Shown piece after piece: positions 1 to 64,000 of a DNA stretch of 64,000 nucleotides. The notes beneath the pieces are model-generated. The model ran no database searches. It saw nothing but the letters and a program-made list of their open reading frames with translations, and was not told the origin of the DNA. Within the stretch, counting starts at the first letter, position 1. The number at the start of each line of letters is the position of its first letter. Where the stretch lies: positions 62,001-126,000 of the forward strand of contig CANJGB010000004.1 in the NCBI GenBank assembly GCA_947473805.1. The letters are read 5' to 3'. This DNA is from Alphaproteobacteria bacterium (lineage in GTDB: Bacteria; Pseudomonadota; Alphaproteobacteria; Ferrovibrionales; Ferrovibrionaceae). Both the position numbers and the translations under genes were made by a program.

Positions 1-1392
1 CGCCGCTTCGCGGTCGCGCTGGTCGCCATCGCCATCGGTATTCTCGCGCTGTACTCCGAACCCGACGACATCCTGCGCAACCGCGAGCTGGACCAGGTGG
101 CGCGCAACGGCCTGCAGACCATGGTCGGCGCCGCGCTGACCAATGACGAGAAGTACGATGGCGCCTATGCCGGCCTGCCCGAGGCCGAGGCTCTGCCGAT
201 CCTGCGCAAGATGGTGGCGCAGGACAACACCACCTTCATCGACGCTCCGAACATGCCGCCGACCTGGCGCCACGTGGACAACGGCGTCGCCGAGAAGCAC
301 CTCAACATCGTCATGGTGACCGAGGAATCGTTCGGCTCCATGTTCATGGACGATCTCGACAACAAGCTGCCCGCGCGCCTGACGCCCGATCTCACGCGGC
401 TGGCCAAAGACGGCATGCTGTTCACCAACATTTACGCCCAGGGCGACCGCACAGTGCGCGGGCTGGAAGCGACCGAAACCGCGTTCGCGCCGATTCCCGG
501 CATCGCGACCGCGCGGCGCGAGGGCTCGCTCGACATGTTCTCGCTGCCGCACCTGCTGAACCAGCGCGGCTACGACACCGGCGTTCTGTATGGCGGACGG
601 GTGACGTTCGACAATATGGGCACGTTCTGGAGCGGCATCGGCTACCAGCATGTCTGGGGCCAGACCGACATCCGCCACGAAAGCTTCAAGACCATCTGGG
701 GCGTGTCCGACGAGGACCTGTTCACCGAGGCGCTGCAGCGCATGGACGAGATGACGTCGGGCGGCAAACCCGCTTTCCTCACCATGATGACGGTGTCGAA
801 CCACCGCCCGTACGAGTTTCCGCAGACCCACCTGAAGTGGGACCCCGGCATGGGCAAGCGCGAGAACACCGCCCGCTACGCGCAATGGGCCTTCGTCGAT
901 TTTGTCGAACGGTCACGGCAGAAGCCGTGGTTCAAGGACACGGTGTTCATCTTCGTCGCCGACCACAACGTGAAGGTCAACGGCGCGGCCCGCGTGCCGG
1001 TGAACTCGTTCCGCATCCCGATCCTGTTCTACGCGCCCGACCACATCCCGGCGCGGCGTGTCGATACGCTCGGCGCGCAGATCGACCTGGTGCCGACGCT
1101 GCTGGGCCTGCTCGGCTTCACCTATGACAGCCCGTTCTTCGGCATCGACCTGATGCGCGTGCCCGAGGGCGAGGGCCGCTTCGCCATGGCGCACAATTTC
1201 TCCATCGCCTTCGGCCGCCCCGGCCATGTCGTGGTGCTGGAGCCGAACCGCAAGGTCGAGGGCTACAAGTTCGATCCGCGCATCGCCGAACTGCCGGTCG
1301 AAAAGCCCGACCCGCAAACGCTGGCCATGGCCATCGCCCAGACCCAGCTCGCCCACCGCGCCTTCTACAGCCACCGCTATCACTGGCGGTAG
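1..1392 (+). CDS. LTA synthase/MdoB-like sulfatase-fold phosphotransferase, 5' truncated by window edge
   Basis: The reading frame is open from base 1, so the N-terminus, where this family carries several membrane helices, lies outside the window. The visible 463 residues begin with the end of a hydrophobic segment and then hold the extracytoplasmic catalytic domain. A NIVMVTEESF stretch near residue 102 fits the first metal site of the alkaline-phosphatase/sulfatase fold. The Thr in RTVRG at about residue 151 sits where LtaS and OpgB/MdoB enzymes have their nucleophile. FVADHN near residue 320 supplies the late Asp/His metal ligands. Such enzymes transfer phosphoglycerol or similar groups from phospholipid to glycans at the outer face of the inner membrane. 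In a Gram-negative the likely acceptor is a periplasmic glucan or surface glycan, but the substrate is not readable here. Confidence 0.85.
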   Translation, partial: RRFAVALVAIAIGILALYSEPDDILRNRELDQVARNGLQTMVGAALTNDEKYDGAYAGLPEAEALPILRKMVAQDNTTFIDAPNMPPTWRHVDNGVAEKHLNIVMVTEESFGSMFMDDLDNKLPARLTPDLTRLAKDGMLFTNIYAQGDRTVRGLEATETAFAPIPGIATARREGSLDMFSLPHLLNQRGYDTGVLYGGRVTFDNMGTFWSGIGYQHVWGQTDIRHESFKTIWGVSDEDLFTEALQRMDEMTSGGKPAFLTMMTVSNHRPYEFPQTHLKWDPGMGKRENTARYAQWAFVDFVERSRQKPWFKDTVFIFVADHNVKVNGAARVPVNSFRIPILFYAPDHIPARRVDTLGAQIDLVPTLLGLLGFTYDSPFFGIDLMRVPEGEGRFAMAHNFSIAFGRPGHVVVLEPNRKVEGYKFDPRIAELPVEKPDPQTLAMAIAQTQLAHRAFYSHRYHWR

Positions 1393-1434
1393 GAGGGGGC
1401 TGGGCAGGCGCGCGCCATCGGGTATCATGGCGGC

Positions 1435-1545
1435 ATGAATATCGATCAACTCCGCCAAACCCCGGCCGGGCAGTTCATCTTCAATCTGGCGCGCGCCCTG
1501 CTGCTGTTCCTCGCCGGCTGGGCCACCTCAGAATACTTTTTCTGA
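1435..1545 (+). CDS. Possible small hydrophobic protein (36 aa)
   Basis: A short frame beginning MNIDQLRQTP encodes a polar head of about 15 residues followed by a roughly 18-residue hydrophobic stretch ending in an aromatic tail. It could be a one-helix membrane peptide. It starts 42 bases after the sulfatase stop, and a terminator-like hairpin follows it at 1605-1628, so it could be cotranscribed. No strong ribosome binding site sits next to the ATG. I do not recognise a family, and this may be chance. Confidence 0.35.
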   Translation: MNIDQLRQTPAGQFIFNLARALLLFLAGWATSEYFF

Positions 1546-1604
1546 CCGCCCCGCCGCGCAAACTGGCGCGGCATTGAAATTATTCCTACCCCCCCCCATT
1601 TGTT

Positions 1605-1628
1605 GAGGCGCCGGATTTCCGGCGTCTC
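1605..1628 (+). terminator. Terminator-like hairpin after the sulfatase/small ORF
   Basis: A 10-bp stem (GAGGCGCCGG with CCGGCGTCTC, one G-U pair) closes a 4-base ATTT loop and is followed by a weakly T-rich CACTCTTT. It lies between the plus-strand sulfatase and the convergent radC operon. The U tract is poor, so the call is moderate. Confidence 0.5.
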
Positions 1629-1680
1629 ACTCTTTGAAGATTGAATCGAGGATGGGTCGTTTATGGCTGCCTGAAGCGCT

Positions 1681-1764
1681 CTCGAAACTCGACCAAACGC
1701 ACTCGAAACTCGCCAAGGCGCGATTCAAACTCGCCAAAACCAGCGCGAAACAGCCCCAAGCGGC
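1681..1764. repeat. Degenerate 21-bp tandem repeat, four copies
   Basis: Four consecutive 21-base units (1681, 1702, 1723, 1744) share a CTCGAAACTCG-CCAA core that decays from left to right. The period is divisible by three, so a heptad-like pattern appears in several frames, but no frame has a convincing start or ribosome binding site. The region lies between the hairpin at 1605 and the 3' end of radC. Confidence 0.6.
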
Positions 1765-1811
1765 GTTGAACTGGCACCACGCGCAGGCCAGAAAGGGCGG
1801 ATTTCCGCCGT

Positions 1812-2498
1812 TTACAGTAGGCCCAGCGCGCGAAAGCTGGCGTGGTCGGCCTTGCCGATGACCACGTGGTCGTGCAGCGCGATGTCCATGGCCTTGGCGG
1901 CGTCGCGCACGGCACGGGTCATGTCGATGTCAGCTTTGCTGGGCTTCGGGTCGCCGCTGGGGTGGTTGTGCACCAGGATCAGCGCGCTGGCCTGCAGTTC
2001 CAGCGCCCGCTTCACCACCTCGCGCGGATAGACCGGCGTGTGGTTCACCGTGCCCTTCTGCTGCTGCTCGTCGGCGATGACGTGGTTCTTGGCGTCGAGG
2101 AACAGGATGCGGAACTGCTCCGTCGGGTTGTGCGCCATGCTGGCGCGGCAATAGTCGAGCAGCGCCTGCCATGACGACACCGCATGCCGCTGCACCACGT
2201 CGTGCTTCAGCAGGCGCAGGCCGGCGGCGCGCGCCAGCTTGATGGCCTGCACGGCGGCATCCTTCACCAATGCGGTTTCCTTCAGCCGCGCGGGTTCCGC
2301 CGCCAGCACGCCGGCCAGCGACTTGAAGCGCGCGATCAGTTCCTTCGCCGCCGGCTTCACGTCCTGCCGTGGCACCGCCTGCATCAGGATCAGTTCGAGG
2401 ATTTCGTAGTCGGGCAGGGCGTCGGGCGTTGCGGCAAAACGCTCGCGCAGCCGCTCGCGGTGGCCCAGGTAATGGGGTTTGTCGGCGTCGCCGCTCAA
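1812..2498 (-). CDS. radC: RadC family JAB/MPN domain protein
   Basis: The protein has 228 residues from a TTG start. An N-terminal helix-hairpin-helix-like region (HYLGHRERLRERF, then DYEILELILMQAVPR) is followed by a C-terminal JAMM metalloprotease-like domain with the ligands in LVHNHPSGDPKPSKADID. This is the HxHx7-10D zinc signature, preceded by the conserved Glu region YPREVVKRALE. I chose the TTG because its bases overlap the map stop codon (TTGA), matching the ATGA overlap upstream; longer frames only read through map out of phase. RadC proteins were once linked to DNA repair, but their biochemical role remains unsettled. The gene is last in the sfsA-map-radC operon. Confidence 0.88.
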   Translation of the reverse strand: MSGDADKPHYLGHRERLRERFAATPDALPDYEILELILMQAVPRQDVKPAAKELIARFKSLAGVLAAEPARLKETALVKDAAVQAIKLARAAGLRLLKHDVVQRHAVSSWQALLDYCRASMAHNPTEQFRILFLDAKNHVIADEQQQKGTVNHTPVYPREVVKRALELQASALILVHNHPSGDPKPSKADIDMTRAVRDAAKAMDIALHDHVVIGKADHASFRALGLL

Positions 2499-3340
2499 GT
2501 CGCCGTGGGATAGGGCGGCTTGTGCAGGCCCTTGGGCGAGATGGTGAAGATTTCCACGCCGGTCTCGGTCACACCGACGGTGTGTTCGAACTGTGCCGAG
2601 AGCGAGCGGTCCTTGGTCACCGCGGTCCAGCCATCGGCCAGCAGCTTCACCTGCCACTTGCCGGCGTTCACCATCGGCTCGACGGTGAAGAACATGCCGG
2701 GTTTCAGTTCAGGGCCGCTGTCGTTCTCGCCGTAATGAAGGATGTTCGGGCTGTCATGGAATACGCGGCCCACGCCGTGGCCGCAGAAGTCGCGCACGAC
2801 CGAGAAGCGCTCGCGCTCGACGTATTTCTGGATCGCCTCGCCGATGGCGCCGATCTTGTTGCCCGGCTTCACCGCGGCGATGCCCAGCATCATCGCCTCG
2901 TAGGTGACGTCGCTCAGCCGGCGGCCCTTTACGCCGACATCGCCGCTCCAGTACATGCGGCTGGTGTCGCCGTGCCAGCCATCGAGCAGCACAGTGACGT
3001 CGATATTGACCACGTCGCCGTGTTCCAGCCGCTTGTCGCCGGGAATGCCGTGGCAGACCACGTGGTTGACCGAGGTGCAGATCGACTTCGGAAAGCCGTG
3101 ATAGCCGAGGGGGGCGGGTGCCGCGCCATGCTCGACGATGTACTGGTGGCACAGGTCGTCCAGCTTGCCGGTGGTGATGCCCGGCACGACGAACGGGGTG
3201 ATGTAGTCCAGCACTTCGGCGGCCAGGCGGCCGGCCTTGCGCATGCCTTCGAACGCCGCCTCGCTGTGCAGTTTGATGGCGCCGTTATTGCGGCGGGGGG
3301 CCTGGTCGTCGGCGGCGATATAGGCGCTGGCCTGGGTCAT
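2495..3340 (-). CDS. map: Type I methionine aminopeptidase
   Basis: This cytosolic metalloenzyme removes the initiator methionine from nascent proteins. The 281-residue sequence shows all five metal ligands of the family: two Asp in NIDVTVLLDGWHGDTSRM, His in CGHGVGRVFHD, Glu in FTVEPMV and Glu in QFEHTVGV. The CHGIPGDKRLEHGD segment is also typical. It is slightly longer than the E. coli enzyme because of about 20 extra N-terminal residues. The ATG overlaps the sfsA stop (ATGA) and its own stop overlaps the radC TTG, so the three genes are probably translationally coupled. Confidence 0.96.
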   Translation of the reverse strand: MTQASAYIAADDQAPRRNNGAIKLHSEAAFEGMRKAGRLAAEVLDYITPFVVPGITTGKLDDLCHQYIVEHGAAPAPLGYHGFPKSICTSVNHVVCHGIPGDKRLEHGDVVNIDVTVLLDGWHGDTSRMYWSGDVGVKGRRLSDVTYEAMMLGIAAVKPGNKIGAIGEAIQKYVERERFSVVRDFCGHGVGRVFHDSPNILHYGENDSGPELKPGMFFTVEPMVNAGKWQVKLLADGWTAVTKDRSLSAQFEHTVGVTETGVEIFTISPKGLHKPPYPTAT

Positions 3341-4062
3341 GGCGAAACTCTACGGGTCCCGCAGGGGACGAAAGGAATAGGGCGCGACACCTCTATGGCG
3401 TCGGGCGACAGGGTGCAACCATAACATAGGGTTTCGACGCCATGGGACAACGCCACGGCCAGTCCGGCGGCATAGGCGGGGTCGATGTCGGCGGCCAGGG
3501 CGAACCGGTCACAGTCTTCGCGCTGGGCCAGATAAAGCATGACAGCCCGCTTGCCATTGTCGGCGACCAAGGCCAGTTCGCGCAGGTGCTTGGCCCCGCG
3601 CGCCGTCGTGGAATCGGGGAATTCAGCCAGGCCGGGCTGGCGGCTCAGCGTCACGCTCTTCACCTCGACATAGCAGGGCGGCCGGGCAGGGTCCTCCAGC
3701 AGGAAGTCGATCCGGCTGCCGGTGCCGTACTTCACCTCGCGGCGCAGCGAGGCATAGCCGGCAAGTTCGGGAATGCGGCCGGCAGCTATGGCCTCTTCCG
3801 CCAGCCGGTTGGCCAGGCCGGTATTGATGCCAACCAGACCGTTGCCGGCAGCGACCAATTGCCACGACCAGGCCAGTTTGCGCCCCGTGCCGCCCGCCGG
3901 CGCCGGCCAGATCGCCGAACCGGGCACGGCCAGGCCCAGCATCGAGCCGGGATTGGCGCAGTGCGCCACGGCCTCCGTCCCGTCGTCGAACCGGACATCG
4001 GCCAGGAAGCGCTTGTAGCGCCGCAACAGGGTGGCGCGGACGAGGGACCGGGGAAAGTGCAT
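3337..4062 (-). CDS. sfsA: SfsA family protein (sugar fermentation stimulation protein homolog)
   Basis: The 241-residue protein is of normal SfsA length. Diagnostic segments are RYKRFLADVRF near the N-terminus, HCANPGSMLGL, the YGTGSRIDFLLE and CYVEVKSVTL motifs of the nuclease-like core, and CDRFALAADIDPAYA near the end. The conserved acidic and Lys residues (D, EVK) fit a PD-(D/E)xK-like fold. SfsA is described as a nucleic-acid-binding or nuclease-like protein of uncertain role. The start is the ATG 48 bases from the divergent gene at 4111; the open frame runs further upstream only as antisense to that gene. It is first in the sfsA-map-radC operon. Confidence 0.9.
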   Translation of the reverse strand: MHFPRSLVRATLLRRYKRFLADVRFDDGTEAVAHCANPGSMLGLAVPGSAIWPAPAGGTGRKLAWSWQLVAAGNGLVGINTGLANRLAEEAIAAGRIPELAGYASLRREVKYGTGSRIDFLLEDPARPPCYVEVKSVTLSRQPGLAEFPDSTTARGAKHLRELALVADNGKRAVMLYLAQREDCDRFALAADIDPAYAAGLAVALSHGVETLCYGCTLSPDAIEVSRPIPFVPCGTRRVSP

Positions 4063-4110
4063 GGCTGCTGGAAACTGGCCGGTAGGGAAGCCGGATGTTA
4101 TATCAGCCGC

Positions 4111-4875
4111 ATGGCCGAACCATCCGCCGCCACCGTCACCGCCGCCATCGTCGTAATCGGCAACGAGATCCTGTCGGGACGCACCCGCGACGCCAACATG
4201 CACTTCCTCGCTGGCCGGCTGAGCGACCTCGCCATCCGCCTGAAGGAAGTTCGTGTGGTCAGCGACGATACCGCCGCCATCGTCGCCGCGGTGAACGAGG
4301 TGCGCGCCCGCTACGACTATGTCTTCACCTCGGGCGGCATCGGCCCGACCCATGACGACATCACCGCCGACGCCATCGCCGCGGCCTTCGGCGTGGGCAT
4401 CGACGTCGATCCGCGTGCCCGCGACGTCATGGAGCGCTACTACCCGCCGGGCCAGCTGAACGCCGCGCGGCTGCGCATGGCGCGGATCCCCTTCGGCGCC
4501 AGCCTGATCGACAACCCGGTCAGCGCCGCGCCGGGTTTCCGCATCGGCAATGTGTTCGTCATGGCCGGCGTGCCGGCTATCTTCCAGGCGATGGTCGAAA
4601 GCGTGCGCCACGAACTGGTCGGCGGGGCGAAACTGCTCGCGCGCGCTTTGGCCTCTGCCCTGCCCGAGGGGCAGATCGCCGAGCCGTTGCGCGCGATCCA
4701 GGAGCAATATCCCGACATCGAGATCGGCTCGCACCCGACCTATCGCGCCGGCGTACCCACCACGACCATCGTGCTGCGCGGCACCGATCTCGCGACATTG
4801 CGGGCGGCGACCTTGGCCGTCGCCGCCATGATGCGCGCCCAGGGCGTCGAACCGGAGGAGACGATCGCGACATGA
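4111..4875 (+). CDS. Molybdopterin-binding protein (CinA N-terminal/MoaB-Mog-like domain)
   Basis: The 254-residue protein carries the MoCF-biosynthesis fold: AAIVVIGNEILSGRTRDAN at the N-terminus, then FTSGGIGPTHDDITADAIA at about residues 72-90, and NVFVMAGVPAIFQAM. This matches the N-terminal half of CinA and the stand-alone competence/damage-inducible protein A family common in alphaproteobacteria. No C-terminal CinA deamidase domain is present, so it should not be called full CinA. It is transcribed divergently from sfsA across a 48-base gap, and its stop overlaps the next gene by ATGA. Confidence 0.88.
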   Translation: MAEPSAATVTAAIVVIGNEILSGRTRDANMHFLAGRLSDLAIRLKEVRVVSDDTAAIVAAVNEVRARYDYVFTSGGIGPTHDDITADAIAAAFGVGIDVDPRARDVMERYYPPGQLNAARLRMARIPFGASLIDNPVSAAPGFRIGNVFVMAGVPAIFQAMVESVRHELVGGAKLLARALASALPEGQIAEPLRAIQEQYPDIEIGSHPTYRAGVPTTTIVLRGTDLATLRAATLAVAAMMRAQGVEPEETIAT

Positions 4876-5204
4876 GGCGTGTTTTGTATGCCGCTCCGAT
4901 TTTGCTGTTGCCGCTGCTGGCGCGGGCCGAGACCATGACGGCCGGCGAATTGCAGAAGCAGTGCGCCTCGGCCGCGGGCGCTGCCGCTTGCACCGCCTAT
5001 TTGCGCGGCGCGGTCGCGATGTATGCGGCGGTGAATGCCGAGATGAAGGAACTGTCCTGGTTCTGCCCGCCGCGCGACGGCGATTCCTCCGTGCTGCGCC
5101 AGCTCTACCTCGACTGGGCGAAAGAGAACGAACCGGCCATGCCCGGCCCGGCGATGAACGCGGTCAAGGCTGTGCTGCAGGACGCCTACGAATGTTCCGA
5201 TTAA
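4872..5204 (+). CDS. Secreted Rap1a/Tai-like protein
   Basis: This 110-residue protein has a clear signal peptide (MRRVLYAAPILLLPLLARAE). The mature part shows the Rap1a/Tai pattern: LQKQCASAAGAAACTAYLRG, a central FCPP, a segment spaced like yL-x2-P-x-A, and a C-terminal YEC. Four Cys are placed to form two disulfides in the periplasm. Founding members are immunity proteins for type VI amidase effectors, but many alphaproteobacterial relatives stand alone with no effector, as here. It overlaps the molybdopterin-binding gene by ATGA and is probably cotranscribed. The function is not established. Confidence 0.7.
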   Translation: MRRVLYAAPILLLPLLARAETMTAGELQKQCASAAGAAACTAYLRGAVAMYAAVNAEMKELSWFCPPRDGDSSVLRQLYLDWAKENEPAMPGPAMNAVKAVLQDAYECSD

Positions 5205-5258
5205 CCGCGTCCCTTCGTGTCTTACTGAAGCCATGACGACAATAAGAGGGAGGAAAAC

Positions 5259-6239
5259 ATGTTTCGCACATTGACCGCCATTCTCGGCGTCGCGCTCGCC
5301 ACCGCGGCGCTTCCGGCCGCGGCGCAGGACAAGTATCCGTCACACCCGATCACCATGATCGTGCCGTTCGCGCCGGGCGGCGCCACCGACATCGCGGCCC
5401 GCGCCATCGCGGACAAGCTCAGCGCTCGCCTCGGCCAGAACATCGTCATCGACAACCGTGCGGGCGCCGGTGGCGCGGTCGGTACGGTCGCGGCGGCCAA
5501 GGCGCCGGCCGATGGCTACACCATCCTCTACAATGCCAGTTCCACCATGTTCATCGTGCCCGTGCTGGAAAGCGTGCAGTTCGATCCGGTGCGCGACTTC
5601 TCGGTCGCGGTGCGCGCGGTGAAGCTGCCGCTGGTCATCGCCGCCTCGCCGACCCTCGGCGTGAAGGACCTGAAGGGCCTGCGCGAACTGCTGAAGGCCA
5701 ACCCGGAGAAATACGCCTATGGCTCGGCCGGCGCGGGTACGACCAGCCACGTCGCCGCCGCTGCGCTGGCGCAAATGGTCGGCGCGCCCGGCGTCGTGCA
5801 CGTGCCCTATCGCGGCACCGCGCCCGCCATCGTCGATGTGATCGGTGGCCGCCTGGCGTACATCGCCGACGCCATGGGCCCGCTCAGCGAGCATCTGAAG
5901 TCCGGCCAGCTGATCGGCATCGCGATCACCGAGAAGGAGCGGGCGTCGCAATTCCCCAACATCCCGACCATGGCCGAGGCCGGCCTGCCCGAATTCCTGG
6001 AATACACCTGGACGCCGTGGAGCGGCATCTACCTGCCCAAGGGCGCGCCGCCGGCGGTGATCGAGTTGATCAACCGCGAGACCCGCGCCGCTTTGGCCGA
6101 GCCGGAGCTGGGCAAGCGCTTGGTCGACCTCGGCTTCAGCACGATCAACGAGGATGTCGCGACGTCGCAGGCGCTGGTCAACAGCGATGCCCAGAAATGG
6201 GCGCCGCTGCTGAAATCCTTGAAGATCACCAGCAACTGA
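5259..6239 (+). CDS. TctC/Bug family tripartite tricarboxylate transporter substrate-binding protein
   Basis: The 326-residue periplasmic binding protein begins with a signal peptide ending near ALPAAAQ. YPSHPITMIVPFAPGGATDIAAR is the diagnostic Bug-family opening that contacts a carboxylate ligand. Further family blocks are VIDNRAGAGGAVGT, YGSAGAGTTSHVAA, HVPYRGTAPA and IPTMAEAGLPEF. A strong GGGAGG sits ahead of the ATG. No TctA or TctB membrane subunits are nearby, so it is an orphan binding protein that may serve a transporter elsewhere or act in sensing. The ligand cannot be predicted. Confidence 0.93.
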   Translation: MFRTLTAILGVALATAALPAAAQDKYPSHPITMIVPFAPGGATDIAARAIADKLSARLGQNIVIDNRAGAGGAVGTVAAAKAPADGYTILYNASSTMFIVPVLESVQFDPVRDFSVAVRAVKLPLVIAASPTLGVKDLKGLRELLKANPEKYAYGSAGAGTTSHVAAAALAQMVGAPGVVHVPYRGTAPAIVDVIGGRLAYIADAMGPLSEHLKSGQLIGIAITEKERASQFPNIPTMAEAGLPEFLEYTWTPWSGIYLPKGAPPAVIELINRETRAALAEPELGKRLVDLGFSTINEDVATSQALVNSDAQKWAPLLKSLKITSN

Positions 6240-6283
6240 CGCTATTGCCGCTGCCGGCCGTCGCCGATAGGGTCGGCCGGCAT

Positions 6284-6370
6284 GCGGGCGTGGCGAAATT
6301 GGTAGACGCACCGGACTTAAAATCCGGAAGCCGCAAGGCTGTGTGGGTTCAAGTCCCGCCGCCCGCACCA
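6284..6370 (+). tRNA. tRNA-Leu (anticodon UAA)
   Basis: The 87-base cloverleaf includes an encoded CCA end. The acceptor GCGGGCG pairs with CGCCCGC. The anticodon stem CCGGA/TCCGG holds loop CTTAAAA, which gives anticodon TAA. A long variable arm (GCCGCAAGGC) confirms a class II leucine tRNA, and the T loop reads GGTTCAAGTCC. Confidence 0.97.
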
Positions 6371-6395
6371 GCGTGACGGCAACGGAAGGACAGGG

Positions 6396-7277
6396 GTGAG
6401 GTTCGCGGCATTTTTCGGTGCGCTCCTGGTGGCCAGCATGGCCCTGGCGCAATCGTTGCCGCCCCCCGTCGATGACCGCGCCGCCACTGCTATCGACCTC
6501 TGGATGTCCGCGCTGACCCGCGTCGAGGGTTCGGTCGAGGGCGGCGGCACCTACAACGCGTGGCTCGACCGCGGCGCGCCGGTTTCGGTGATCGAGCGGC
6601 GGCCGGGTGCCGCGGGTGAAACCACCGTCGGCTTCTATTTCGACCGCGCCGACCTGATTCGCTTCCGCCAGGACGGCGCCGGGGATTCGCTGGTCATCGA
6701 CTTTGCCGGTGGCCGAGCCATAGGCGCGCGCAGGAGTGTGAACGGCGTCCTGATGCCGGTGACGCCGGAGGAGATCTCGTCGGCCCTGGCGCAGGCGCAG
6801 ACGGCGCGCCAGCGCATTGCCGCGCGCACGGGTGTCACGCCCGCGGCACGCCCCGGCCCCGGCAGTTTTGGTTTGTTTGTGCCGAGTGCCGGCACGTCGG
6901 GCCCGGTCGATTACCGCCGGCCGCGTGTCGCCGAGGCGGACTGGCTGAACCGCATCGCAGCGTTCCTGCCGGCGATGAACCGCTGCCTTGACCTGTACGG
7001 CGGCACCGGCATGCAGATCGCCCAGGCCTGGCCGGTCGGTCCGCGCGTCGGCGTGCGGCTGGTCGGCAGCGATGGTGGCCGGGTTGACTGCGTGGCCGAT
7101 GCCGATGGCTCACGCAGCGTGCTGCTGGCCGCGCTGGCGGTCGATGCGCCGCTGGGGCCGGGCGAGGGCGCGGTGGTCTACACGCCGCCCGGGCGCTCAC
7201 CACCTGGCGGCGACTGCTTCGTCAGGGCGGCGACACCAGTCGGTGCGCCGGGCACAGTCACCACCCGCCGCTGCTAG
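6396..7277 (+). CDS. Secreted hypothetical protein (293 aa)
   Basis: The protein starts at a GTG placed 6-8 bases after GGAAGGA and has a signal peptide ending near MALAQS. The mature part is Gly-, Pro- and Arg-rich. It has a middle segment (ALAQAQTARQRIAARTG) that may be helical, and three Cys in the C-terminal third (MNRCLDLY, RVDCVAD, GDCFVR) plus a terminal Cys. I do not recognise a family. It lies directly after tRNA-Leu, and its stop shares the four bases CTAG with the stop of the convergent SDR gene. Confidence 0.7.
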   Translation: MRFAAFFGALLVASMALAQSLPPPVDDRAATAIDLWMSALTRVEGSVEGGGTYNAWLDRGAPVSVIERRPGAAGETTVGFYFDRADLIRFRQDGAGDSLVIDFAGGRAIGARRSVNGVLMPVTPEEISSALAQAQTARQRIAARTGVTPAARPGPGSFGLFVPSAGTSGPVDYRRPRVAEADWLNRIAAFLPAMNRCLDLYGGTGMQIAQAWPVGPRVGVRLVGSDGGRVDCVADADGSRSVLLAALAVDAPLGPGEGAVVYTPPGRSPPGGDCFVRAATPVGAPGTVTTRRC

Positions 7278-8053
7278 AGCGTGCCGGCGAAGGCGCCGCC
7301 ATCCAGCAGGATGTTTTGCCCCACGACATAGCCGGCCTGCGCGCTGCTGAGCCACGCGCAGGCAGCGCCAAACTCCTCCAGTTCACCGAAGCGCAGGGAC
7401 GGGTTGCCGGCACGTCGCAGGTCCGCGATCTGCTCCACTGTCTTGCCCGACTTGCTGGCCTCGGCCGCGAAGTTCGACCGCAGCCGGTCGGTCAGGAACA
7501 TGCCGGGCAGCAGGTTGTTGATCGTCACATTGTGCCGCGCCACCTGCCGCGACAGGCCGGCGACGAAGCCGGTCAGGCCGGTGCGCGCGCCGTTTGACAG
7601 GCCCAGCATCGGGATTGGCGCCTTCACCGCGCCTGACGTGATGTTGACGATGCGGCCGAACCTGCGCTCGATCATGCCGTCGATGACCGCGCGGATCAGC
7701 ATGATCGGCGTCACCATGTTGGCGTTCAGCGCGGTCTGCCACGCCGCCTCGTCCCAGGCGCGGAAATCGCCCGGCGGCGGGCCGCCCGCGTTGTTGATCA
7801 GGATGTCCGGCGCCGGGCAGGCGGCCAGCACGGCTTCGCGCCCCGCGGGCGTTGTGATGTCGGCAGCCACGGCGGTGACGGTCACGCCATGGGCGGCGCG
7901 GATGGCGGCGGCGGTCGCCTCCAGCGCCTCTGCCCCGCGTGCCAGGATGGTGAGGTTGACGCCCTCGGCCGCCAGCGCTTCGGCGCAGGCGCGGCCCAGT
8001 CCCTTGCTGGCGGCGCAGACCAGGGCGGTGCGCCCGCGAATACCCATGTTCAT
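7274..8053 (-). CDS. SDR-fold oxidoreductase lacking the usual YxxxK
   Basis: The 259-residue protein has the short-chain dehydrogenase/reductase Rossmann fold. The nucleotide-binding loop reads CAASKGLGRACAEAL, ILINNAGGPPPGDF is the NNAG block, and INNLLPGMF and GQNILLDGG are C-terminal family blocks. The Ser of NITSG is present. At S+13 and S+17, where the catalytic Tyr and Lys should be, the sequence is SNGAR, so both residues are replaced. A subgroup of 3-oxoacyl-ACP-reductase-like SDRs shows this. Start: ATG preceded by GGGAGGACC. The substrate is unknown, and classical SDR catalysis should not be assumed. Confidence 0.88.
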   Translation of the reverse strand: MNMGIRGRTALVCAASKGLGRACAEALAAEGVNLTILARGAEALEATAAAIRAAHGVTVTAVAADITTPAGREAVLAACPAPDILINNAGGPPPGDFRAWDEAAWQTALNANMVTPIMLIRAVIDGMIERRFGRIVNITSGAVKAPIPMLGLSNGARTGLTGFVAGLSRQVARHNVTINNLLPGMFLTDRLRSNFAAEASKSGKTVEQIADLRRAGNPSLRFGELEEFGAACAWLSSAQAGYVVGQNILLDGGAFAGTL

Positions 8054-8103
8054 GTTCGGTCCTCCCGCCGCGATTGTAAAACCCCGGACAATTCCGGGAC
8101 AGG

Positions 8104-8129
8104 GGAACCGTGGCAGATCGGGTGCCGTT
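8104..8129 (+). promoter_or_regulatory. EcfG-type (general stress response) promoter
   Basis: GGAAC at 8104-8108, a 17-base spacer, then CGTT at 8126-8129. This is the exact consensus of alphaproteobacterial EcfG sigma factors. It lies 36 bases ahead of the ATG of the small secreted protein at 8166. An EcfG-like sigma gene is encoded at 10797-11342. Confidence 0.7.
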
Positions 8130-8165
8130 GGCGAGACAGAGAACACGTGGCCCTGGAGAATGCCC

Positions 8166-8468
8166 ATGCGCGCCCCTTGGTTCATTGCCTGCCTGTTCGT
8201 ACCTTCCGTTGCTTTTGCCCAAACCGCAGCGCCGGCTGTGCCCTGCATGGAATCGGCGTCCTTCGCCGAGCTGCTGCTGGCGCAGTACGGTGAGCGTCCG
8301 GTGGTCGAGGGCGCTGACGGTCGAGGCATGCCGGTCCGCTGGTTCGCCAACCCGGAATCGGGCAGCTGGACCATGGCGGTCTACCCCAAGCCCGACGTCG
8401 CCTGCCACGCCCTGGACGGGCAATCGTTCCGGCCCGCGACGGTCACGACCGGCGAACTGCAGCACTAG
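8166..8468 (+). CDS. Small secreted protein, predicted stress regulon member
   Basis: This 100-residue protein has a signal peptide (MRAPWFIACLFVPSVAFAQ). The mature part has two Cys (VPCMES and VACHAL), which could form one disulfide, and a WFANPESGSWTMAVYPK segment typical of small periplasmic proteins of unknown function. I chose the second of two close ATGs because GGAG at 8154-8157 is correctly spaced to it. The EcfG-type promoter at 8104-8129 predicts induction under general stress. No family recognised. Confidence 0.65.
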   Translation: MRAPWFIACLFVPSVAFAQTAAPAVPCMESASFAELLLAQYGERPVVEGADGRGMPVRWFANPESGSWTMAVYPKPDVACHALDGQSFRPATVTTGELQH

Positions 8469-8477
8469 TCGAGCAAA

Positions 8478-8498
8478 AGGGTCAGGACTCCTGACTTT
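8478..8498 (+). terminator. Inverted repeat after the small secreted gene
   Basis: GTCAGGA at 8481 and TCCTGAC at 8489 form a 7-bp perfect inverted repeat with a single central base. Weak flanking pairs lead into TTTCTT. The near-zero loop fits an operator or cruciform as well as a weak terminator. Confidence 0.35.
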
Positions 8499-8507
8499 CT
8501 TGCGTTC

Positions 8508-10368
<1,861 letters not shown>

Positions 10369-10374
10369 AAAAGT

Positions 10375-10408
10375 GATCCCCGCCCTGTGGGGGACAAGGG
10401 CGGGGATC
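10375..10408 (+). terminator. Strong hairpin after leuA
   Basis: A 12-bp perfect stem (GATCCCCGCCCT with AGGGCGGGGATC) and a 10-base loop begin 6 bases after the leuA stop. No U-run follows, so it may act as a Rho-dependent or mRNA-stabilising 3' structure. Confidence 0.55.
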
Positions 10409-10488
10409 CGGCAACCTTATGAGGGTTAGATCTCGGTTCGGCTGCCGAGGCAGAACCAGCCGGCGACAATGCCCAGCTGGTTTTCTGT

Positions 10489-10734
10489 TTAGCGCCAGGC
10501 GGGCTTGCCCAGGTTGACGTCGTCCGGCTTGGTCAGCGCGCCTGCCGCAGCGCCTGCCGCACCGCCCAGCAAAGCGCCGCCGACCACGCTGCCACCAGTA
10601 ATTGCGCCCAGCGCTGCGCCACCAGCTGCGCCAATGCCGCCACCCGAGAGGGCGCGATCACTGGTCGAGGTGCCGCACGCGCTCAGCGCGAGCATGGCAG
10701 CGGCAGCGGAAATTCCGATAAGGGACTTATGCAT
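10489..10734 (-). CDS. Small glycine-zipper lipoprotein
   Basis: The 81-residue protein has a lipoprotein signal with lipobox ALSAC, predicting an acylated Cys in the outer or inner membrane. The mature part is a run of GxxxG-type repeats (GGGIGAAGGAALGAITGG, then GGALLGGAAGAAAG), the glycine-zipper pattern of small envelope-stability lipoproteins. The tail is polar. A correctly spaced AAGGAGA precedes the chosen ATG. It has its own EcfG-type promoter at 10769-10793, so it should be made during general stress. It lies immediately downstream of the sigma factor gene. Confidence 0.75.
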   Translation of the reverse strand: MHKSLIGISAAAAMLALSACGTSTSDRALSGGGIGAAGGAALGAITGGSVVGGALLGGAAGAAAGALTKPDDVNLGKPAWR

Positions 10735-10768
10735 TTTAGTTCTCCTTCTTCGATCTGCGTGCCATGGC

Positions 10769-10793
10769 AACGCGAGAAGAGCGCGGTGGTTCC
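10769..10793 (-). promoter_or_regulatory. EcfG-type promoter of the glycine-zipper lipoprotein
   Basis: On the minus strand GGAAC (10793-10789) is followed by 16 bases and CGTT (10772-10769), 34 bases upstream of the lipoprotein ATG. It lies between that gene and the sigma factor stop. Confidence 0.75.
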
Positions 10794-10796
10794 GCC

Positions 10797-11342
10797 CTAT
10801 GCGAGCACACGAACCTCGCGCGCGCGCCGGGCATCGCGTGACGTTTCAAGCGGCTTGTCACCCATCATCATGTATTCCAGCTCACGGCGCGCGCGCGCCA
10901 GGCGGCTGCGGACCGTGCCGACCGGGCATTTGCAAATCGCTGCAGCTTCCTCGTAGGCGAGGCCGTGACCACCGACGAGCGACAGCACCTCGCGCTGGTC
11001 GTTGTTGAGTCTGTCCATCGATCGCAGCAGCTCCTTGAGGATCAGGCGGCTATCCTGGCTGGCAGGACTTACCTGCAGATTGTCGAACATATCGCCGTCC
11101 AGGTCGGTCGCCGCCTCGCGCTTGCGCTGCCGCATCGCATCGATGTGCAGGTTGCGCATAATCGTGAACAACCATGCCTTCAGGTTGGTGCCGGGCTGGA
11201 ATTGCGCCTCCTTCGACAAGGCGCGGATCATGGTGTCCTGGGTCAGGTATTCGGCTCGGTCGCGGCTGCGGCAGAGCATGGTTCCGAAGGCCCGGAGCGA
11301 CGGCATCATCTCGACGAGCTGGGTCTGGAAGGTCTCGACCAT
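10797..11342 (-). CDS. ecfG: EcfG-like ECF sigma factor (general stress response)
   Basis: The 181-residue sigma factor has region 2 (LRAFGTMLCRSRDRAEYLTQDTMIRAL, then NLKAWLFTIMRNLHIDAMRQRKRE) and region 4 (LNNDQREVLSLVGGHGLAYEEAAAICKCPVGTVRSRLARAR), separated by a short linker. The FQPGTNLKAWLFTI and GTVRSRLARAR blocks resemble EcfG sigma factors, which in alphaproteobacteria are held by the anti-sigma NepR until phosphorylated PhyR frees them. PhyR is not in the window, and no canonical NepR is recognisable. Five matching GGAAC-N16/17-CGTT promoters within 6.5 kb, including one upstream of the adjacent 61-aa gene, support the assignment and suggest autoregulation. Start: ATG preceded by GGGAGA. 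Confidence 0.85.
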   Translation of the reverse strand: MVETFQTQLVEMMPSLRAFGTMLCRSRDRAEYLTQDTMIRALSKEAQFQPGTNLKAWLFTIMRNLHIDAMRQRKREAATDLDGDMFDNLQVSPASQDSRLILKELLRSMDRLNNDQREVLSLVGGHGLAYEEAAAICKCPVGTVRSRLARARRELEYMMMGDKPLETSRDARRAREVRVLA

Positions 11343-11458
11343 AATAGTCTCCCACTTGAGAACTTGGCGCCACGAGCGTCGTGGCGTGGGAGAAACATGG
11401 GGCCTCAGCGGGTCATCGAACCACCGACAAGGCGGTGACAAGAATGGGATAACCCACT

Positions 11459-11644
11459 CTAGTTGCGGGCTTTCTTGTGACTGCCGGCCGGGTTGCCGTG
11501 TCCATTCGTCGGCGCTTCGCCCCAGGACTCGTTCAGGGCCTTCAATGCCCGCTCCAGCCACCTGTCGAACGGCGCGGCAGTCGGACGCCGGGCGGTGGCC
11601 TTCTTACGGCTGGCTTGCGACACTGTTTTGCCCTTGGAACTCAT
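11459..11644 (-). CDS. Small basic protein upstream of ecfG (61 aa)
   Basis: The frame begins MSSKGKTVSQASRKKATARR and is strongly basic at both ends, with an amphipathic middle (FDRWLERALKALNESWGEAP). It is driven by an EcfG-type promoter and sits 116 bases upstream of the sigma gene, the position where nepR is usually found. Its middle helix loosely resembles the first helix of NepR, but the diagnostic EP-x-P-x-R-F motif is missing, so I do not call it NepR. It could equally be a small nucleic-acid-binding stress protein. Confidence 0.55.
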   Translation of the reverse strand: MSSKGKTVSQASRKKATARRPTAAPFDRWLERALKALNESWGEAPTNGHGNPAGSHKKARN

Positions 11645-11672
11645 GACTTAGCGCTACCCTTGGATAGACGCT

Positions 11673-11698
11673 AACGCAAGGTGAAAGCAGATCGTTCC
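11673..11698 (-). promoter_or_regulatory. EcfG-type promoter of the 61-aa gene and ecfG
   Basis: Minus-strand GGAAC (11698-11694), 17-base spacer, CGTT (11676-11673), 29 bases upstream of the 61-aa start codon. It suggests that the sigma factor activates its own operon. Confidence 0.75.
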
Positions 11699-11725
11699 CC
11701 AAGACGGTGCCTAGGGAACAGGTGA

Positions 11726-12088
11726 CTATTTTCGACCCAGCAGATTGGTAATCGTGCGTACCAGGTCGGGCCGGCTTTCGAGGAGGAAACCCAAAGTGGC
11801 AGCCGATGCGGCGGCGCTCAGCGGGTTGTCGGCAACAAACCGGGCGAGCATCTGCTTAAATACCGTGGTTTCATCAGTCGCCGGATTTACCGGCCCGGCC
11901 TTCCCTGGCTGGCGCGCGACGACGAGAAGCACCAGCCCGATCAGCAGCAGGATGGCCGCGACGATGGTCAAGGCCTCCTCCGGCAGCAGATCGCGCCGCA
12001 GCCAGTGGTAGACGGCGACCAGAAATACTGCCGCCGCCACCGCAAGTGCGGCGGCGGCGGCAGCTATCAGGGCGATGCGACGGATCAC
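11726..12088 (-). CDS. Small membrane protein, holin/YqjE-like
   Basis: The 120-residue protein starts at GTG after GGGGGAAA and has two strongly hydrophobic helices (IALIAAAAAALAVAAAVFLV and LTIVAAILLLIGLVLLVVA) joined by a short polar turn. A soluble tail ends NPLSAAASAATLGFLLESRPDLVRTITNLLGRK. Size, topology and the neighbour at 12116 match the YqjE/holin-superfamily partner that often accompanies ElaB/YqjD-type proteins. It is probably cotranscribed with 12412-12567 and 12116-12400 from the EcfG promoter at 12624. Confidence 0.65.
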   Translation of the reverse strand: MIRRIALIAAAAAALAVAAAVFLVAVYHWLRRDLLPEEALTIVAAILLLIGLVLLVVARQPGKAGPVNPATDETTVFKQMLARFVADNPLSAAASAATLGFLLESRPDLVRTITNLLGRK

Positions 12089-12115
12089 GATATTTCCCCC
12101 CGGGTTGGTCCGGCG

Positions 12116-12400
12116 TCAGTGCCGGCTGCCGACCAGCTTCGACAGCAGGACGCCGGCGCCGAACGCGATCAGCAGGCTGCTGAGTGGCTGGGCTGCGATG
12201 CGTTGTTCCAGCACATTGACGCCTTCGCGACCGTAATCGAGCGCATCGTCGGCCAGTTCGCCCAGGCGCGCGGCCTGTTCATTGACGGCCTTGCCGCCCT
12301 TCTTGCCCGCGGCCTTTGCCAGCGCGGCGATGTCGTCACGCAGCATGCCAAAATCGGCGCGCAGGGCATCGAATTCCTTGTCGAGATTGCGGTCGGCCAT
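12116..12400 (-). CDS. ElaB/YqjD (DUF883)-like membrane-anchored protein
   Basis: The 94-residue protein has a long charged amphipathic helix (KEFDALRADFGMLRDDIAAL through DDALDYGREGV) followed by one C-terminal hydrophobic segment (SSLLIAFGAGVLLSKLVG). This is the DUF883 architecture of E. coli ElaB/YqjD, tail-anchored stationary-phase proteins, some of which bind ribosomes. The ATG follows GAGAAAG. It lies 11 bases downstream of the DUF1328 gene, so stress control is expected. Confidence 0.75.
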   Translation of the reverse strand: MADRNLDKEFDALRADFGMLRDDIAALAKAAGKKGGKAVNEQAARLGELADDALDYGREGVNVLEQRIAAQPLSSLLIAFGAGVLLSKLVGSRH

Positions 12401-12411
12401 AACTTTCTCCT

Positions 12412-12567
12412 TCAAACGATTTGTGCAACGAGGCTGGCGAGAAACAGCACGATGAAGATGAAGAAGAGCACCTTCGCAATACCGCCCGCCGCCGCCGAAA
12501 TGCCACCGAAGCCGAATGCGGCGGCGACCAGAGCGACGACTAGAAAAATCAGCGTCCAAGTCAGCAT
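12412..12567 (-). CDS. DUF1328 small membrane protein
   Basis: This 51-residue protein is almost entirely two hydrophobic helices: [20 protein letters not shown], a [12 protein letters not shown] turn, then [19 protein letters not shown]. It matches the DUF1328/YtjA family, short inner-membrane proteins widely found in proteobacterial stress regulons. GAGAGGAC precedes the ATG. It is the first gene behind the EcfG-type promoter at 12624-12648. Confidence 0.88.
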
Positions 12568-12623
12568 CTTTGTCCTCTCGTAGACCCGGCAATTTGTTGG
12601 CCGAACAGGTTCGTTGTGTATGC

Positions 12624-12648
12624 AACGCGGGCATGCACGTAGGGTTCC
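12624..12648 (-). promoter_or_regulatory. EcfG-type promoter of the DUF1328 operon
   Basis: Minus-strand GGAAC (12648-12644), 16-base spacer, CGTT (12627-12624), 56 bases before the DUF1328 ATG. Confidence 0.78.
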
Positions 12649-12736
12649 GGCCAAAAAATCGGCCGCCCGCAGGCGGCCAGAATCACAGGGAGGTTCTTGA
12701 CACCGGCCCAACGGCCCGGCGGAACGGTGGTTCCCG

Positions 12737-13330
12737 TCAGGCGAGTTGTTTCTCGGCAAATCGCCAGTTGGCCAGCTTGTCCAGAAACGCCGTGACGAAC
12801 TCGTCCCGACGGTTGCGGTGATCAAGGTAGTAGGCATGTTCCCAGACATCGCAGGCCAGCAGTGCCGCGCCCCCCGTGCTGATCGGGTTGTCGGCATTGC
12901 CGGTCGTCAGGACCGCCAGCTTGCCGTCACGCTGGACCAGCCAGGCCCAGCCGCTGTCGAATTGCGCCAGGGCGGCGGCGTGAAACTTCTCCTTGAACTC
13001 GTCCAGGCTGCCGAAGTCGCGGGCAATCAGCGCGCCCAGCTTCTGGCCGGGCCCGCGCGGGGCATCCGGACTGAGCGAATTGAAAAAGAACTCGTGGTTC
13101 CAGGCCTGGGCGGCGTTGTTGAATAACTTTTGCTCGGCCTTCTTGCCGGCGGTGCGTTCGACGATCTGGGACAAGGTCATCTGTTCGTAGGGCGTGCCGG
13201 CGACCAGTTCGTTCAATGTCTCGACATATGTCTTGTGATGTTTGCCGTGGTGGAGCGAGAGCGTCTCGGCCGACATGTGCGGCTCCAGCGCGGTTTCGGC
13301 GTAAGGCAGCGGGGGCAATGAAAAGGCCAT
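12737..13330 (-). CDS. sodB: Superoxide dismutase, Fe/Mn family
   Basis: The 197-residue enzyme converts superoxide to oxygen and hydrogen peroxide. The metal ligands are visible: His in [13 protein letters not shown], His in [11 protein letters not shown], and Asp/His in [11 protein letters not shown]. The [19 protein letters not shown] opening and DSGWAWLV block are typical; the overall pattern favours the Fe-type or cambialistic group, but metal choice cannot be settled by eye. A good AGGAGA precedes the ATG. It sits between stress genes and the OmpA lipoprotein, with a terminator separating it from the latter, so its own promoter must lie in that short gap or further upstream. Confidence 0.95.
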
Positions 13331-13344
13331 TACAATCTCCTTAA

Positions 13345-13378
13345 ATGAAAATGGGCCGCCCCCTTTCGGAGGCGGCCC
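13345..13378 (-). terminator. Rho-independent terminator of the OmpA-family gene
   Basis: On the minus strand an 11-bp stem (GGGCCGCCTCC with GGGGGCGGCCC, one U-G pair) with a GAAA tetraloop is followed by ATTTTCATTT. It starts 16 bases after the OmpA-family stop codon. Confidence 0.85.
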
Positions 13379-13393
13379 TTTCAGCGTGCTCTA

Positions 13394-14281
13394 CTAGCGG
13401 CCGAAAGTGATTTCGGCGCGACGGTTCTCGGCGTTACGCTCGCCGTCCGCAGTCGCGACGCGCGGGCGGGTTTCGCCGAAGCCCTGCGAAGCGATCGAGT
13501 TCGCCGGGACACCCTTGCCGGCCATGTAGGCGGTGACGGACTTGGCCCGCCGATCCGACAGGGCCTGGTTGTAGGAGTCGGTGCCCGAGCGGTCGGTGAA
13601 GCCTTCGATCCGCACGCGGGTCATGCCCAGACGCTTGTAGTCGGCCACGGCACGATCCAGAACGCTGGCCGCGACGGGGCTGATTTCCGAGCGATCGAAC
13701 GCAAAGAACACGACGTAGGTTTCGGCGGTGACCGGCGCCGGCGTCGGCGCGACGGGGGTTACGGGCGCCGGGGCGGGAGCCTGGGCGACGGGGCGCGGGC
13801 CTTCCAGCTGGGCGACATAGCGGTAATAGTCGTCACGGCAGCGGGCAATGTCTTCGACCTGCCAGCCTTCCTGCTGCTGCTCGACCCAGCAGTCGTAGCT
13901 GACCTGGGCGCGGGCGGCGACGGCCGGCATGGTCGTCTTGCTACCGTTACCCAGGGCCGACATCAGGCGGGTGCGGGCGGTGCGAAGGTCCGGCCGGACG
14001 TTGGTGGCGATGCGGCTCCACTTGTCGGAATCTTCCGGCAGGACTTCCTCGCCGGCCGCCGCGTGGCGGCCCTTCTTCGCGAAATAGTTGCTGTCGATCC
14101 AGTCGTACTGGGCCGCTTCGGACTTCGCGTAGTCCAGATAGTCGACCGCCAGCTGTTTGGCGAATGCGGACCCCTGCGGGGTCGTGCGCTCCAGCGCGTT
14201 CATGTCGTAGGTGGTGGTGTTACAGGCCGATGCCGCGAGCAACAGCAGCAGTGCCGAACCGGCTTGGAGTGCTTTTTTCAT
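13394..14281 (-). CDS. OmpA-family outer-membrane lipoprotein
   Basis: The 295-residue protein has a lipoprotein signal with lipobox AASAC. Residues 25-160 form a helical periplasmic region of unknown fold with three Cys. A Pro/Ala-rich linker (PVAQAPAPAPVTPVAPTPAP) leads to a C-terminal OmpA peptidoglycan-binding domain: VVFFAFDRSEISPVA, then IEGFTDRSGTDSYNQALSDRRAKSV and GFGETRPRV, with the Asp and Arg that hold diaminopimelate. It probably tethers the outer membrane to the cell wall. An EcfG-type promoter at 14332-14356 predicts stress induction. Confidence 0.92.
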   Translation of the reverse strand: MKKALQAGSALLLLLAASACNTTTYDMNALERTTPQGSAFAKQLAVDYLDYAKSEAAQYDWIDSNYFAKKGRHAAAGEEVLPEDSDKWSRIATNVRPDLRTARTRLMSALGNGSKTTMPAVAARAQVSYDCWVEQQQEGWQVEDIARCRDDYYRYVAQLEGPRPVAQAPAPAPVTPVAPTPAPVTAETYVVFFAFDRSEISPVAASVLDRAVADYKRLGMTRVRIEGFTDRSGTDSYNQALSDRRAKSVTAYMAGKGVPANSIASQGFGETRPRVATADGERNAENRRAEITFGR

Positions 14282-14331
14282 ATGGGCGCATCCTTGATCA
14301 GGCCGTGTTGTGACGCACGGAATGGCCGAAG

Positions 14332-14356
14332 AACGCAGTTTCAGGTGTTAAGTTCC
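14332..14356 (-). promoter_or_regulatory. EcfG-type promoter of the OmpA-family gene
   Basis: Minus-strand GGAAC (14356-14352), 16-base spacer, CGTT (14335-14332), 50 bases upstream of the lipoprotein ATG. Confidence 0.78.
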
Positions 14357-14381
14357 GGGCGCGATACCCGTAATGATTCGA

Positions 14382-15029
14382 TCAGCGCTGGCGATATCCG
14401 GCCAACATCCGTTCAAACGGGGCCACCATATGGGCCGCCAAGGCCGGATCCCCTGCCAATTCCGATAGCGCCAGGGCCGCCGACTCCACTGTAGACAGGC
14501 TTTCCCGCCGAGGTTCCTTGCGCAACGTCCCGTACCGCGAGGGTTGCCCGGGGGTCAGCACGACGCGGGTGAGCTTCAGCAGCCAGGCGTTCCGCCACCA
14601 CAAAGCCTTGGCCTGGGACCAACTGCCGTCCAGCAGCACGATACCCTCAAGTCCGGCGCGCGCGGCCTTCTGGTCGGGCAGGGGCTCGCCCTTGCGGTCG
14701 ACCAGGGTCAGGACGCTCTGCAGTTTCTGGTCCGGTCGCGGGCCGAGGTACAGCACGCCCCACTTCTTCGGATCGACGTTCTCGCCCAGCGCACGGGAGA
14801 GGTTGGGCCATGACAGGCCAACCTTGAGCACCGCCTGGCGCAGCGTGGCAGTCACGACACAGGCGGTGCCGAGGGCGGCGTCCTGCTCCTGCGGGTGCTG
14901 GAGGACCAGAACACGGTGCCGGTTCGCGAACGGCTCGACGCCCGCGCAGACACAGGCACCCGCGCCCTTGCGGCAGTGGGCGGGGATCGCGCGCTCGAGG
15001 GTGGGTTCCAGGGTCATTGGCACGGGCAT
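14382..15029 (-). CDS. DTW-domain protein (tRNA-uridine aminocarboxypropyltransferase-like)
   Basis: The 215-residue protein has an N-terminal Cys cluster (AHCRKGAGACVCAG) likely to bind zinc, then RVLVLQHPQEQDAALGTA, LYLGPRP, the DTW-type signature VLLDGSWSQAKALWWRN, and STVESAALAL near the end. DTW proteins such as E. coli TapT transfer the 3-amino-3-carboxypropyl group of S-adenosylmethionine to a tRNA uridine (acp3U). DGSW here replaces the DTW wording but keeps the Asp and Trp. It lies 99 bases upstream of the OmpA-family gene on the same strand. Confidence 0.82.
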   Translation of the reverse strand: MPVPMTLEPTLERAIPAHCRKGAGACVCAGVEPFANRHRVLVLQHPQEQDAALGTACVVTATLRQAVLKVGLSWPNLSRALGENVDPKKWGVLYLGPRPDQKLQSVLTLVDRKGEPLPDQKAARAGLEGIVLLDGSWSQAKALWWRNAWLLKLTRVVLTPGQPSRYGTLRKEPRRESLSTVESAALALSELAGDPALAAHMVAPFERMLAGYRQR

Positions 15030-15406
15030 TACGAGGGAGAGATCCTCGAAATAGGCTCTAACCCTGTTCGCTACAAGCTTCCCCGCGACTCAGTGCGGCC
15101 GTCGCCGCCGACTCGGGAGTGATTTGTGTCCGAACCAAGGCCGCTGTTGCGGTGCACATAGCGACCGGGAGGGCTGCAGCGAAGGCGGTTGCGGCCCGCC
15201 GGAAAAGCCTGTCAGGTGAGGCTCATCTGTCACGTCGCCAAAAATCTTTCGTCTAGGCGTGATTTTTTATTGCGTCGCCGGACATTTCTTTTATATAGCG
15301 ATCCAGACGCACACGCACGCGCCTATGGCCCAGAGTGGTTATGCAGCGACGGTACGTCCTTTTTGGCCAAGCCGGTTAAGAGCCGGGTCTGAAGAGGAAC
15401 CCTTCG
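15030..15406 (+). promoter_or_regulatory. Long leader/intergenic region of the decarboxylase gene (speF-type RNA candidate)
   Basis: This 377-base gap has no convincing protein gene. It holds a terminator-like element at 15230-15268 (TCAC-GCC paired with GGC-GTGA, then six T), a promoter at 15270-15297, and a roughly 100-base leader. The leader contains TGGCC...GGCCA pairing and a CCGG...CCGG hairpin just before GAAGAGGAA and the start codon. Two short frames begin in it: one at ATG 15341 (MQRRYVLFGQAG, ending 15379 in the decarboxylase frame) and one at ATG 15325 (opening MAQSGYAATVRPFWP, running past the start codon to 15486). Rfam describes a speF leader upstream of alphaproteobacterial ornithine decarboxylase genes, and this is in the right place to be one. 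Confidence 0.5.
15270..15297 (+). promoter_or_regulatory. Predicted promoter of the decarboxylase gene
   Basis: TTGCGT (15270-15275), 16-base spacer, TATATA (15292-15297). It is one of few AT-rich stretches here and would give a leader of about 100 bases. Confidence 0.5.
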
Positions 15407-16627
15407 ATGCAAGCAGCCGTAGATGGCCGCAGCGCAACCCGTATCCGACGTTCGCCGAAATCCAAGCGCGATATCGCGCTTCTTGAAAGCGGCGACATCA
15501 CGCCGAAGATTGCCAAGTTCCTCGCCGAGCAGCAGCCGGCGACGCCTTGCGTCGTGGTCGATCTCGATGTTGTCGAGCACAATTACCGCGTCCTCTCGCG
15601 CTGCCTGCCGCTGGCCCGCGTGTTCTACGCCGTGAAGGCCAACCCAGCCGTGGAGGTGGTTAACCGCCTCGCCCGCCTGGGCTCCAGCTTCGACACGGCC
15701 AGCCGCGGCGAAATCGACCTGGTCATGTCGCTGGGCGTGCCGGCCGACCGGATTTCCTTCGGCAACACGATCAAGAAGCAGTCGGACATCGCCCACGCCT
15801 ACCGCAACGGCGTCCGCCTGTTCGCGTTCGACAGCCTGGCCGAGCTGGAGAAGCTTCGCGACTCCGCCCCCGGCGCGCAGGTGTTCTGCCGCGTTCTGGT
15901 CGAGTGCGCCGGCGCCGAGTGGCCGCTGTCGCGCAAGTTCGGCTGCGCGCCCGACATGGCGGCCGACCTGCTGGTCAAGGCGCGTGAGTTCGGCCTGGAC
16001 CCGTATGGCCTGTCCTTCCACGTCGGCTCGCAGCAGACCGACCTGAAGCAGTGGGACTCGGCGGTCGCCACGGTCGCCCGCCTGTTCACAATCCTGGCGA
16101 AGGCGGATGTCGATCTGCGCATGATCAACATCGGCGGCGGTTTCCCGGCCCGGTACCGGACCGAGATTCAGGGTGTCGAGGCCTATGCCCAGGCGGTGAT
16201 GAACGCGGTGACCAAGCATTTCGGCAACAAGCTGCCTGAAATGATTGTTGAGCCCGGCCGCTCGATCGTCGGCAATGCTGGTGTCATCCAGTCGGAAGTC
16301 GTGCTGATTTCCCAGAAGGATTACGCCGAGGAAAAGCGCTGGGTCTATCTGGACGTCGGCAAATTCTCCGGCCTGGCCGAGACCATGGACGAGGCGATCA
16401 AGTACCGGCTGCGGACGCCCGCCGATGGCGGCGAGACCGGACCGGTCGTGCTTGCCGGCCCGACCTGCGACAGCGCCGACATCCTGTACGAGAAGGCGGA
16501 GTACCATTTGCCGCTGGGTCTCAAGGTTGGCGACAAGGTTAACATCCTGTCGACGGGCGCCTACACGACGACGTACTCGTCGGTGGCTTTCAACGGTTTC
16601 GCGCCGTTGAAGAGTTATTGCATCTGA
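15407..16627 (+). CDS. Ornithine/lysine decarboxylase family PLP enzyme (alanine-racemase fold)
   Basis: The 406-residue enzyme belongs to fold-type III decarboxylases, like eukaryotic ornithine decarboxylase. The PLP lysine is in VFYAVKANP (about residue 75). SFHVGSQQTD, the phosphate-binding INIGGGFP, EPGRSIVGNAG and the active-site GPTCDSADIL follow in order. It should make putrescine from ornithine for the polyamine pathway, though some alphaproteobacterial homologs also use lysine. The N-terminal 20 residues are Arg/Lys-rich. Start: ATG preceded by GAAGAGGAA. It is apparently monocistronic, with a structured leader upstream and a terminator downstream. Confidence 0.92.
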   Translation: MQAAVDGRSATRIRRSPKSKRDIALLESGDITPKIAKFLAEQQPATPCVVVDLDVVEHNYRVLSRCLPLARVFYAVKANPAVEVVNRLARLGSSFDTASRGEIDLVMSLGVPADRISFGNTIKKQSDIAHAYRNGVRLFAFDSLAELEKLRDSAPGAQVFCRVLVECAGAEWPLSRKFGCAPDMAADLLVKAREFGLDPYGLSFHVGSQQTDLKQWDSAVATVARLFTILAKADVDLRMINIGGGFPARYRTEIQGVEAYAQAVMNAVTKHFGNKLPEMIVEPGRSIVGNAGVIQSEVVLISQKDYAEEKRWVYLDVGKFSGLAETMDEAIKYRLRTPADGGETGPVVLAGPTCDSADILYEKAEYHLPLGLKVGDKVNILSTGAYTTTYSSVAFNGFAPLKSYCI

Positions 16628-16651
16628 TCGTCGTTACCTCGTGTTAGGGAA

Positions 16652-16686
16652 GGTCGGGCACGCTTACGCCCAGCCTTTTCATTTTT
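16652..16686 (+). terminator. Terminator of the decarboxylase gene
   Basis: GGTCGGGC (16652) pairs with GCCCAGCC (16668) through six of eight positions around an 8-base loop, followed by TTTTCATTTTT. The U-rich tail makes this a good intrinsic terminator. Confidence 0.75.
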
Positions 16687-16729
16687 GTCGGGGCCAAAAC
16701 AGAATCTTCAGCCGGGAGCTTGGGTTTTC

Positions 16730-16758
16730 TTGACACTGCACTGCACAAGCCCTAGCCT
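16730..16758 (+). promoter_or_regulatory. Predicted promoter of the plus-strand redox operon
   Basis: A perfect TTGACA (16730-16735) is separated by 17 bases from TAGCCT (16753-16758). Transcription would start about 35 bases before the flavoprotein ATG. The -10 is weak, so an activator may be needed. Confidence 0.5.
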
Positions 16759-16799
16759 CGACATGTGTTTTGGCTTCGGTCGAGCTCGTTGGGGGGGCC

Positions 16800-19187
16800 A
16801 TGCCCGACCATTATAAGATTGCCGTTGTTGGGTCTGGACCGGCTGGGCTAAGCGCCGCTGCGCATGCGGCGAAGCTCGGTGTCAGCCACGTGCTGCTCGA
16901 AAAGACCGACCACGCCTCCGACACCATCTACAAGTACCAGAAGGGCAAGCTCGTCATGGCAACGCCAGACGTGCTTCCGCTGCGTTCGGACTTCACGTTC
17001 GAGCGCGGGAACCGCGAGGGTATTCTGGATGCTTGGAACCAGGGTCTCGATGCCCTGAAGGTCAACATTCGCTACAATGCGGAAGTGACCGCGATCAAGG
17101 GCCAGAAGGGCGCTTTCGAGATCACCCTGCGCGACAAGTCGGTCGTCACTGCCGAGGCGGTGGTGCTGGGCATCGGCCTGCAGGGCAACCTCAACAAGCT
17201 GCCGATGCCGGGTGCTGAACAGCCGCATGTCCAGTATCAGTTGGATGACCCCGACGAATACGAGGGCGAGCACATCATCGTCGTCGGCGCCGGCGACGCG
17301 GCGATTGAGAACGCCGTCGCCCTGTCGAAGCAGAACACCGTCGCGATCATCAACCGTTCGGCCGAATTCGCCCGCGCCAAGCAGGGCAATATCGACCTGA
17401 TCCTGGCCGCCATCGAGAAGAAGCAGGTCGAGTGCTATTACAGCGCCGCGCCGCTTAAAGTTAACGCCAAGACCATGGTGCTGAAGACCGCCGACGGCGA
17501 GGCGGAGGTGCCGGCCGACCGCATCATCGCCCGTCTGGGCGCCACGGCGCCGCGCAAGTTCGTCGAAAGCACCGGCATCGCTTTCCCGTCGCCCGATCCG
17601 AAGTCGCTGCCCGAAGTGAGCGCGACCTACGAATCGAACGTTCCCGGCATGTACATCGTCGGCGCCCTGGCCGGCTGCCCGCTGATCAAGCAGGCGATGA
17701 ACCAGGGCTGGGAAGTCATCGAGTATATCGAGGGTCGCCGCCCGGACCCGGCCGACGAACCCCTGCTGCGCGAGCGGTTCAAGGGCCTCGGCGACGTTTC
17801 GGTCAGCGACGTGCTGGCAACGATCCGCGCCAATGTTCCGATCTTCGCTGAACTCAACGCGCTGATGCTGCGCGAGTTGATGATCGATTCGACGATCCAC
17901 CGGCTGAATCCGGGCGACATCGTCTTCAAGAAGAACGACTACACCAACACCTTCTTCACCATCGTCGAGGGTGAAGTCGGCATTCAGATCAATCCGGCCG
18001 ATCCGAACCAGCTCGTTGCGCTGAAGCAAGGCGAGTTTTTCGGGGAAATGGGACTGATCTCGGGCCGTCGCCGCACCGCTACTGTGGTTGCCAAGTCGGC
18101 GTGTATCCTTATCGAGACCCAGCGCCGCTCGATGATCAAGCTGATCAAGTCGGATGCCTCGGTAAAACGTGTGATGGACCAAACGGCCATTATCCGCCAG
18201 ATCCAGACCCATCTCGCGCCGCACGTGCCGAAGGAACAACTGGTCGATGTGGTGTCGACCGCAACGATCGAAAGCTTCTCCGCCGGCGATACCCTGTTCA
18301 ACCAGGGCGAAAAGGGCGATTCCGTCCACCTGATCCGCAATGGCTCGGTGACCATCTCCCGCCGCATCGGCGGCCGCGATACCGTTCTGTCCTACGTGCC
18401 CTCGGGCAATTACGTCGGCGAAATGGCGCTCCTGTCCGACCTGCCGCGCAGCGCGACGGTCAAGGCGGCGGTCGAAACGGAAACCATCAAGATCGATGGC
18501 GCTGCGTTCAAGTTGCTGCTGCAGCGCGCGCCGACGCTGAAGACCGAGATTGAGGAAACGTTCCGCGAGCGCGTCAAGCAGAACGAGATGATGGAAGGCC
18601 GGCCCGATGCCGGCGGCATCATCCAGTTCCTGGTCGAACAGGGCATCGGCGAGGGCACCGACGTCCTGCTGATCGATGAGTCGCTGTGCGTCCGCTGCGA
18701 CAATTGCGAGAAGGCCTGCGCCGAAACGCACCATGGCATTTCCCGTCTCGACCGCGAAGCCGGGCCGACGTTCGACTCCATCCACGTGCCGACCAGCTGC
18801 CGCCACTGCGAACACCCGCACTGCATGGCCGACTGTCCGCCGGACGCCATTCACCGCGCGCCCAATGGCGAGGTGTTCATTGAGGACAGCTGCATCGGCT
18901 GCGGAAACTGCACGCGCAACTGCCCCTATGGCGTGATCCAGCTCGCGGTTCAGCCGGAGCCGAAGCCCGGCCTGTTCCAGTGGCTGTTCTTCGGCATGGG
19001 CTTCGGCCCCGGCGAGGACATGTCGCAGCGTCACGTACCGCATCCAGGCAAGGCCAAACACGCCGTGAAGTGCGACATGTGCAAGGATATCGAGGGAGGC
19101 GCCTCTTGCGTGCGCGCCTGTCCGACCGGCGCCGCGATCCGCGTCAGCCCGGCGGAGTTCATGTCCCTCGCGACCTTGGCGCGGTAA
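16800..19187 (+). CDS. Flavoprotein fused to two cyclic-nucleotide-binding domains and a four-cluster ferredoxin
   Basis: The 795-residue cytosolic protein has three modules. Residues 1-330 are an FAD/NAD(P) oxidoreductase: IAVVGSGPAGLSAAAHAA binds FAD, IIVVGAGDAAIENAVAL binds NAD(P)H, and there is no CxxC disulfide as in thioredoxin reductase. Residues 355-480 and 495-600 are two cNMP-binding domains with intact phosphate cassettes (FGEMGLISGRRRTATV and VGEMALLSDLPRSATV). Residues 625-795 hold 16 Cys in four groups (CVRCDNC, CRHCEHPHCMADC, CIGCGNC, CDMCKDIEGGASC), as in DmsB/NrfC-type subunits with four [4Fe-4S] clusters. It probably passes electrons from NAD(P)H to the membrane protein encoded next, under cAMP/cGMP-like control. 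I chose ATG 16800 over the in-frame TTG at 16770 because a G-rich stretch precedes it. Confidence 0.92.
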   Translation: MPDHYKIAVVGSGPAGLSAAAHAAKLGVSHVLLEKTDHASDTIYKYQKGKLVMATPDVLPLRSDFTFERGNREGILDAWNQGLDALKVNIRYNAEVTAIKGQKGAFEITLRDKSVVTAEAVVLGIGLQGNLNKLPMPGAEQPHVQYQLDDPDEYEGEHIIVVGAGDAAIENAVALSKQNTVAIINRSAEFARAKQGNIDLILAAIEKKQVECYYSAAPLKVNAKTMVLKTADGEAEVPADRIIARLGATAPRKFVESTGIAFPSPDPKSLPEVSATYESNVPGMYIVGALAGCPLIKQAMNQGWEVIEYIEGRRPDPADEPLLRERFKGLGDVSVSDVLATIRANVPIFAELNALMLRELMIDSTIHRLNPGDIVFKKNDYTNTFFTIVEGEVGIQINPADPNQLVALKQGEFFGEMGLISGRRRTATVVAKSACILIETQRRSMIKLIKSDASVKRVMDQTAIIRQIQTHLAPHVPKEQLVDVVSTATIESFSAGDTLFNQGEKGDSVHLIRNGSVTISRRIGGRDTVLSYVPSGNYVGEMALLSDLPRSATVKAAVETETIKIDGAAFKLLLQRAPTLKTEIEETFRERVKQNEMMEGRPDAGGIIQFLVEQGIGEGTDVLLIDESLCVRCDNCEKACAETHHGISRLDREAGPTFDSIHVPTSCRHCEHPHCMADCPPDAIHRAPNGEVFIEDSCIGCGNCTRNCPYGVIQLAVQPEPKPGLFQWLFFGMGFGPGEDMSQRHVPHPGKAKHAVKCDMCKDIEGGASCVRACPTGAAIRVSPAEFMSLATLAR

Positions 19188-19193
19188 CAGCAC

Positions 19194-20081
19194 ATGGCCG
19201 TTCAGGACACCGTTGGAACCCATCAATCGATGCTGGTGTACCGGAATTTCCGGTACTTCAAGTGGGCAGCGCTGCTGGTTCTGGCGTCCGTCATCGCCTA
19301 TTGGCTGCACCAGCCGTTCGCCGGCGTGCCCAATGGCGGCACATGGCTTGGCTATGTCCTCGGCACGATCGGCGCCGGCATCATCTTCTGGCTGACTTAT
19401 CTCGGCATCCGCAAGCGGCGCTACGGCATCCACCGCGAGGGCGCCGGCAAGGACAAGCGCAAGGACGGCATCAAGCTTGAGGACTGGGTTTCAGCCCATA
19501 TCTATTTTGGCCTAAGCCTGATCATCGTCGCGACGCTGCATACCGGCTTCCAGTTCGGCTGGAACCTGCACACGCTGGCCTATGCGCTGATGATTATTGT
19601 CATCGTCAGCGGCATTTTCGGTGTCTACGCCTATATCCGTTATCCGCAGCTGATGACCGAAAATCGCCGCGGCCTCACGCTCAACAACATGCTGGCCCAG
19701 GTCGCCGATCTCGACAAGGAGATGCGCGGCATCACTATGAGCATGGGCGAGAACATCAACGCCGCCGTGCTGCGCGCCGCCCAGGAAACCCGCGTCGGCG
19801 GCAGTTTCGGCCGGATGCTCGCCGGCCAGGATGCCAGTTGCCCGACCACCGCGGCCCGCGTGCTGGTCGAACAGGTGGCGCATCAGCCTCATGACGACGA
19901 GGCGGCACTGCGTCGCCTGCTGTCATTGCTGGTGCGCAAGGAGGAACTGCTGCGGCGCGCCCGGCGCGACGTGCAGTTCTCCGCGCTGATGCAGATCTGG
20001 CTGTTTGTGCATGTACCGCTGTCGTTTGGGTTGTTGGCTGCGCTGACGGCTCATATCGTCTCGGTCTTCTTCTACTGGTAG
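19194..20081 (+). CDS. Membrane protein with two HX13H helices, predicted bis-heme cytochrome b
   Basis: The 295-residue protein has about five hydrophobic segments: two near residues 22-65, two in the middle (WVSAHIYFGLSLIIVATLHTGF and LAYALMIIVIVSGIFGVYAYI) and one at the C-terminus (WLFVHVPLSFGLLAALTAHIVSV). The first middle helix and the last helix each carry two His separated by exactly 13 residues, the spacing that binds two b hemes in ferric-reductase and NADPH-oxidase-type domains. A soluble loop of about 110 residues with Cys lies between. It starts 6 bases after the flavoprotein, so it is the likely membrane partner that carries electrons to quinone or to the periplasmic hemes. Confidence 0.72.
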   Translation: MAVQDTVGTHQSMLVYRNFRYFKWAALLVLASVIAYWLHQPFAGVPNGGTWLGYVLGTIGAGIIFWLTYLGIRKRRYGIHREGAGKDKRKDGIKLEDWVSAHIYFGLSLIIVATLHTGFQFGWNLHTLAYALMIIVIVSGIFGVYAYIRYPQLMTENRRGLTLNNMLAQVADLDKEMRGITMSMGENINAAVLRAAQETRVGGSFGRMLAGQDASCPTTAARVLVEQVAHQPHDDEAALRRLLSLLVRKEELLRRARRDVQFSALMQIWLFVHVPLSFGLLAALTAHIVSVFFYW

Positions 20082-20085
20082 CGCC

Positions 20086-21873
20086 GTGAAGATCTTCGTC
20101 AGCAATATCGTCAGGAAGGCACGCGGCGGCGTCGCTTATCGCGACAATGCGGTCGATGCACCGGCGGTGCGGTTCGGTCGTGGCGCCGATTGCGAGGTTC
20201 ACCTTCCCGATCCGCGCGTCCTGCTCAAGCACGCGACCCTCGAGGCGCGGGCCGGCGGCGTGTTCATCGACGCTAGCCCCAGCGCCGAGGTCACCGTAAA
20301 TGGTGCCGCGGCGACGGCCGCCAAACTCAATGTCGGCGACAAGGTCGGTCTCGGCCCTTATCAGCTGGAAGTCCTGGCCCCGCCCGAAGGACAGGAATTC
20401 GCCGTTTCGCTGGAACTGGTCCGTCCGCTTGGCGACGATCTCGACGAACTGAAGCAGCGCTCGTCGGCGCGCATCGACCGCGTCGGCTTCGGCAAGCGCG
20501 GCTGGTCGTACGGCCTGTTTGCAGTCATCGCGCTGGTATTCTTCCTGTGGCCGCTGGTGACGTTCCTCACCAGGCCGGCAGCTGATCACGCCTCGCTGAT
20601 GCAGGGCGATTCACGTGGCTTTATCGCTGCCAGCGACAAGCTGTGGCTCTCGGGCGAGATCTCGGGGCCGCACAAATTCTTCGGCGACAAGTGCGAGGGC
20701 TGCCACCAGAGTTCGTTCGTCCAGGTCAAGGACGAGGCCTGCATTTCGTGCCACGAGAAGGTTACCCACCACGTCGACGTGGTGAAGTTCCCCGATGCAT
20801 CCTTTGCCGCTGAAAGCTGTCAGAGCTGCCACAAGGAACATAATGGCGTCCGCGAGGCGGTGCTGCGCGACCAGAACTTCTGCGCCTCGTGCCATGCAAC
20901 GATCGAGAAGACCGCCGCAGCAGCCAACCTGTTGAACGCCACCGATTTCGGTCGCGACCATCCGCAGTTCCGCCCGACCGTCGTGACCGATCCGGTTGCC
21001 AAGAAGCTTGAGCGCATCTCGCTGGACTCGAAGCCGAAGGAAATGTCCGGTCTCAAGTTCCCGCACGACAAGCACCTGAACCCCAACGGCGTGCGCAGCC
21101 CTGACGCGGCGAAGCCGGTAGTGATGAACTGCGAGAATTGCCATGTGCCGGAGAGCGGTGGCGTGCTGTTCAAGCAGGTCAGCTTCGAGGCCAATTGCCA
21201 ATCGTGCCACTTGCTGCAGTTCGAGGCCCAGGCGCCCGAACGCCGGATGCCTCACGGCAAGCCGGCCGAAGCGCTGCAGGCGATCAAGGATGCCTATTCT
21301 TCCATGGCGCTGCGTGGCGGCTATAACGCGCCAACCGCACCGGAAGTCGTGCGCCGCCGTCCGGGCCTGCAGCCCCTGACGGCGCCGGAACGGCTTGAGG
21401 CCTTGGCTTGGGCCGACAGCAAGGCGAACGAAACCATCGCCGGTCATTTCGGCAAGGGCCGCTGCGCCGAGTGCCATGTCATCTCCGAAGGTGCGACGCC
21501 GACGACATGGGACGTCGTGCCCGCGACGGTCGCCAAGCGCTGGCTGACCAAGGGCCAGTTCGACCATGGCAAGCACCGCGACGTCGCTTGCGAATCCTGC
21601 CACGGCGCGCGTAATTCCAGTTCGGCCCAGGACGTGCTGCTGCCGGGCATGAAGGCGATGAAGTCGGTCGATACCCTGGCCGCACCCGACATCAAGGGTT
21701 GCCAGGATTGCCATGGCGGCGAACGCGCCGCTAACAAGGTGCCGTCGACCTGCATTTCCTGCCACCAGTTCCACGTCGATGGCATGCCGCCGATGCGAAA
21801 GGGCAAGTCGGCTTCGCTCCCGGTAGGTCATCCTGTGAACGTCGCCTTTACCGGCGGTTCCGCGCGCCAATAG
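20086..21873 (+). CDS. FHA domain-transmembrane-decaheme cytochrome c
   Basis: The 595-residue protein starts at GTG, 4 bases after the previous stop. Residues 20-95 form an FHA domain (VRFGRGADCEVHLPDPRVLLKHATLE, then VNGAAAT), which normally reads phosphothreonine in the cytosol. A transmembrane helix lies at about 138-162 (YGLFAVIALVFFLWPLVTFL). The remainder, predicted periplasmic, carries ten CXXCH motifs: CEGCH, CISCH, CQSCH, CASCH, CENCH, CQSCH, CAECH, CESCH, CQDCH, CISCH, plus free His for axial ligation. The spacing resembles cytochrome c3/c7-type chains. Joining a phosphopeptide reader to a multiheme wire suggests gated docking of the cytosolic electron donor, which is inference. 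Confidence 0.9.
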   Translation: MKIFVSNIVRKARGGVAYRDNAVDAPAVRFGRGADCEVHLPDPRVLLKHATLEARAGGVFIDASPSAEVTVNGAAATAAKLNVGDKVGLGPYQLEVLAPPEGQEFAVSLELVRPLGDDLDELKQRSSARIDRVGFGKRGWSYGLFAVIALVFFLWPLVTFLTRPAADHASLMQGDSRGFIAASDKLWLSGEISGPHKFFGDKCEGCHQSSFVQVKDEACISCHEKVTHHVDVVKFPDASFAAESCQSCHKEHNGVREAVLRDQNFCASCHATIEKTAAAANLLNATDFGRDHPQFRPTVVTDPVAKKLERISLDSKPKEMSGLKFPHDKHLNPNGVRSPDAAKPVVMNCENCHVPESGGVLFKQVSFEANCQSCHLLQFEAQAPERRMPHGKPAEALQAIKDAYSSMALRGGYNAPTAPEVVRRRPGLQPLTAPERLEALAWADSKANETIAGHFGKGRCAECHVISEGATPTTWDVVPATVAKRWLTKGQFDHGKHRDVACESCHGARNSSSAQDVLLPGMKAMKSVDTLAAPDIKGCQDCHGGERAANKVPSTCISCHQFHVDGMPPMRKGKSASLPVGHPVNVAFTGGSARQ

Positions 21874-21963
21874 TTTCCCGCGCGGCAACCGCCACGCCGG
21901 GAAGCCGATGTTTCGCCAGGGGCAGGGGTGCCAGCGGTGGCGGCACGCCCTACATGATTGCCG

Positions 21964-22564
21964 ATGTCGGACCGTTCATTCAAATCGCTGCTGGCGGACG
22001 TGCGCGCCTGCCGGCTCTGCGCCGACACCCTGCCCTTGGGGCCGCGCCCGGTTCTGCGCGCCAGTCGCACCGCGCGGTTGTTGATCTGTAGCCAAGCGCC
22101 GGGCACCAAGGTCCACGAATCCGGCCTGCCGTTCAACGATGCGTCCGGCAATCGTCTGCGCGATTGGCTGGGCATGTCGAGAGAGATTTTTTACGACGAG
22201 GCGAAGGTCGCCATCGTGCCTATGGGTTTTTGCTATCCGGGCCGCCTGCCACGCGGGGGGGGGGGGCTGCCCGCCGCGGCCGGAATGCGCGCCGCAATGG
22301 CGTTCGCGCATTTTGCCTCACCTGCACTCGGTCGAGTTGACCTTGCTGGTGGGCAGCTATGCCCAAAACTGGCATCTCGGCGATCGGATGAAACCCACGC
22401 TGACCGATACGGTCGCCGGCTGGCGGGACTTTCTGCCGTCCTATCTGCCCCTGCCGCACCCGTCGTGGCGCAATTCGGGGTGGATACGCCAACACCCGTG
22501 GTTCGAGGCCGAGCTGCTTCCTTATCTGCGCAACCGGGTTGCTGATCTGGGGCTCGGTCAATGA
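21964..22564 (+). pseudogene. Uracil-DNA glycosylase family protein, frameshifted at a G12 tract
   Basis: Two frames join into one protein of about 200 residues. The first (21964 onward) gives CRLCAD, LLICSQAPGTKVHESGLPFNDASGNRLRDWL and IVPMGFCYPG. The second gives PPRPECAPQW, LLVGSYAQNWHLG, LPLPHPSWRNSGW and HPWFEAELLPYLR, ending at 22564. These are blocks of the Fe-S-containing uracil-DNA glycosylase superfamily, including GQAPG-like and HPS-like motifs. The break falls in a run of 12 G at 22255-22266; removing one G restores the frame. It may be a sequencing error, a true disruption or a phase-variable switch. The stop overlaps the next ATG (ATGA). Confidence 0.8.
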
Positions 22565-23565
22565 AGGCTTTGGACAGGTTGCTTCTTGCTGCCGTCCTGC
22601 TGGTCTTGGCGGCGTGTACGTCGGCGACCTTTCCGGCAACCGGCCTTTCCGGCAAACCGGAAGTCGCGTCCAATGCATTCCTGACCCGAGACGCTTATCG
22701 GCTGCCAATGGACCATTGGTCTTCGCCGGGACAGCCGAAGGCCATTCTCATCGCGCTGCACGGGATGAACGACTATGCGCGGGCCTTCGAACTTCCCGGC
22801 CCATGGTGGGCAGCGCGGGGTCTTGAGGTTTACGCCTACGATCAGCGCGGATTTGGGCGCGGCGAGGTGAGGGGCATCTGGCCGGGCACCGACCTGCTGG
22901 TTGATGACCTGGCCGATGTTATCGCCGTCGTCCGGCACCGGCACCCGGGGCGCCCCCTCTACCTGGTCGGCGAGAGCATGGGGGCGGCTGTTGTGCTGGC
23001 GGCGCTTGCCCGCGGCGCGATCAGTGTTGATGGCGCGGCCCTCACGGCGCCTGCCGTGTGGGGTCGACAGACGATGAACCCCTTTTATCGCAGCCTTGTC
23101 TGGCTGGCGGGTTCGCTGTTTCCCGGCGGCACCGCGGACGGGCGCGGTGTTTATGTCCAGGCCAGCGACAACCTCGAACTGCTGCGGTCCCTGTCCCGCG
23201 ATCCCGTGATGATCAAGGAAACGCGCGCTGATTCGGTCAAGGGCCTGGTCGATCTGATGGACGAGGCGTTTGCCGCGCCCCCTCGTCTGGGCGAGGTGCC
23301 CTTGCTGGTTCTTTACGGCCGGCGCGACCAGATCATTCCCAAAAGCCCGGTCGAGAAGTTTGTTGCGGCCCTGGACGGGCCGGACCGGGTCGCCCTCTAC
23401 CCCGATGGCTGGCACCTTTTGCTGCGCGATCTCCGGCGAGAGGTCGTCTGGACGGATATTCTGGCCTGGATCGACGATTCGTCCGCTGCCCTTCCCTCGG
23501 GGGCGGAGCGGACCGGCCAAAAGCTGTTCGCGGAGCCGCCGCCCCGGGCGGCGGCGACGGAATAG
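22561..23565 (+). CDS. Lipoprotein alpha/beta hydrolase (lysophospholipase-like)
   Basis: The 334-residue protein has a lipoprotein signal with lipobox VLAAC. The hydrolase fold shows ALHGMNDYARAF (oxyanion region), YDQRGFGRG, the nucleophile elbow VGESMGAAVV, an acid Asp in LYGRRDQIIP and a catalytic His in DGWHLLLRD. This arrangement is like the serine aminopeptidase S33/monoglyceride lipase group. The C-terminal 40 residues are low-complexity and end in a GC-rich hairpin region. It is linked to the UDG-like gene by ATGA; no direct link to the electron-transfer genes is evident. Confidence 0.9.
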   Translation: MKALDRLLLAAVLLVLAACTSATFPATGLSGKPEVASNAFLTRDAYRLPMDHWSSPGQPKAILIALHGMNDYARAFELPGPWWAARGLEVYAYDQRGFGRGEVRGIWPGTDLLVDDLADVIAVVRHRHPGRPLYLVGESMGAAVVLAALARGAISVDGAALTAPAVWGRQTMNPFYRSLVWLAGSLFPGGTADGRGVYVQASDNLELLRSLSRDPVMIKETRADSVKGLVDLMDEAFAAPPRLGEVPLLVLYGRRDQIIPKSPVEKFVAALDGPDRVALYPDGWHLLLRDLRREVVWTDILAWIDDSSAALPSGAERTGQKLFAEPPPRAAATE

Positions 23566-23769
23566 CTTCCGCCGGGAGCGGGATTCAGGCGGACATCTGA
23601 TTTGCCTTTCCTAAACAGTTGCCTAACCGCCACCAGTGAACGGAAAAAAGCCGGACTTTTGATCGACATAGGTTCCCCGACCCCCTGAGATTTGTTAGTC
23701 TGTGTTGGGCGCGCGACTATCCGCGCCGGCGGGCATTGGACTGCACAACTTGGAACGGGTGGCATCCGC

Positions 23770-25146
23770 ATGAATGTCGGAACCAAAGTGAGCGGAACCT
23801 CTCGGTTCCTTCGGCAATATCGCGGCTTACTTCTCGCGGTAGGGACGCTGGCTGCCGTTTTCGGCCTGGCCGGGTCCGCCGGGGCGCAGACGCTGCCGCA
23901 GAATGCCTCTGACATCCATCTGGGCGTCGGCTCGTGCGCCGGTTCGACCTGCCATGGCGCCGTGACGCCGTGGCGCAATTCGACCGTGCTGCAGAACGAA
24001 TACGTCACCTGGCAGACCAAGGACACCCACGCGAAGGCCTATGCCACGCTGCTGAACGATGCGTCGAAGCGCATCGCGAAGAACCTGGGCCTGCCCAATG
24101 CGCACGAGGCGAAGATCTGCCTCGATTGCCACGCGAACAACGTATCCTCCAACCTGCGCTCGAAGACCTTCCAGCTCTCCGATGGCGTCAGCTGCGAGGC
24201 CTGCCACGGCGGCGCAGTGCGCTGGCTCGGCATCCACATTTCCGGCGTCGCTAACCACGCGCAGAACGTCGCGGCCGGCATGTACCCGACCGAAGACCCC
24301 TTGGCCCGTGCGAAGCTTTGCATGTCGTGCCACATGGGCACCGCGGACAAGTTCGTCACCCACAAGATCATGGGTGCCGGCCATCCGCGTATGCCGTTTG
24401 AGCTGGACACCTTCACCGCGACCCAGCCGGCGCACTATCGCATCGACGACGACTATCGTGCCCGCAAGAAAGTGGCCGATCCGGTCACGACTTGGGCCAT
24501 CGGCCAGGCCGTTGCGGTGCAGACCACGCTGGACGGCCTGACCGATCCGAAGCGCAACCGCCAGGGCATCTTCCCGGAACTGGTGTTCTTCGATTGCCAT
24601 GCGTGCCACCACCCGATGTCGAACGTTCGGTGGGAAGCGCGCGCCAGCACGGGCCTGGGCCCGGGCGTGCCGCGCCTAGCCGATGCCAACATGATTATGC
24701 TGCGCATCATCGTCTCGCAGCTGGAGCCGGCTTTGGGCCAGCGCATGCTGGAACAGTCGCGTGCCTTGCATGCCTCGACCGACCAGGGCACCGAGGCCGT
24801 GGCCGCCGCCGCCCGCAACCTGCGCGAAACGGTGACGCCGCTGATCGCCCGTCTGGCGCAGCAGCGCTTCGACGCGCCGCAGATGAACGCGCTGCTCCGC
24901 GGCGTGCTGCGCGAAGGCGTCAACCGCGAGTATGTGGACTATGCCGCCGCCGAGCAGGCCACCATGGCCCTGTCGGCAATCCTGACCGCCATGCGGCGCG
25001 CCGGGCATATCGATGAGGCCAAGTTCAAGGCCTACAACGAAGTGCTCGACCGCGCCTACAAGGCGGTCGAGAAGGACGAGGAGTTCCGCCCGGCGAACTT
25101 CGTGGCGGCGCTCAACGCGCTCGATCAGGTTGCGTCCCGGAACTAA
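23770..25146 (+). CDS. Periplasmic five-heme cytochrome c (c554-like)
   Basis: The 458-residue protein has a signal peptide ending near AGSAGAQT. Heme motifs are an unusual CX4CH (SCAGSTCHG, near residue 56), then CLDCH, CEACH, CMSCH and CHACHH. The opening resembles the cytochrome c554/c-prime superfamily. The C-terminal 150 residues (after LGPGVPRLADANMIML) lack hemes and look helical. It is predicted to be a soluble periplasmic electron carrier between the FHA-decaheme protein and outer-membrane components. A 204-base gap precedes it, so it may have a separate promoter; I saw no clear one. ATG chosen over an upstream in-frame extension because the signal peptide starts there. Confidence 0.88.
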   Translation: MNVGTKVSGTSRFLRQYRGLLLAVGTLAAVFGLAGSAGAQTLPQNASDIHLGVGSCAGSTCHGAVTPWRNSTVLQNEYVTWQTKDTHAKAYATLLNDASKRIAKNLGLPNAHEAKICLDCHANNVSSNLRSKTFQLSDGVSCEACHGGAVRWLGIHISGVANHAQNVAAGMYPTEDPLARAKLCMSCHMGTADKFVTHKIMGAGHPRMPFELDTFTATQPAHYRIDDDYRARKKVADPVTTWAIGQAVAVQTTLDGLTDPKRNRQGIFPELVFFDCHACHHPMSNVRWEARASTGLGPGVPRLADANMIMLRIIVSQLEPALGQRMLEQSRALHASTDQGTEAVAAAARNLRETVTPLIARLAQQRFDAPQMNALLRGVLREGVNREYVDYAAAEQATMALSAILTAMRRAGHIDEAKFKAYNEVLDRAYKAVEKDEEFRPANFVAALNALDQVASRN

Positions 25147-25804
25147 AAGGGTCGGCAACAGGACCGGTGCCCGGAGCGGGGTCGCCGCTCTAGCCGCCCT
25201 GTTCCTGTTCGGTGGCGTTCACGCTGCGTCCGCCGAATCCGTGCGCCAATTCGACGACTGGTGGATCGATTGCGTCCGTGTTGCCGATGGCGTGGCCGGC
25301 CCGGCCGGGCGCTGCGCGGCACGCACCTATTGGCGGGATTCCATTTCGCTGCTGGTGCTGCACCGCGACGGCCATCCCCTGGTGCTGGTTCAGACCGCCA
25401 ACAACATCGCTTTCGACCGTGGCGATTCCGTCGGTCTGCAGGTCGGCCGCGGCCGGCAGCACACCGTCACGCCGCAGCGGTTGCAGACCGCGATCTTCTC
25501 CGGTGAGGAGGGCGAGCAGATTGTCGCCAACTGGAAAGAGCTGGAAGGCAGCGGTGCGGACTCAAGCTGGTTCTCGAAAATCCTGACCGACAGCAACGAT
25601 GTCGTCGTCCAGGTTCGCCAGATGCGGGGCAGTGGAAGGATCGCGCGCTTTTCCCTGAAGGGATTTAGCCTCGCCATGGCCGCCTTGTCCGACATGGAAT
25701 CCGGAGAGGTGCCGCCGGCGGAAGCGAGTGCCGCGCCCGCGCCGTCCTCCGGCCCGAATGCCGTGGACGACCTCTTGAAACGGGTGCTGGAGCTGTTCCG
25801 CTAG
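25130..25804 (+). CDS. IalB-like secreted protein
   Basis: The frame has a signal-like segment (ARSGVAALAALFLFGGVHAASA) and a mature region with the invasion-associated-locus-B pattern: FDDWWIDCVRV...GRCAART, two Cys about 19 residues apart, then SLLVLHRDGHPLVLV and a C-terminal region rich in Ala/Pro. The only plausible start in frame is TTG at 25130, which overlaps the end of the cytochrome gene by 17 bases. IalB relatives are common periplasmic proteins of unclear role in alphaproteobacteria. The family call is tentative. Confidence 0.6.
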   Translation: MRPGTKRVGNRTGARSGVAALAALFLFGGVHAASAESVRQFDDWWIDCVRVADGVAGPAGRCAARTYWRDSISLLVLHRDGHPLVLVQTANNIAFDRGDSVGLQVGRGRQHTVTPQRLQTAIFSGEEGEQIVANWKELEGSGADSSWFSKILTDSNDVVVQVRQMRGSGRIARFSLKGFSLAMAALSDMESGEVPPAEASAAPAPSSGPNAVDDLLKRVLELFR

Positions 25805-25811
25805 AAGCGGA

Positions 25812-26312
25812 TCAGAGGCTGTCCGGATTGCCCGGGCGCATGTCGCCGACGATCAGCGCCCGCACATTTGCACCATGGCCGGCGACGACCGGACCCGATA
25901 CCCGCAACTGCATGCAGAAACGGTCGCGCTTCAGGTGCGGCCAGGGCGCCACGACGCACAGCGTGTGCTGCTCGTCGTCGATGGTCCAGCTGCCAACATC
26001 CACCGCCTCGTACTTCCCATCGACCTCGTTCCAGCGGCGCACGCGCGCGCTGTGATCGGCGTTGAGATACACGATGGCGTGTTGCGAGCCGATGGACTGC
26101 GAACCTCGTCCCTTGGCCAGGACCACGGGCTCGTCGAACGTCACATTGGCATTGAAGGAAAAGGTTTTGCCGCTGAGGCTTTCACTCAGCTTGGCAACGG
26201 GCTTTTCCTCCTTCGGCGCGGCTGCATGACCGCCGTGGTCGTCGGCCGCAAAAGAGACCGGTATCCAGGCGCCCAGCAGAAGCGCCAGCGCGGCGAGCGG
26301 GACGATTCTCAT
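25812..26312 (-). CDS. Small secreted protein, last gene of the minus-strand redox operon
   Basis: The 166-residue protein has a signal peptide ending VSFAADD, then a short His-containing DDHGGHAAAPKEEKP stretch that could bind metal. The rest is beta-rich (KTFSFNANVTFDEPVV, HAIVYLNADHSARVRRW, GSWTIDDEQHTLCVV) with two Cys that may pair. I do not recognise a family. The ATG overlaps the stop of the giant cytochrome (ATGA), so the two are coupled, and a role in maturation or docking of that cytochrome is possible. It converges with the IalB-like gene, 7 bases apart. Confidence 0.75.
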   Translation of the reverse strand: MRIVPLAALALLLGAWIPVSFAADDHGGHAAAPKEEKPVAKLSESLSGKTFSFNANVTFDEPVVLAKGRGSQSIGSQHAIVYLNADHSARVRRWNEVDGKYEAVDVGSWTIDDEQHTLCVVAPWPHLKRDRFCMQLRVSGPVVAGHGANVRALIVGDMRPGNPDSL

Positions 26313-29300
26313 TTCGGGGTCGCCTCGGCCCGGGTGGCGCGCGCCGGCGGCACGAACCCGTTGGGCTCGGGCGTGTCGGTCACGGTCCACAGCTGCTTGC
26401 GCGCATCCAGATAGAACTGGCGCTGCTCGTCGAGGGTGAAGGGCCGCGAACCCAGGCGGCCGAACACGGCGATCTGGCCACCGGTTTCATCCACGCCGCG
26501 GTCGCGGTCCAGACCCTTGGACAACGAAAGTGCCGGCTGTGCGGTTTCCTTCCAGGCGATCAGCTCCGGCTTCGGATCGGGGCTGAAGCCATAGAGGTTC
26601 GGCTGCGATTCCGGCGAGGTCAACTGCACCACCTTCAGGCCGCCAGCGCCATCGGCCACGTAGGCGAACAGCGAGGCGTTGGTCGTGCCGACGATAACGT
26701 CATAGGCGTCGGCGATGCGGCCATCGGCGGTGAACTTCGCGTAGATCTTCGGCTGATCGGGGCGCTCGACATCGACGATGACGAGGCCTTCCTTGCCGCC
26801 GGCGACGTAGGCGAAGGTCCGGGCGAGATAGACGCGACGGGCATCGGCCAGCGGAACCAGTGCGCTTTCAATTACCTGCGGCTTTTCGGGATCGGTCACA
26901 TCGACCACCGACAGGCCGCGCGGCTCGGTCACCCACAGGTAGCGGAACTGCAGGGCCGTGGCCCGGGCATTGGCGACCGGAATGGTCGTGACCGTCTTCG
27001 GGTGCAGCGGGTCGTTCATGTTCAGCACCACGACGCCGCGCGGGGTCGAGATATAGAAGTAGTAACCCGCGATGGTGATGTGGGTGGCGCCCGTCAGCAC
27101 GCCGCCCTCGTTCCAGGTCAGCGCCCGCTTCAGGAAGTTGTTGCGCGGCTCGCCGTCGACCAGCGTATCCACATTGACCACGACCAGGCCTTCTTCGGAG
27201 TCGGTGATGAAGGCGTAGTCGTAGATCGGGTGGAACGGCTGTTCCTCGTTGTCCTGGTACATCAGCTTGCGCGTCGCTTCGTCCTTCTTCTGACGCTGCG
27301 GCGCGATCGCCTGGTTGGTCGGCAGGGCCATGCAGGTGGCGTTCTTGGTGGCCACATGGGTGTCGTGGCCCAGGGCGCTGAACGGGCCGGTCAGGATGCG
27401 TTTGGAAATGCCCTTGTTGGCGATGGCCGAGACGTCATAGGCGATGAAGCCGTTCGTGCCCTCGGCCACGAACAGGTACTCACCGCGCAGCTGCAGACAG
27501 GCGGCACGACCGCCGGAGTGCCTGAACGAACCCAGTGCCGCGGTTTCCGGCAGGCGCCGGTTACGGTCCTGATGTTCCCTGTACCAATCCGGATAGGCGT
27601 AGCGCTGCAGGTAGCTGCCGATAACCGCCTGGGGCTCGTCCCACTCGGTGACCTGGATGGCCTCGACGCCCTTCTCGACGCCCAGCCAAGCGTTGTATCC
27701 GACGAAGTTCACGAAGTTGGTCCCGTGCAGCAGCAGCTGGGCCATGATTGCGTTGTTGTCGTTGTTCTTCGAGACGTGGCAATCGGTGCAGGTCTTGGTT
27801 TCCTCGCGCCGCTCGGTATGCGGATAGTGCGGTGCGAACGCCTGGCTGGAATAGCCTGATGCGGCGATAGGCGGCTGCTGGATGTAGATGCGTTCGCGGT
27901 TGATGTTGGTCGACGACAGGATCAGTGCCGAGGTCGAGCGTATCGGCGCGATGGTGTTACCCTTGGTCGTCTGGTGACGGCCAAGCTGGAACATGTCATC
28001 GCGCGCAACCTGCGGATTGTAGGTCGCGAAGTTGCGGGTCTCGCCGCCCTCGTACTTGTGCCGCTCAGTCTTCCAGTTGGCCTGGATAGGCAGGTGGCAG
28101 CCGGCGCATGACGTTGTCCATGACAGATGGCAGGTGAAGCACTCCATCTCTTCTTCACCGTGGGCGCGGTCTTCCTTCTTCACGCCGGGGCCCCACTTGA
28201 TCGGGCCATCGGCGATGTGGTTGTCCCACTTCGCCGTCAGCTTGGCGCGCGCCGCCTTCTCGTTGTAGCGCGGGTTGTCCGGGTTGACGGTGTCCTTGAC
28301 CAGGCTGACTTCCCACTCGCGTTGAGAGTCGAGCGCCGAGCGCTGGATCAGCTTGCAGTCGCGGTCCTGTGTTGCCGGCAGGCCGCATTCCGTGCCGCGC
28401 CATTCGAAGCGGCGGCGGCCGTCCTGCAGGCGCAGCAACGACAGGTCGCTGCCACCCGGCGGGGCGGCGGGGCCGGACGTGTGCAGCGTCGGATAGATGC
28501 TGGCCGTGCCGTGGCAATCGCGGCAGCGGATTTCGATGGCGTTCGCCACCTCGCCGTACAGATAGCCGCTGCCGTGCGAGTCCTGCGCGAAGTGGCAGTC
28601 GATGCACTGCATGCCGGCATCGACGTGAATCGACGACAGGTGAACTGCCTTCTTGAATTTCTCGCGGTCGTTTTCCGCGACCTTGCGACCCTGGGCATCG
28701 AGCAAATTGCCCTTGCGGTCGCGCTTGAAGATGGCGCGGAAGTTCCAGCCGTGGCCGTGATAATCGGCCAGTTGCACGTCGGTCTGGTCGGGGTTCATCT
28801 CCCAGACCTGCTTCACGAACTCGACGTCCGACCAGTTGCCGCGGATGACCGCTTCTTCCGGGTTACGCTCGAGTGCTTTGTGCATCTCTTCGTTGTTCAG
28901 GTACTTCTGCTTGGCCGGGAACATCTTCGGCGAACCCGCCTCGTAGTCCCACATGGTGTAGCCGAGCATCGAGTTGAGGAAGATGTTCGGCTGGTGCATG
29001 TGGCAGTTCATGCACTGCGCGGTCGGGATCGCGCGGGTGAACTCGTGGCGGACCGGGTGGCCGGACTCGTTCTTCGGGATCGTCGGATCGGTCGAGAAGC
29101 TCTTGCCGTCATTGCCGTAGTTCGACCAGAAGCCCGAATGGCGCGGGTCGCGGTCGTTGGCGTAGACGACGTGGCAGCCGCCGCAGCCCGAGGTGCGGTA
29201 GTCGCCCGGCTGGTCGTTGGTGCCCATGAACCACATGAACGGATCGTTCAGGCGGGTTTTGGTGATGTTGATGACCGGCACCGCGATGCGCAGGCCCGTC

Positions 29301-30199
29301 GCCGGGCCGCGGTTGGACTGGCGGATGTCAGGACGGCCGTTTTCCTCAAGGCGCTGGATCGAGCCCGGGCCGCCGGTCGCGATGTTCGGCAGGCCGATTT
29401 CGGGGAACTGGGTCGAAATGTTGCGCCCGCCGCGCTCGAACACACGGAAGATGTCGCCTGGCAGGGTAACTTCCCACGCCGGCAGCGGGGCGAATTGCGG
29501 CAGCACGCCGCGGGCCTTGGTCATTTCTGGGGTGATCTCGCCCGGGCTCTTGATCAGCGCCGGCTCGCCCTCGCGCGTATAGGCCTCGCCGATGATGTAG
29601 TTCTTGAAGGGCAGAATGCCGTTGTTGTACGAGGCGCCGCCCCACAGCATCGCGCCCGTCGCCATCAAGCTGCGCTCGGCCGCCTGGATGATCGGCAGGT
29701 GGCAGGCGCCACACGCCTCGCGCGCGACTCGGTAATCCGACGGATTGACGAAGCGGACATATTCGGGGCTTTCCCGGTTCAGCAGCGTGTAGCTGCGTTC
29801 CGGGTTGGCGCTGCTCGGGAAGTGCCAGGCATGCGGATAGCGCGGCAGGACGTGCGCCTGGTCGCGGACCTTGGCGTAGTTCTCGACGCCATCCTTGGCG
29901 CTGACACTGATCTTGGCGTCGCCGCCATGGCAGTCGGTACAACCCAGATTGACGGCCGGGTTGGCGTGCATGGTGAGGCTGTCAGTGGTCGTGTGGCACG
30001 ACAGGCAGCCGGCGCTCTTTTCGCGCGCGGCATCCGGACTCTGCATAAACGGCGCGTCCGGCGCTGTGGTGTAGTTGATGTTCTGGGGCTTCTCGCCTTC
30101 AGACGCAAACAAGGGGGCGGTCGCAAGAAGGGCGATAGCAGCACACGCGGCCACCAATACTGCCCTAAGACCGATACGACGTTCCAGCATGCCCCCCAT
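26309..30199 (-). CDS. Decaheme cytochrome c with LVIVD-type repeats (1296 aa)
   Basis: A signal peptide (ending APLFASEG) leads to a large secreted protein. Ten CXXCH motifs lie between residues 63 and about 805: CLSCH, CTDCH, CGACH, CGGCH, CMNCH, CIDCH, CRDCH, CFTCH, CAGCH, CTDCH, separated by long loops. Residues about 890-1190 form repeats of the LVIVD type (GEYLFVAEGTNGFIAYDV, YAFITDSEEGLVVVNVD, YLWVTEPRGLSVVDVTDP, FAYVAGGKEGLVIVDVE), which probably fold as a beta-propeller. Such size and architecture suit a periplasmic or surface electron-transfer protein. It starts 18 bases after the outer-membrane barrel gene. Start could be ATG 30199 or 30190; a G-run precedes the second. Confidence 0.92.
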   Translation of the reverse strand: MGGMLERRIGLRAVLVAACAAIALLATAPLFASEGEKPQNINYTTAPDAPFMQSPDAAREKSAGCLSCHTTTDSLTMHANPAVNLGCTDCHGGDAKISVSAKDGVENYAKVRDQAHVLPRYPHAWHFPSSANPERSYTLLNRESPEYVRFVNPSDYRVAREACGACHLPIIQAAERSLMATGAMLWGGASYNNGILPFKNYIIGEAYTREGEPALIKSPGEITPEMTKARGVLPQFAPLPAWEVTLPGDIFRVFERGGRNISTQFPEIGLPNIATGGPGSIQRLEENGRPDIRQSNRGPATGLRIAVPVINITKTRLNDPFMWFMGTNDQPGDYRTSGCGGCHVVYANDRDPRHSGFWSNYGNDGKSFSTDPTIPKNESGHPVRHEFTRAIPTAQCMNCHMHQPNIFLNSMLGYTMWDYEAGSPKMFPAKQKYLNNEEMHKALERNPEEAVIRGNWSDVEFVKQVWEMNPDQTDVQLADYHGHGWNFRAIFKRDRKGNLLDAQGRKVAENDREKFKKAVHLSSIHVDAGMQCIDCHFAQDSHGSGYLYGEVANAIEIRCRDCHGTASIYPTLHTSGPAAPPGGSDLSLLRLQDGRRRFEWRGTECGLPATQDRDCKLIQRSALDSQREWEVSLVKDTVNPDNPRYNEKAARAKLTAKWDNHIADGPIKWGPGVKKEDRAHGEEEMECFTCHLSWTTSCAGCHLPIQANWKTERHKYEGGETRNFATYNPQVARDDMFQLGRHQTTKGNTIAPIRSTSALILSSTNINRERIYIQQPPIAASGYSSQAFAPHYPHTERREETKTCTDCHVSKNNDNNAIMAQLLLHGTNFVNFVGYNAWLGVEKGVEAIQVTEWDEPQAVIGSYLQRYAYPDWYREHQDRNRRLPETAALGSFRHSGGRAACLQLRGEYLFVAEGTNGFIAYDVSAIANKGISKRILTGPFSALGHDTHVATKNATCMALPTNQAIAPQRQKKDEATRKLMYQDNEEQPFHPIYDYAFITDSEEGLVVVNVDTLVDGEPRNNFLKRALTWNEGGVLTGATHITIAGYYFYISTPRGVVVLNMNDPLHPKTVTTIPVANARATALQFRYLWVTEPRGLSVVDVTDPEKPQVIESALVPLADARRVYLARTFAYVAGGKEGLVIVDVERPDQPKIYAKFTADGRIADAYDVIVGTTNASLFAYVADGAGGLKVVQLTSPESQPNLYGFSPDPKPELIAWKETAQPALSLSKGLDRDRGVDETGGQIAVFGRLGSRPFTLDEQRQFYLDARKQLWTVTDTPEPNGFVPPARATRAEATPK

Positions 30200-30217
30200 C
30201 CGCAGGCCCTACGGAGT

Positions 30218-32104
30218 CTAGTAGGTAAGAATTGCGTTGAACAGGACCGAATAGAACTGACGCTTGCCACTATCAGGATCGGCAGCAAACAGGTCCTTAA
30301 ACGCCTCGCCACCGAACAGCATGGCGCCCGAGGCGCGGAACACGATGTTCTGGATGAAGGTCGGGCGATAGATCAGCGCGGCCGAAACGTCCCAGCCGAT
30401 GTCCTTGCTGCACAGGCGCGGCAGGGCGCCGAGTGTAGGCTGCACGCCCAGCGGCAGCGCGTCGCAGTCGTTGCCCTGGTTGCGCAGTACAGCGACGACT
30501 CCGGTCTCGTCGAACCACAGGTGGTTGACGTTGGTCGACAGGCGCAGTTCAGGCGTGATGTCGATATCGGCGCCGGCGCCGACCAGGATCAGGCCCGGAT
30601 TGACGAAGTTCGACTGGCCCAGTTCCTTGGATGACCGCAGGCTGTTCAGGATGCCGTTGCGGCCGGACAAGGCCACGCCGCCGCCACCGATCAGCGGCAC
30701 GCCCTGGCGAATCCAGTAGCTGGTGTCCGCACCGGCGAATTGCGGGTTCTCGAAGATCGCGTCGAAGCCGGTTTCCTTGCCGTCGTACGGGTCCTTGTCG
30801 CCCGACTGGTACAGGAAGCTGCCGCGCAGGCGCAGCCAGTTGAAGTCAATTGATGGTTCGGCCGCGAAGAAGAAGGCGCGGATATCGGCCTTCGTGTCGC
30901 GTGTGATCGAGGTGAACTGGCTGGCGTCATTCTGGCCGATGGCGGCGTAGAACTGGTGCGTCAGGTTCAGGCGGCCGAAATGGCCGTCGCCGGCGAGGCC
31001 GAGATAGGTAACGTCGTAATCGTGCGGGCGCTGTACGCCCAAAGCCGAGGGGCGCTCCACGAAGCCGTTGCTGTTAAAATAGCTTTCGCGCTCGCGGTTG
31101 CGGTTGTGGGTGACCGACACCTGCGAGGTGAAGCCGACGACCGGGAAGTCCTGCTTGTAGAGGTTGGCCATGAACACGTCATCGTCGCGCAGGGACTGCG
31201 TGATGTCGTTCAGGCCGGAATTGGTGTCCTTCTCGACGCGGCGGAAGGCGCCGACATTGTATTGCCACAGGTTGTTGTCGCGCGTGCCGAACACGCGGAC
31301 GCCCAGCTGGTTGTCCTGGAACAGGAAGCCACGGAAGTCGGCGGTGATCGGCTGGATGCCGACGCGGAGCGAATCGAAATCGTAGCGGTCGGACACGTTG
31401 CGCAAGTGGTAGTCCACGAACGCTTCCTGGATGCCGATGAACGTATCGGTGCGCTCGTTGCCCTGCTGCGGGTTCACGCGCAGGACCTGGTCTTCCTTGG
31501 CCCAGACGCGATTGTACTGCATGGCGGGCGTCACGCGGAATTCGTAGTCCGGCGGCCGGAACGCGGTGTTGCCCTTGATGAACGAGATCGACGGTATCAA
31601 CGTCGTCACGAACAGGTTCTGGTCGACGCGGCCGAACGCGTCGAGGCGCGAGCGCGAGTCGGCGCTGCCGGTCAGCGAGACCGGCTGCGGGAAGCTGCGC
31701 GGCTCGTAAACGGTGTCCGAGATCACCGACAGGTTGACGAACCAGTCCTCGCCGAAGACCGGCTTGTCGCCCTTCAGCGTGTTCTGGTTATACGGGTCCC
31801 ACCAGCGCTCGCTCAGGCCCAGCGATTCCATGATGCGCCAGCGGTCCGGCACGGGAATCGACTCGCGCGGCAGGATAGGCGAGGGCGGGGGCACCGCCTT
31901 CGGATCGATCGGCGGCAGGGTAGGCAGCGGGGCTTGCGGGCCGGGACGGCGGCGGGTGCCGTCATCTTGCGCCATCAACACGCCGCCACCGGCGTCGCGG
32001 AACTCGTAGAAGTCTTCCTTGCCGGCACGGGCCGGCGTTGACGCCATGCCCAACGCCGCCAGGATGACGGGCAGGGCAAAGGATATGCGGATGAACTTTG
32101 TCAT
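30218..32104 (-). CDS. Outer-membrane beta-barrel protein, possible porin partner of the multiheme cytochrome
   Basis: The 628-residue protein has a signal peptide (ending STPARAG), then a 90-residue periplasmic stretch including a Pro-rich segment (PGPQAPLPTLPPIDPKAVPP). The remainder alternates short polar turns and amphipathic strands, such as YEFRVTPAMQYNRVWAKED and LNLTHQFYAAIGQND, ending in FYSVLFNAILTY with the terminal aromatic typical of outer-membrane barrels. Length suits roughly 20 or more strands. No named family recognised. The ATG overlaps the stop of the HbpS-like gene, and the giant cytochrome follows 18 bases later. This recalls porin-cytochrome conduits, although no MtrB signature was identified. 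Confidence 0.78.
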   Translation of the reverse strand: MTKFIRISFALPVILAALGMASTPARAGKEDFYEFRDAGGGVLMAQDDGTRRRPGPQAPLPTLPPIDPKAVPPPSPILPRESIPVPDRWRIMESLGLSERWWDPYNQNTLKGDKPVFGEDWFVNLSVISDTVYEPRSFPQPVSLTGSADSRSRLDAFGRVDQNLFVTTLIPSISFIKGNTAFRPPDYEFRVTPAMQYNRVWAKEDQVLRVNPQQGNERTDTFIGIQEAFVDYHLRNVSDRYDFDSLRVGIQPITADFRGFLFQDNQLGVRVFGTRDNNLWQYNVGAFRRVEKDTNSGLNDITQSLRDDDVFMANLYKQDFPVVGFTSQVSVTHNRNRERESYFNSNGFVERPSALGVQRPHDYDVTYLGLAGDGHFGRLNLTHQFYAAIGQNDASQFTSITRDTKADIRAFFFAAEPSIDFNWLRLRGSFLYQSGDKDPYDGKETGFDAIFENPQFAGADTSYWIRQGVPLIGGGGVALSGRNGILNSLRSSKELGQSNFVNPGLILVGAGADIDITPELRLSTNVNHLWFDETGVVAVLRNQGNDCDALPLGVQPTLGALPRLCSKDIGWDVSAALIYRPTFIQNIVFRASGAMLFGGEAFKDLFAADPDSGKRQFYSVLFNAILTY

Positions 32105-34077
32105 TTGCCGCGACACGCTTCCTGTTCGCGGGAACCGTTGAACGGTTTGAACGGACACGACACGTAGCGCGGCGCGATGCCCTGGATCTGCCGCTGGTCG
32201 ACGCGGATGCCAGGCGCCGCATTGCCGAGGCCGTTGGTCGCGCCATTGTTCAAGCCGAGAAACGCCGCCATGTCGTCCTGATCGATGCCGTCGCCGGAAA
32301 TTCCGATGGCGCCGACCATCACGCTCCCGCGCCAGATTGATACGCCGCCGGCAAAGATCTGCATGCCGTTCGCCAGCAGCGTCGGGCCGCCGGCGGTCGG
32401 CCGCGATACCTGCGGCGCTGTGCCGGCGGTGACGCCCGTCGCATTGTTGGTGTTGGACACGCAACCGGCTGCCGCGTCGGACAGGGCCGACCCGCCAAGG
32501 CGCGCCACGATGTCCGGCAGGACGAGATCTAGCTGCAGGCCGACATTGAAAGGGCTCCACTGGCCGAATGGCAGGCTCAACGAGCCATTGCCGTTGCCAT
32601 TGACCCCGTCAGGATAAAACGGCCGCGCAAGGTTGCCGATCGAGCGGGCGCCCCAGGCGGTGCCGTCCGCGAAAATGTTGGCGTAGGCGAAACCACGCGA
32701 CGTCGCTATGTAGCGCGCGACGCCGGGAACAGTGAACGCAGCGTTGACCGTATAACCAGCCTGGTTGCCGGCGGAGGTCAGATCAGCTGCCGCGTTCGGC
32801 GTAGCAAGCGCCGGATTGTTTTGCGACATGAACCCGGCGGTACGGGCCTTCTGCAGGCTGACGTCGGTGCCGAACACGGGCGCGTCGGGTGTCCTGGCGA
32901 TACCCAGAACGTTCGCCTCGTTGTCCACGACCGAAACCGTGGCCTCCATGAAGCTGCCAAGCGGCTGGCGAATCGCGGCGCGCGCGCGGTACATGACGAA
33001 CAGCGCCTGGGTGATGATGTTCGTGACTTCCGGCGCCGTGAGCCGGTCACCGGCCGCGAGGGATGCCGCCGCGCTGGCGGTCGGGGGGAAACGATTTGCG
33101 CCCGCGCCATTGTCCAGAATGACGGCGGGAAGGCCGCCGAAAGTGACATTGTCTCGCGAATAGCCGGAGGCCGACGTGCCGTACGCCGTGCCGGCGCGTG
33201 ACGCGCCGGCGGTGAAGTAGCCCGCCACTGCAATGAAGGCGCCGCCCGCCGGTGCCGCCGGCGCCGCCCCCGGGTTGCTGGCAAGATCACGATTGTCCAC
33301 GTCGCTGTACCGCAACGTGCGCCCACCGGCGGAAATACGATACGCCTTGATCTGTTCGGGCGGTTCGAAGCCGGTCTGTCCGGCAATGGCGACCAGTTCG
33401 TCAACGCTACGGTCGTAGTCCCCGATGAAACGGTCGAGCGTGTAAAGGCCATCGGCCTCGACGCCGATGCCGCCGACCACCTGCCCGTTGATATAAAGAG
33501 GCAAGCCGCCGGGATCAGCCGAGAGGCCGAGCGGAGAACGGCGCGGCCCGATGCCCAATGCAGTGCCGGAAGAGGCCGCAGATCCCGTCAGGTCAGAGCA
33601 GGGCAATTGGCTGAACTGCACACCGAATAGCGGGCCGCCGGCCTGGAACGTTTCGCCGACGTTGAAATTCTCCTGCACGATCTGGCTGGCCGTGCGGGTC
33701 GTGAAGGCATTGCCACTCGAGGAGAGATACGCGCCCGTGATGGCTTTCGCGACGGCAGCAAGGCCACGGCCTTCCACGGCAACGCCACCGGTGCCCAGGG
33801 TCACGCTTTCAAGACCGTTGCCCAGCGGTATGTTGCGGCCGGACGTGATCGTGACGGCGTCGCTTCCGCCAGTCATCCGGAATACGCCAAGGATGTTGCC
33901 GACGCGATCAGACACCGCGACCGTGGCCAGAACACCCCGCGCCTGGGCTTCCTGCACCGCCCGGCTGAGGATCAGATCGACTTGGCCAGCCGTGAGGTTC
34001 TGCGCCCGGGCCGGCCCAGAGAGGCAGGCAGCGACTGCGCACAGGGCCAGAAGGGTGGATTTGACCCGCAGTCTCAT
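32101..34077 (-). CDS. Secreted protein with two GlcG/HbpS-like domains
   Basis: The 658-residue protein has a signal peptide ending GPARAQN. The first domain (about 25-260) begins LTAGQVDLILSRAVQEA and has VAVSDRVGNILGVFRM; the second (about 345-640) begins LTAPEVTNIITQAL and has VSVVDNEANVLGIAR and VSLQKARTAGF. Both match the GlcG/HbpS fold, whose members can bind heme or cobalamin-like ligands, and both retain the closing GGVSIWRGSVMVGAIGISGDGIDQDD type of motif. Between them is a Gly/Ala-rich linker. Heme handling would suit its place between a barrel protein and multiheme cytochromes. Ligation residues cannot be judged by eye. Confidence 0.8.
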   Translation of the reverse strand: MRLRVKSTLLALCAVAACLSGPARAQNLTAGQVDLILSRAVQEAQARGVLATVAVSDRVGNILGVFRMTGGSDAVTITSGRNIPLGNGLESVTLGTGGVAVEGRGLAAVAKAITGAYLSSSGNAFTTRTASQIVQENFNVGETFQAGGPLFGVQFSQLPCSDLTGSAASSGTALGIGPRRSPLGLSADPGGLPLYINGQVVGGIGVEADGLYTLDRFIGDYDRSVDELVAIAGQTGFEPPEQIKAYRISAGGRTLRYSDVDNRDLASNPGAAPAAPAGGAFIAVAGYFTAGASRAGTAYGTSASGYSRDNVTFGGLPAVILDNGAGANRFPPTASAAASLAAGDRLTAPEVTNIITQALFVMYRARAAIRQPLGSFMEATVSVVDNEANVLGIARTPDAPVFGTDVSLQKARTAGFMSQNNPALATPNAAADLTSAGNQAGYTVNAAFTVPGVARYIATSRGFAYANIFADGTAWGARSIGNLARPFYPDGVNGNGNGSLSLPFGQWSPFNVGLQLDLVLPDIVARLGGSALSDAAAGCVSNTNNATGVTAGTAPQVSRPTAGGPTLLANGMQIFAGGVSIWRGSVMVGAIGISGDGIDQDDMAAFLGLNNGATNGLGNAAPGIRVDQRQIQGIAPRYVSCPFKPFNGSREQEACRGK

Positions 34078-34532
34078 GGGCGAACCACCATCAGCGAGCC
34101 ATATTTCAGCGTGGTGCCCACTTTATAGGCAACAAAAAACTGCGCGGGCAGGAAAGCCGACGACAGGTCTTCATCCGAGATCTTGAAAGTGAGGTTGTCG
34201 CCGATCGGTTTGAACTTGTTGTCGATCAGGTCGGCCGCATTGCCGGACCAAGGTACCCAATACCCTTCATTCGACCGCTGAAGAGGCTGGTTATTGCTGA
34301 AGCGGGCAAAAACATAAGTTGCAACCGGGCGGTCGCCGTTCAACTTTACCGTGAAATTCAGGGGTTTGGCAGCGGTGGCCGGAATAGGAGTCGCCAATAC
34401 AGCGCCTTGAGCGCCGAGCGTGTCGGCTACAGCGCCTTGAGCGCCGAGCGTGTCGGCGGCAAACGAAATTCCCGCCCCATGACAGAAGATCCCCACGAGC
34501 ATAGCCGTGAGGACCGCTCTGACCCCCCACAT
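34074..34532 (-). CDS. Small secreted protein with a 10-residue internal duplication
   Basis: The 152-residue protein opens the minus-strand redox operon. A signal peptide (ending GISFAADT) is followed by the duplicated decapeptide ADTLGAQGAV and then a beta-rich region (LNFTVKLNGDRPVATYVFARF, YGSLMVVRP). I do not recognise a family. Its stop overlaps the start of the HbpS-like gene (ATGA). AGGTGGGG precedes the ATG. The first copy of the duplication spans the likely signal-peptidase site, so processing may vary. Confidence 0.72.
   Translation of the reverse strand: MWGVRAVLTAMLVGIFCHGAGISFAADTLGAQGAVADTLGAQGAVLATPIPATAAKPLNFTVKLNGDRPVATYVFARFSNNQPLQRSNEGYWVPWSGNAADLIDNKFKPIGDNLTFKISDEDLSSAFLPAQFFVAYKVGTTLKYGSLMVVRP
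34399..34458. repeat. 30-bp tandem duplication inside a signal-peptide/mature junction
   Basis: Two adjacent 30-base units (34399-34428 and 34429-34458) differ only in the last base. They are in phase and duplicate ten residues. Near-identity points to a recent slippage event. Confidence 0.9.
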
Positions 34533-34586
34533 ATTGTATCCCCACCTGCCGCCTGAAATGGATCCCGTACCGAAGCCATTTCAGTA

Positions 34587-34636
34587 ATTATATCGAAGCT
34601 CAGTATGCGATAAGTAAAACCGGTGAGTCGAGTCAA
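34587..34636 (-). promoter_or_regulatory. AT-rich promoter region of the minus-strand redox operon
   Basis: On the minus strand TTGACT (34636-34631) is 17 bases from TTATCG (34613-34608), and a TATAAT lies further down at 34592-34587. Either element could serve, placing transcription start 45-75 bases ahead of the 34532 ATG. The same intergenic stretch must also drive the divergent MORN/T2SS operon. Confidence 0.4.
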
Positions 34637-34693
34637 AATCAAATCGGCACGATTCGTCTGGGGATTGCCTGCCTTTTTCGCGCGTGGCGTTTG

Positions 34694-36190
34694 ATGATTC
34701 GTTCTGGGACTCGGATGGTGATGGGAAAATCCATGGCTGGGCTCGGCCCGGCTTGGGTATTGGCCGTGGTTCTCGCCTTGGGCGTCGTCAGCGCCGAGGC
34801 GACCGCACAGGTCATGCCGCGTGGGGCACCGGCCGGTGGTGCGGCTGAAGGTCTGTTGATCGACCCAGCCAATGGTTGCGGCACGAGCAACCCAATTCCG
34901 CGACTCGGCGAGACGATCCGGTGGAGGGGCGGCTGCCGCGAGGGCCTGCTGGATGGCGCCGGCACCCTGATGTGGTTTCAGGACGGCAAGGTCCGGGAGA
35001 AAAACGAGGGCACCTTCTTGGAGGGTGAACTCGAAGGCCAGGCAACCACGACCTTCGCCGACGGCAGTGTGATTATCGGCAAGTACTCCCGTGGCACGCG
35101 CCACGGCGAGTTCGTTATTCGGCGCAACGGAGGTTCCAACGTCCGCGCGCTATATGCCCAGGGCAAGTTGATCTCCGAGCGCGAGCTGAGCGACGAGGAG
35201 TTGCGAGCGTTCCGCGACGGCAAGTATCGACCCGCTCCCATCGAGGCCGCGAATGCTGCCGTGGCGCAGGCTGCTGCGGCTCAGCCGGCGCCCGTGTACG
35301 CCCCGGCGCCTGCGCCAGCCTATGTGCCCTCGGCACCCATTCAGGTTGCGCAGCCGGCAGTACAGGTTGCCGCGCCGGCGCGATTGGTGCCCGGCAATCA
35401 GTATCCGGCTGGCTCCGCGCCAGGCGTGCCTTGGGCGCCGCCGCCGACAGGCTTGGCGCCACAGGCCATCCCGGCAGCCCAGGCAGCGGGGCAGGGCAGC
35501 ATTGTTCCGCCGTGGTCGCCACGTGCAATTAACAATCCTGCCGCGGCGGGTAACATCATGGTTGCCGGCATGCCGGCACCGCTGCCTGTGCCGGCCCCGG
35601 TACCGACGCCTGCTTTTGTAGCTGCCGCGGCGCCGGTGCCGATGCAGGTCCCGGCGCCCATGCCGTTTCAGCCGCAGATGGTGGCGCCGGCGGGGCGCGT
35701 GGCCATGTTGGGCGGGTCTGACCAGGCCCTTAACGAAGCAATGCTGCTGGAACGGGCTGGGCGCAACGACGAGGCCGCCAGCCTCTATGCCGAGATAGCT
35801 GCCATCACCAGCGGCACGCCGACCGGGCTGCTTGCCGCCGAGCGGGCCGGAAAATTACGCGCGCCGGGCGACCGTCCCGCCGCCTACCAGAACGCGCCGC
35901 TGCCGCTCGCCGGCACGACTGTCTTGGCGAATTCTGCGCAACGCGCGCCGCTGAACGGCAAATTCGTCTGTTCGGCGCGGGATATTTTTGACAACAATGC
36001 GAACTGGTGCGGTCGGGCAATCCGCGAGGAAGGCAACGACGTCGAGGTCGAAATACGCAGTTTGAAGTTTAACCGGCTGTTTGCGGTCGGGTTCAGCGCC
36101 GCCCCGTGTACCGGCGGCCGGTTCCTGGGTCCGTTTGCTGAAGGCACCAAGATCTGGGTGTCGCGTGGCTGTCTGGAGGGCAATCCGTGA
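34694..36190 (+). CDS. Secreted MORN-repeat protein, first gene of the T2SS operon
   Basis: The roughly 498-residue protein has a signal peptide (LAVVLALGVVSAEATAQ). Residues about 75-150 hold MORN-like repeats (GLLDGAGTLMWFQDGK, GTFLEGELEGQATTTFADGS, RGTRHGEFVIRRNG). A long Ala/Pro/Val-rich linker (180-340) leads to a helical LERAGRNDEAASLYAEIA segment and a Cys-containing C-terminal domain (KFVCSARDIFDNNANWCGRA, ending in RGCLEGNP). In-frame ATGs at 34694, 34715 and 34721 are all possible; the last two give a tighter signal peptide. It is coupled by GTGA to the next gene and precedes gspE, so it may be a secreted substrate or accessory factor of the type II system. Confidence 0.75.
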   Translation: MIRSGTRMVMGKSMAGLGPAWVLAVVLALGVVSAEATAQVMPRGAPAGGAAEGLLIDPANGCGTSNPIPRLGETIRWRGGCREGLLDGAGTLMWFQDGKVREKNEGTFLEGELEGQATTTFADGSVIIGKYSRGTRHGEFVIRRNGGSNVRALYAQGKLISERELSDEELRAFRDGKYRPAPIEAANAAVAQAAAAQPAPVYAPAPAPAYVPSAPIQVAQPAVQVAAPARLVPGNQYPAGSAPGVPWAPPPTGLAPQAIPAAQAAGQGSIVPPWSPRAINNPAAAGNIMVAGMPAPLPVPAPVPTPAFVAAAAPVPMQVPAPMPFQPQMVAPAGRVAMLGGSDQALNEAMLLERAGRNDEAASLYAEIAAITSGTPTGLLAAERAGKLRAPGDRPAAYQNAPLPLAGTTVLANSAQRAPLNGKFVCSARDIFDNNANWCGRAIREEGNDVEVEIRSLKFNRLFAVGFSAAPCTGGRFLGPFAEGTKIWVSRGCLEGNP

Positions 36191-37230
36191 AGAAGAACGT
36201 TATCTCGCTTATCGCCGGTCTGCTGTTGGCAACCGGGGTGCAGCAGGCGCAGGCCCAGTCTTCGTCGGCCGACCTGCGCGCCAGCTTTTCACGCCAGGTC
36301 TCCAGCCTGGTAGCCGACGCGACGCGGCTCTCGACCGATGCTGGCGCACTCGACGCTGTGGACTCGCTGACGCGCCTGTTCGGTGGCGACAATCTGCGCG
36401 ACCGCCTTACGCTCAAGCGCGATGGCGACCGCTACTTCGCCGGTCTTACGGGTTCGGGTGGTGAGTGGTTCAAGTCGCTGTCCGATGCGCAGGGCTTCCT
36501 GTTCCGCTCGGCCATCGCCGCCAGTGGCAGCGCGCCCGACGATGTTAAGCAGGCGATCACCGCCAACCAGAGCGTTGACTTGACCACGGTAGCCCAGACC
36601 GTCACGACGGCAGTCGTCGATAACCGTGTGCTGATCGGCAAGGGCGGCATCTCGACAATTGTCGTGAAGCCGAGGAACCTTGTGGCGACCGGTACGCCGG
36701 CCGTCGCGGGGCCGCGCGGCACCCGCGTTGACGAGGTGCGCCGTGATGGCAATGACGTTACCGTGAAGGTGGCTGCGACGCAGCGCACCGTTGCCGGTCC
36801 GGCACTCCTCTCGGTATTCAATCCGGGCACCGCTTTCGTTGCAGCTGACCGTATCTCCGTCTTCATCGTCGCGGGCGATGGCGAGCCGGCCGCGCCGACG
36901 CGCAGGGCTGGCGCGACGACCGAAACCGCGCTGTCGATTCAGCCCGGTGACCGGATTGACGACGCGCTGCCCGGCAACGCCACTGCAAACTTCTACCGCG
37001 TCATGTTGGCCAGTGCCGGCCCGGTGACCTTCGCCACCAGCGGCCCCAGCGACACGGTATTGTCGGTGCAGGACGAAAGCGGCAATCAGTTGGCGACCGA
37101 CGATGATTCCGGCGACTGGTACAACGGCAAGCTGACCGTCAGCCTCGCGCCCGGGGCGTACATCGTGAAGGTCGCGCATTGCTGCGAGGGGACCGGCACC
37201 TATCGCCTCCTCGTCACGGCCGGCCAGTAA
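36187..37230 (+). CDS. Secreted protein with C-terminal PPC-like domain
   Basis: The 347-residue protein starts at a GTG overlapping the previous stop and has a signal peptide ending QQAQAQSS. The N-terminal half is helical and charged (DLRASFSRQVSSLVADATRL). The C-terminal 100 residues look like a bacterial pre-peptidase (PPC) beta-sandwich: IQPGDRIDDALPGNATANFYRVMLASAGPVTF, TVLSVQDESGNQLATDDDSG, LAPGAYIVKVAHCCEGTGTYRLLV. PPC domains often accompany exported enzymes and are removed on secretion. Together with the MORN protein it directly precedes the type II secretion genes. Confidence 0.75.
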   Translation: MKKNVISLIAGLLLATGVQQAQAQSSSADLRASFSRQVSSLVADATRLSTDAGALDAVDSLTRLFGGDNLRDRLTLKRDGDRYFAGLTGSGGEWFKSLSDAQGFLFRSAIAASGSAPDDVKQAITANQSVDLTTVAQTVTTAVVDNRVLIGKGGISTIVVKPRNLVATGTPAVAGPRGTRVDEVRRDGNDVTVKVAATQRTVAGPALLSVFNPGTAFVAADRISVFIVAGDGEPAAPTRRAGATTETALSIQPGDRIDDALPGNATANFYRVMLASAGPVTFATSGPSDTVLSVQDESGNQLATDDDSGDWYNGKLTVSLAPGAYIVKVAHCCEGTGTYRLLVTAGQ

Positions 37231-37257
37231 CGCGAGCCAGCAACGCAAGGACGGACA

Positions 37258-38943
37258 TTGCCCGTGCCCGGCGAACGTGACGGCGATATAGGCCCCGTCG
37301 CGGCCCGTCTCATGGAACGCAAGCGCGTCGGTCCGGGGGACCTGGACCGCGCGCGCCAATTGCTCGGCACATCAGGTTCGACCATCGAGGCGATGCTGAG
37401 CCGCATGGGCCTCGTCAGTGACACCGAATTGGCCGCGACGATGGCCGAGGTGTTGAAGTTTCCGCTCGCCACCGCTGCGGACATGCCAGCCACGCCGCCG
37501 CTGCGCGACCGTGTCGGCGTCGACTTCTTGCGCAACTCGCATGTCGTGCCGTTGCGCGATACGCCGTCTGGCCTTGACCTTGCCATGGCAGACCCGCGCG
37601 ACGACTTTGCTGTGAACGCGCTGCGCATGATCGTGCACAAGCCCATTCGCCGCCACGTCGCGGCGCTGGGGGATATCGAGCGTGCGCTGGACCGCTGGGC
37701 TGCCCCCGCGGCGGGTGTTGCGGCGACGCGTCGGGCGACCGGCGAGGATTTCGATCTCGTCGCTGATGCCACCAGCAATGCACCGGCCATCGCCTTCGTG
37801 CAGAAGTTGATCTCCGACGCGGTGCGTCGGCAGGCCTCCGACATTCACATCGAACCAATCGATGGCGGCCTCGAAATCCGGCTCCGCATCGATGGGCGGC
37901 TGATTCGCGTGGACGATCCGCCGGCCCATCTCGCAGACGCGGTGCTGGGGCGCGTCAAGGTCCTGGCGCGCCTCGATGTGGCAGAGCGGCGCCTGCCGCA
38001 GGATGGCCGCGTGCGCGTTGCGGTCGATGGCCGCGAAATCGATGTCCGCATTTCGACCGTGCCGGCAATGGCGGGCGAATCCATCGCGCTGCGCATACTC
38101 GACCGCTCGCACCTGACGCTCGATGTCGAGGCTTTGGGCTTTGCCGGTCCGATCGCGGCGGAACTGACCCGCCTCGGCGACCGGCCGCATGGCATCATTC
38201 TGGTGACCGGCCCCACGGGCTCGGGCAAGACCACGACCCTGTATGCCATGCTTTCGCGCCTCAGCCGGCCCGAGGTGAAGGTGCTGACGGTTGAGGACCC
38301 GGTGGAGTTTCGCCTCGCCGGGATCAGCCAGGTGCAGGTCCAGCACGGCATCGGCCTGGGCTTCGCGCGCGTCATGCGCTCGTTCCTGCGCCACGACCCG
38401 GACATCATGATGGTCGGCGAGATTCGCGACGGCGAGACGGCGCGCATCGCGATCCAGGCCTCGCTCACTGGCCACTTAATTTTGTCGACGCTGCACACGA
38501 ACGATGCGCCCGGCGCCGTTACGCGGCTGATGGACATGGGGATTGAGTCGTTCCTGATTTCGGCGACCGTGAACGGCATCCTTGCTCAGCGTCTGGTGCG
38601 GACGCTTTGCACCGATTGCCGCGAAAGCCGGCCGGCAACGCCGACGGAAAAGGCGTACCTGAAAGAGTCTCTGCCCGATGCGGCGCCTCCCGACGCGCTG
38701 TGGCACGCGCGCGGCTGTCCGCGCTGTAACGGTTCCGGCTATCGCGGACGGGTGGCCATCGGCGAACTGCTGGTCATGGACGACGAGGTCAAGTCGCTGG
38801 TATCGGCCGGCGCCGGCCAGGTCGCCATTCGCGATGCCGCGCTGCGCAAGGGAATGACGACGCTGCGCGGCGACGCGCTGCGGCACGTCACATCGGGTCT
38901 CACGTCGCTGGAAGAAGTGACGCGGGTTCTGCCCGAATCCTGA
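37258..38943 (+). CDS. gspE: Type II secretion ATPase GspE
   Basis: This cytosolic hexameric ATPase drives pseudopilus assembly. The 561-residue protein has an N-terminal GspE-N domain (ARQLLGTSGSTIEAMLSRMG), the N2 domain with ASDIHIEP, Walker A GPTGSGKTTT near residue 318, the Asp box LTVEDPVEF, Walker B-like DIMMVGEIRDGETA and the His box TGHLILSTLHTND. A four-Cys zinc site (CTDC...CPRC) marks the T2SS/T4P group. The TTG at 37258 with AAGGA upstream is favoured; GTG 37264 is also possible. Confidence 0.95.
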   Translation: MPVPGERDGDIGPVAARLMERKRVGPGDLDRARQLLGTSGSTIEAMLSRMGLVSDTELAATMAEVLKFPLATAADMPATPPLRDRVGVDFLRNSHVVPLRDTPSGLDLAMADPRDDFAVNALRMIVHKPIRRHVAALGDIERALDRWAAPAAGVAATRRATGEDFDLVADATSNAPAIAFVQKLISDAVRRQASDIHIEPIDGGLEIRLRIDGRLIRVDDPPAHLADAVLGRVKVLARLDVAERRLPQDGRVRVAVDGREIDVRISTVPAMAGESIALRILDRSHLTLDVEALGFAGPIAAELTRLGDRPHGIILVTGPTGSGKTTTLYAMLSRLSRPEVKVLTVEDPVEFRLAGISQVQVQHGIGLGFARVMRSFLRHDPDIMMVGEIRDGETARIAIQASLTGHLILSTLHTNDAPGAVTRLMDMGIESFLISATVNGILAQRLVRTLCTDCRESRPATPTEKAYLKESLPDAAPPDALWHARGCPRCNGSGYRGRVAIGELLVMDDEVKSLVSAGAGQVAIRDAALRKGMTTLRGDALRHVTSGLTSLEEVTRVLPES

Positions 38944-38954
38944 ACGCTCCACCC

Positions 38955-40166
38955 ATGCCCAATTTCCGCTACTCAGCCAGGTCGCGCGATGGCGCCAGCC
39001 TGAGCGGCAACATCAACGGCGCGGATCGCGCCGCGGTAGTCGCCGAACTCCAGGCCCGCGATCTGCTGCCGGTCGAGGTGGTGGAGGCGCGTGTCACCGA
39101 AGGCGCGCCCGCAATCGTCAGCTTTCACTCGGCGAAAACCGGGGCGGCGTTGTTTGGTGGCGTCGGCACGCTGGTTGAGGCGGGTGTGCCTTTGGACCAG
39201 TCACTGGCGACGTTCGGCGAGATCGCGGCCGACCCTGCGCTAACGGCGGTCGCGGGCCGGGTGCGAGAGGGCCTGAGACGCGGCAGCGGCCTTGCTGGCG
39301 CGCTGGCGGCGGAGACGGAAACCGGCAAGGGTTTCGAGCCGTTGGCGATCGGCCTCGTTGCGGCGGGCGAGGCGACCGGCCAGTTGGTGGAATCGCTACA
39401 ACGCCTGGCGCGCCTGTACGAGCGCCGGCAGCGCATTTCCGACGCGGTCCGCTCCGCCCTGATCTATCCGGCGATCCTGGCGACGGTGACGGTGCTGGTT
39501 CTGGCTTTGCTCATGGCGTTTGTTATTCCGCAGTTCGAACTGCTTTTCCGCGAAGGTCAGAAGGACCTGCCATTCGTCACCCGCGTCGTCTTCGGCGCCA
39601 GTCATTTGCTGGGCAAGGCGTTCTGGGTGTTGATACCGCTTGCCTTGATCGCCTGGCTCGCCGTCCGCCGGCTGCTTGCCCAGGCGGATGTCAGGCTGCG
39701 CTGGGACCGTGCGCTGCTGGGTGTGCCGGTCGTCGGTTCCGTCATCCGCGGCGTGGAAAGCGAACGCATCGGCTTTGTCCTGGCCAGCCTGCTGGGCGCC
39801 GGAGTCAATCTGCCTGATGCGTTGCGCTACGCGGCCGATGTCGTGCAGAACCGGGCACTGTCGGCGCTACTGACCGAAAGCTCCCTGCGGCTGCGCGCCG
39901 GCGAGCGGTTTGCCGACGTGCTGGCCAATGCGGAGTTGCTGCCGCCTATGTTCGTGCGCCTCGCGGCCATCGGCGAGGCCAGCGGTACCTTGCCCGTCAT
40001 GCTGACCAAGATCGCCACGCTGTACGAGCAGGAGAGCGAAAGCCGCATCCGCCGGATGGTGGCCTTGGTCGAACCCGCCATGGTGATCCTGCTGGGCGGG
40101 CTGATCGCACTCACCATGGTCGCCGTCTTGACGGCGATTGTGGACCTCAACCGGCTCACCGTATAG
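38955..40166 (+). CDS. gspF: Type II secretion inner-membrane platform protein GspF
   Basis: The 403-residue protein opens PNFRYSARSRDGASLSGNI and has two repeated T2SSF domains, each followed by membrane helices: ALFGGVGTLVEAGVPLDQSL then AILATVTVLVLALLMAFVIP, and IGFVLASLLGAGVNLPDALR then a C-terminal VEPAMVILLGGLIALTMVAVL. It forms the base on which GspE acts and pseudopilins are assembled. It lies 11 bases after gspE and 7 before gspG. Confidence 0.95.
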   Translation: MPNFRYSARSRDGASLSGNINGADRAAVVAELQARDLLPVEVVEARVTEGAPAIVSFHSAKTGAALFGGVGTLVEAGVPLDQSLATFGEIAADPALTAVAGRVREGLRRGSGLAGALAAETETGKGFEPLAIGLVAAGEATGQLVESLQRLARLYERRQRISDAVRSALIYPAILATVTVLVLALLMAFVIPQFELLFREGQKDLPFVTRVVFGASHLLGKAFWVLIPLALIAWLAVRRLLAQADVRLRWDRALLGVPVVGSVIRGVESERIGFVLASLLGAGVNLPDALRYAADVVQNRALSALLTESSLRLRAGERFADVLANAELLPPMFVRLAAIGEASGTLPVMLTKIATLYEQESESRIRRMVALVEPAMVILLGGLIALTMVAVLTAIVDLNRLTV

Positions 40167-40173
40167 TCGCGCC

Positions 40174-40611
40174 ATGAAAACACGCCGGCTTCACCATGCT
40201 GCACAGGGCGGCTTCACCCTGATTGAACTCCTCGTCGTGCTGGCGATCCTTGGCCTGCTGGCGGGGCTGGTCGGTCCGCAGATCGTCCGCTATTTCGGCA
40301 CCGCGAAGTCAGAAACCGCCAAGCTGCAGATCCAGATGCTGTCGCAGGCGCTGGAAATGTACCGTCTCGATGTCGGCCGCTACCCGAACCAGGCCGAGGG
40401 GCTGCGGACGCTGGTGGTCGGTCCGTCTGGTGCCACGCGCTGGAACGGTCCGTACCTGCGCGGCGACCTGCCGAACGACCCGTGGGACAAGCCGTTCATC
40501 TATCGCGTGCCGGGCACCGGCGGGGCCGTCTATGAAATCCTGTCCTATGGCGCGGACGGGCAGGCGGGTGGAACCGGCGAGGCGGCCGATGTCGCCAGCT
40601 CGGTGCGCTGA
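40174..40611 (+). CDS. gspG: Major pseudopilin GspG
   Basis: The 145-residue preprotein has a short basic leader cleaved at QGG/FTLIELLVVLAILGLL, with Glu at mature position 5. The body contains YRLDVGRYPNQAEGLRTLVVGP and LPNDPWDKPFIYRVPG, both characteristic of the GspG calcium-binding fold. It forms the bulk of the pseudopilus. No prepilin peptidase gene is in the window. Confidence 0.95.
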   Translation: MKTRRLHHAAQGGFTLIELLVVLAILGLLAGLVGPQIVRYFGTAKSETAKLQIQMLSQALEMYRLDVGRYPNQAEGLRTLVVGPSGATRWNGPYLRGDLPNDPWDKPFIYRVPGTGGAVYEILSYGADGQAGGTGEAADVASSVR

Positions 40612-40993
40612 CCGCGCCGCGGGCGCTGGCCGCCAGGGCGGCTTCACGCTGATCGAACTGCTGGTCGTGCTGGCCGTCATGGCATTCGGCGCGATGTTCG
40701 TGATGCCCCTGTTGCTCAATCGCAGCGATACCGTCGGTGTGGACCGGGTCGTATCCGATGTGGCGCAGCAGGTACGCGGCCTGCGTGGCCGGGCAATGAC
40801 CGAGAACCGTCTCGTCCGCGTCGCACCTGACATGCTGGAGGTACCGGGCGCCGCGACGGTGACCATGCCGGCCGGCGGTATCGATTTTTCCGCCGACGGA
40901 TTTTCCGGCGGCGGCCGCATCGTCATCGCGGTGGGCGAGGCGCGCGGCGCCGTGGTGGTCGAGCCCGTGACCGGGCGTATTCGCCGTGAATAA
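40589..40993 (+). CDS. gspH: Minor pseudopilin GspH
   Basis: The 134-residue prepilin starts at an ATG inside the end of gspG and has cleavage site RQGG/FTLIELLVVLAVMAFGAMFV. The body shows the GspH pattern DVAQQVRGLRGRAMTENRLVRV and IDFSADGFSGGGRIVI. It is expected near the pseudopilus tip. It overlaps gspG by 23 bases. Confidence 0.88.
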   Translation: MSPARCADRAAGAGRQGGFTLIELLVVLAVMAFGAMFVMPLLLNRSDTVGVDRVVSDVAQQVRGLRGRAMTENRLVRVAPDMLEVPGAATVTMPAGGIDFSADGFSGGGRIVIAVGEARGAVVVEPVTGRIRRE

Positions 40994-41375
40994 CCGGACA
41001 GAATCGCAGCGCGGCTTCACCCTGCTAGAGGTTCTGGTGGCGCTCGCCGTCCTCGCGCTGGTGATGGGCGTTGCGCTGGAACAGGCGCGCCTGTCCGTCC
41101 GCGCAGCACGCCGGGCGGAGGCGCAGTCCGTCGCCCTGGCCGTAGCGCAGAACAAAATGGCCGAACTGGCCGTGAACACGCGCTGGAGCGCGCGCGAGGA
41201 CGATGGCGACGAGAATGGCCTGCACTGGCAGCGTCGCATTCGTGCCGCGTCAGAATTCGGCGACCGCGCGGTCGGCAGCGGGCCGTTCCGGTTGTGGCAT
41301 GTGGACGTCACCGTTTCAGGGCGCGACGCCAATGTCCACGTCAGCACGCTGCGCCTGGTGGAGCAGCGGCAATGA
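40986..41375 (+). CDS. gspI: Minor pseudopilin GspI
   Basis: The 129-residue protein starts at a GTG that overlaps gspH and has prepilin site QRG/FTLLEVLVALAVLALVMG. RAARRAEAQSVALAVAQNKMAEL and a C-terminal WHVDVTVSG block fit GspI, which initiates the tip complex with GspJ and GspK. Confidence 0.88.
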   Translation: MNNRTESQRGFTLLEVLVALAVLALVMGVALEQARLSVRAARRAEAQSVALAVAQNKMAELAVNTRWSAREDDGDENGLHWQRRIRAASEFGDRAVGSGPFRLWHVDVTVSGRDANVHVSTLRLVEQRQ

Positions 41376-41947
41376 AATCGCGCGCGGCTGCTTCCGGCTT
41401 CACCCTGATCGAAGTGACGATTGCCTTGGCGCTGACGGCTCTGATTGCTCTGTTGCTCGCGGCGGCGTTGCGCGGTGGCATCGACACCATGTTCCGGCTC
41501 GAGCGGCACCAGGACCGCGTCGAGGAAACGCGCGACGCCACACACTTCCTGCGCCGGGTGATTCACTTGGCGCCCGCCGCCGGCATGATCCGCCGCGGCC
41601 GGGTCGAGCTGTTCTTCGAGGGGCTACAGAACCGTCTGTCGCTTCCCGTCGAGTCCGCCCGTGGCATGCTGGTCATGCAGGTCGAGGTCGATGCCGGACG
41701 CCTGATCCTGCGTGAGACCATTCCGCCGGTGCTTGCCCTAGAAGGCACCAATGCAGCGCCACTCGCCACGACTGTGCTGCTCGAGGGCGTGTGGCGCCTC
41801 GACCTGGCCTATAACGACGGCACGAACTGGCTGCCCGCCTGGCCGCAGCGCGACCGCCTGCCCGTGGCGGTTCGGATCACGGTGGAAATGGCCAATGGCG
41901 CCGTCCATCCGGTGCAGGTCGTTGATCTCGCCATGGCCTCGCCATGA
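41372..41947 (+). CDS. gspJ: Minor pseudopilin GspJ
   Basis: The 191-residue prepilin has cleavage site ASG/FTLIEVTIALALTALIALLL. The body includes RVEETRDATHFLRRVIH and a late VLLEGVWRLDLAYNDGTNWLPAW, as in GspJ. Start and stop both use ATGA overlaps, with gspI and gspK. Confidence 0.9.
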   Translation: MKSRAAASGFTLIEVTIALALTALIALLLAAALRGGIDTMFRLERHQDRVEETRDATHFLRRVIHLAPAAGMIRRGRVELFFEGLQNRLSLPVESARGMLVMQVEVDAGRLILRETIPPVLALEGTNAAPLATTVLLEGVWRLDLAYNDGTNWLPAWPQRDRLPVAVRITVEMANGAVHPVQVVDLAMASP

Positions 41948-42828
41948 CAAAGGTTTCTCGCGACAAAAAATCCGAACGTGGCATGGCGCTGCTCATCGTC
42001 GTCTTCGGCTTGGCGCTCGTCGCCTCGGTCATCATGGCGATCTCCAATGCCGGCAGAATCGAAACCCTCGGCGCGGCCAACCTCTCCGAGCGCGTGCAGG
42101 CCGATTTTGCCGCCGATGCCGGCGTGGCAGTGGCGACGCGTGCACTGGTCGATGCGTCGCGGCAGGACGCCTGGATGGTCGATGGCCGGCCGGTGGAACT
42201 GGCGGTCGATGGCATCGCGGTGACCGTCAGCGTGACCGATGTGTCCGGCCTCGTCGATTTGAATACCGGGCCCGCGGAACTACTGGGCCGCCTGCTGGTC
42301 AATGCCGGCCTCGATCCAGCCGCTGCCGCCATCGTCCTCGCTGCGATCCGCGACTGGACCGATGCCGACGACCGTTCGCCGCTGGGCGGCGATGAGCGCA
42401 CCGCCTATCGCCGCGCCGGCCTTGCCTACGGGCCGCGCAACGCGGCAATGGAAAGCCCGTCGGAATTGATGATGATTCCCGGCTTCCCCGCCGAACTCTA
42501 TTTCCGCATCCTGCCGTTCATCACCGTGCATTCTGGCCAGACAGGGATCGACAGTGCCGTCGCCCCGGCCGAGGTGCTGGCGGCAGTGCCCGGTATCGAT
42601 GCCCGCACGGCGCAGGACCTTGTCACCGCGCGTCGCACCTCGGGTGCGCCACGAACAGGTGCCCCGCTCGGTGTACGCCGTGACTATTTCGAGGAAGGAC
42701 AGCGGCGAGCCTTCGCGGTCGATATCGCCATTGGCGCGTCGTATCGCCGCCGGACGATCCTGTCGCTGGGCGGCGGTGGCCGGCAGTCGTGGCGCTATCT
42801 GGCCCAGTACGACCTGCCGCAGCCGTGA
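41944..42828 (+). CDS. gspK: Minor pseudopilin GspK
   Basis: The 294-residue protein has the GspK-type N-terminus RGMALLIVVFGLALVASVIM, without the Glu5 of the other pseudopilins, as is normal for the tip subunit. GLVDLNTGP, AAAIVLAAIRDWTDADD and VTARRTSGAPRTG are in the expected alpha-domain positions. It caps the pseudopilus tip. Confidence 0.92.
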   Translation: MTKVSRDKKSERGMALLIVVFGLALVASVIMAISNAGRIETLGAANLSERVQADFAADAGVAVATRALVDASRQDAWMVDGRPVELAVDGIAVTVSVTDVSGLVDLNTGPAELLGRLLVNAGLDPAAAAIVLAAIRDWTDADDRSPLGGDERTAYRRAGLAYGPRNAAMESPSELMMIPGFPAELYFRILPFITVHSGQTGIDSAVAPAEVLAAVPGIDARTAQDLVTARRTSGAPRTGAPLGVRRDYFEEGQRRAFAVDIAIGASYRRRTILSLGGGGRQSWRYLAQYDLPQP

Positions 42829-42898
42829 GGGGCCGCCAGCGGTTGCGCCATGCGGGACCAGCGTATAGTTTCCGACCGTCCATGATCGCGCACCGAAA

Positions 42899-43978
42899 AT
42901 GACGCCATCCCCGGCTGATCGCCCCGCTTCGCTCGGCACCTATCGCCGTGCTTTTTCGGATGCCGCGCGGGACACGGGGCGCGAAATGCGCGCCATGCTT
43001 CCTGCCGCGGCGCGGCGGGCACTGGGACTGGAGCGGCAGCGTCTCGTCATCGATCTCGAAGGCGACGCGGGCAAGGCCTATCTGGTAACCGGCACCGACT
43101 TCCGCCGGGAGGCCGGATTCGACCTGAATGCGGGGCCCGATGGTATCGCGACGCTGTGCGCGATGGCGGAATCCCCCCTCGATGAAATCGTACTGCGCCT
43201 CGCATCTGACGTGGTGCTGGAAAAGACCCTCAAACTGCCGGCCGGCGCCCGGCGTGACATCGCCGCAATCGTGCCGTTTGAACTGCAGCGCACCGTGCCC
43301 CTGCCGGCCGATCGTATGTTTTACGATTTTGTCGCGACCCCTGCCGGCGCATCGCTCGAAGTACGGGTACAGATCGCCGAGCGTTCCGCCGTCCTCGGTG
43401 CGGCGGATAGTCTGGTGCAGGTCGGCATCGTCGCTGACCGTGTGCTCGGCGGTGCCGGCGCGCCCGACTTTCCCGATCTCGAGCGTTTCACCAGCCTGTT
43501 GCCGGCTGAGCGTCGCCCGGCGCCCCGCTCCACAGGCCTCAACCGTGTGCTGGCGGTGGCGGCGGTCCTCAGCGTTGTCTTGGCCATTGCTGGGCCGTTC
43601 GCCAGCTTGGCTGTCGAGCGGCGTGGCTTGGAGCGCTCACTTGCCATGACGCCCGCGACCGGCGCGGCCGAACAGACGCTTGAGAATCGCGCCCGCCGGG
43701 TGGCGCAGCGCAAGGCGTCGGCGCCTTTCGTTACGGTCATGCTGGACGATCTGACCCGTCTGCTGCCCGACGATGTTTGGCTTAGCCAGCTCAACTGGGT
43801 CGATGGCCAGATCGAGATCGAGGGCGTGTCGCGCTCTGCCGCGTCGCTGGTGCCGCGGATCGAGGCCAGCGGGAAGTTCGGCAAGGTCGAGTTCCAGACG
43901 CCTGTGGTGCGCGATCCGGTGGCCGGCGGCGAGCGCTTTCATTTCGCCATTCTGCCGAAAACGCCGGGCGCGCCATGA
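42899..43978 (+). CDS. gspL: Type II secretion assembly protein GspL
   Basis: The 359-residue protein has an actin-like cytosolic domain (residues 1-190, with LPAGARRDIAAIVPFELQRTVPL), a single membrane helix (VLAVAAVLSVVLAIAGPFASLAV) and a small periplasmic ferredoxin-like domain (LTRLLPDDVWLSQLNWVDGQIEIEG). GspL couples GspE to the membrane platform. It is spaced 70 bases from gspK and overlaps gspM by ATGA. Confidence 0.88.
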   Translation: MTPSPADRPASLGTYRRAFSDAARDTGREMRAMLPAAARRALGLERQRLVIDLEGDAGKAYLVTGTDFRREAGFDLNAGPDGIATLCAMAESPLDEIVLRLASDVVLEKTLKLPAGARRDIAAIVPFELQRTVPLPADRMFYDFVATPAGASLEVRVQIAERSAVLGAADSLVQVGIVADRVLGGAGAPDFPDLERFTSLLPAERRPAPRSTGLNRVLAVAAVLSVVLAIAGPFASLAVERRGLERSLAMTPATGAAEQTLENRARRVAQRKASAPFVTVMLDDLTRLLPDDVWLSQLNWVDGQIEIEGVSRSAASLVPRIEASGKFGKVEFQTPVVRDPVAGGERFHFAILPKTPGAP

Positions 43979-44481
43979 AGCGCCTCGTCCCGATTGCTGT
44001 CCTGCTGATCGGTGTCTTCGTGGTGCTGGGGGGCGCGGCGATCCTGCATTCGGCCTACCAGCGCAGCGCGCTCGAGGTCGAGGCCCTGCGCCTGCGCGCC
44101 GCGACCCAGCATCTCGCAATGCTGTCGCCCGCTGCCCCTGCCGATCCAGGCCTGCTGGAGCCCGCCGCAAGCGAGGCGGCGGCAACCGCCGGGCTGGTTG
44201 AGTTCGTCAAGGCGGCGGTGGAGGGGGCAGGCGGCGCCGTGCTCGCCCTGCAGCCGAAGCAGCTCGAGAATGTCGGCGATGGCGATGTCGGTCTGCGCAC
44301 ACAGTTCGTCGCCGATGTCGCCGGCCTGCAAAAGACGCTCCACGCCATCGAGAGTGCACGCCCGGCACTGATCGTGGACAGCGTGCTGGTTCGTGGCCGA
44401 CCACAGGTCACGGGCAACGAACCCGTGAAGCTCGACATCACGCTTGAGGTCCGGGCCTTCCGCCGCCCGGGGCCGGCATGA
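43975..44481 (+). CDS. gspM: Type II secretion protein GspM
   Basis: The 168-residue protein has an N-terminal membrane helix (VPIAVLLIGVFVVLGGAAIL), a coiled region (SALEVEALRLRAATQHLAM) and a periplasmic GspM-like fold ending VKLDITLEVRAFRRPG. It pairs with GspL. Size, topology and place support the call more than sequence motifs. Confidence 0.8.
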   Translation: MKRLVPIAVLLIGVFVVLGGAAILHSAYQRSALEVEALRLRAATQHLAMLSPAAPADPGLLEPAASEAAATAGLVEFVKAAVEGAGGAVLALQPKQLENVGDGDVGLRTQFVADVAGLQKTLHAIESARPALIVDSVLVRGRPQVTGNEPVKLDITLEVRAFRRPGPA

Positions 44482-44966
44482 TGCGCGCTTTGTCTCGCCC
44501 CGCACCGATCCGCTGGTTGCTGGTGCCGGTCATCGGCATCTGCCTTGTTCTCGCGATCCTGCCCTGGCTTTTCTTCGGCGGCGCTACGAGTGGTGCCGGA
44601 CCGCGAACGGCAGCCGAGAAGGTCGCGGCCACGCACTTGCCAGCCCTGACCGGCCTATCGGAGACCGTTCAGCGGCCCCTGTTCCATTCCCTGAGGCAGC
44701 CATCGAAGGCCGCGGCGGAAGGCCCCGCGACCGTTTCAGGTCCGGTTGTCGTCGGCAGGTACCGCCTGATCGGCATCATTTCGGCAGGCAATCGCCGGCA
44801 GGCCATGCTGGCGCGCATCGACACCGGCCGCAGCTCGCTCTACGCGGCTGACGACGCCTTGGACGACTGGAAAGTGGCCGCGATATTGGATGATGGCTTG
44901 ACGGTTACCCGCGGCACCGAGACCGAAACCGTCCGCCTGAAGTCCCGTGCCCAGCCCCGCCCCTGA
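44478..44966 (+). CDS. GspC/GspN-like type II secretion protein
   Basis: The 162-residue protein starts at ATG overlapping gspM (two adjacent ATGs). It has one membrane helix (WLLVPVIGICLVLAILPWLFF) and a periplasmic homology-region-like domain: VVVGRYRLIGIISAGNRRQAMLARID, then VAAILDDGLTVTRGTETETVRL. This is the layout of GspC, which links the platform to the secretin, but there is no PDZ domain, so a short GspC or GspN-like role is possible. Confidence 0.7.
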   Translation: MMRALSRPAPIRWLLVPVIGICLVLAILPWLFFGGATSGAGPRTAAEKVAATHLPALTGLSETVQRPLFHSLRQPSKAAAEGPATVSGPVVVGRYRLIGIISAGNRRQAMLARIDTGRSSLYAADDALDDWKVAAILDDGLTVTRGTETETVRLKSRAQPRP

Positions 44967-45023
44967 CCTCCGCGAATCGGGATAACGCTTTGTTTTTCCG
45001 TCGATTCTGCTAAGGTTATCCAC

Positions 45024-47303
45024 ATGGGGTGGATAATTACCTATCGTGGTTTTGTACGCGCTGCGGGCAGTGCCGCTGTTGCGGCCTGCCTTGTGCTGGC
45101 CAGTTGCACTGTCGACCAGAAGCGGCAGGCCAGCAACCAGCCCGACGCCCGTCCGGCGCCGGCCCAGCAGGACCGTATTTCGGGCCCCGTCCGGCCGTCC
45201 AATGCGACGGCCCAGTCCGGCAAGATTGCCGAAATCTACCCGGCAACCGCGGCCGGCAAGCAGGGGAACATTACCCTGCCATCGTCGTCGCGGCCGACAT
45301 CGGTCGCTCCCCGTACGCCGGGCGACATCACGCTCAATTTCGAGGAAGCCGACATCCGTGAAGTCGCGCAGGTTATCCTGCGCGACCTGATGAAGGTGAA
45401 CTACGTCATCGATCCCGACGTCCGGGGCCAGGTGACATTCCGCACTGCCAACCCGCTGACGCGCGAGCAGTTGCTGCCGGCATTCGAAACCCTGCTGCGC
45501 GCCAATGGTTTGGGCCTCGCGTTTAATTCCGGCTTCTACCGGGTCACCCGCGGCGATGTCGCGCGGTCGGACGGGACGGGCGCTGGAACGTCGGGCGGCG
45601 CAGGCGGGCCGGTGGGCGGCCGCTCGTCAATCGGCAGTGTGCGCGTGTTTCCGCTGAAGTTCGTTTCCGCCGAGGAGATCGGCAAAATCCTCAAGCCCAT
45701 CGTCGGCGAAGGCCACGTGCTGATGGCCGATGCCTTGCGCGGTATCGTGGTCGTCGGCGGCGGCAGTGATGAATTGCGGCTGGCGTCCGAGACCATCGCC
45801 GTGTTCGACGTCGACATGATGGCCGGGCAGACGGTTTTGCTGGAAAGCCTGCAGAACGCCGATGCGGCCACGCTGGCGCTGGAACTGGAGAACCTGTTCC
45901 AGAGCGGCAAGTCAGGTTCGCTGGAAGGCGCGGTCCGGATCATGCCGATCGAGCGCCTGAACGCGATCATGATCATCGCGGCGCAACCCCGCTATATCGA
46001 GGAGGCGCGCAACTGGATCGCCCGTCTCGACCGCACCCGCAACGCACAGCAGCGCCGCCTGTTCGTCTACTACCTGCAGAACGCCAAGGCTGCCGCGGTC
46101 GGCCGTACGCTGCGCGGCATTTTCGGCCTGGGTGAGGTCGGCAGTGCCGATGCCGCCACTGCCCTTCGTGGCCAGGCCGGCGGCAACGCCTCGGCGATGG
46201 GCCGTCCGACCTCGGCGCCGCGTACCGGTGTTCAGACGGCGGCCATCGGTGCGGCCACCCCGGCCGGCGGTGCGGCGGACCAGGCGCGCAGCGGCATCAA
46301 TGATTCCGACAGCGTCCGCATCTTTGCCGACGAGGCGAACAACGCGATCCTGGTGCTCGCCAATTCCAGCGAATACCAGTCCATCGAGGAAACCCTGCTG
46401 AAGCTCGACCTGGTGCCCCTGCAGGTGCTGATCGAAGCGAGCATCGTAGAGGTCGCGCTCAACGACGCACTACGTTTCGGCGTCCAGTACTATCTCGACA
46501 GCGGCAGTTCCAACGTGTCCGGCGTGTTGAGCGCGGGGCAGCCGGCCCTGCCGCCGAACCTCGCCTCCACGCTGCTGAACCTCGGCTCGACGGCGCAGGC
46601 CGCAGGTGGCCTGTCGCTGTTCGTGTCGCGCGGCGGCCAGCCCCGCGTGCTGGTCGATGCGCTGTCGTCGCTGACCGAAGTGAACATGGTCTCGTCGCCG
46701 TCGCTCCTCGTGCTCGACAACCAGCTCGCGCGTCTCCAGGTCGGCGCGACGGTGCCGATCATCACCCAGTCCGTGGTGGCCGCGCCCACCGGCAGCGTCA
46801 CCCCGGCCGGCAACAGCACCAACATCGCCAACGCCATCGACTATCGTGAAACCGGCGTGCTGCTCGAGGTCCTGCCGCGCGTCAACGCTTCCGGCCTGAT
46901 CACCCTGGAAATCGCCCAGGAAGTCAGCGACGTGTCACAGCCGGCGGTCGGCGCCGCGATCCAGTCGCCGACGATCAACCAGCGCCGCATCGTCTCCACG
47001 GTGGCGGTGAATTCGGGTGATTCGGTCGTGCTGGGCGGCCTGATCCGCGACAGCCAGGCCATCAGCGACAGCGGCATCCCGATCCTGCATTCGATCCCGG
47101 TCATCGGCGCCCTGTTCGGGCAAAAGGGCAATGCTAGTTCGCGCACCGAACTGCTGGTCATGCTGACGCCGCGGATCATCCGCAACCAGCGCGAGGCGCG
47201 CGACGTCAGCAACGACCTGCAGCGCAAATTCCAGGCGGTTCTGTCGCTGATGGGCCGCGGCCTGCCGCCGCCGCGCCGTCCGTCGACCCTGACACAGGAT
47301 TAG
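45024..47303 (+). CDS. gspD: Type II secretion secretin GspD
   Basis: The 759-residue outer-membrane channel protein begins with a lipoprotein-like signal (CLVLASC). An N0 domain (ITLNFEEADIREVAQVILRDLMKVNYVIDPDVRGQ) is followed by NolW-type N1-N3 repeats, a Gly/Ala-rich loop near 375-425, and the C-terminal secretin core: DALSSLTEVNMVSSPSLLVLDNQLA, VGATVPIITQ, DYRETGVLLEVLPRVN, VVLGGLIRDSQ and a final MLTPRIIRNQ. It ends the 13-gene operon beginning at 34694. The predicted lipid anchor could make pilotin-free targeting possible. Confidence 0.95.
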   Translation: MGWIITYRGFVRAAGSAAVAACLVLASCTVDQKRQASNQPDARPAPAQQDRISGPVRPSNATAQSGKIAEIYPATAAGKQGNITLPSSSRPTSVAPRTPGDITLNFEEADIREVAQVILRDLMKVNYVIDPDVRGQVTFRTANPLTREQLLPAFETLLRANGLGLAFNSGFYRVTRGDVARSDGTGAGTSGGAGGPVGGRSSIGSVRVFPLKFVSAEEIGKILKPIVGEGHVLMADALRGIVVVGGGSDELRLASETIAVFDVDMMAGQTVLLESLQNADAATLALELENLFQSGKSGSLEGAVRIMPIERLNAIMIIAAQPRYIEEARNWIARLDRTRNAQQRRLFVYYLQNAKAAAVGRTLRGIFGLGEVGSADAATALRGQAGGNASAMGRPTSAPRTGVQTAAIGAATPAGGAADQARSGINDSDSVRIFADEANNAILVLANSSEYQSIEETLLKLDLVPLQVLIEASIVEVALNDALRFGVQYYLDSGSSNVSGVLSAGQPALPPNLASTLLNLGSTAQAAGGLSLFVSRGGQPRVLVDALSSLTEVNMVSSPSLLVLDNQLARLQVGATVPIITQSVVAAPTGSVTPAGNSTNIANAIDYRETGVLLEVLPRVNASGLITLEIAQEVSDVSQPAVGAAIQSPTINQRRIVSTVAVNSGDSVVLGGLIRDSQAISDSGIPILHSIPVIGALFGQKGNASSRTELLVMLTPRIIRNQREARDVSNDLQRKFQAVLSLMGRGLPPPRRPSTLTQD

Positions 47304-47337
47304 GTTTTCGCGGCGGGCCCGCCTGACTGAAGCAGGA

Positions 47338-47413
47338 TGGTGGGCGGTACTGGACTCGAACCAGTGACCCCGGCGATGTGAACACCGTGCTCTACCAACT
47401 GAGCTAACCGCCC
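47338..47413 (-). tRNA. tRNA-Val (anticodon CAC)
   Basis: On the minus strand the 76-base cloverleaf starts GGGCGGT and ends ACCGCCC-A-CCA with encoded CCA. The D arm is GCTCAGTTGGTAGAGC, the anticodon stem CGGTG/CGCCG holds loop TTCACAT (anticodon CAC), and the T arm is ACTGGTTCGAGTCCAGT. Confidence 0.96.
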
Positions 47414-47501
47414 GGCGCGAAGAAGCGGGGTATAAGGCTGCCTCTCCGGGCTGTCAACGGGCGGACTGGCTGGCCTCGTGCCCCGGCGCTATATTCCGCC
47501 C

Positions 47502-48065
47502 ATGTCCAAAAACCGCCTTCTGAACCTGCCCCTTACGATCTGCGGGGTGGCCGAACTTGATGGCCATTGCGGTGTGGGGATCAGCCACGCCTTGTCCATT
47601 CTCGATCCCTGGACCCCCGACCCCGATGCCTTTACGCGTTTCGGGCCGCACCACCGCCACGTCCTGCGGTTTCACGACCATGTCGACGAGCGTCCGGGAG
47701 ACGACGCGCCGCAGCAGCATCACGTGGAAGCCATTCTCGGGTTCGGTGCGGATTTCGCGTCGGCGCCGCCCAAACACCTGCTCGTGCATTGCTGGATGGG
47801 CATGTCGCGCTCGACCGCGGCCGCGGCGATCGTTCTCGGCCAGCATATGCCGGGCGCCGAGGATGCCGTGTTCGACCGCATCTTCGCGGTGCGGCCGCGC
47901 TCCTGGCCGAATGTGCGCATGATCGCCATTGCCGACAAGCTGCTTGGTCGGCGCGGCGCCATGCTTTCCGCGCTTAAAGACCATCACCGGCGGGTGCTGC
48001 AGCACCATCCCGAGATCGCCCAGACCCTGCGCGGCTATGGCCGCAGCGCCCGGCCCGGCGAGTAG
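47502..48065 (+). CDS. Tyrosine/dual-specificity phosphatase-like protein
   Basis: The 187-residue protein has the CX5R signature HCWMGMSRSTAAAAIVL, with catalytic Cys and Arg intact, preceded by RFHDHVDE, which may supply the general-acid Asp. This fits the small alphaproteobacterial protein-tyrosine-phosphatase-like family often annotated as protein tyrosine phosphatase. It is cytosolic, without signal peptide. Substrate unknown. It converges with gph, leaving a 2-base gap. Confidence 0.82.
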   Translation: MSKNRLLNLPLTICGVAELDGHCGVGISHALSILDPWTPDPDAFTRFGPHHRHVLRFHDHVDERPGDDAPQQHHVEAILGFGADFASAPPKHLLVHCWMGMSRSTAAAAIVLGQHMPGAEDAVFDRIFAVRPRSWPNVRMIAIADKLLGRRGAMLSALKDHHRRVLQHHPEIAQTLRGYGRSARPGE

Positions 48066-48067
48066 CT

Positions 48068-48733
48068 TCAGCCCAGGTGCTCGATCGCCGCGTCCAGTTC
48101 GTCGAACCGGTCGATCAGGATATTGGCGCCCAGTTCCGCGGCGGGAATGCGCGTATAGCCAAAGGTGACGGCGACAACCGGCACCTTGGCGGCGTGCGCT
48201 GCCAGCACGTCGTTGATGGAATCGCCGATCATCACGGCGTTACCGGGCGCCGCACCCATGGCCTTCAGCGTGCCCAGGATATGTCCGCGATCGGGCTTGC
48301 GCACTGGCAGGCTGTCGCCGCCGACAATGGCATCGAAGAACCGCGTCAGGTCCAGCTGTGCCAGCAGGTCGCGGCTGAGCCCCTCCTTCTTGTTGGTGCA
48401 CACGCCCAGTTGAAAGCCCCTGGCGCGCAGCCGCCCCAGTCCCTCGACCACACCGGGAAAGGGCCGCGTGCGCCGCGCGATGTTGGGGCCGTAATAGGCG
48501 AGAAACTCCACGACCGCGGCGTCAAGGGCGACGTCATCCAGCGCTGACCCCGTGGCCTCGAACCCCCGCATCAGCAGGGCGCGGGCACCATCGCCGACCA
48601 GGTGGCGGACCATTTCCAGCCCGACCGGCTGGCGGCCGTGCGTGGCCAGGACATGGTCGGTCGCCGCCGCTAGGTCAGGTGCCGAATCGACCAGGGTGCC
48701 GTCGAGATCGAAGACAATGGCAGTGCGTGGCAT
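48068..48733 (-). CDS. gph: Phosphoglycolate phosphatase (HAD superfamily)
   Basis: The 221-residue HAD hydrolase has motif I FDLDGTLVDSAPDL, motif II Thr in VCTNKKEG, motif III Lys in VRKPDRG and motif IV IGDSINDVLAA. The cap domain (HVLATHGRQPVGLEMVRHLVGDGARAL) is typical of Gph, which removes 2-phosphoglycolate formed during DNA repair. I used the ATG at 48733, as the longer frame lacks a good start and conserved sequence begins there. Confidence 0.92.
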   Translation of the reverse strand: MPRTAIVFDLDGTLVDSAPDLAAATDHVLATHGRQPVGLEMVRHLVGDGARALLMRGFEATGSALDDVALDAAVVEFLAYYGPNIARRTRPFPGVVEGLGRLRARGFQLGVCTNKKEGLSRDLLAQLDLTRFFDAIVGGDSLPVRKPDRGHILGTLKAMGAAPGNAVMIGDSINDVLAAHAAKVPVVAVTFGYTRIPAAELGANILIDRFDELDAAIEHLG

Positions 48734-48865
48734 GGCGGAAACATCCTGAAACGGGTCGATACGGGGCGAAACAACGCTTGATTTGGCAGTCTGGCGGGCG
48801 TTATGCCACAACCGGTGCCTCTGCCACCCATAAACCTCATCAGGCACTCAACCGGGTTTGTCTTA

Positions 48866-50209
48866 ATGTCGTCTTCGCCACCGCTTGCCGTCATCGTTCT
48901 CGCCGCCGGGCAGGGCAAACGCATGAAGTCGAGCCTGCCCAAGGTTCTGCATGCCGTCGCCGGCAAACCGATGGTGCGCCATGTCGTCGATGTCGCCGCC
49001 GCGCTGAAGCCGGAGCGGACGGTGGTCGTGATTGCGCCCGGACAGGATGCGATCGCCAAGGTCGTGGCCCCCGCGAAGACTGCCGTGCAACCCGTTGCCC
49101 GCGGCAGCGCCGATGCCGTCCGCGCTGCACAGAAGGCGATGGCCGGCTTTACCGGCGACGTGCTGATCCTGAATGGTGACGTGCCGTTGATTGGCGTGGA
49201 AACGCTGCGCGCGCTGCGCCGGCAGCTGCGGGCAAAGTCGAAGCCGGCAGTCGCCGTGCTTGGTTTCCGTCCCGATGATCCGGCCGCCTATGGCCGGCTG
49301 ATCACGGGCGCTGACGGCGGCCTCGACCGCATCGTCGAGTATCGCGACGCAAACGATGACGAGCGCGCCATCGACCTGTGCAATGCCGGCGTCTATGCGG
49401 TCGATGGCCAGGTATTGTGGCGCTACCTGGCGAAAATAGGCAGCGACAACGCGCAGGGCGAATTCTATCTCACCGATCTCGTCGCCATCGCCCGCGCCGA
49501 TGGCCGGCGTGTCACCGTCGTCGAGGGCCAGGCGGAAGACGCCTTGGGCGTCAATTCGCGGTTTGAACTTGCGATGGTCGAATCAGCCATTCAGGACCGC
49601 CTGCGCCGCCACTTCCTGACCGGGGGCGTGACCCTTCAGGATCCGGCGACGGTGTGGTTCAGCCATGACACGAAGCTTGGCCGCGACGTGACGGTCGAGC
49701 CCGGCGTCGTGTTCGGCCCTGGCGTCGTCGTGGCCGATGGCGTCCACATCAAGGCGTTCTCGCATATCGAAGGTGCGCGCATCGCGGCCGGCGCCATCAT
49801 CGGACCGTTTGCCCGTCTGCGGCCCGGCGCGGATATCGGCATCGACGCTCATATCGGCAATTTCGTCGAGGTGAAGAAGACGAAGATCGGCCGCGGCGCG
49901 AAGGCCAATCACCTGACCTATCTGGGTGACGCCACGGTCGGCGCGGGCGCCAATGTCGGCGCCGGCACGATCACCTGCAACTATGACGGCTTCGCAAAAC
50001 ACCTGACCCAGATCGGCGAGGGCGCCTTTATCGGCAGCAACACTTCGCTCGTGGCGCCGGTAAAGGTCGGCAAGGGGGCTATTACCGCCGCCGGCTCGGT
50101 CATCGTCGCCGATGTGCCGGCCGACGCACTTGCTGTCGCGCGCGGCCGGCAGGAAAAGAAAGCCGGCTGGGCGAAGCGTTTCCGCGCCAGCCAGAAGGGC
50201 AAGGCCTAG
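48866..50209 (+). CDS. glmU: Bifunctional GlmU (UDP-GlcNAc pyrophosphorylase/GlcN-1-P acetyltransferase)
   Basis: The 447-residue enzyme makes UDP-N-acetylglucosamine for peptidoglycan and LPS. The N-terminal uridyltransferase has LAAGQGKRMKSSLPKVLH, LILNGDVPLIG and EFYLTDLVAIA; the C-terminal half is a left-handed beta-helix acetyltransferase (GARIAAGAIIGPFARLRPGADIG, NFVEVKKTKIGRGAKANHLTYLGDA, GTITCNYDGF). The start is set at MSSSPP; the frame extends upstream without conservation. It lies two bases before glmS, so the two consecutive UDP-GlcNAc pathway genes form an operon. Confidence 0.97.
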   Translation: MSSSPPLAVIVLAAGQGKRMKSSLPKVLHAVAGKPMVRHVVDVAAALKPERTVVVIAPGQDAIAKVVAPAKTAVQPVARGSADAVRAAQKAMAGFTGDVLILNGDVPLIGVETLRALRRQLRAKSKPAVAVLGFRPDDPAAYGRLITGADGGLDRIVEYRDANDDERAIDLCNAGVYAVDGQVLWRYLAKIGSDNAQGEFYLTDLVAIARADGRRVTVVEGQAEDALGVNSRFELAMVESAIQDRLRRHFLTGGVTLQDPATVWFSHDTKLGRDVTVEPGVVFGPGVVVADGVHIKAFSHIEGARIAAGAIIGPFARLRPGADIGIDAHIGNFVEVKKTKIGRGAKANHLTYLGDATVGAGANVGAGTITCNYDGFAKHLTQIGEGAFIGSNTSLVAPVKVGKGAITAAGSVIVADVPADALAVARGRQEKKAGWAKRFRASQKGKA

Positions 50210-50211
50210 AC

Positions 50212-52035
<1,824 letters not shown>

Positions 52036-52044
52036 GATCGCCGA

Positions 52045-52542
52045 ATGACCGATGCGCCGCGCAGTCGAACCTATTCCTGGGCCGACCAGCGCATGGACCC
52101 GGAACAGGTAAAGCGCCTGACCGGGCTGGAATTCCTGCAGGCCATTGTTGCCGGAAAGCTGCCAAAGCCCGCCATTGCCGACACGCTGGGCTACACGCTG
52201 ACCGAGGTGGAGAAGGGACTTGCCGTGTTCGAGGGCGGCACCGACGAGTTTCTCTACAATCCGCTGGGTACCGTGCATGGCGGCTATGCCGCAACGCTGC
52301 TCGATTCAGCGATGGCCTGTGCGATCCAGAGCACCCTGCCGGTCGGCACAGGCTACACGACCGTCGAGCTCAAGGTGAACTACATCCGGCCGATGACGAC
52401 CAGAACCGGCATGGTCCGCTGCGAGGGCCGCATGATCCATGCCGGTGGCCGTATCGGGACGGCGGAGGGGCGGGTGGTCGGGCGCGAGGACGGCAAGCTG
52501 TACGCCCACGGCACCACGACCTGTCTGATTTTCCCGCTGTAG
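52045..52542 (+). CDS. PaaI-type hotdog thioesterase
   Basis: The 165-residue protein has the single-hotdog thioesterase signature NPLGTVHGGYAATLLDSAMACAIQSTLP, followed by YTTVELKVNYIRPM and VRCEGRMIHAGGRIGTAEGRV. Such enzymes hydrolyse acyl- or aryl-CoA. It starts 9 bases after glmS and may be cotranscribed, though its substrate has no obvious tie to amino-sugar synthesis. Confidence 0.9.
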   Translation: MTDAPRSRTYSWADQRMDPEQVKRLTGLEFLQAIVAGKLPKPAIADTLGYTLTEVEKGLAVFEGGTDEFLYNPLGTVHGGYAATLLDSAMACAIQSTLPVGTGYTTVELKVNYIRPMTTRTGMVRCEGRMIHAGGRIGTAEGRVVGREDGKLYAHGTTTCLIFPL

Positions 52543-52548
52543 CTGCTG

Positions 52549-53103
52549 CTACTTCTTCGCCAGTTCCGCCTGGATGGCGCTGGCGATCATCGGATCGTCC
52601 GGCGTCACGTCGGGGGCGAAGCGCTCGACTACCTTGCCGTCGCGGCCGACGAGAAACTTCTCGAAGTTCCAGAGTACGTCGTTCGGCTTTTCCTGCACCC
52701 TGCCACGCTCGGCCAGACGCGCCTTCAGCGTGCCGTCGGGTTTTTCCTTCGCGGCTGGCTTGGCTTCGGTCAGGTGACGGTACAGCGGATGCTGCCCCTC
52801 GCCTTTTACGACGATCTTCTCGAACATCGGAAACTTCACGCCATAGGTCGATTGGCAGAAGCCCTGGATTTCGGCATTCGTACCGGGCTCCTGGCCGGCG
52901 AACTCGTTGGCCGGAAAGCCGAGCACCGAGAAGCCCTTGTCGTGATAGGTCTCGTACAGTTTTTCCAGGCCCTCATATTGCGGGGTCAGGCCGCATTTCG
53001 AGGCCACGTTGACGATCAGTGCAACCTTGCCCTTGTAGTCCGCGAGCGACGACGGCGTGCCGTCGATCCGTTTCACCGGGATGCCGTAAATATCTGTCGC
53101 CAT
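52549..53103 (-). CDS. Glutathione peroxidase-family thiol peroxidase
   Basis: The 184-residue enzyme reduces hydroperoxides. The peroxidatic Cys lies in NVASKCGLTPQYEGL, Gln in FPANEFAGQEPG and Trp/Asn in DVLWNFEKFLV, completing the GPx tetrad. It uses Cys rather than selenocysteine. The second conserved Cys in FCQSTYGVKFPMF suggests a thioredoxin-dependent cycle in addition to glutathione. A strong AGGAGG precedes the ATG at 53103. It converges with the thioesterase gene. Confidence 0.95.
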   Translation of the reverse strand: MATDIYGIPVKRIDGTPSSLADYKGKVALIVNVASKCGLTPQYEGLEKLYETYHDKGFSVLGFPANEFAGQEPGTNAEIQGFCQSTYGVKFPMFEKIVVKGEGQHPLYRHLTEAKPAAKEKPDGTLKARLAERGRVQEKPNDVLWNFEKFLVGRDGKVVERFAPDVTPDDPMIASAIQAELAKK

Positions 53104-53243
53104 TATCCGTTCCTCCTGAGTTGTGGCGGCAGCTTGTTCGAGGGCGCGGGCGCGGTCAACAGAATCGCATTGCTGCCCGACAATTCGGCACTGGCCAGCG
53201 GCGGGGCACCGCTCTAGCTTTCCACTGGGCCGAGGAGGGTCAA

Positions 53244-54461
53244 ATGACGGTACGAACGGGGTGGCGTTCGCCAACGGTGGTGTTGCTCGCCGGGAGCCTC
53301 ATCATCGTGCTGGGCATGGGCATTCGTGCCAGTTTTGGGATCTTCCAGCGGCCAATGATCGCCGACCTCGGCTGGAGCCGCGAGGCTTTTGCGCTTGCCA
53401 TCGCCCTGCAGCAAATTCTCTGGGGCGTGATGCAACCGGTGCTCGGTGCCGTGGCCGACAAGTTCGGCACTGCCCGGGTCGTGATCGCGTCCGCGCTGAT
53501 GTACACGGGCGGCTTGCTGCTCATGGGCTATGGCGGGAGCCTGCTCACCTTCGACATTGGCGCCGGCTTCATGGTCGGCTTCGGCATTGCCGGTACCGGC
53601 TTCGGCGTCGTTATGGCCGCCATTGCGCGGGCCTTCCCGCCCGAGCGGCGCAGCCTTGTGTTCGGCATCGGCACTGCTGCCGGCTCGCTGGGCCAATTGA
53701 CCATGATCCCGCTGGGCCAAGCCTTTATCGACCTGCATGGCTGGTCGATGGCTTTGGGCCTTTTCGCCGTCATCGCTTTGCTCGTCATTCCGCTGTCGGC
53801 GCCCATCCGCGGCAAGCCCGAAGTCGAGAATGGCCCCGACCAGCCCCTGGGAGTCGCGCTGCGCGAGGCCGCGACCCATCGGGGCTTCCTGATGCTGGCA
53901 GCCGGCTACTTCGTGTGCGGTTTCCAGATCGCCTTCATGACCGCGCACTTTCCGGCCTACCTGGTCGACAACGGCCTGTCGCCAGCGATTGGCGCCACGG
54001 CCCTGGCCCTGGTCGGCGGGTTCAACATCATCGGCTCGTTCACTGCCGGCGTGCTGGGCCAGAAGCGGCGCAAGAAGTACCTGCTGTCGTGGATCTACCT
54101 GGCGCGGGCCATCGCGGTTACGGCGTTCATGGTGATCCCGCTGTCGGGCGCGTCGGCGCTGGTCTTTTCTGCGGTGATGGGTCTGTTCTGGCTCTCGACC
54201 GTCCCCCTGACAACGGGCCTGGTCGGGCAGATTTTCGGCCTGCGCTATCTCGCGACGCTGTCCGGCCTGGTATTCTTTAGCCACCAGGTGGGCAGCTTTC
54301 TCGGCGTCTGGCTCGGCGGGCTGCTGTTCGACCTTACCGGATCGTACAATGTCGTGTGGTGGCTCGGCGTCGTGCTGGCCCTGATGGCCGCGGCGATCAA
54401 CCTGCCCATCGACGATCGCACACTACGTCGCGATGCGCGCCCGGCAGCGGTGGGTGCATGA
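53244..54461 (+). CDS. MFS transporter
   Basis: The 405-residue protein has 12 predicted membrane helices arranged 6+6 around a central charged loop (APIRGKPEVENGPDQPLG). GIFQRPMIADLGWSREAFALAIALQQILWG and GAVADKFGTARVV (the loop 2-3 motif) match the oxalate/formate-antiporter-like branch of the major facilitator superfamily. GAGGAGG precedes the ATG. It overlaps the following FlK-like gene by ATGA. Substrate unknown; a carboxylate is a reasonable guess from the branch. Confidence 0.9.
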   Translation: MTVRTGWRSPTVVLLAGSLIIVLGMGIRASFGIFQRPMIADLGWSREAFALAIALQQILWGVMQPVLGAVADKFGTARVVIASALMYTGGLLLMGYGGSLLTFDIGAGFMVGFGIAGTGFGVVMAAIARAFPPERRSLVFGIGTAAGSLGQLTMIPLGQAFIDLHGWSMALGLFAVIALLVIPLSAPIRGKPEVENGPDQPLGVALREAATHRGFLMLAAGYFVCGFQIAFMTAHFPAYLVDNGLSPAIGATALALVGGFNIIGSFTAGVLGQKRRKKYLLSWIYLARAIAVTAFMVIPLSGASALVFSAVMGLFWLSTVPLTTGLVGQIFGLRYLATLSGLVFFSHQVGSFLGVWLGGLLFDLTGSYNVVWWLGVVLALMAAAINLPIDDRTLRRDARPAAVGA

Positions 54462-54898
54462 GACCGTCGCTCATCGTCGGGCTCAGTCACGTTCACCGGT
54501 TCACCGTAACCGGCGCCAAGACCGTGCCGGCACTGTATCCCGAGGCTGAGGAGTTTCGCTCGATGCCGGCGGTTTTCGCCACCGGTTTCATGGTCGGCCT
54601 GTTCGAATGGGCCTGTATCGAACTTCTGAAGCCTCATCTCGATCCGGGTGAGGGCAGCCTGGGCACGGCGGTCGACTTTTCCCACGTTGCCGCCACACCG
54701 CCGGGCCTCACCATTGCCGTAACCGCGACTTGCAACAAGATAGAGGGGCGCAGTGTCGAGTTCCGCGTCAGCGGTCATGACGGACTGGACATGATAGGTG
54801 AAGGGACTCATCGTCGCGCAATCGTGGCGTGGGACAGGTTCACGCCACGTGTCGCCGACAAGCTGGGCCGGGCGAAGGCTGCGGGCCTTATTCTTTGA
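54458..54898 (+). CDS. FlK-like hotdog thioesterase
   Basis: The 146-residue protein has the layout of fluoroacetyl-CoA-thioesterase (FlK)-like proteins: HRFTVTGAKTVPALYPEAEEF, MPAVFATGFMVGLFEWACIE with the active-site Glu, SLGTAVDFSHVAATPPG with the His, and RRAIVAWDRF at the end. Most relatives act on unknown acyl-CoAs rather than fluoroacetyl-CoA. It is coupled to the MFS transporter by ATGA and lies 12 bases before the glutathione reductase gene. Confidence 0.85.
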   Translation: MRPSLIVGLSHVHRFTVTGAKTVPALYPEAEEFRSMPAVFATGFMVGLFEWACIELLKPHLDPGEGSLGTAVDFSHVAATPPGLTIAVTATCNKIEGRSVEFRVSGHDGLDMIGEGTHRRAIVAWDRFTPRVADKLGRAKAAGLIL

Positions 54899-54910
54899 AC
54901 TGGTGAGCTG

Positions 54911-56269
54911 ATGTCCAAATACGATTACGACCTGTTTATCATCGGCGGCGGTTCCGGTGGCGTGCGCGCCGGTCGCATTTCCGCCGGATACGGCGCCAAG
55001 GTGGCGGTGGCCGAGGAGTATAGATACGGCGGCACCTGTGTGATCCGCGGCTGCGTGCCGAAAAAGCTGCTGGCCTACGGCGCCGACTTCCACGAGGCGT
55101 TCGAGGATGCCGTCGGCTTCGGCTGGACGATCACGGGCGCCGAGTTCTCCTGGCCCCGGCTCATCGCCAACAAGGACCGGGAAATTACCCGGCTCGAAGG
55201 CATCTACCGCAAGCTGCTGACAGGGCCGGGCTGCGAAATATTTGATGGCCGCGCGGTTCTGGCCGACGCCCATACCGTCCAGATCAACGGCCGCACTGTT
55301 ACGGCCGAGACCGTAGTCGTTGCGACAGGCGGCGCGCCAACCAAGCCGGACATTCCCGGGGGCGACCTGTTGATCACGTCGAACGAGGCGTTCCAACTGC
55401 CCGACCTGCCGAAACGCGTCGTGGTGATCGGCGGCGGTTACATCGCCTGCGAGTTCGCCGGCATCTTTAACGGCTTCGGTGCGAAGACGGTGCAGCTCTA
55501 CCGCGGCGGCCAGGTGCTGCGCGGCTTCGACGACGATATACGCGAGCATCTCGCCGTCGAGATGCGCAAGAAGGGCATCGACCTCCGGGTCGGCGTCGAT
55601 GTCGTGAACGTGTCCCGAAAGGGCAATGCGCTTGAATTGAAGCTGACCGACGGCACGTCGCTCGAGGCCGATGCGGCCATGGCGGCAACCGGCCGGCGGC
55701 CCAACACATCAGGCCTGGGTCTTGAGGCCCTTGGCGTCGCGCTCGACGCCGGCGCCGCGGTGAAAGTCGATGAGTGGTCGCGCACGTCGGTGGCGAACAT
55801 CTATGCCATTGGTGACGTAACCAACCGGATCAACCTGACGCCCGTGGCCCTCCACGAAGGGCATTGCCTGGCTGATACCATGTACGGCAAGCGACCCCGC
55901 AAACCCAACCACGAGGCCGTGGCCTCCGCCGTGTTCAGCCATCCGAACGTGGCTGTCGTCGGCCTCTCGGAACAGCAGGCGCGGCGCGACTTCGCAGCCA
56001 TCGATATCTACCGTTCCTCATTCACACCTCTCAAGCACACCCTGTCGGGGCGGCGGGAAAGGTCCCTCATGAAGCTGGTGGTCGATCGGGCGACGGACCG
56101 CGTCCTCGGCGCTCATATGGTCGGTGCAGACGCGCCAGAAATCATCCAGGGCCTGGCCATTGTCGTGAAGGCAGGGCTGACCAAGGCCCAGGTTGATGCA
56201 ACGATTGGCATCCATCCCACGTCCGCAGAAGAGTTTGTCACCATGCGGACGCCGGTTGTCGCGTCTTAG
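54911..56269 (+). CDS. gor: Glutathione-disulfide reductase
   Basis: The 452-residue flavoenzyme regenerates reduced glutathione with NADPH. FAD motif IIGGGSGGVRAGRISA, redox disulfide GGTCVIRGCVPKKLL, NADP-binding IGGGYIACEFAGIFNGFGAKTVQLYRG with the downstream Arg, YAIGDVTNRINLTPVA, and the C-terminal HPTSAEEFVTM with the catalytic His-Glu pair are all present. It belongs to the plant/proteobacterial Gor branch. Together with the nearby glutathione peroxidase it suggests a local thiol-redox theme. Confidence 0.96.
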   Translation: MSKYDYDLFIIGGGSGGVRAGRISAGYGAKVAVAEEYRYGGTCVIRGCVPKKLLAYGADFHEAFEDAVGFGWTITGAEFSWPRLIANKDREITRLEGIYRKLLTGPGCEIFDGRAVLADAHTVQINGRTVTAETVVVATGGAPTKPDIPGGDLLITSNEAFQLPDLPKRVVVIGGGYIACEFAGIFNGFGAKTVQLYRGGQVLRGFDDDIREHLAVEMRKKGIDLRVGVDVVNVSRKGNALELKLTDGTSLEADAAMAATGRRPNTSGLGLEALGVALDAGAAVKVDEWSRTSVANIYAIGDVTNRINLTPVALHEGHCLADTMYGKRPRKPNHEAVASAVFSHPNVAVVGLSEQQARRDFAAIDIYRSSFTPLKHTLSGRRERSLMKLVVDRATDRVLGAHMVGADAPEIIQGLAIVVKAGLTKAQVDATIGIHPTSAEEFVTMRTPVVAS

Positions 56270-56300
56270 GAGACGTCGCCAACGGGCCGAGTCGACTTTC

Positions 56301-56328
56301 TTGGACCGGTTAAGCGCGGTTGTATAAT
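56301..56328 (+). promoter_or_regulatory. Strong sigma-70-like promoter of the polysaccharide outer-membrane gene
   Basis: TTGGAC (56301-56306), 16-base spacer, perfect TATAAT (56323-56328). It would give an unusually long leader of about 170-245 bases before the 56582 gene. Confidence 0.6.
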
Positions 56329-56361
56329 TTCACTATTTGGTAAAGTGGCGCGCGAGATGCC

Positions 56362-56384
56362 CCAAATTGGCGCATTAAATTTGG
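56362..56384. promoter_or_regulatory. Inverted repeat in the 5' leader (CCAAATT...AATTTGG)
   Basis: A perfect 7-bp inverted repeat with a 9-base centre lies 34 bases after the predicted -10 element, in an AT-rich stretch. Position and symmetry suit an operator for a dimeric regulator. Confidence 0.4.
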
Positions 56385-56409
56385 AGGAATGCCAAAAGAC
56401 TGAATTTCT

Positions 56410-56425
56410 GTGGCATATCTGCCAC
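56410..56425. promoter_or_regulatory. Second inverted repeat in the leader (GTGGCA-TATC-TGCCAC)
   Basis: A 6-bp perfect stem with a 4-base loop in the same leader. It could be a second protein site or an RNA hairpin. Confidence 0.35.
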
Positions 56426-56581
56426 TTAACCCGCTTGCTCGTTGATCCAACGGCTGAATTCTCTTTCCCCGATGATAGCAATCGCTAAAATAGCGCAATA
56501 AGGGGATGCGATCCGATAATTATAAAGTCCTTCAAGGCGCAGGACCTTTCTGGCCTTTCGGTTTTCGCGCTGGCATCAGTT

Positions 56582-57832
56582 GTGTGTGGTGCTGTGTCTG
56601 CGCAGGGTCTCGACCCGTTTGCAGCGCCGCCGGAATCTCCGGTGCGCGACCGGGCAGTCCCGACGCGCGACTCAGAAAGCTTCGTGCCTTACGGCGCGCG
56701 CGTCAGGTCGTTCAAGCTGTTCCCGAAGGCGGAACTGTCTGGCGTCTACAACTCGAACGTCTACGCGACCCAAACGAACGAGGTTGATGACTTCATCACG
56801 CTCATCAATCCGGGCGTCACGCTGGAATCCGATTTCAGCCTCCATTTCCTTAGCCTGTCGGCCACCGGCCTCGTTGGCCGCTATGCTGACAACAGCGCGG
56901 AAGACTTCGCGGACTATGGTGTGAACGCCACGGGCGTTCTGGATCTGCCCTCGCTCGGCAAATCGAACCTGTTCAGCCGTCTTGCGTACAACCGTCTGCA
57001 CGAAGACCGCGGCTCGCCGAACGCGGTCAATGGCGTGGAGCCGACCGAGTATTCGCTGACGACGGGCCAGTTGGGTTTCCTGTACAAGCCCAATCGGCTG
57101 TCGGCTTCACTCGTTGGCAATGCCAATCACTACAACTATGACGACGTTGCGACCTCGACTGGCGTGGCCGTCAACAACGATGACCGTGACCGCGACGAGT
57201 TCAGCCAGGTGCTGCGCGTCGGCTACGAGTTCGTGCCGGGCTACGAGGGCTTCGTCCGTGGCGCGCTGCGCCAGGTCCGCTACGACCAGACGCGCGACGA
57301 CGCCGGGTTCGCCCGCAGCAACGATGGCTATAACGCCGTTGCCGGTATCAAGATCGACTTCGGCCGCATCACTGACGTCGAGCTCTTTGGCGGCTACATG
57401 AGCACCAAGTACGACGATGCGCGGCTGCCGAGTATCGACGGTCCCTCGTTCGGCGGCGCGGTGAACTGGAACCCGATCCGTCAGGTCCATGTTCGCGGCT
57501 ATGCGCAGCGCAGCATCGAGGAAACCACGCAGGCGTCCTTCGCCGGATATCAGGCGACCACCGTCGGCCTGACCGGCGAGTACGACATGTCGCCACGTCT
57601 GGCGTTCAACGCAGGCGTCACCTACTCGAATAATGAATACCAGCGCGTTTCGACCTTCGCCGGTGCAGAGCGCGAAGAAGACGTCGTCGATTTCACCGTC
57701 GGCGCGAAATACTTCTTCTCGCGGAACTACTACGTGAACCCGTCGTATCGCTACACCAACCGTGACACCAATGTCGCCGGTTCGGACTACGATCGCAGCT
57801 TGGTCTATCTGAAGCTGGGCGTTCAGTACTAG
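56582..57832 (+). CDS. Outer-membrane beta-barrel protein of a polysaccharide export locus (BBP2-like)
   Basis: From the GTG at 56582 the protein has 416 residues of alternating strands (LFPKAELSGVYNSNVYATQTNEVDDFI, RLAYNRLHEDRG, YNAVAGIKIDFGRITDVELFGG), ending YLKLGVQY with terminal aromatic. This is the barrel family often found before wza-like genes. The GTG lies inside what looks like a signal peptide, since the frame continues upstream as KSFKAQDLSGLSVFALASVVCGAVSAQG with no ATG/GTG/TTG in frame before the stop at 56486. The real start may be a non-standard ATA/ATT, or ATG 56506 joined by a one-base frameshift near 56522-56527. The wza-like gene follows. Confidence 0.8.
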   Translation: MCGAVSAQGLDPFAAPPESPVRDRAVPTRDSESFVPYGARVRSFKLFPKAELSGVYNSNVYATQTNEVDDFITLINPGVTLESDFSLHFLSLSATGLVGRYADNSAEDFADYGVNATGVLDLPSLGKSNLFSRLAYNRLHEDRGSPNAVNGVEPTEYSLTTGQLGFLYKPNRLSASLVGNANHYNYDDVATSTGVAVNNDDRDRDEFSQVLRVGYEFVPGYEGFVRGALRQVRYDQTRDDAGFARSNDGYNAVAGIKIDFGRITDVELFGGYMSTKYDDARLPSIDGPSFGGAVNWNPIRQVHVRGYAQRSIEETTQASFAGYQATTVGLTGEYDMSPRLAFNAGVTYSNNEYQRVSTFAGAEREEDVVDFTVGAKYFFSRNYYVNPSYRYTNRDTNVAGSDYDRSLVYLKLGVQY

Positions 57833-57864
57833 GCCACAATCGCGCCGATTTCTTCTGCTATACC

Positions 57865-57894
57865 GGGCCGCATGGTGTTAAATCCATGCGGCCC
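57865..57894 (+). terminator. 11-bp perfect hairpin between the barrel gene and the wza-like gene
   Basis: GGGCCGCATGG pairs with CCATGCGGCCC around TGTTAAAT. No U-run follows, so it may protect the upstream mRNA or attenuate read-through to the export gene. Confidence 0.5.
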
Positions 57895-57923
57895 GGGTCG
57901 TTAAGTAGAAGGTGGTTTAAGGC

Positions 57924-58466
57924 ATGCTTCGCATCGCGCGCTATTTCCCGCTTTTTCTTCTTCTTTTTCTCTCCTTGGTACCTGTCGCGCAGGCGCAGGC
58001 CCCGGCAGCGTACACGCTTGGCCCGGGCGACCGGCTGCGCGTCGTCGTTTTCGGCGAGGATGATCTCTCCGGCGAGTTCGAGGTCGACGGCACCGGCTTT
58101 ATCTCGTTCAAGTTGGTCGGCCGGCTCGAGGTCGGCGGTCGCTCGCTGCAGCAGACCGAGGCGATCCTTTCACAGAGCCTGAAAAATGGCGGCTATCTGG
58201 TCGATCCGAAGATCAGCATTGAGGTTCTTAATTTCCGCCCGTTCTTCATCTTGGGCGAGGTGGAGAAGCGCGGCCAGTATCCCTACGTCAACGGCATGAC
58301 CGTCGCCAACGCGGTGGCCATTGCGGGCGGCTACACTTATCGCGCGACCAAGAACCGGGTGACGGTGCAGCGTTTCGCCGATCCGCAGAAGCGCGAGCAG
58401 ACGGCCACCGAGGACACCGCCATTCTTCCCGGTGACATAATCCGGGTGCCCGAGCGCTTCTTCTAG
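57924..58466 (+). CDS. Short Wza-like polysaccharide export protein
   Basis: The 180-residue protein has a signal peptide (LFLLLFLSLVPVAQAQA), a polysaccharide export (PES) domain (YTLGPGDRLRVVVFGEDDLSGEFEVDGTG, LVGRLEVGG) and one SLBB-like domain (FFILGEVEKRGQYPYVNGMTVANAVAIAGGYTYRATKN). No lipobox Cys and no C-terminal barrel helix are seen, so it is much shorter than E. coli Wza. It resembles the compact export proteins of alphaproteobacterial exopolysaccharide loci. The barrel protein upstream may supply the outer-membrane passage. No Wzc-like kinase is in the window. Confidence 0.88.
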   Translation: MLRIARYFPLFLLLFLSLVPVAQAQAPAAYTLGPGDRLRVVVFGEDDLSGEFEVDGTGFISFKLVGRLEVGGRSLQQTEAILSQSLKNGGYLVDPKISIEVLNFRPFFILGEVEKRGQYPYVNGMTVANAVAIAGGYTYRATKNRVTVQRFADPQKREQTATEDTAILPGDIIRVPERFF

Positions 58467-58474
58467 CCTTTGAT

Positions 58475-60566
<2,092 letters not shown>

Positions 60567-60570
<4 letters not shown>

Positions 60571-61850
60571 AACTCCCAGCGGCCGATCGAGGCCGGCAGC
60601 TCCAGCTTTCGCCACATGCCCTTGATATCGGCGACCAGCCCGTCGGACTTCACCAGGCCGGTGAGATGCTTGGCCGTAAAACCGGCATATTGTTCATGGG
60701 CCACGGCACCGATGACGCAATCGTAATTCTTGGCGGCATCAAGATTCGGCAACAGCGTCAGGCCGTATTCGTGCATCGCGTCATCGCCATAGGCGAGCGG
60801 GTCGTGCACATCGATGTGGAAGCCCCACGCCGCCAGTCCCTTGATCACGTCGGCGACCTTCGAGTTGCGCAGGTCCGGCACGTTCTCCTTGAAGGCCAGG
60901 CCCAGCACCAGGATGCGCGCCTTGTCGCCCTTGCCGTTGGCGACGATGCGCCGCGCGATCTGCTGCGTCACGTAGCCGGCCATGGTGTCGTTGATTCGCC
61001 GGCCCGCGAGTATGACCTCCGGATGATGGCCCAGGCGCTGGCTACATTCGGCGAGGTAGAACGGATCGACGCCGATGCAGTGGCCGCCAACCAGGCCTGG
61101 CGTGAATGGCAGGAAGTTCCACTTCGTGCGCGATGCCGCCAGCACGTCATACACCGACAGGTTCATGCGGTTGAAGATCATCGTCACTTCGTTCATGAAG
61201 GCGATGTTGATATCGCGTTGCGCGTTCTCAATGACCTTTGCGGCCTCGGCGGCCTTGATGCTGGCCGCGGCGAACGTGCCGCCCGTGGTGACCGTCCCGT
61301 AGATCTTTTCCAACAACGCCACGACCGCCGGCGTCTGGCCCGAGATCACCTTGGTGACACGGTCCACCGTGTGTTCGCGGTCGCCTGGATTGATGCGCTC
61401 TGGGCTGTAGCCCAGGAAGAAATCGGTGCCGCAGGTCATGCCAGACGCGGCTGCCAGGACGGGGCCGCAGATATCCTCCGTCACGCCGGGATAGACCGTG
61501 CTTTCGACCACGATCACGGCACCCTTCGCCATGATCTTGCCGACCGTTGTGCAGGCGGCGCGCAGCGCGCCGAGATCCGGATGGTTGGCCTCGTCGATCG
61601 GCGTCGGCACGGTGATGATGAAGACGTCGTTGTTTCCGACCTGTGCCGGGTCGGCCGTCAGCTTCAGGGGGCTGGCCTTGAGGCGCGCCTTGTCCACCTC
61701 ACCGGTCCGGTCGTGCCCTGAGTTCAGTTCGTCGATCCGCCGCCGGTTGATGTCCATTCCGACGGTCGGGAAGTGTTTGGCCAGGGCGACAGCCAGGGGC
61801 AGGCCGACATAGCCCAGCCCGACGACGCAAATTCTAGTTTGATCAGTCAT
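60567..61850 (-). CDS. tviB: UDP-N-acetylhexosamine dehydrogenase (TviB/WbpA-like)
   Basis: The 427-residue nucleotide-sugar dehydrogenase oxidises C6 of a UDP-sugar with two NAD. N-terminal Rossmann motif VVGLGYVGLPLAVALAKHF, VPTPIDEANHPDL, VESTVYPGVTEDICGPVLAAASG, FLGYSPERINPGDREHTV, and the active-site Cys in GGHCIGVDPFYLAECSQRLG. The SPERINPGD and HTVDRVTKVISG pattern fits the UDP-GlcNAc/UDP-GalNAc dehydrogenases of the TviB group rather than UDP-glucose dehydrogenase. It should provide uronic acids for the surface polysaccharide. Confidence 0.9.
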
Positions 61851-61915
61851 TTACCGTCCCCGCAGGCCGCGATAATTCGGGCCCCGGGGCCGCATTGTCA
61901 ACGGTTTAAGGGATG

Positions 61916-62674
61916 TCAGGTTGCGGTCATCAGCCAGCGTTGCTGGTCCTCGAGGACCAGGCAACTGAGGCGTCCGGTGGCATACGCGCCGGTATCGATC
62001 CCGATCCGGTTGGTCTTGACCTCGGCCTCGTACCGGATTGAATGGCCGTGGACCACCATGGCGCCGAAACTGCCGCCATAGGACAGGAATTCGTCGCGGA
62101 TCCACAGCAGGTCCCGTTCCTGCTGTTGCTCCAGCGCCACCTTCGGCTTCAGGCCGGCATGGACGAAAAGGTAGTCGCCCTCGCAGTGCGTCAGCGGAAG
62201 GTCTCCCATCCAGGCCAGATGGCGCCGCGGAACTGCCTCGGCCAGCTTCTGCCGCAAATCCTCGAACGCCGCGTCGGTGGTCGGAACACGGTCGAGCTTG
62301 AGACCATAGCTCAGAATGGTTTCAAGGCCGCCGAAACTCAGCCAGTCCGTCCCTACATCTTCGCCGGCCAGGAAATCGAGCAGCACGGCCTCGTGATTGC
62401 CCCGCAGGCAGACGAGGCCGCAATCGGCCGGCATCCAATTGATCAGCGCCTCCACGACGCCCCTGGAGTCTGGGCCGCGGTCGATAAAATCGCCGAGGAA
62501 CACCACGATCTTCTCTTTGTCGGGATGCGTCCGGGCATCGGCCTCGATCATCGTCTGCGCCTTATTCAGCAGGTCGGCACGGCCATGCACGTCGCCCACC
62601 GCGTAGACCCTGCGGCCGGCAGATATCTGTGGCAGCTTCGCACTGCGGAACAGGCCGGCAAGGCGCGAGATCAT
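61916..62674 (-). CDS. Calcineurin-like serine/threonine protein phosphatase
   Basis: The 252-residue metallophosphatase has all five family blocks: GDVHGRADLL, GDFIDRGPDS, RGNHEAVLL, LTHCEG with YLFVHAGL and VVHGHSIR, plus a late IGIDTGAYATGRLSCLVLE. It resembles bacterial PrpA/ApaH-like PPP phosphatases. ATG 62674 is chosen because conservation begins soon after; an in-frame ATG further upstream lies inside rfbC. It sits 16 bases after rfbC. Similar phosphatases are often found in exopolysaccharide loci. Confidence 0.9.
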   Translation of the reverse strand: MISRLAGLFRSAKLPQISAGRRVYAVGDVHGRADLLNKAQTMIEADARTHPDKEKIVVFLGDFIDRGPDSRGVVEALINWMPADCGLVCLRGNHEAVLLDFLAGEDVGTDWLSFGGLETILSYGLKLDRVPTTDAAFEDLRQKLAEAVPRRHLAWMGDLPLTHCEGDYLFVHAGLKPKVALEQQQERDLLWIRDEFLSYGGSFGAMVVHGHSIRYEAEVKTNRIGIDTGAYATGRLSCLVLEDQQRWLMTAT

Positions 62675-62690
62675 CGGCGGGCCGCTGCCA

Positions 62691-63257
62691 TCAGGCCGTG
62701 CCGGCGGGGAAGGGGGCGCCCACATCGGCCAGCAGCGGCAGGTTCTGGTCCAGCACCTTCACGACGGCCTCGGTTGCATCGACCGGCCAGGCGATTGCCA
62801 ATGCCGGGTCGTTCCACCGGACACCGCGTTCATGGCTTGGAGCGTAGTTCGCGGTCATCTTGTAGGTCACCAGTGTCGCCTCGCTGAGGGTGCAGAACCC
62901 GTGGGCGAAGCCCGGCGGCACCCACATCGCCTCGCCGTGCTCGGCCGACAGCACGGCAGAGACGTGCCGGCCATAAGTAGGTGAGTCTTGGCGCAAATCC
63001 AGCGCGACGTCGAACACCGCGCCGGCCGCGACCGCGACCAGCTTGCCTTGGGCGTGGGGCGGCGCCTGAAAGTGCAGGCCGCGGATGGTACCCCGGCGAT
63101 GCGAGAAGGCAGCGTTGTCCTGCACGAAGGCGGCATCCAGCCCGGCGGCGGCGAAGCGCTCGCGGTGCCAGGTCTCCGCCAGCCAGCCGCGGTCGTCGGC
63201 AAAGCGTCGCGGGACGAACAGCCTGACGGCCGGAATGGCGGTTTCGACGATGTCCAT
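62691..63257 (-). CDS. rfbC: dTDP-4-dehydrorhamnose 3,5-epimerase family protein
   Basis: The 188-residue cupin has the RmlC blocks DDRGWLAETWHRERFAAAG, FVQDNAAFSHRRGTIRGLHFQAPP with the catalytic His, GAVFDVALDLRQDSPTYGRH, WVPPGFAHGFCTLSE and YKMTANYAPSHERGVRWNDP with the Tyr. It epimerises the keto-sugar on the way to dTDP-L-rhamnose. rfbA, rfbB and rfbD are not in the window, so they must be elsewhere, or the enzyme may act on another keto-sugar. Confidence 0.93.
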   Translation of the reverse strand: MDIVETAIPAVRLFVPRRFADDRGWLAETWHRERFAAAGLDAAFVQDNAAFSHRRGTIRGLHFQAPPHAQGKLVAVAAGAVFDVALDLRQDSPTYGRHVSAVLSAEHGEAMWVPPGFAHGFCTLSEATLVTYKMTANYAPSHERGVRWNDPALAIAWPVDATEAVVKVLDQNLPLLADVGAPFPAGTA

Positions 63258-63311
63258 GGGTACCCGGAAAATGGCGCCGGGGACCCTAGCAACCGCCCGG
63301 TGGGCGGATCA

Positions 63312-63329
63312 AGCCCGATAGAGCGGGCT
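63312..63329 (-). terminator. Short hairpin at the end of the cyclase gene
   Basis: AGCCCG and CGGGCT pair around a 6-base loop; the stem overlaps the cyclase stop codon. No U-run is visible on the minus strand. Confidence 0.35.
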
Positions 63330-64000
63330 ACTTGTCGGTCATCTTCCAGACGCCGTCCCAGTCCTGGGGCGGCTCGGCCATGAAGAACTCGCAGCGCTCG
63401 ATGTAGATTTTCGACAGCCCGTCCTTCGGGTTGGCTTTGAGCCCGCCGTTGAACGCGCTGATCGCCTTGGTCCATGACCCTTCGCGGTACAGCGCCAGGC
63501 CATCCTGGAAATGACCCAGCACGTCGCGCATGTTGGGGAAGCTGGCCTCGGTGTGGAAATCCAGCACCTCGTAAATGCCGACAGGCTGGGTCTTGCCCTT
63601 GACGATCACGCGATCCGCCTCGCGCATGCGGTAGGTGCCCTTTAGCTTCTTGCGCGTGAACTCGCTGATCAGCAGCTGGGCCTTGTACTGCTTGCTGGCG
63701 CTTTCCAGGCGCGCGGCGAGGTTCACGCCGTCGCCGATCACGGTGTAGTCCATGCGCTTGGGTGAACCGATATTGCCCGACACCACGGAATCGGTGTTGA
63801 TGCCGATGCCGATCTCCACCGGCCGCTTGCCCAGTTCCTTGCGGGCGTTGTTGAAGTGCGCCAGTTCGCTCAGCATGGTGATGCCGCAGCGCACGGCGCG
63901 GTCTTCGTCGTCGCCATGTGGTAGCGGCAGGCCGAACACCGCCATGATGGCGTCGCCGATGAACTTGTCGAGCATGCCGCCTTCGTTGGTCAGGCAGTCG
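63328..64000 (-). CDS. Class III adenylate/guanylate cyclase catalytic domain, 5' part outside the window
   Basis: The frame remains open to the window edge, so only the C-terminal 224 or so residues are seen. MLDKFIGDAIMAVFGLPLPHGDDEDRAV carries the second metal Asp region, and GIGINTDSVVSGNIGSPKRMDYTVIGDGVNLAARLESASK is the catalytic core with the Asn and Arg transition-state area. KGKTQPVGIYEVLDF ends the domain. A C-terminal TPR-like segment follows (HFQDGLALYREGSWTKAISAFNGGLKANPKDG). Proteins of this layout often have N-terminal sensor and membrane regions. It could produce the ligand for the cNMP domains encoded at 16800. Confidence 0.9.
   Translation of the reverse strand, partial: DCLTNEGGMLDKFIGDAIMAVFGLPLPHGDDEDRAVRCGITMLSELAHFNNARKELGKRPVEIGIGINTDSVVSGNIGSPKRMDYTVIGDGVNLAARLESASKQYKAQLLISEFTRKKLKGTYRMREADRVIVKGKTQPVGIYEVLDFHTEASFPNMRDVLGHFQDGLALYREGSWTKAISAFNGGLKANPKDGLSKIYIERCEFFMAEPPQDWDGVWKMTDK

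Follow-up and report, generated by a model that had tools for sequence, protein, structure and literature searches.

The gene at positions 16800 to 19187 of the window, as we call the entire 64,000-nucleotide stretch of DNA analysed here, encodes a chain (protein A) in which a flavoprotein, two cyclic-nucleotide-binding domains (CNBs) and a 16-cysteine ferredoxin are combined, raising the question of where such a protein would pass its electrons and whether a second messenger might control their flow. The reading that is somewhat favoured from sequence is that A serves as the cytoplasmic subunit of a module formed with the two genes that follow it (B and C), connecting NAD(P)H with a multiheme conduit of the PCC3/PCC4 kind and switched by cAMP or cGMP. 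The features of gene A, with residues numbered from the TTG codon at 16770, are as follows.

16800..19187, + strand: gene A, FAD/NAD(P), CNB-A, CNB-B and a ferredoxin with four predicted [4Fe-4S] clusters in one protein (Pfam and alignment)
16812..17708, + strand: FAD-NAD(P) domain of the YpdA/TrxR fold, residues 15-313 (Pfam, AF2 model, YpdA alignment)
17883..18155, + strand: CNB-A, residues 372-462 (Pfam and alignment)
18042-18074, + strand: phosphate cassette of CNB-A, residues 425-435, GEMGLISGRRR (alignment)
18237..18530, + strand: CNB-B, residues 490-587 (Pfam and alignment)
18417-18449, + strand: phosphate cassette of CNB-B, residues 550-560, GEMALLSDLPR (alignment)
18672..19163, + strand: DmsB/HycB-like ferredoxin domain, residues 635-798 (Pfam, NCBIfam, alignment)

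The open reading frame of gene A extends from the TTG at 16770 to 19187 (805 residues); the ATG at 16800 represents the better start and was taken as such, in agreement with the start given by the first-pass annotation. That annotation had placed FAD/NAD(P) binding, two cNMP domains and four groups of cysteines in a single chain, and the Pfam search returned the same layout, with a Pyr_redox_3 match at residues 19-298 (E 1.7e-29), two cNMP_binding stretches (protein E 9.7e-37) and several Fer4 models at residues 671-788. The two CNBs scored 70.2 and 64.1 bits against cNMP_binding (PF00027), for which the curated cut-off is 27.5. No transmembrane helix is evident in A and no signal peptide was recognised by eye, and A was therefore treated as cytoplasmic. 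The AF2 model of A, built without ligands or partners, was of moderate quality (pLDDT 78, pTM 0.58).

Protein A is no one-off, but belongs to a bacterial family that is widespread far beyond chance. Homologs were collected from 289 genomes of the class (present in 26 at E <= 1e-60), 398 genomes of the phylum (full-length or nearly full-length in 15), contigs of named genomes (80 loci) and Sphingobium plasmids, and the family comprises over a hundred loci in Alpha-, Beta- and Gammaproteobacteria, including marine SAR116, Methylotenera and Gallionella MAGs. The alignment contained 104 homologs (81 at 90% non-redundancy), with a median pairwise identity of 53% and a minimum of 42%. The 16-Cys ferredoxin proposed earlier was confirmed as four cysteine groups (CxxCxxCxxxC, CxxC-x4-CxxxC, CxxCxxCxxxC and CxxC-x8-CxxxC), all 16 residues being invariant in 104/104 aligned homologs and predicted to form four [4Fe-4S] sites. 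In NCBIfam, this part of A is nearest to the HydN, NrfC, DmsB and ArrB type. AegA and YgfT likewise combine a HycB-like ferredoxin, which matches that of A, with a pyridine-nucleotide flavoprotein, whereas their domain order is opposite, their flavin part belongs to another family and they carry no CNB.

The flavin domain, which carries GSGPAG and GAGDAA motifs, has a fold in common with YpdA (Bdr) and the TrxR-like ferredoxin-NADP reductases. The AF2 model superposed on YpdA (7a76; Z 29.6, rmsd 3.8, 307 aligned) and also on thioredoxin reductases, while the TrxR-like ferredoxin-NADP reductases superposed less closely (fold matches 3ab1, 3lzw and 6gar). YpdA is also the nearest NCBIfam family (133.6 bits), which, together with the fold, could point to disulfide reduction as carried out by thioredoxin reductase or YpdA; such an activity is nevertheless most improbable, as this score lies far below the TIGR04018 cut-off of 339.9, the thioredoxin reductase model TIGR01292 gave 60 bits against a cut-off of 343.45, and the flavin part contains no CxxC. 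Moreover, in an alignment to solved YpdA, the cysteine of the YpdA GGGPCGL motif corresponds to Ala25 of A, at which position 98/102 homologs have Ala, Gly or Ser and just 4 of 104 have Cys. The sequence evidence thus supports the view that A is neither a thioredoxin reductase, as had been argued earlier from the missing redox CxxC, nor a YpdA disulfide reductase. Unlike YpdA and the TrxR-like ferredoxin-NADP reductases, A combines the lack of YpdA's cysteine with fusion to CNB and ferredoxin modules, and would most naturally hand the electrons of FAD over to its own clusters. Behind the second Rossmann strand, an Asn-Arg pair (N195 in 101/104 and R196 in 99/104 homologs) would fit a preference for NADPH, by analogy with thioredoxin reductase.

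The putative recipients of these electrons are encoded immediately downstream.

19194..20081, + strand: gene B, inner-membrane protein, predicted di-heme b (motifs; AF2 pLDDT 88.6)
20086..21873, + strand: gene C, FHA domain, one transmembrane helix (residues 143-161) and decaheme c-type cytochrome with 10 CxxCH (Pfam, motif count)

Gene B starts 6 bases past the stop of A, and gene C starts 4 bases past the stop of B; B is the next gene after A in 101/108 loci, and the order B-C is kept in 97. Protein B carries WX3HX13H at residues 98-116 and 269-287 and SGIFG at residues 139-143, with both WX3HX13H motifs present in 100/101 B genes and the four motif histidines invariant in 32 relatives. A fold search with B returned helical-bundle noise and no known cytochrome b fold, its profile gave coiled-coil noise only against the PDB, and its Pfam match to cytochrome b561 fell below the cut-off. 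Ten CxxCH motifs were found in 65/73 C genes. In the FHA domain of C, Gly-Arg is kept in 72/72 sequences, while the Ser/Asn positions associated with phosphothreonine are not; because only Gly-Arg is invariant, a role in phosphothreonine recognition was judged unlikely, and the domain may be a structural FHA.

Loci L114 and L115, from two genomes of the same genus, encode A and B as in-frame fusions of 1125 and 1120 aa, respectively, in which the ferredoxin C-terminus of A continues through a short linker into the first helix of B. The fusion goes back to a single evolutionary event; no other observation argues as strongly for a contact between B and the Fe-S end of A. The designation of A as a 'respiratory entry enzyme' in the first-pass annotation was retained as far as a cytoplasmic entry to an electron chain is concerned, since A is followed by (and once fused to) a putative di-heme b protein and followed by a decaheme cytochrome; the term is too general, however, for what is predicted to be a trans-envelope conduit of the PCC3/PCC4 type. 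A seeming A-B fusion of 1154 aa in L010 and L049 was rejected, its ORF being out of frame. Gene A was also observed without B or C in L016 and L051 (marine alphaproteobacterial MAG); in L051, the longer locus, no multiheme cytochrome lies within 10 kb on either side of A.

Beyond C, the window encodes candidate periplasmic and outer-membrane components.

23692..25146, + strand: gene D, tetraheme cytochrome c554-like protein with 4 CxxCH (near A in many relatives)
26309..30199, - strand: gene E, secreted LVIVD-repeat decaheme cytochrome with 10 CxxCH (Pfam, motif count)
30218..32101, - strand: gene F, predicted outer-membrane beta-barrel (signal peptide, C-terminal aromatic residue)
32101..34077, - strand: gene G, secreted HbpS-like protein (kept adjoining F and E)

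The relatives of F end in Tyr or Phe in 36/36 cases; F itself matched no Pfam or barrel family, and its profile matched none of the solved structures. Downstream sequence of 9 kb or more was available for 54 loci; of these, 34 carry the E-F-G set (LVIVD decaheme, predicted barrel and HbpS-like protein), four (L052, L054, L057 and L071) combine A-B-C with 5-heme and 4-heme cytochromes, and 14, mostly from Methylotenera and Gallionella, contain A-B-C with no outer conduit nearby. In L052, A-B-C is followed by a sensor kinase, a barrel-like protein, the 5-heme and then the 4-heme cytochrome.

This arrangement resembles PCC3 and PCC4, predicted extracellular electron transfer clusters put forward for Fe(II) oxidation, whose inner-membrane proteins are described as containing the same motifs as B, five transmembrane helices and two proposed b-hemes (He et al. 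2017, PMC5566968). As described there, PCC4 shares with the A locus an inner-membrane signature (two WX3HX13H plus SGXXG, both found in B), 4- and 10-heme cytochromes, a barrel (as predicted for F) and genes for other redox proteins, and the main text of the paper names no cyclic-nucleotide domain (PMC5566968). The PCC4 cytochromes are, however, reported to carry 4, 5 and 10 hemes (PMC5566968), as opposed to 10 (C), 4 (D) and 10 (E) in the window, where an LVIVD decaheme takes the place of the 5-heme cytochrome; the 4/5/10-heme composition was instead found in L052, L054, L057 and L071, and L052, with its barrel-like gene, reproduces the set published for PCC4. On account of its heme numbers (10, 4 and 10), the window was not filed as PCC4 but considered a related, distinct arrangement. 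With PCC3, the locus of gene B shares an inner-membrane protein of ~300 aa with two WX3HX13H motifs and SGXXG, a barrel (again as predicted for F) and multiheme cytochromes, whereas the PCC3 cytochromes have medians of 34 and 21 hemes and the largest of the window cluster have 10 CxxCH. Gene C, in turn, probably corresponds to cluster 403 of a Gallionellaceae pangenome, a 'Forkhead-associated protein' with 10 CxxCH in 27/87 genomes for which no function or partners are given, the correspondence being drawn from that description (PMC10734462).

The domain layout, the residue invariance, the A-B-C order and the A-B fusion are observed; as their best explanation we infer that the cofactors are loaded, that electrons take the path given below in the outward direction and that a bound nucleotide gates them. 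A, B and C would constitute a three-part inner-membrane module linking NAD(P)H to a multiheme conduit across the envelope. Electrons would enter at the NAD(P)H and FAD sites of A, proceed to the four [4Fe-4S] clusters at its C-terminal end and pass from there via the two b-hemes of B to the periplasmic decaheme of C and, where present, to further multiheme cytochromes and the outer-membrane barrel. The path from NAD(P)H through FAD, four [4Fe-4S] clusters and heme b to heme c is considered probable. The two CNBs lie between the flavin and Fe-S modules of A, where cAMP or cGMP might alter how flavin and clusters meet and thereby switch electron flow.

An outward flow of electrons appears fairly likely on thermodynamic grounds. 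The conduit might instead operate inward, with Fe(II), Mn(II) or another donor outside the cell reducing the cytochromes and then B, and A reducing NADP+; He et al. 2017 put forward PCC3/PCC4 for Fe(II) oxidation (PMC5566968), and the A homologs of Gallionella MAGs would be in keeping with such a role. This direction is nevertheless regarded as unlikely, since high-potential donors require an energy input for the reduction of NAD(P)+, for which no unit was seen in the module, and many hosts of A are not known iron oxidisers; to our knowledge, this applies to SAR116, Colwellia, Methylotenera and Sphingobium. The 14/54 loci with no outer-membrane partner nearby would accord with a module that supplies periplasmic c-type cytochromes only and forms no part of an extracellular system. 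That restriction is rather improbable as well, given the predicted barrel and LVIVD cytochrome in 34/54 loci and the PCC4-like sets in four.

Gating of the electron flow would act through the CNBs. The first-pass annotation had described both phosphate cassettes as keeping Gly-Glu and Arg, which was borne out across the family, G425/E426/R435 of CNB-A and G550/E551/R560 of CNB-B being invariant in 104/104 homologs. Apart from this, the CNBs show much the same conservation as the flavin domain (mean 0.63 vs 0.66), so that the strict constraint falls on the residues for the ligand; of the 98 positions of CNB-B, only 6 reach >=99% conservation, Glu551 and Arg560 among them. The cassette of CNB-A is unusual in having GRRR in place of x-P-R (residues 432-435, 18063-18074), with the triple Arg conserved, and this domain also contains an invariant Glu449 (18114-18116) followed by a near-invariant Arg452. 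Neither the GRRR stretch nor the invariant Glu449 is typical of CNBs, and in view of the unusual cassette CNB-A may differ in ligand specificity or could bind something else. Retention of Glu and Arg is common among CNBs; of seven other CNBs in the host genome, which served as a control, five keep both residues and two have lost both. Class III cyclases gave 13 matches in the host genome and were found in 32/33 other A-bearing genomes tested, the exception being a 1.2 Mb assembly, making gating by cAMP or cGMP possible; as class III cyclases are widespread among these groups, their co-occurrence with A constitutes weak evidence. In L071 (Solimonas terrae), whose locus also holds 4-, 5- and 10-heme cytochromes, a class III cyclase gene is located at 4961-5557, ~4.5 kb from A; as this is the single adjoining case among the loci collected, no linkage between cyclase and A is claimed.

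The invariant residues suggest that the CNBs of A quite likely bind a cyclic nucleotide and, if they do, direct gating would be a similarly likely consequence; taken together, direct allosteric control of electron flow between NAD(P)H and the trans-envelope conduit by cAMP or cGMP through the two CNBs is put forward tentatively. CNB folds that bind no cNMP exist, and with the electron path unchanged, the CNBs could serve for dimerisation, act as a spacer or bind a different ligand, to which the non-standard GRRR cassette with its three conserved Arg and the two host CNBs that have lost Glu/Arg lend some weight. We consider this unlikely, in that both CNBs keep their Glu and Arg without exception in the 81 non-redundant sequences, in contrast to the FHA domain of C, in which the phosphothreonine Ser/Asn positions are not kept. 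In mycobacterial Pat acetyltransferase and in PKA/PKG, cyclic-nucleotide domains act on the enzyme with which they share a chain or complex; the CNBs of A gave matches to such domains, which govern acetylation or phosphorylation, whereas electron transfer is proposed for A.

Should cAMP or cGMP bind to the CNBs, a second messenger would directly control the export of electrons to the periplasm or the cell exterior, which, as far as we know, would be new for an electron-transfer enzyme and is testable on one purified protein. The A family is a candidate cyclic-nucleotide-binding cytoplasmic electron partner for the predicted PCC3/PCC4 conduits, for which no such partner was identified in the accessible literature. 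The conduit clusters and the FHA cytochrome are already known; the cyclic-nucleotide-binding subunit is apparently new, no description of it having been found in the papers searched, among them the main text of the PCC4 report.

Within positions 15000-38000 of the window, no Rfam elements were detected. Two hypothetical proteins without a Pfam family are encoded between D and E (25013-25804 and 25812-26390). The cytochrome genes are followed by a type II secretion cluster (37258-47303; GspE, GspF, PilN-like protein, N-methylated pseudopilin and GspD secretin), which could export the outer cytochrome; in Ferrovibrio relatives, GspE and GspF are also encoded near gene A in L036 and L040, and GspE in L035.

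Follow-up and report, generated by a model that had tools for sequence, protein, structure and literature searches.

A decaheme cytochrome with an apparently non-canonical FHA domain, encoded in a conserved, putative electron-transfer gene cluster

Organization of the locus

The window (the whole 64,000-nucleotide stretch of alphaproteobacterial DNA that was analysed) encodes a 595-residue protein in which an FHA domain is joined by a transmembrane helix to a ten-heme cytochrome (Table 1). Its reading frame begins at a GTG codon, with the preceding gene ending four bases before it, and it is the third gene of a conserved unit in which a flavin, two-cNMP-domain and 4Fe-4S protein (its true start is probably M11, at position 16800) is followed by a cytochrome b and then by the FHA-decaheme cytochrome. 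The cytochrome b harbors two WX3HX13H motifs and an SGXXG motif, located at residues 98, 269 and 139. A second linked module (26309-34077) lies on the opposite strand in the window, and is collinear after the unit in most relatives; its porin, which matched no Pfam family, was recognized from a structural model as an AlgE-like barrel. The conservation of these genes was examined at 84 loci, corresponding to 80 from a genome scan, three from Sphingobium plasmids, and the window itself.

Table 1. Features of the FHA-decaheme cluster in the window, with the number of loci at which each linked gene was found; loci without a linked gene include loci cut by contig ends.
Feature	Coordinates	Strand	Evidence or occurrence
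Flavin (Pyr_redox, YpdA-like), two cNMP-binding domains, 4Fe-4S ferredoxin	16770..19187	+	81/84 loci
Cytochrome b / inner-membrane protein, two WX3HX13H and SGXXG	19194..20081	+	82/84 loci
FHA, one transmembrane helix, decaheme cytochrome (595 aa)	20086..21873	+	ORF, CXXCH count, Pfam, AlphaFold2 model
FHA domain, residues 1-112 (Pfam core 28-90)	20086..20421	+	G31, R32 and H49 kept; Ser replaced by L46; SxNGT lost
Single transmembrane helix, residues 137-162	20494..20571	+	R138 and P156 invariant; W/Y at 142
Ten-heme domain, residues 190-563	20653..21774	+	10 CXXCH and 10 other invariant His
c554-like cytochrome, 4 CXXCH and 1 CX4CH	23692..25146	+	39/84 loci
LVIVD-repeat decaheme protein, about 1300 aa, signal-peptide-like start, related to Geobacter ExtM	26309..30199	-	58/84 loci
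Outer-membrane beta-barrel, AlgE-like, about 18 strands, C-terminal aromatic beta-signal	30218..32104	-	62/84 loci
HbpS-like haem-binding protein	32101..34077	-	64/84 loci

Several additional genes were noted in and around these clusters. In the window, a gene of the uracil-DNA-glycosylase superfamily (21958-22561, + strand) is divided over two overlapping frames that each correspond to a different half of PF03167, which we attribute to a frameshift or an assembly error. A series of type II secretion-like reading frames (GspE-, GspF- and GspH/J/K/L-like by reading; 37258-43978, + strand) lies beside the module of the LVIVD decaheme and HbpS-like proteins; a GspE relative is also found near the cluster at L020 and L044, and is absent from the other loci. 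At two loci (L131, 10923-17688; L136, 2068-7978), genes resembling CcmH, CcmF, CcmG, CcmE and CcmC by reading adjoin the cytochrome b gene, as if the cluster brings its own heme-attachment set.

Architecture and predicted topology of the FHA-decaheme protein

The preliminary description of this gene, made from the sequence alone, proposed a cytosolic FHA domain, a single helix at about residues 138-162 and an external chain of ten hemes, and that architecture was supported by the subsequent analyses. The FHA profile PF00498 matched residues 28-90 (28.8 bits, where the cut-off is 20.7; E 1.7e-6), residues 196-561 were matched by several multiheme families of the cytochrome c3/c7 type, and the protein was found to contain exactly ten CXXCH motifs and a sole hydrophobic peak, at residues 143-161. 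An AlphaFold2 model built from a 60-sequence alignment placed residues 2-111 in an 11-strand beta domain with the FHA beta-sandwich (pLDDT 91-98 across the block, and near 97 overall), followed by one helix at residues 137-162 and by a heme region composed largely of loops and short helices (pLDDT mostly 75-95). When the model was compared with the PDB using Foldseek, nearly all of the 50 matches listed were FHA domains, with GarA, OdhI and Rv1747 at the top; the assignment of the N-terminal region to the FHA superfamily is thus made by both profile and predicted structure.

Among 60 homologs, the invariant histidines that lie outside the CXXCH motifs also number exactly ten (196, 229, 252, 292, 327, 330, 390, 494, 497 and 563), and the pairing of ten such residues with ten heme-attachment motifs leads to a prediction of ten bis-His hemes, which would appear to fit electron transfer rather than catalysis. 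Attachment of c-type heme is a periplasmic process, and since the protein possesses only one helix, the FHA domain is predicted to be cytoplasmic and the hemes to lie outside the cytoplasm; R138, where the helix would meet the cytoplasm, is invariant (79/79) and supports that orientation.

Distribution of the protein and loss of its FHA domain

The same order of FHA domain, helix and hemes, which the preliminary description had suggested should be sought in other genomes, was found in 79 full-length homologs (with ten CXXCH motifs in nearly every complete one), indicating that the arrangement did not arise by chance. Of 397 Pseudomonadota genomes that were sampled evenly, 18 (about 4-5%) contained the protein, and the FHA part was retained in 17 of those 18 carriers.

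The homologs that truly lack the domain (L105 and L131-L133) form one clade, with a support of 99, nested within FHA-bearing relatives in a tree of the cytochrome part, and a single loss is therefore the simplest reading; two further sequences that appear to lack it in the tree (L052 and L072) have an incomplete N-terminus and were not counted as losses. In the FHA-less clade the cytochrome persists, as does the greater part of the cluster. Relocation of the domain to a separate gene in FHA-less genomes was considered and rejected, since a search of six genomes gave no PF00498 match.

Wherever the FHA domain was present, the flavin/Fe-S protein was also present in every case checked, including four loci (L135-L138) at which it is encoded further along the same contig. 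The genome of L105, which lacks both the FHA domain and the flavin/Fe-S protein, raised the idea that the domain might serve as an obligate dock for that protein; this idea was weakened by genus g239 (five genomes), where the FHA domain has been lost and the flavin/Fe-S protein is retained, once visibly at the opposite end of the same cluster. Recruitment of that protein thus does not strictly depend on the FHA domain, which in g239 would appear either to be helpful rather than essential, or to have been replaced by something unrecognised. Across the family, the mean pairwise identity is 29% for the FHA domain, 40% for the cytochrome part, 46-49% for the cNMP domains and 69% for the Fe-S part.

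The phosphothreonine pocket and the search for a kinase

The phosphothreonine pocket of FHA domains is formed by an arginine (of a Gly-Arg motif), a serine (of SxxH) and an asparagine (of NGT). The preliminary description noted that the serine following the binding loop was replaced (in LLKHATLE) and cautioned that binding might be altered, and it was this caveat that proved to be its important part. In an alignment of 79 sequences representing a diverse family, G31 and R32 are invariant (R32 in 79/79), so that the arginine of a phosphothreonine reader is in place, and D42 is nearly invariant. The SxxH motif corresponds in the window protein to L46-x-x-H49, and that column contains serine in 0/79 homologs and threonine in 5/79. 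The SxNGT loop is represented by SAEVT, and the column of its asparagine is mostly occupied by Ala, Leu or Gly, with Asn in 5/79. The same pattern (a degenerate SxNGT loop, alongside a retained Gly-Arg motif and structural histidine) was observed in pairwise alignments to GarA and Rv1747. These substitutions suggest that the domain is non-canonical, the residues with which phosphorylated proteins would be read having been lost; the invariance of R32 leaves room for a ligand that is acidic or phosphorylated.

The host genome (about 95% complete) yielded no match to the PF00069 kinase family, with a control that was positive in 11 of 14 genomes, and contained no second FHA protein. In other carrier genomes, a PF00069 kinase was found somewhere in 15 of 20 and in none of the remaining five, some of which are incomplete. 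Within 10 kb of the gene, a tblastn search of 1.4 Mb of flanking DNA with seven kinase seeds located a kinase at only one of 84 loci (L060, about 7 kb away), so that the neighboring Ser/Thr kinase gene for which the preliminary description had proposed a search is essentially a solitary case.

The preliminary description had further proposed that the FHA domain reads phosphothreonine on the electron donor, and that docking is thereby controlled by a Ser/Thr kinase. Although the certain FHA fold, the invariant phosphate-contacting arginine, the presence of true phosphothreonine binders at the top of the structural matches listed and the kinases encoded elsewhere in many carrier genomes could be cited in its favor, the family-wide erosion of the pocket, the absence of PF00069 from the host, the scarcity of kinases near the gene and the survival of most of the cluster in a clade without the domain render this explanation improbable. 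Kinase control of the protein is accordingly graded as unlikely rather than excluded, because the genome searches covered the PF00069 (Hanks-type) family. What stands of the earlier proposal is that the domain may dock a cytoplasmic partner; regulation of that docking by a kinase was left unsupported.

Relationship to known systems

The canonical bacterial FHA proteins GarA, OdhI, Rv1747 and FhaA share with the FHA-decaheme protein the same fold, the Gly-Arg motif and the structural histidine, but differ in that the serine and the SxNGT loop are missing in the 79 homologs, that the host lacks a Hanks kinase, and that the domain is here fused to a membrane decaheme. A precedent is provided by SctD of type III secretion systems, in which a cytoplasmic, non-canonical and phosphorylation-independent FHA domain is carried by an inner-membrane protein with a periplasmic body (PMC4045390). 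That combination of domain, membrane anchor and periplasmic body is shared with the present protein, although its match to the SctD/YscD family PF16697 (30.3 bits) falls just below the cut-off of 33.2, its periplasmic part is a ten-heme cytochrome, and the neighbors recognised beside its gene are of the redox type, none of them belonging to a secretion ring.

The inner-membrane protein of the PCC3 and PCC4 porin-cytochrome clusters was described as bearing two WX3HX13H motifs and an SGXXG motif (He et al. 2017, PMC5566968), and when the present cytochrome b was compared with that published description the same motifs were found. Further similarities include a Fer4_11 (PF13247) protein upstream, several multiheme cytochromes, and an outer-membrane porin within the cluster (an 18-strand AlgE-like model). 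The heme counts published for PCC4 (4, 5 and 10) differ from those found here (10, 10 and 5), and the FHA domain is unmentioned in that publication. The cluster likewise differs from MtrCAB and MtoAB, in that no decaheme of the DmsE/MtrA type was recognised (TIGR03508, 33.3 bits against a cut-off of 192.2) and the barrel is AlgE-like, with about 18 strands. The LVIVD decaheme protein matched the ExtM model with an E-value of 2.5e-21 and is related to ExtM, but is not ExtM itself, since its 75.6 bits compare with a cut-off of 800; we know of no report of Geobacter Ext clusters with an FHA cytochrome.

A search of the literature found no paper that paired an FHA domain with a multiheme cytochrome, none that paired LVIVD repeats with a multiheme protein, and none that discussed the FHA cytochrome of the cluster. 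Cluster 403 of a Gallionellaceae pangenome, annotated as 'Forkhead-associated protein' with 10 heme motifs and present in 27 of 87 iron-oxidiser genomes, appears there as a table row without discussion (PMC10734462). Matched by that annotation and heme count, it is probably the same family, and the FHA-decaheme cluster as a whole is probably a variant of porin-cytochrome electron-transfer clusters, with the fusion probably already in print as a table entry.

A possible role for the FHA domain in an electron conduit

The fixed linkage of the three genes of the unit, together with the predicted domain arrangement, suggests an electron-transfer complex of the inner membrane, to which the FHA-decaheme protein would contribute the subunit that faces the periplasm. 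Electrons would pass, in one direction or the other, along a path made up of the flavin/Fe-S protein, the cytochrome b and the ten hemes, which would continue to an outer-membrane module formed by the porin, the LVIVD decaheme and the c554-like cytochrome. By analogy with SctD, the FHA domain may help to keep a cytoplasmic partner in place, or assist in its assembly, with no need for phosphothreonine; the likeliest candidates for this partner would be the flavin/Fe-S protein and another copy of the cytochrome itself.

We favor, with moderate confidence, an explanation in which the FHA is a phosphorylation-independent docking or assembly domain within a trans-envelope electron conduit, the regulatory input to which may be a cyclic nucleotide. 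The observations counted toward it were the FHA fold, the loss of its pocket throughout the family, the single FHA protein and missing PF00069 kinase of the host, the conservation of the operon, the PCC3/PCC4-type motifs of the cytochrome b, the near-invariant cNMP cassettes, the SctD precedent, the lower identity of the FHA domain relative to the other parts of the proteins, and its constant association, where checked, with the flavin/Fe-S protein. Weighing against it were the loss of the domain in g239, which nevertheless keeps that protein, and the invariance of R32.

In both cNMP-binding cassettes the G-E pair is conserved in 84/84, and the key arginine in 83/84 or 84/84. In sphingomonads, a calcineurin-like phosphoesterase directly follows the operon, and in some records is annotated as CpdA. 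From these two features it is proposed that the upstream protein, whose flavin domain is YpdA-like, serves as a cytoplasmic redox subunit that is possibly controlled by a cyclic nucleotide; judged from these sequence features, such an input on the flavin/Fe-S protein is more likely to represent the conserved regulation than is a Ser/Thr kinase. The fuller model, in which the conduit is gated in the cytoplasm by a cyclic nucleotide that binds directly to a flavin/Fe-S donor (or acceptor) that is docked to the decaheme through a repurposed, phosphorylation-independent FHA domain, is tentative and should be regarded as possible rather than probable.

The most durable alternative is that the domain merely self-associates or stabilises the cytochrome, as a ring or dimer similar to the rings of SctD, and docks nothing else. 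That precedent, the poor conservation of the domain and its one loss without loss of the cluster are all compatible with such a role, but the invariant arginine and nearly invariant D42 suggest that a specific contact has been retained, and the FHA domain has never been seen without the flavin/Fe-S protein; we consider this alternative rather unlikely. That the domain is an inherited relic without a present role is highly improbable, since, although the remainder of the cluster was apparently unaffected by its one loss, all other sampled homologs keep it with its fold intact and with G31-R32 invariant.

The analysis carries two broader implications: (i) that the erosion of this pocket serves as a warning against taking every FHA domain to be a phosphothreonine sensor; and (ii) that the near-invariant cyclic-nucleotide cassettes on a cytoplasmic redox subunit would open the control of envelope electron transfer by a signal to direct testing. 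The cluster also reaches marine and soil groups that are not usually considered electroactive. Six homologs (L022, L026, L031, L033, L037 and L063) whose records bear the names Marinimicrobia, Legionellales, Mesoflavibacter or Klebsiella group with alpha- or gammaproteobacterial sequences, for which mislabelled bins seem a likelier explanation than transfer. At three loci (L011, L012 and L013) the cluster resides on Sphingobium plasmids of about 0.9-1.3 Mb, one of which was typed as conjugative, and the cluster may therefore move between strains.
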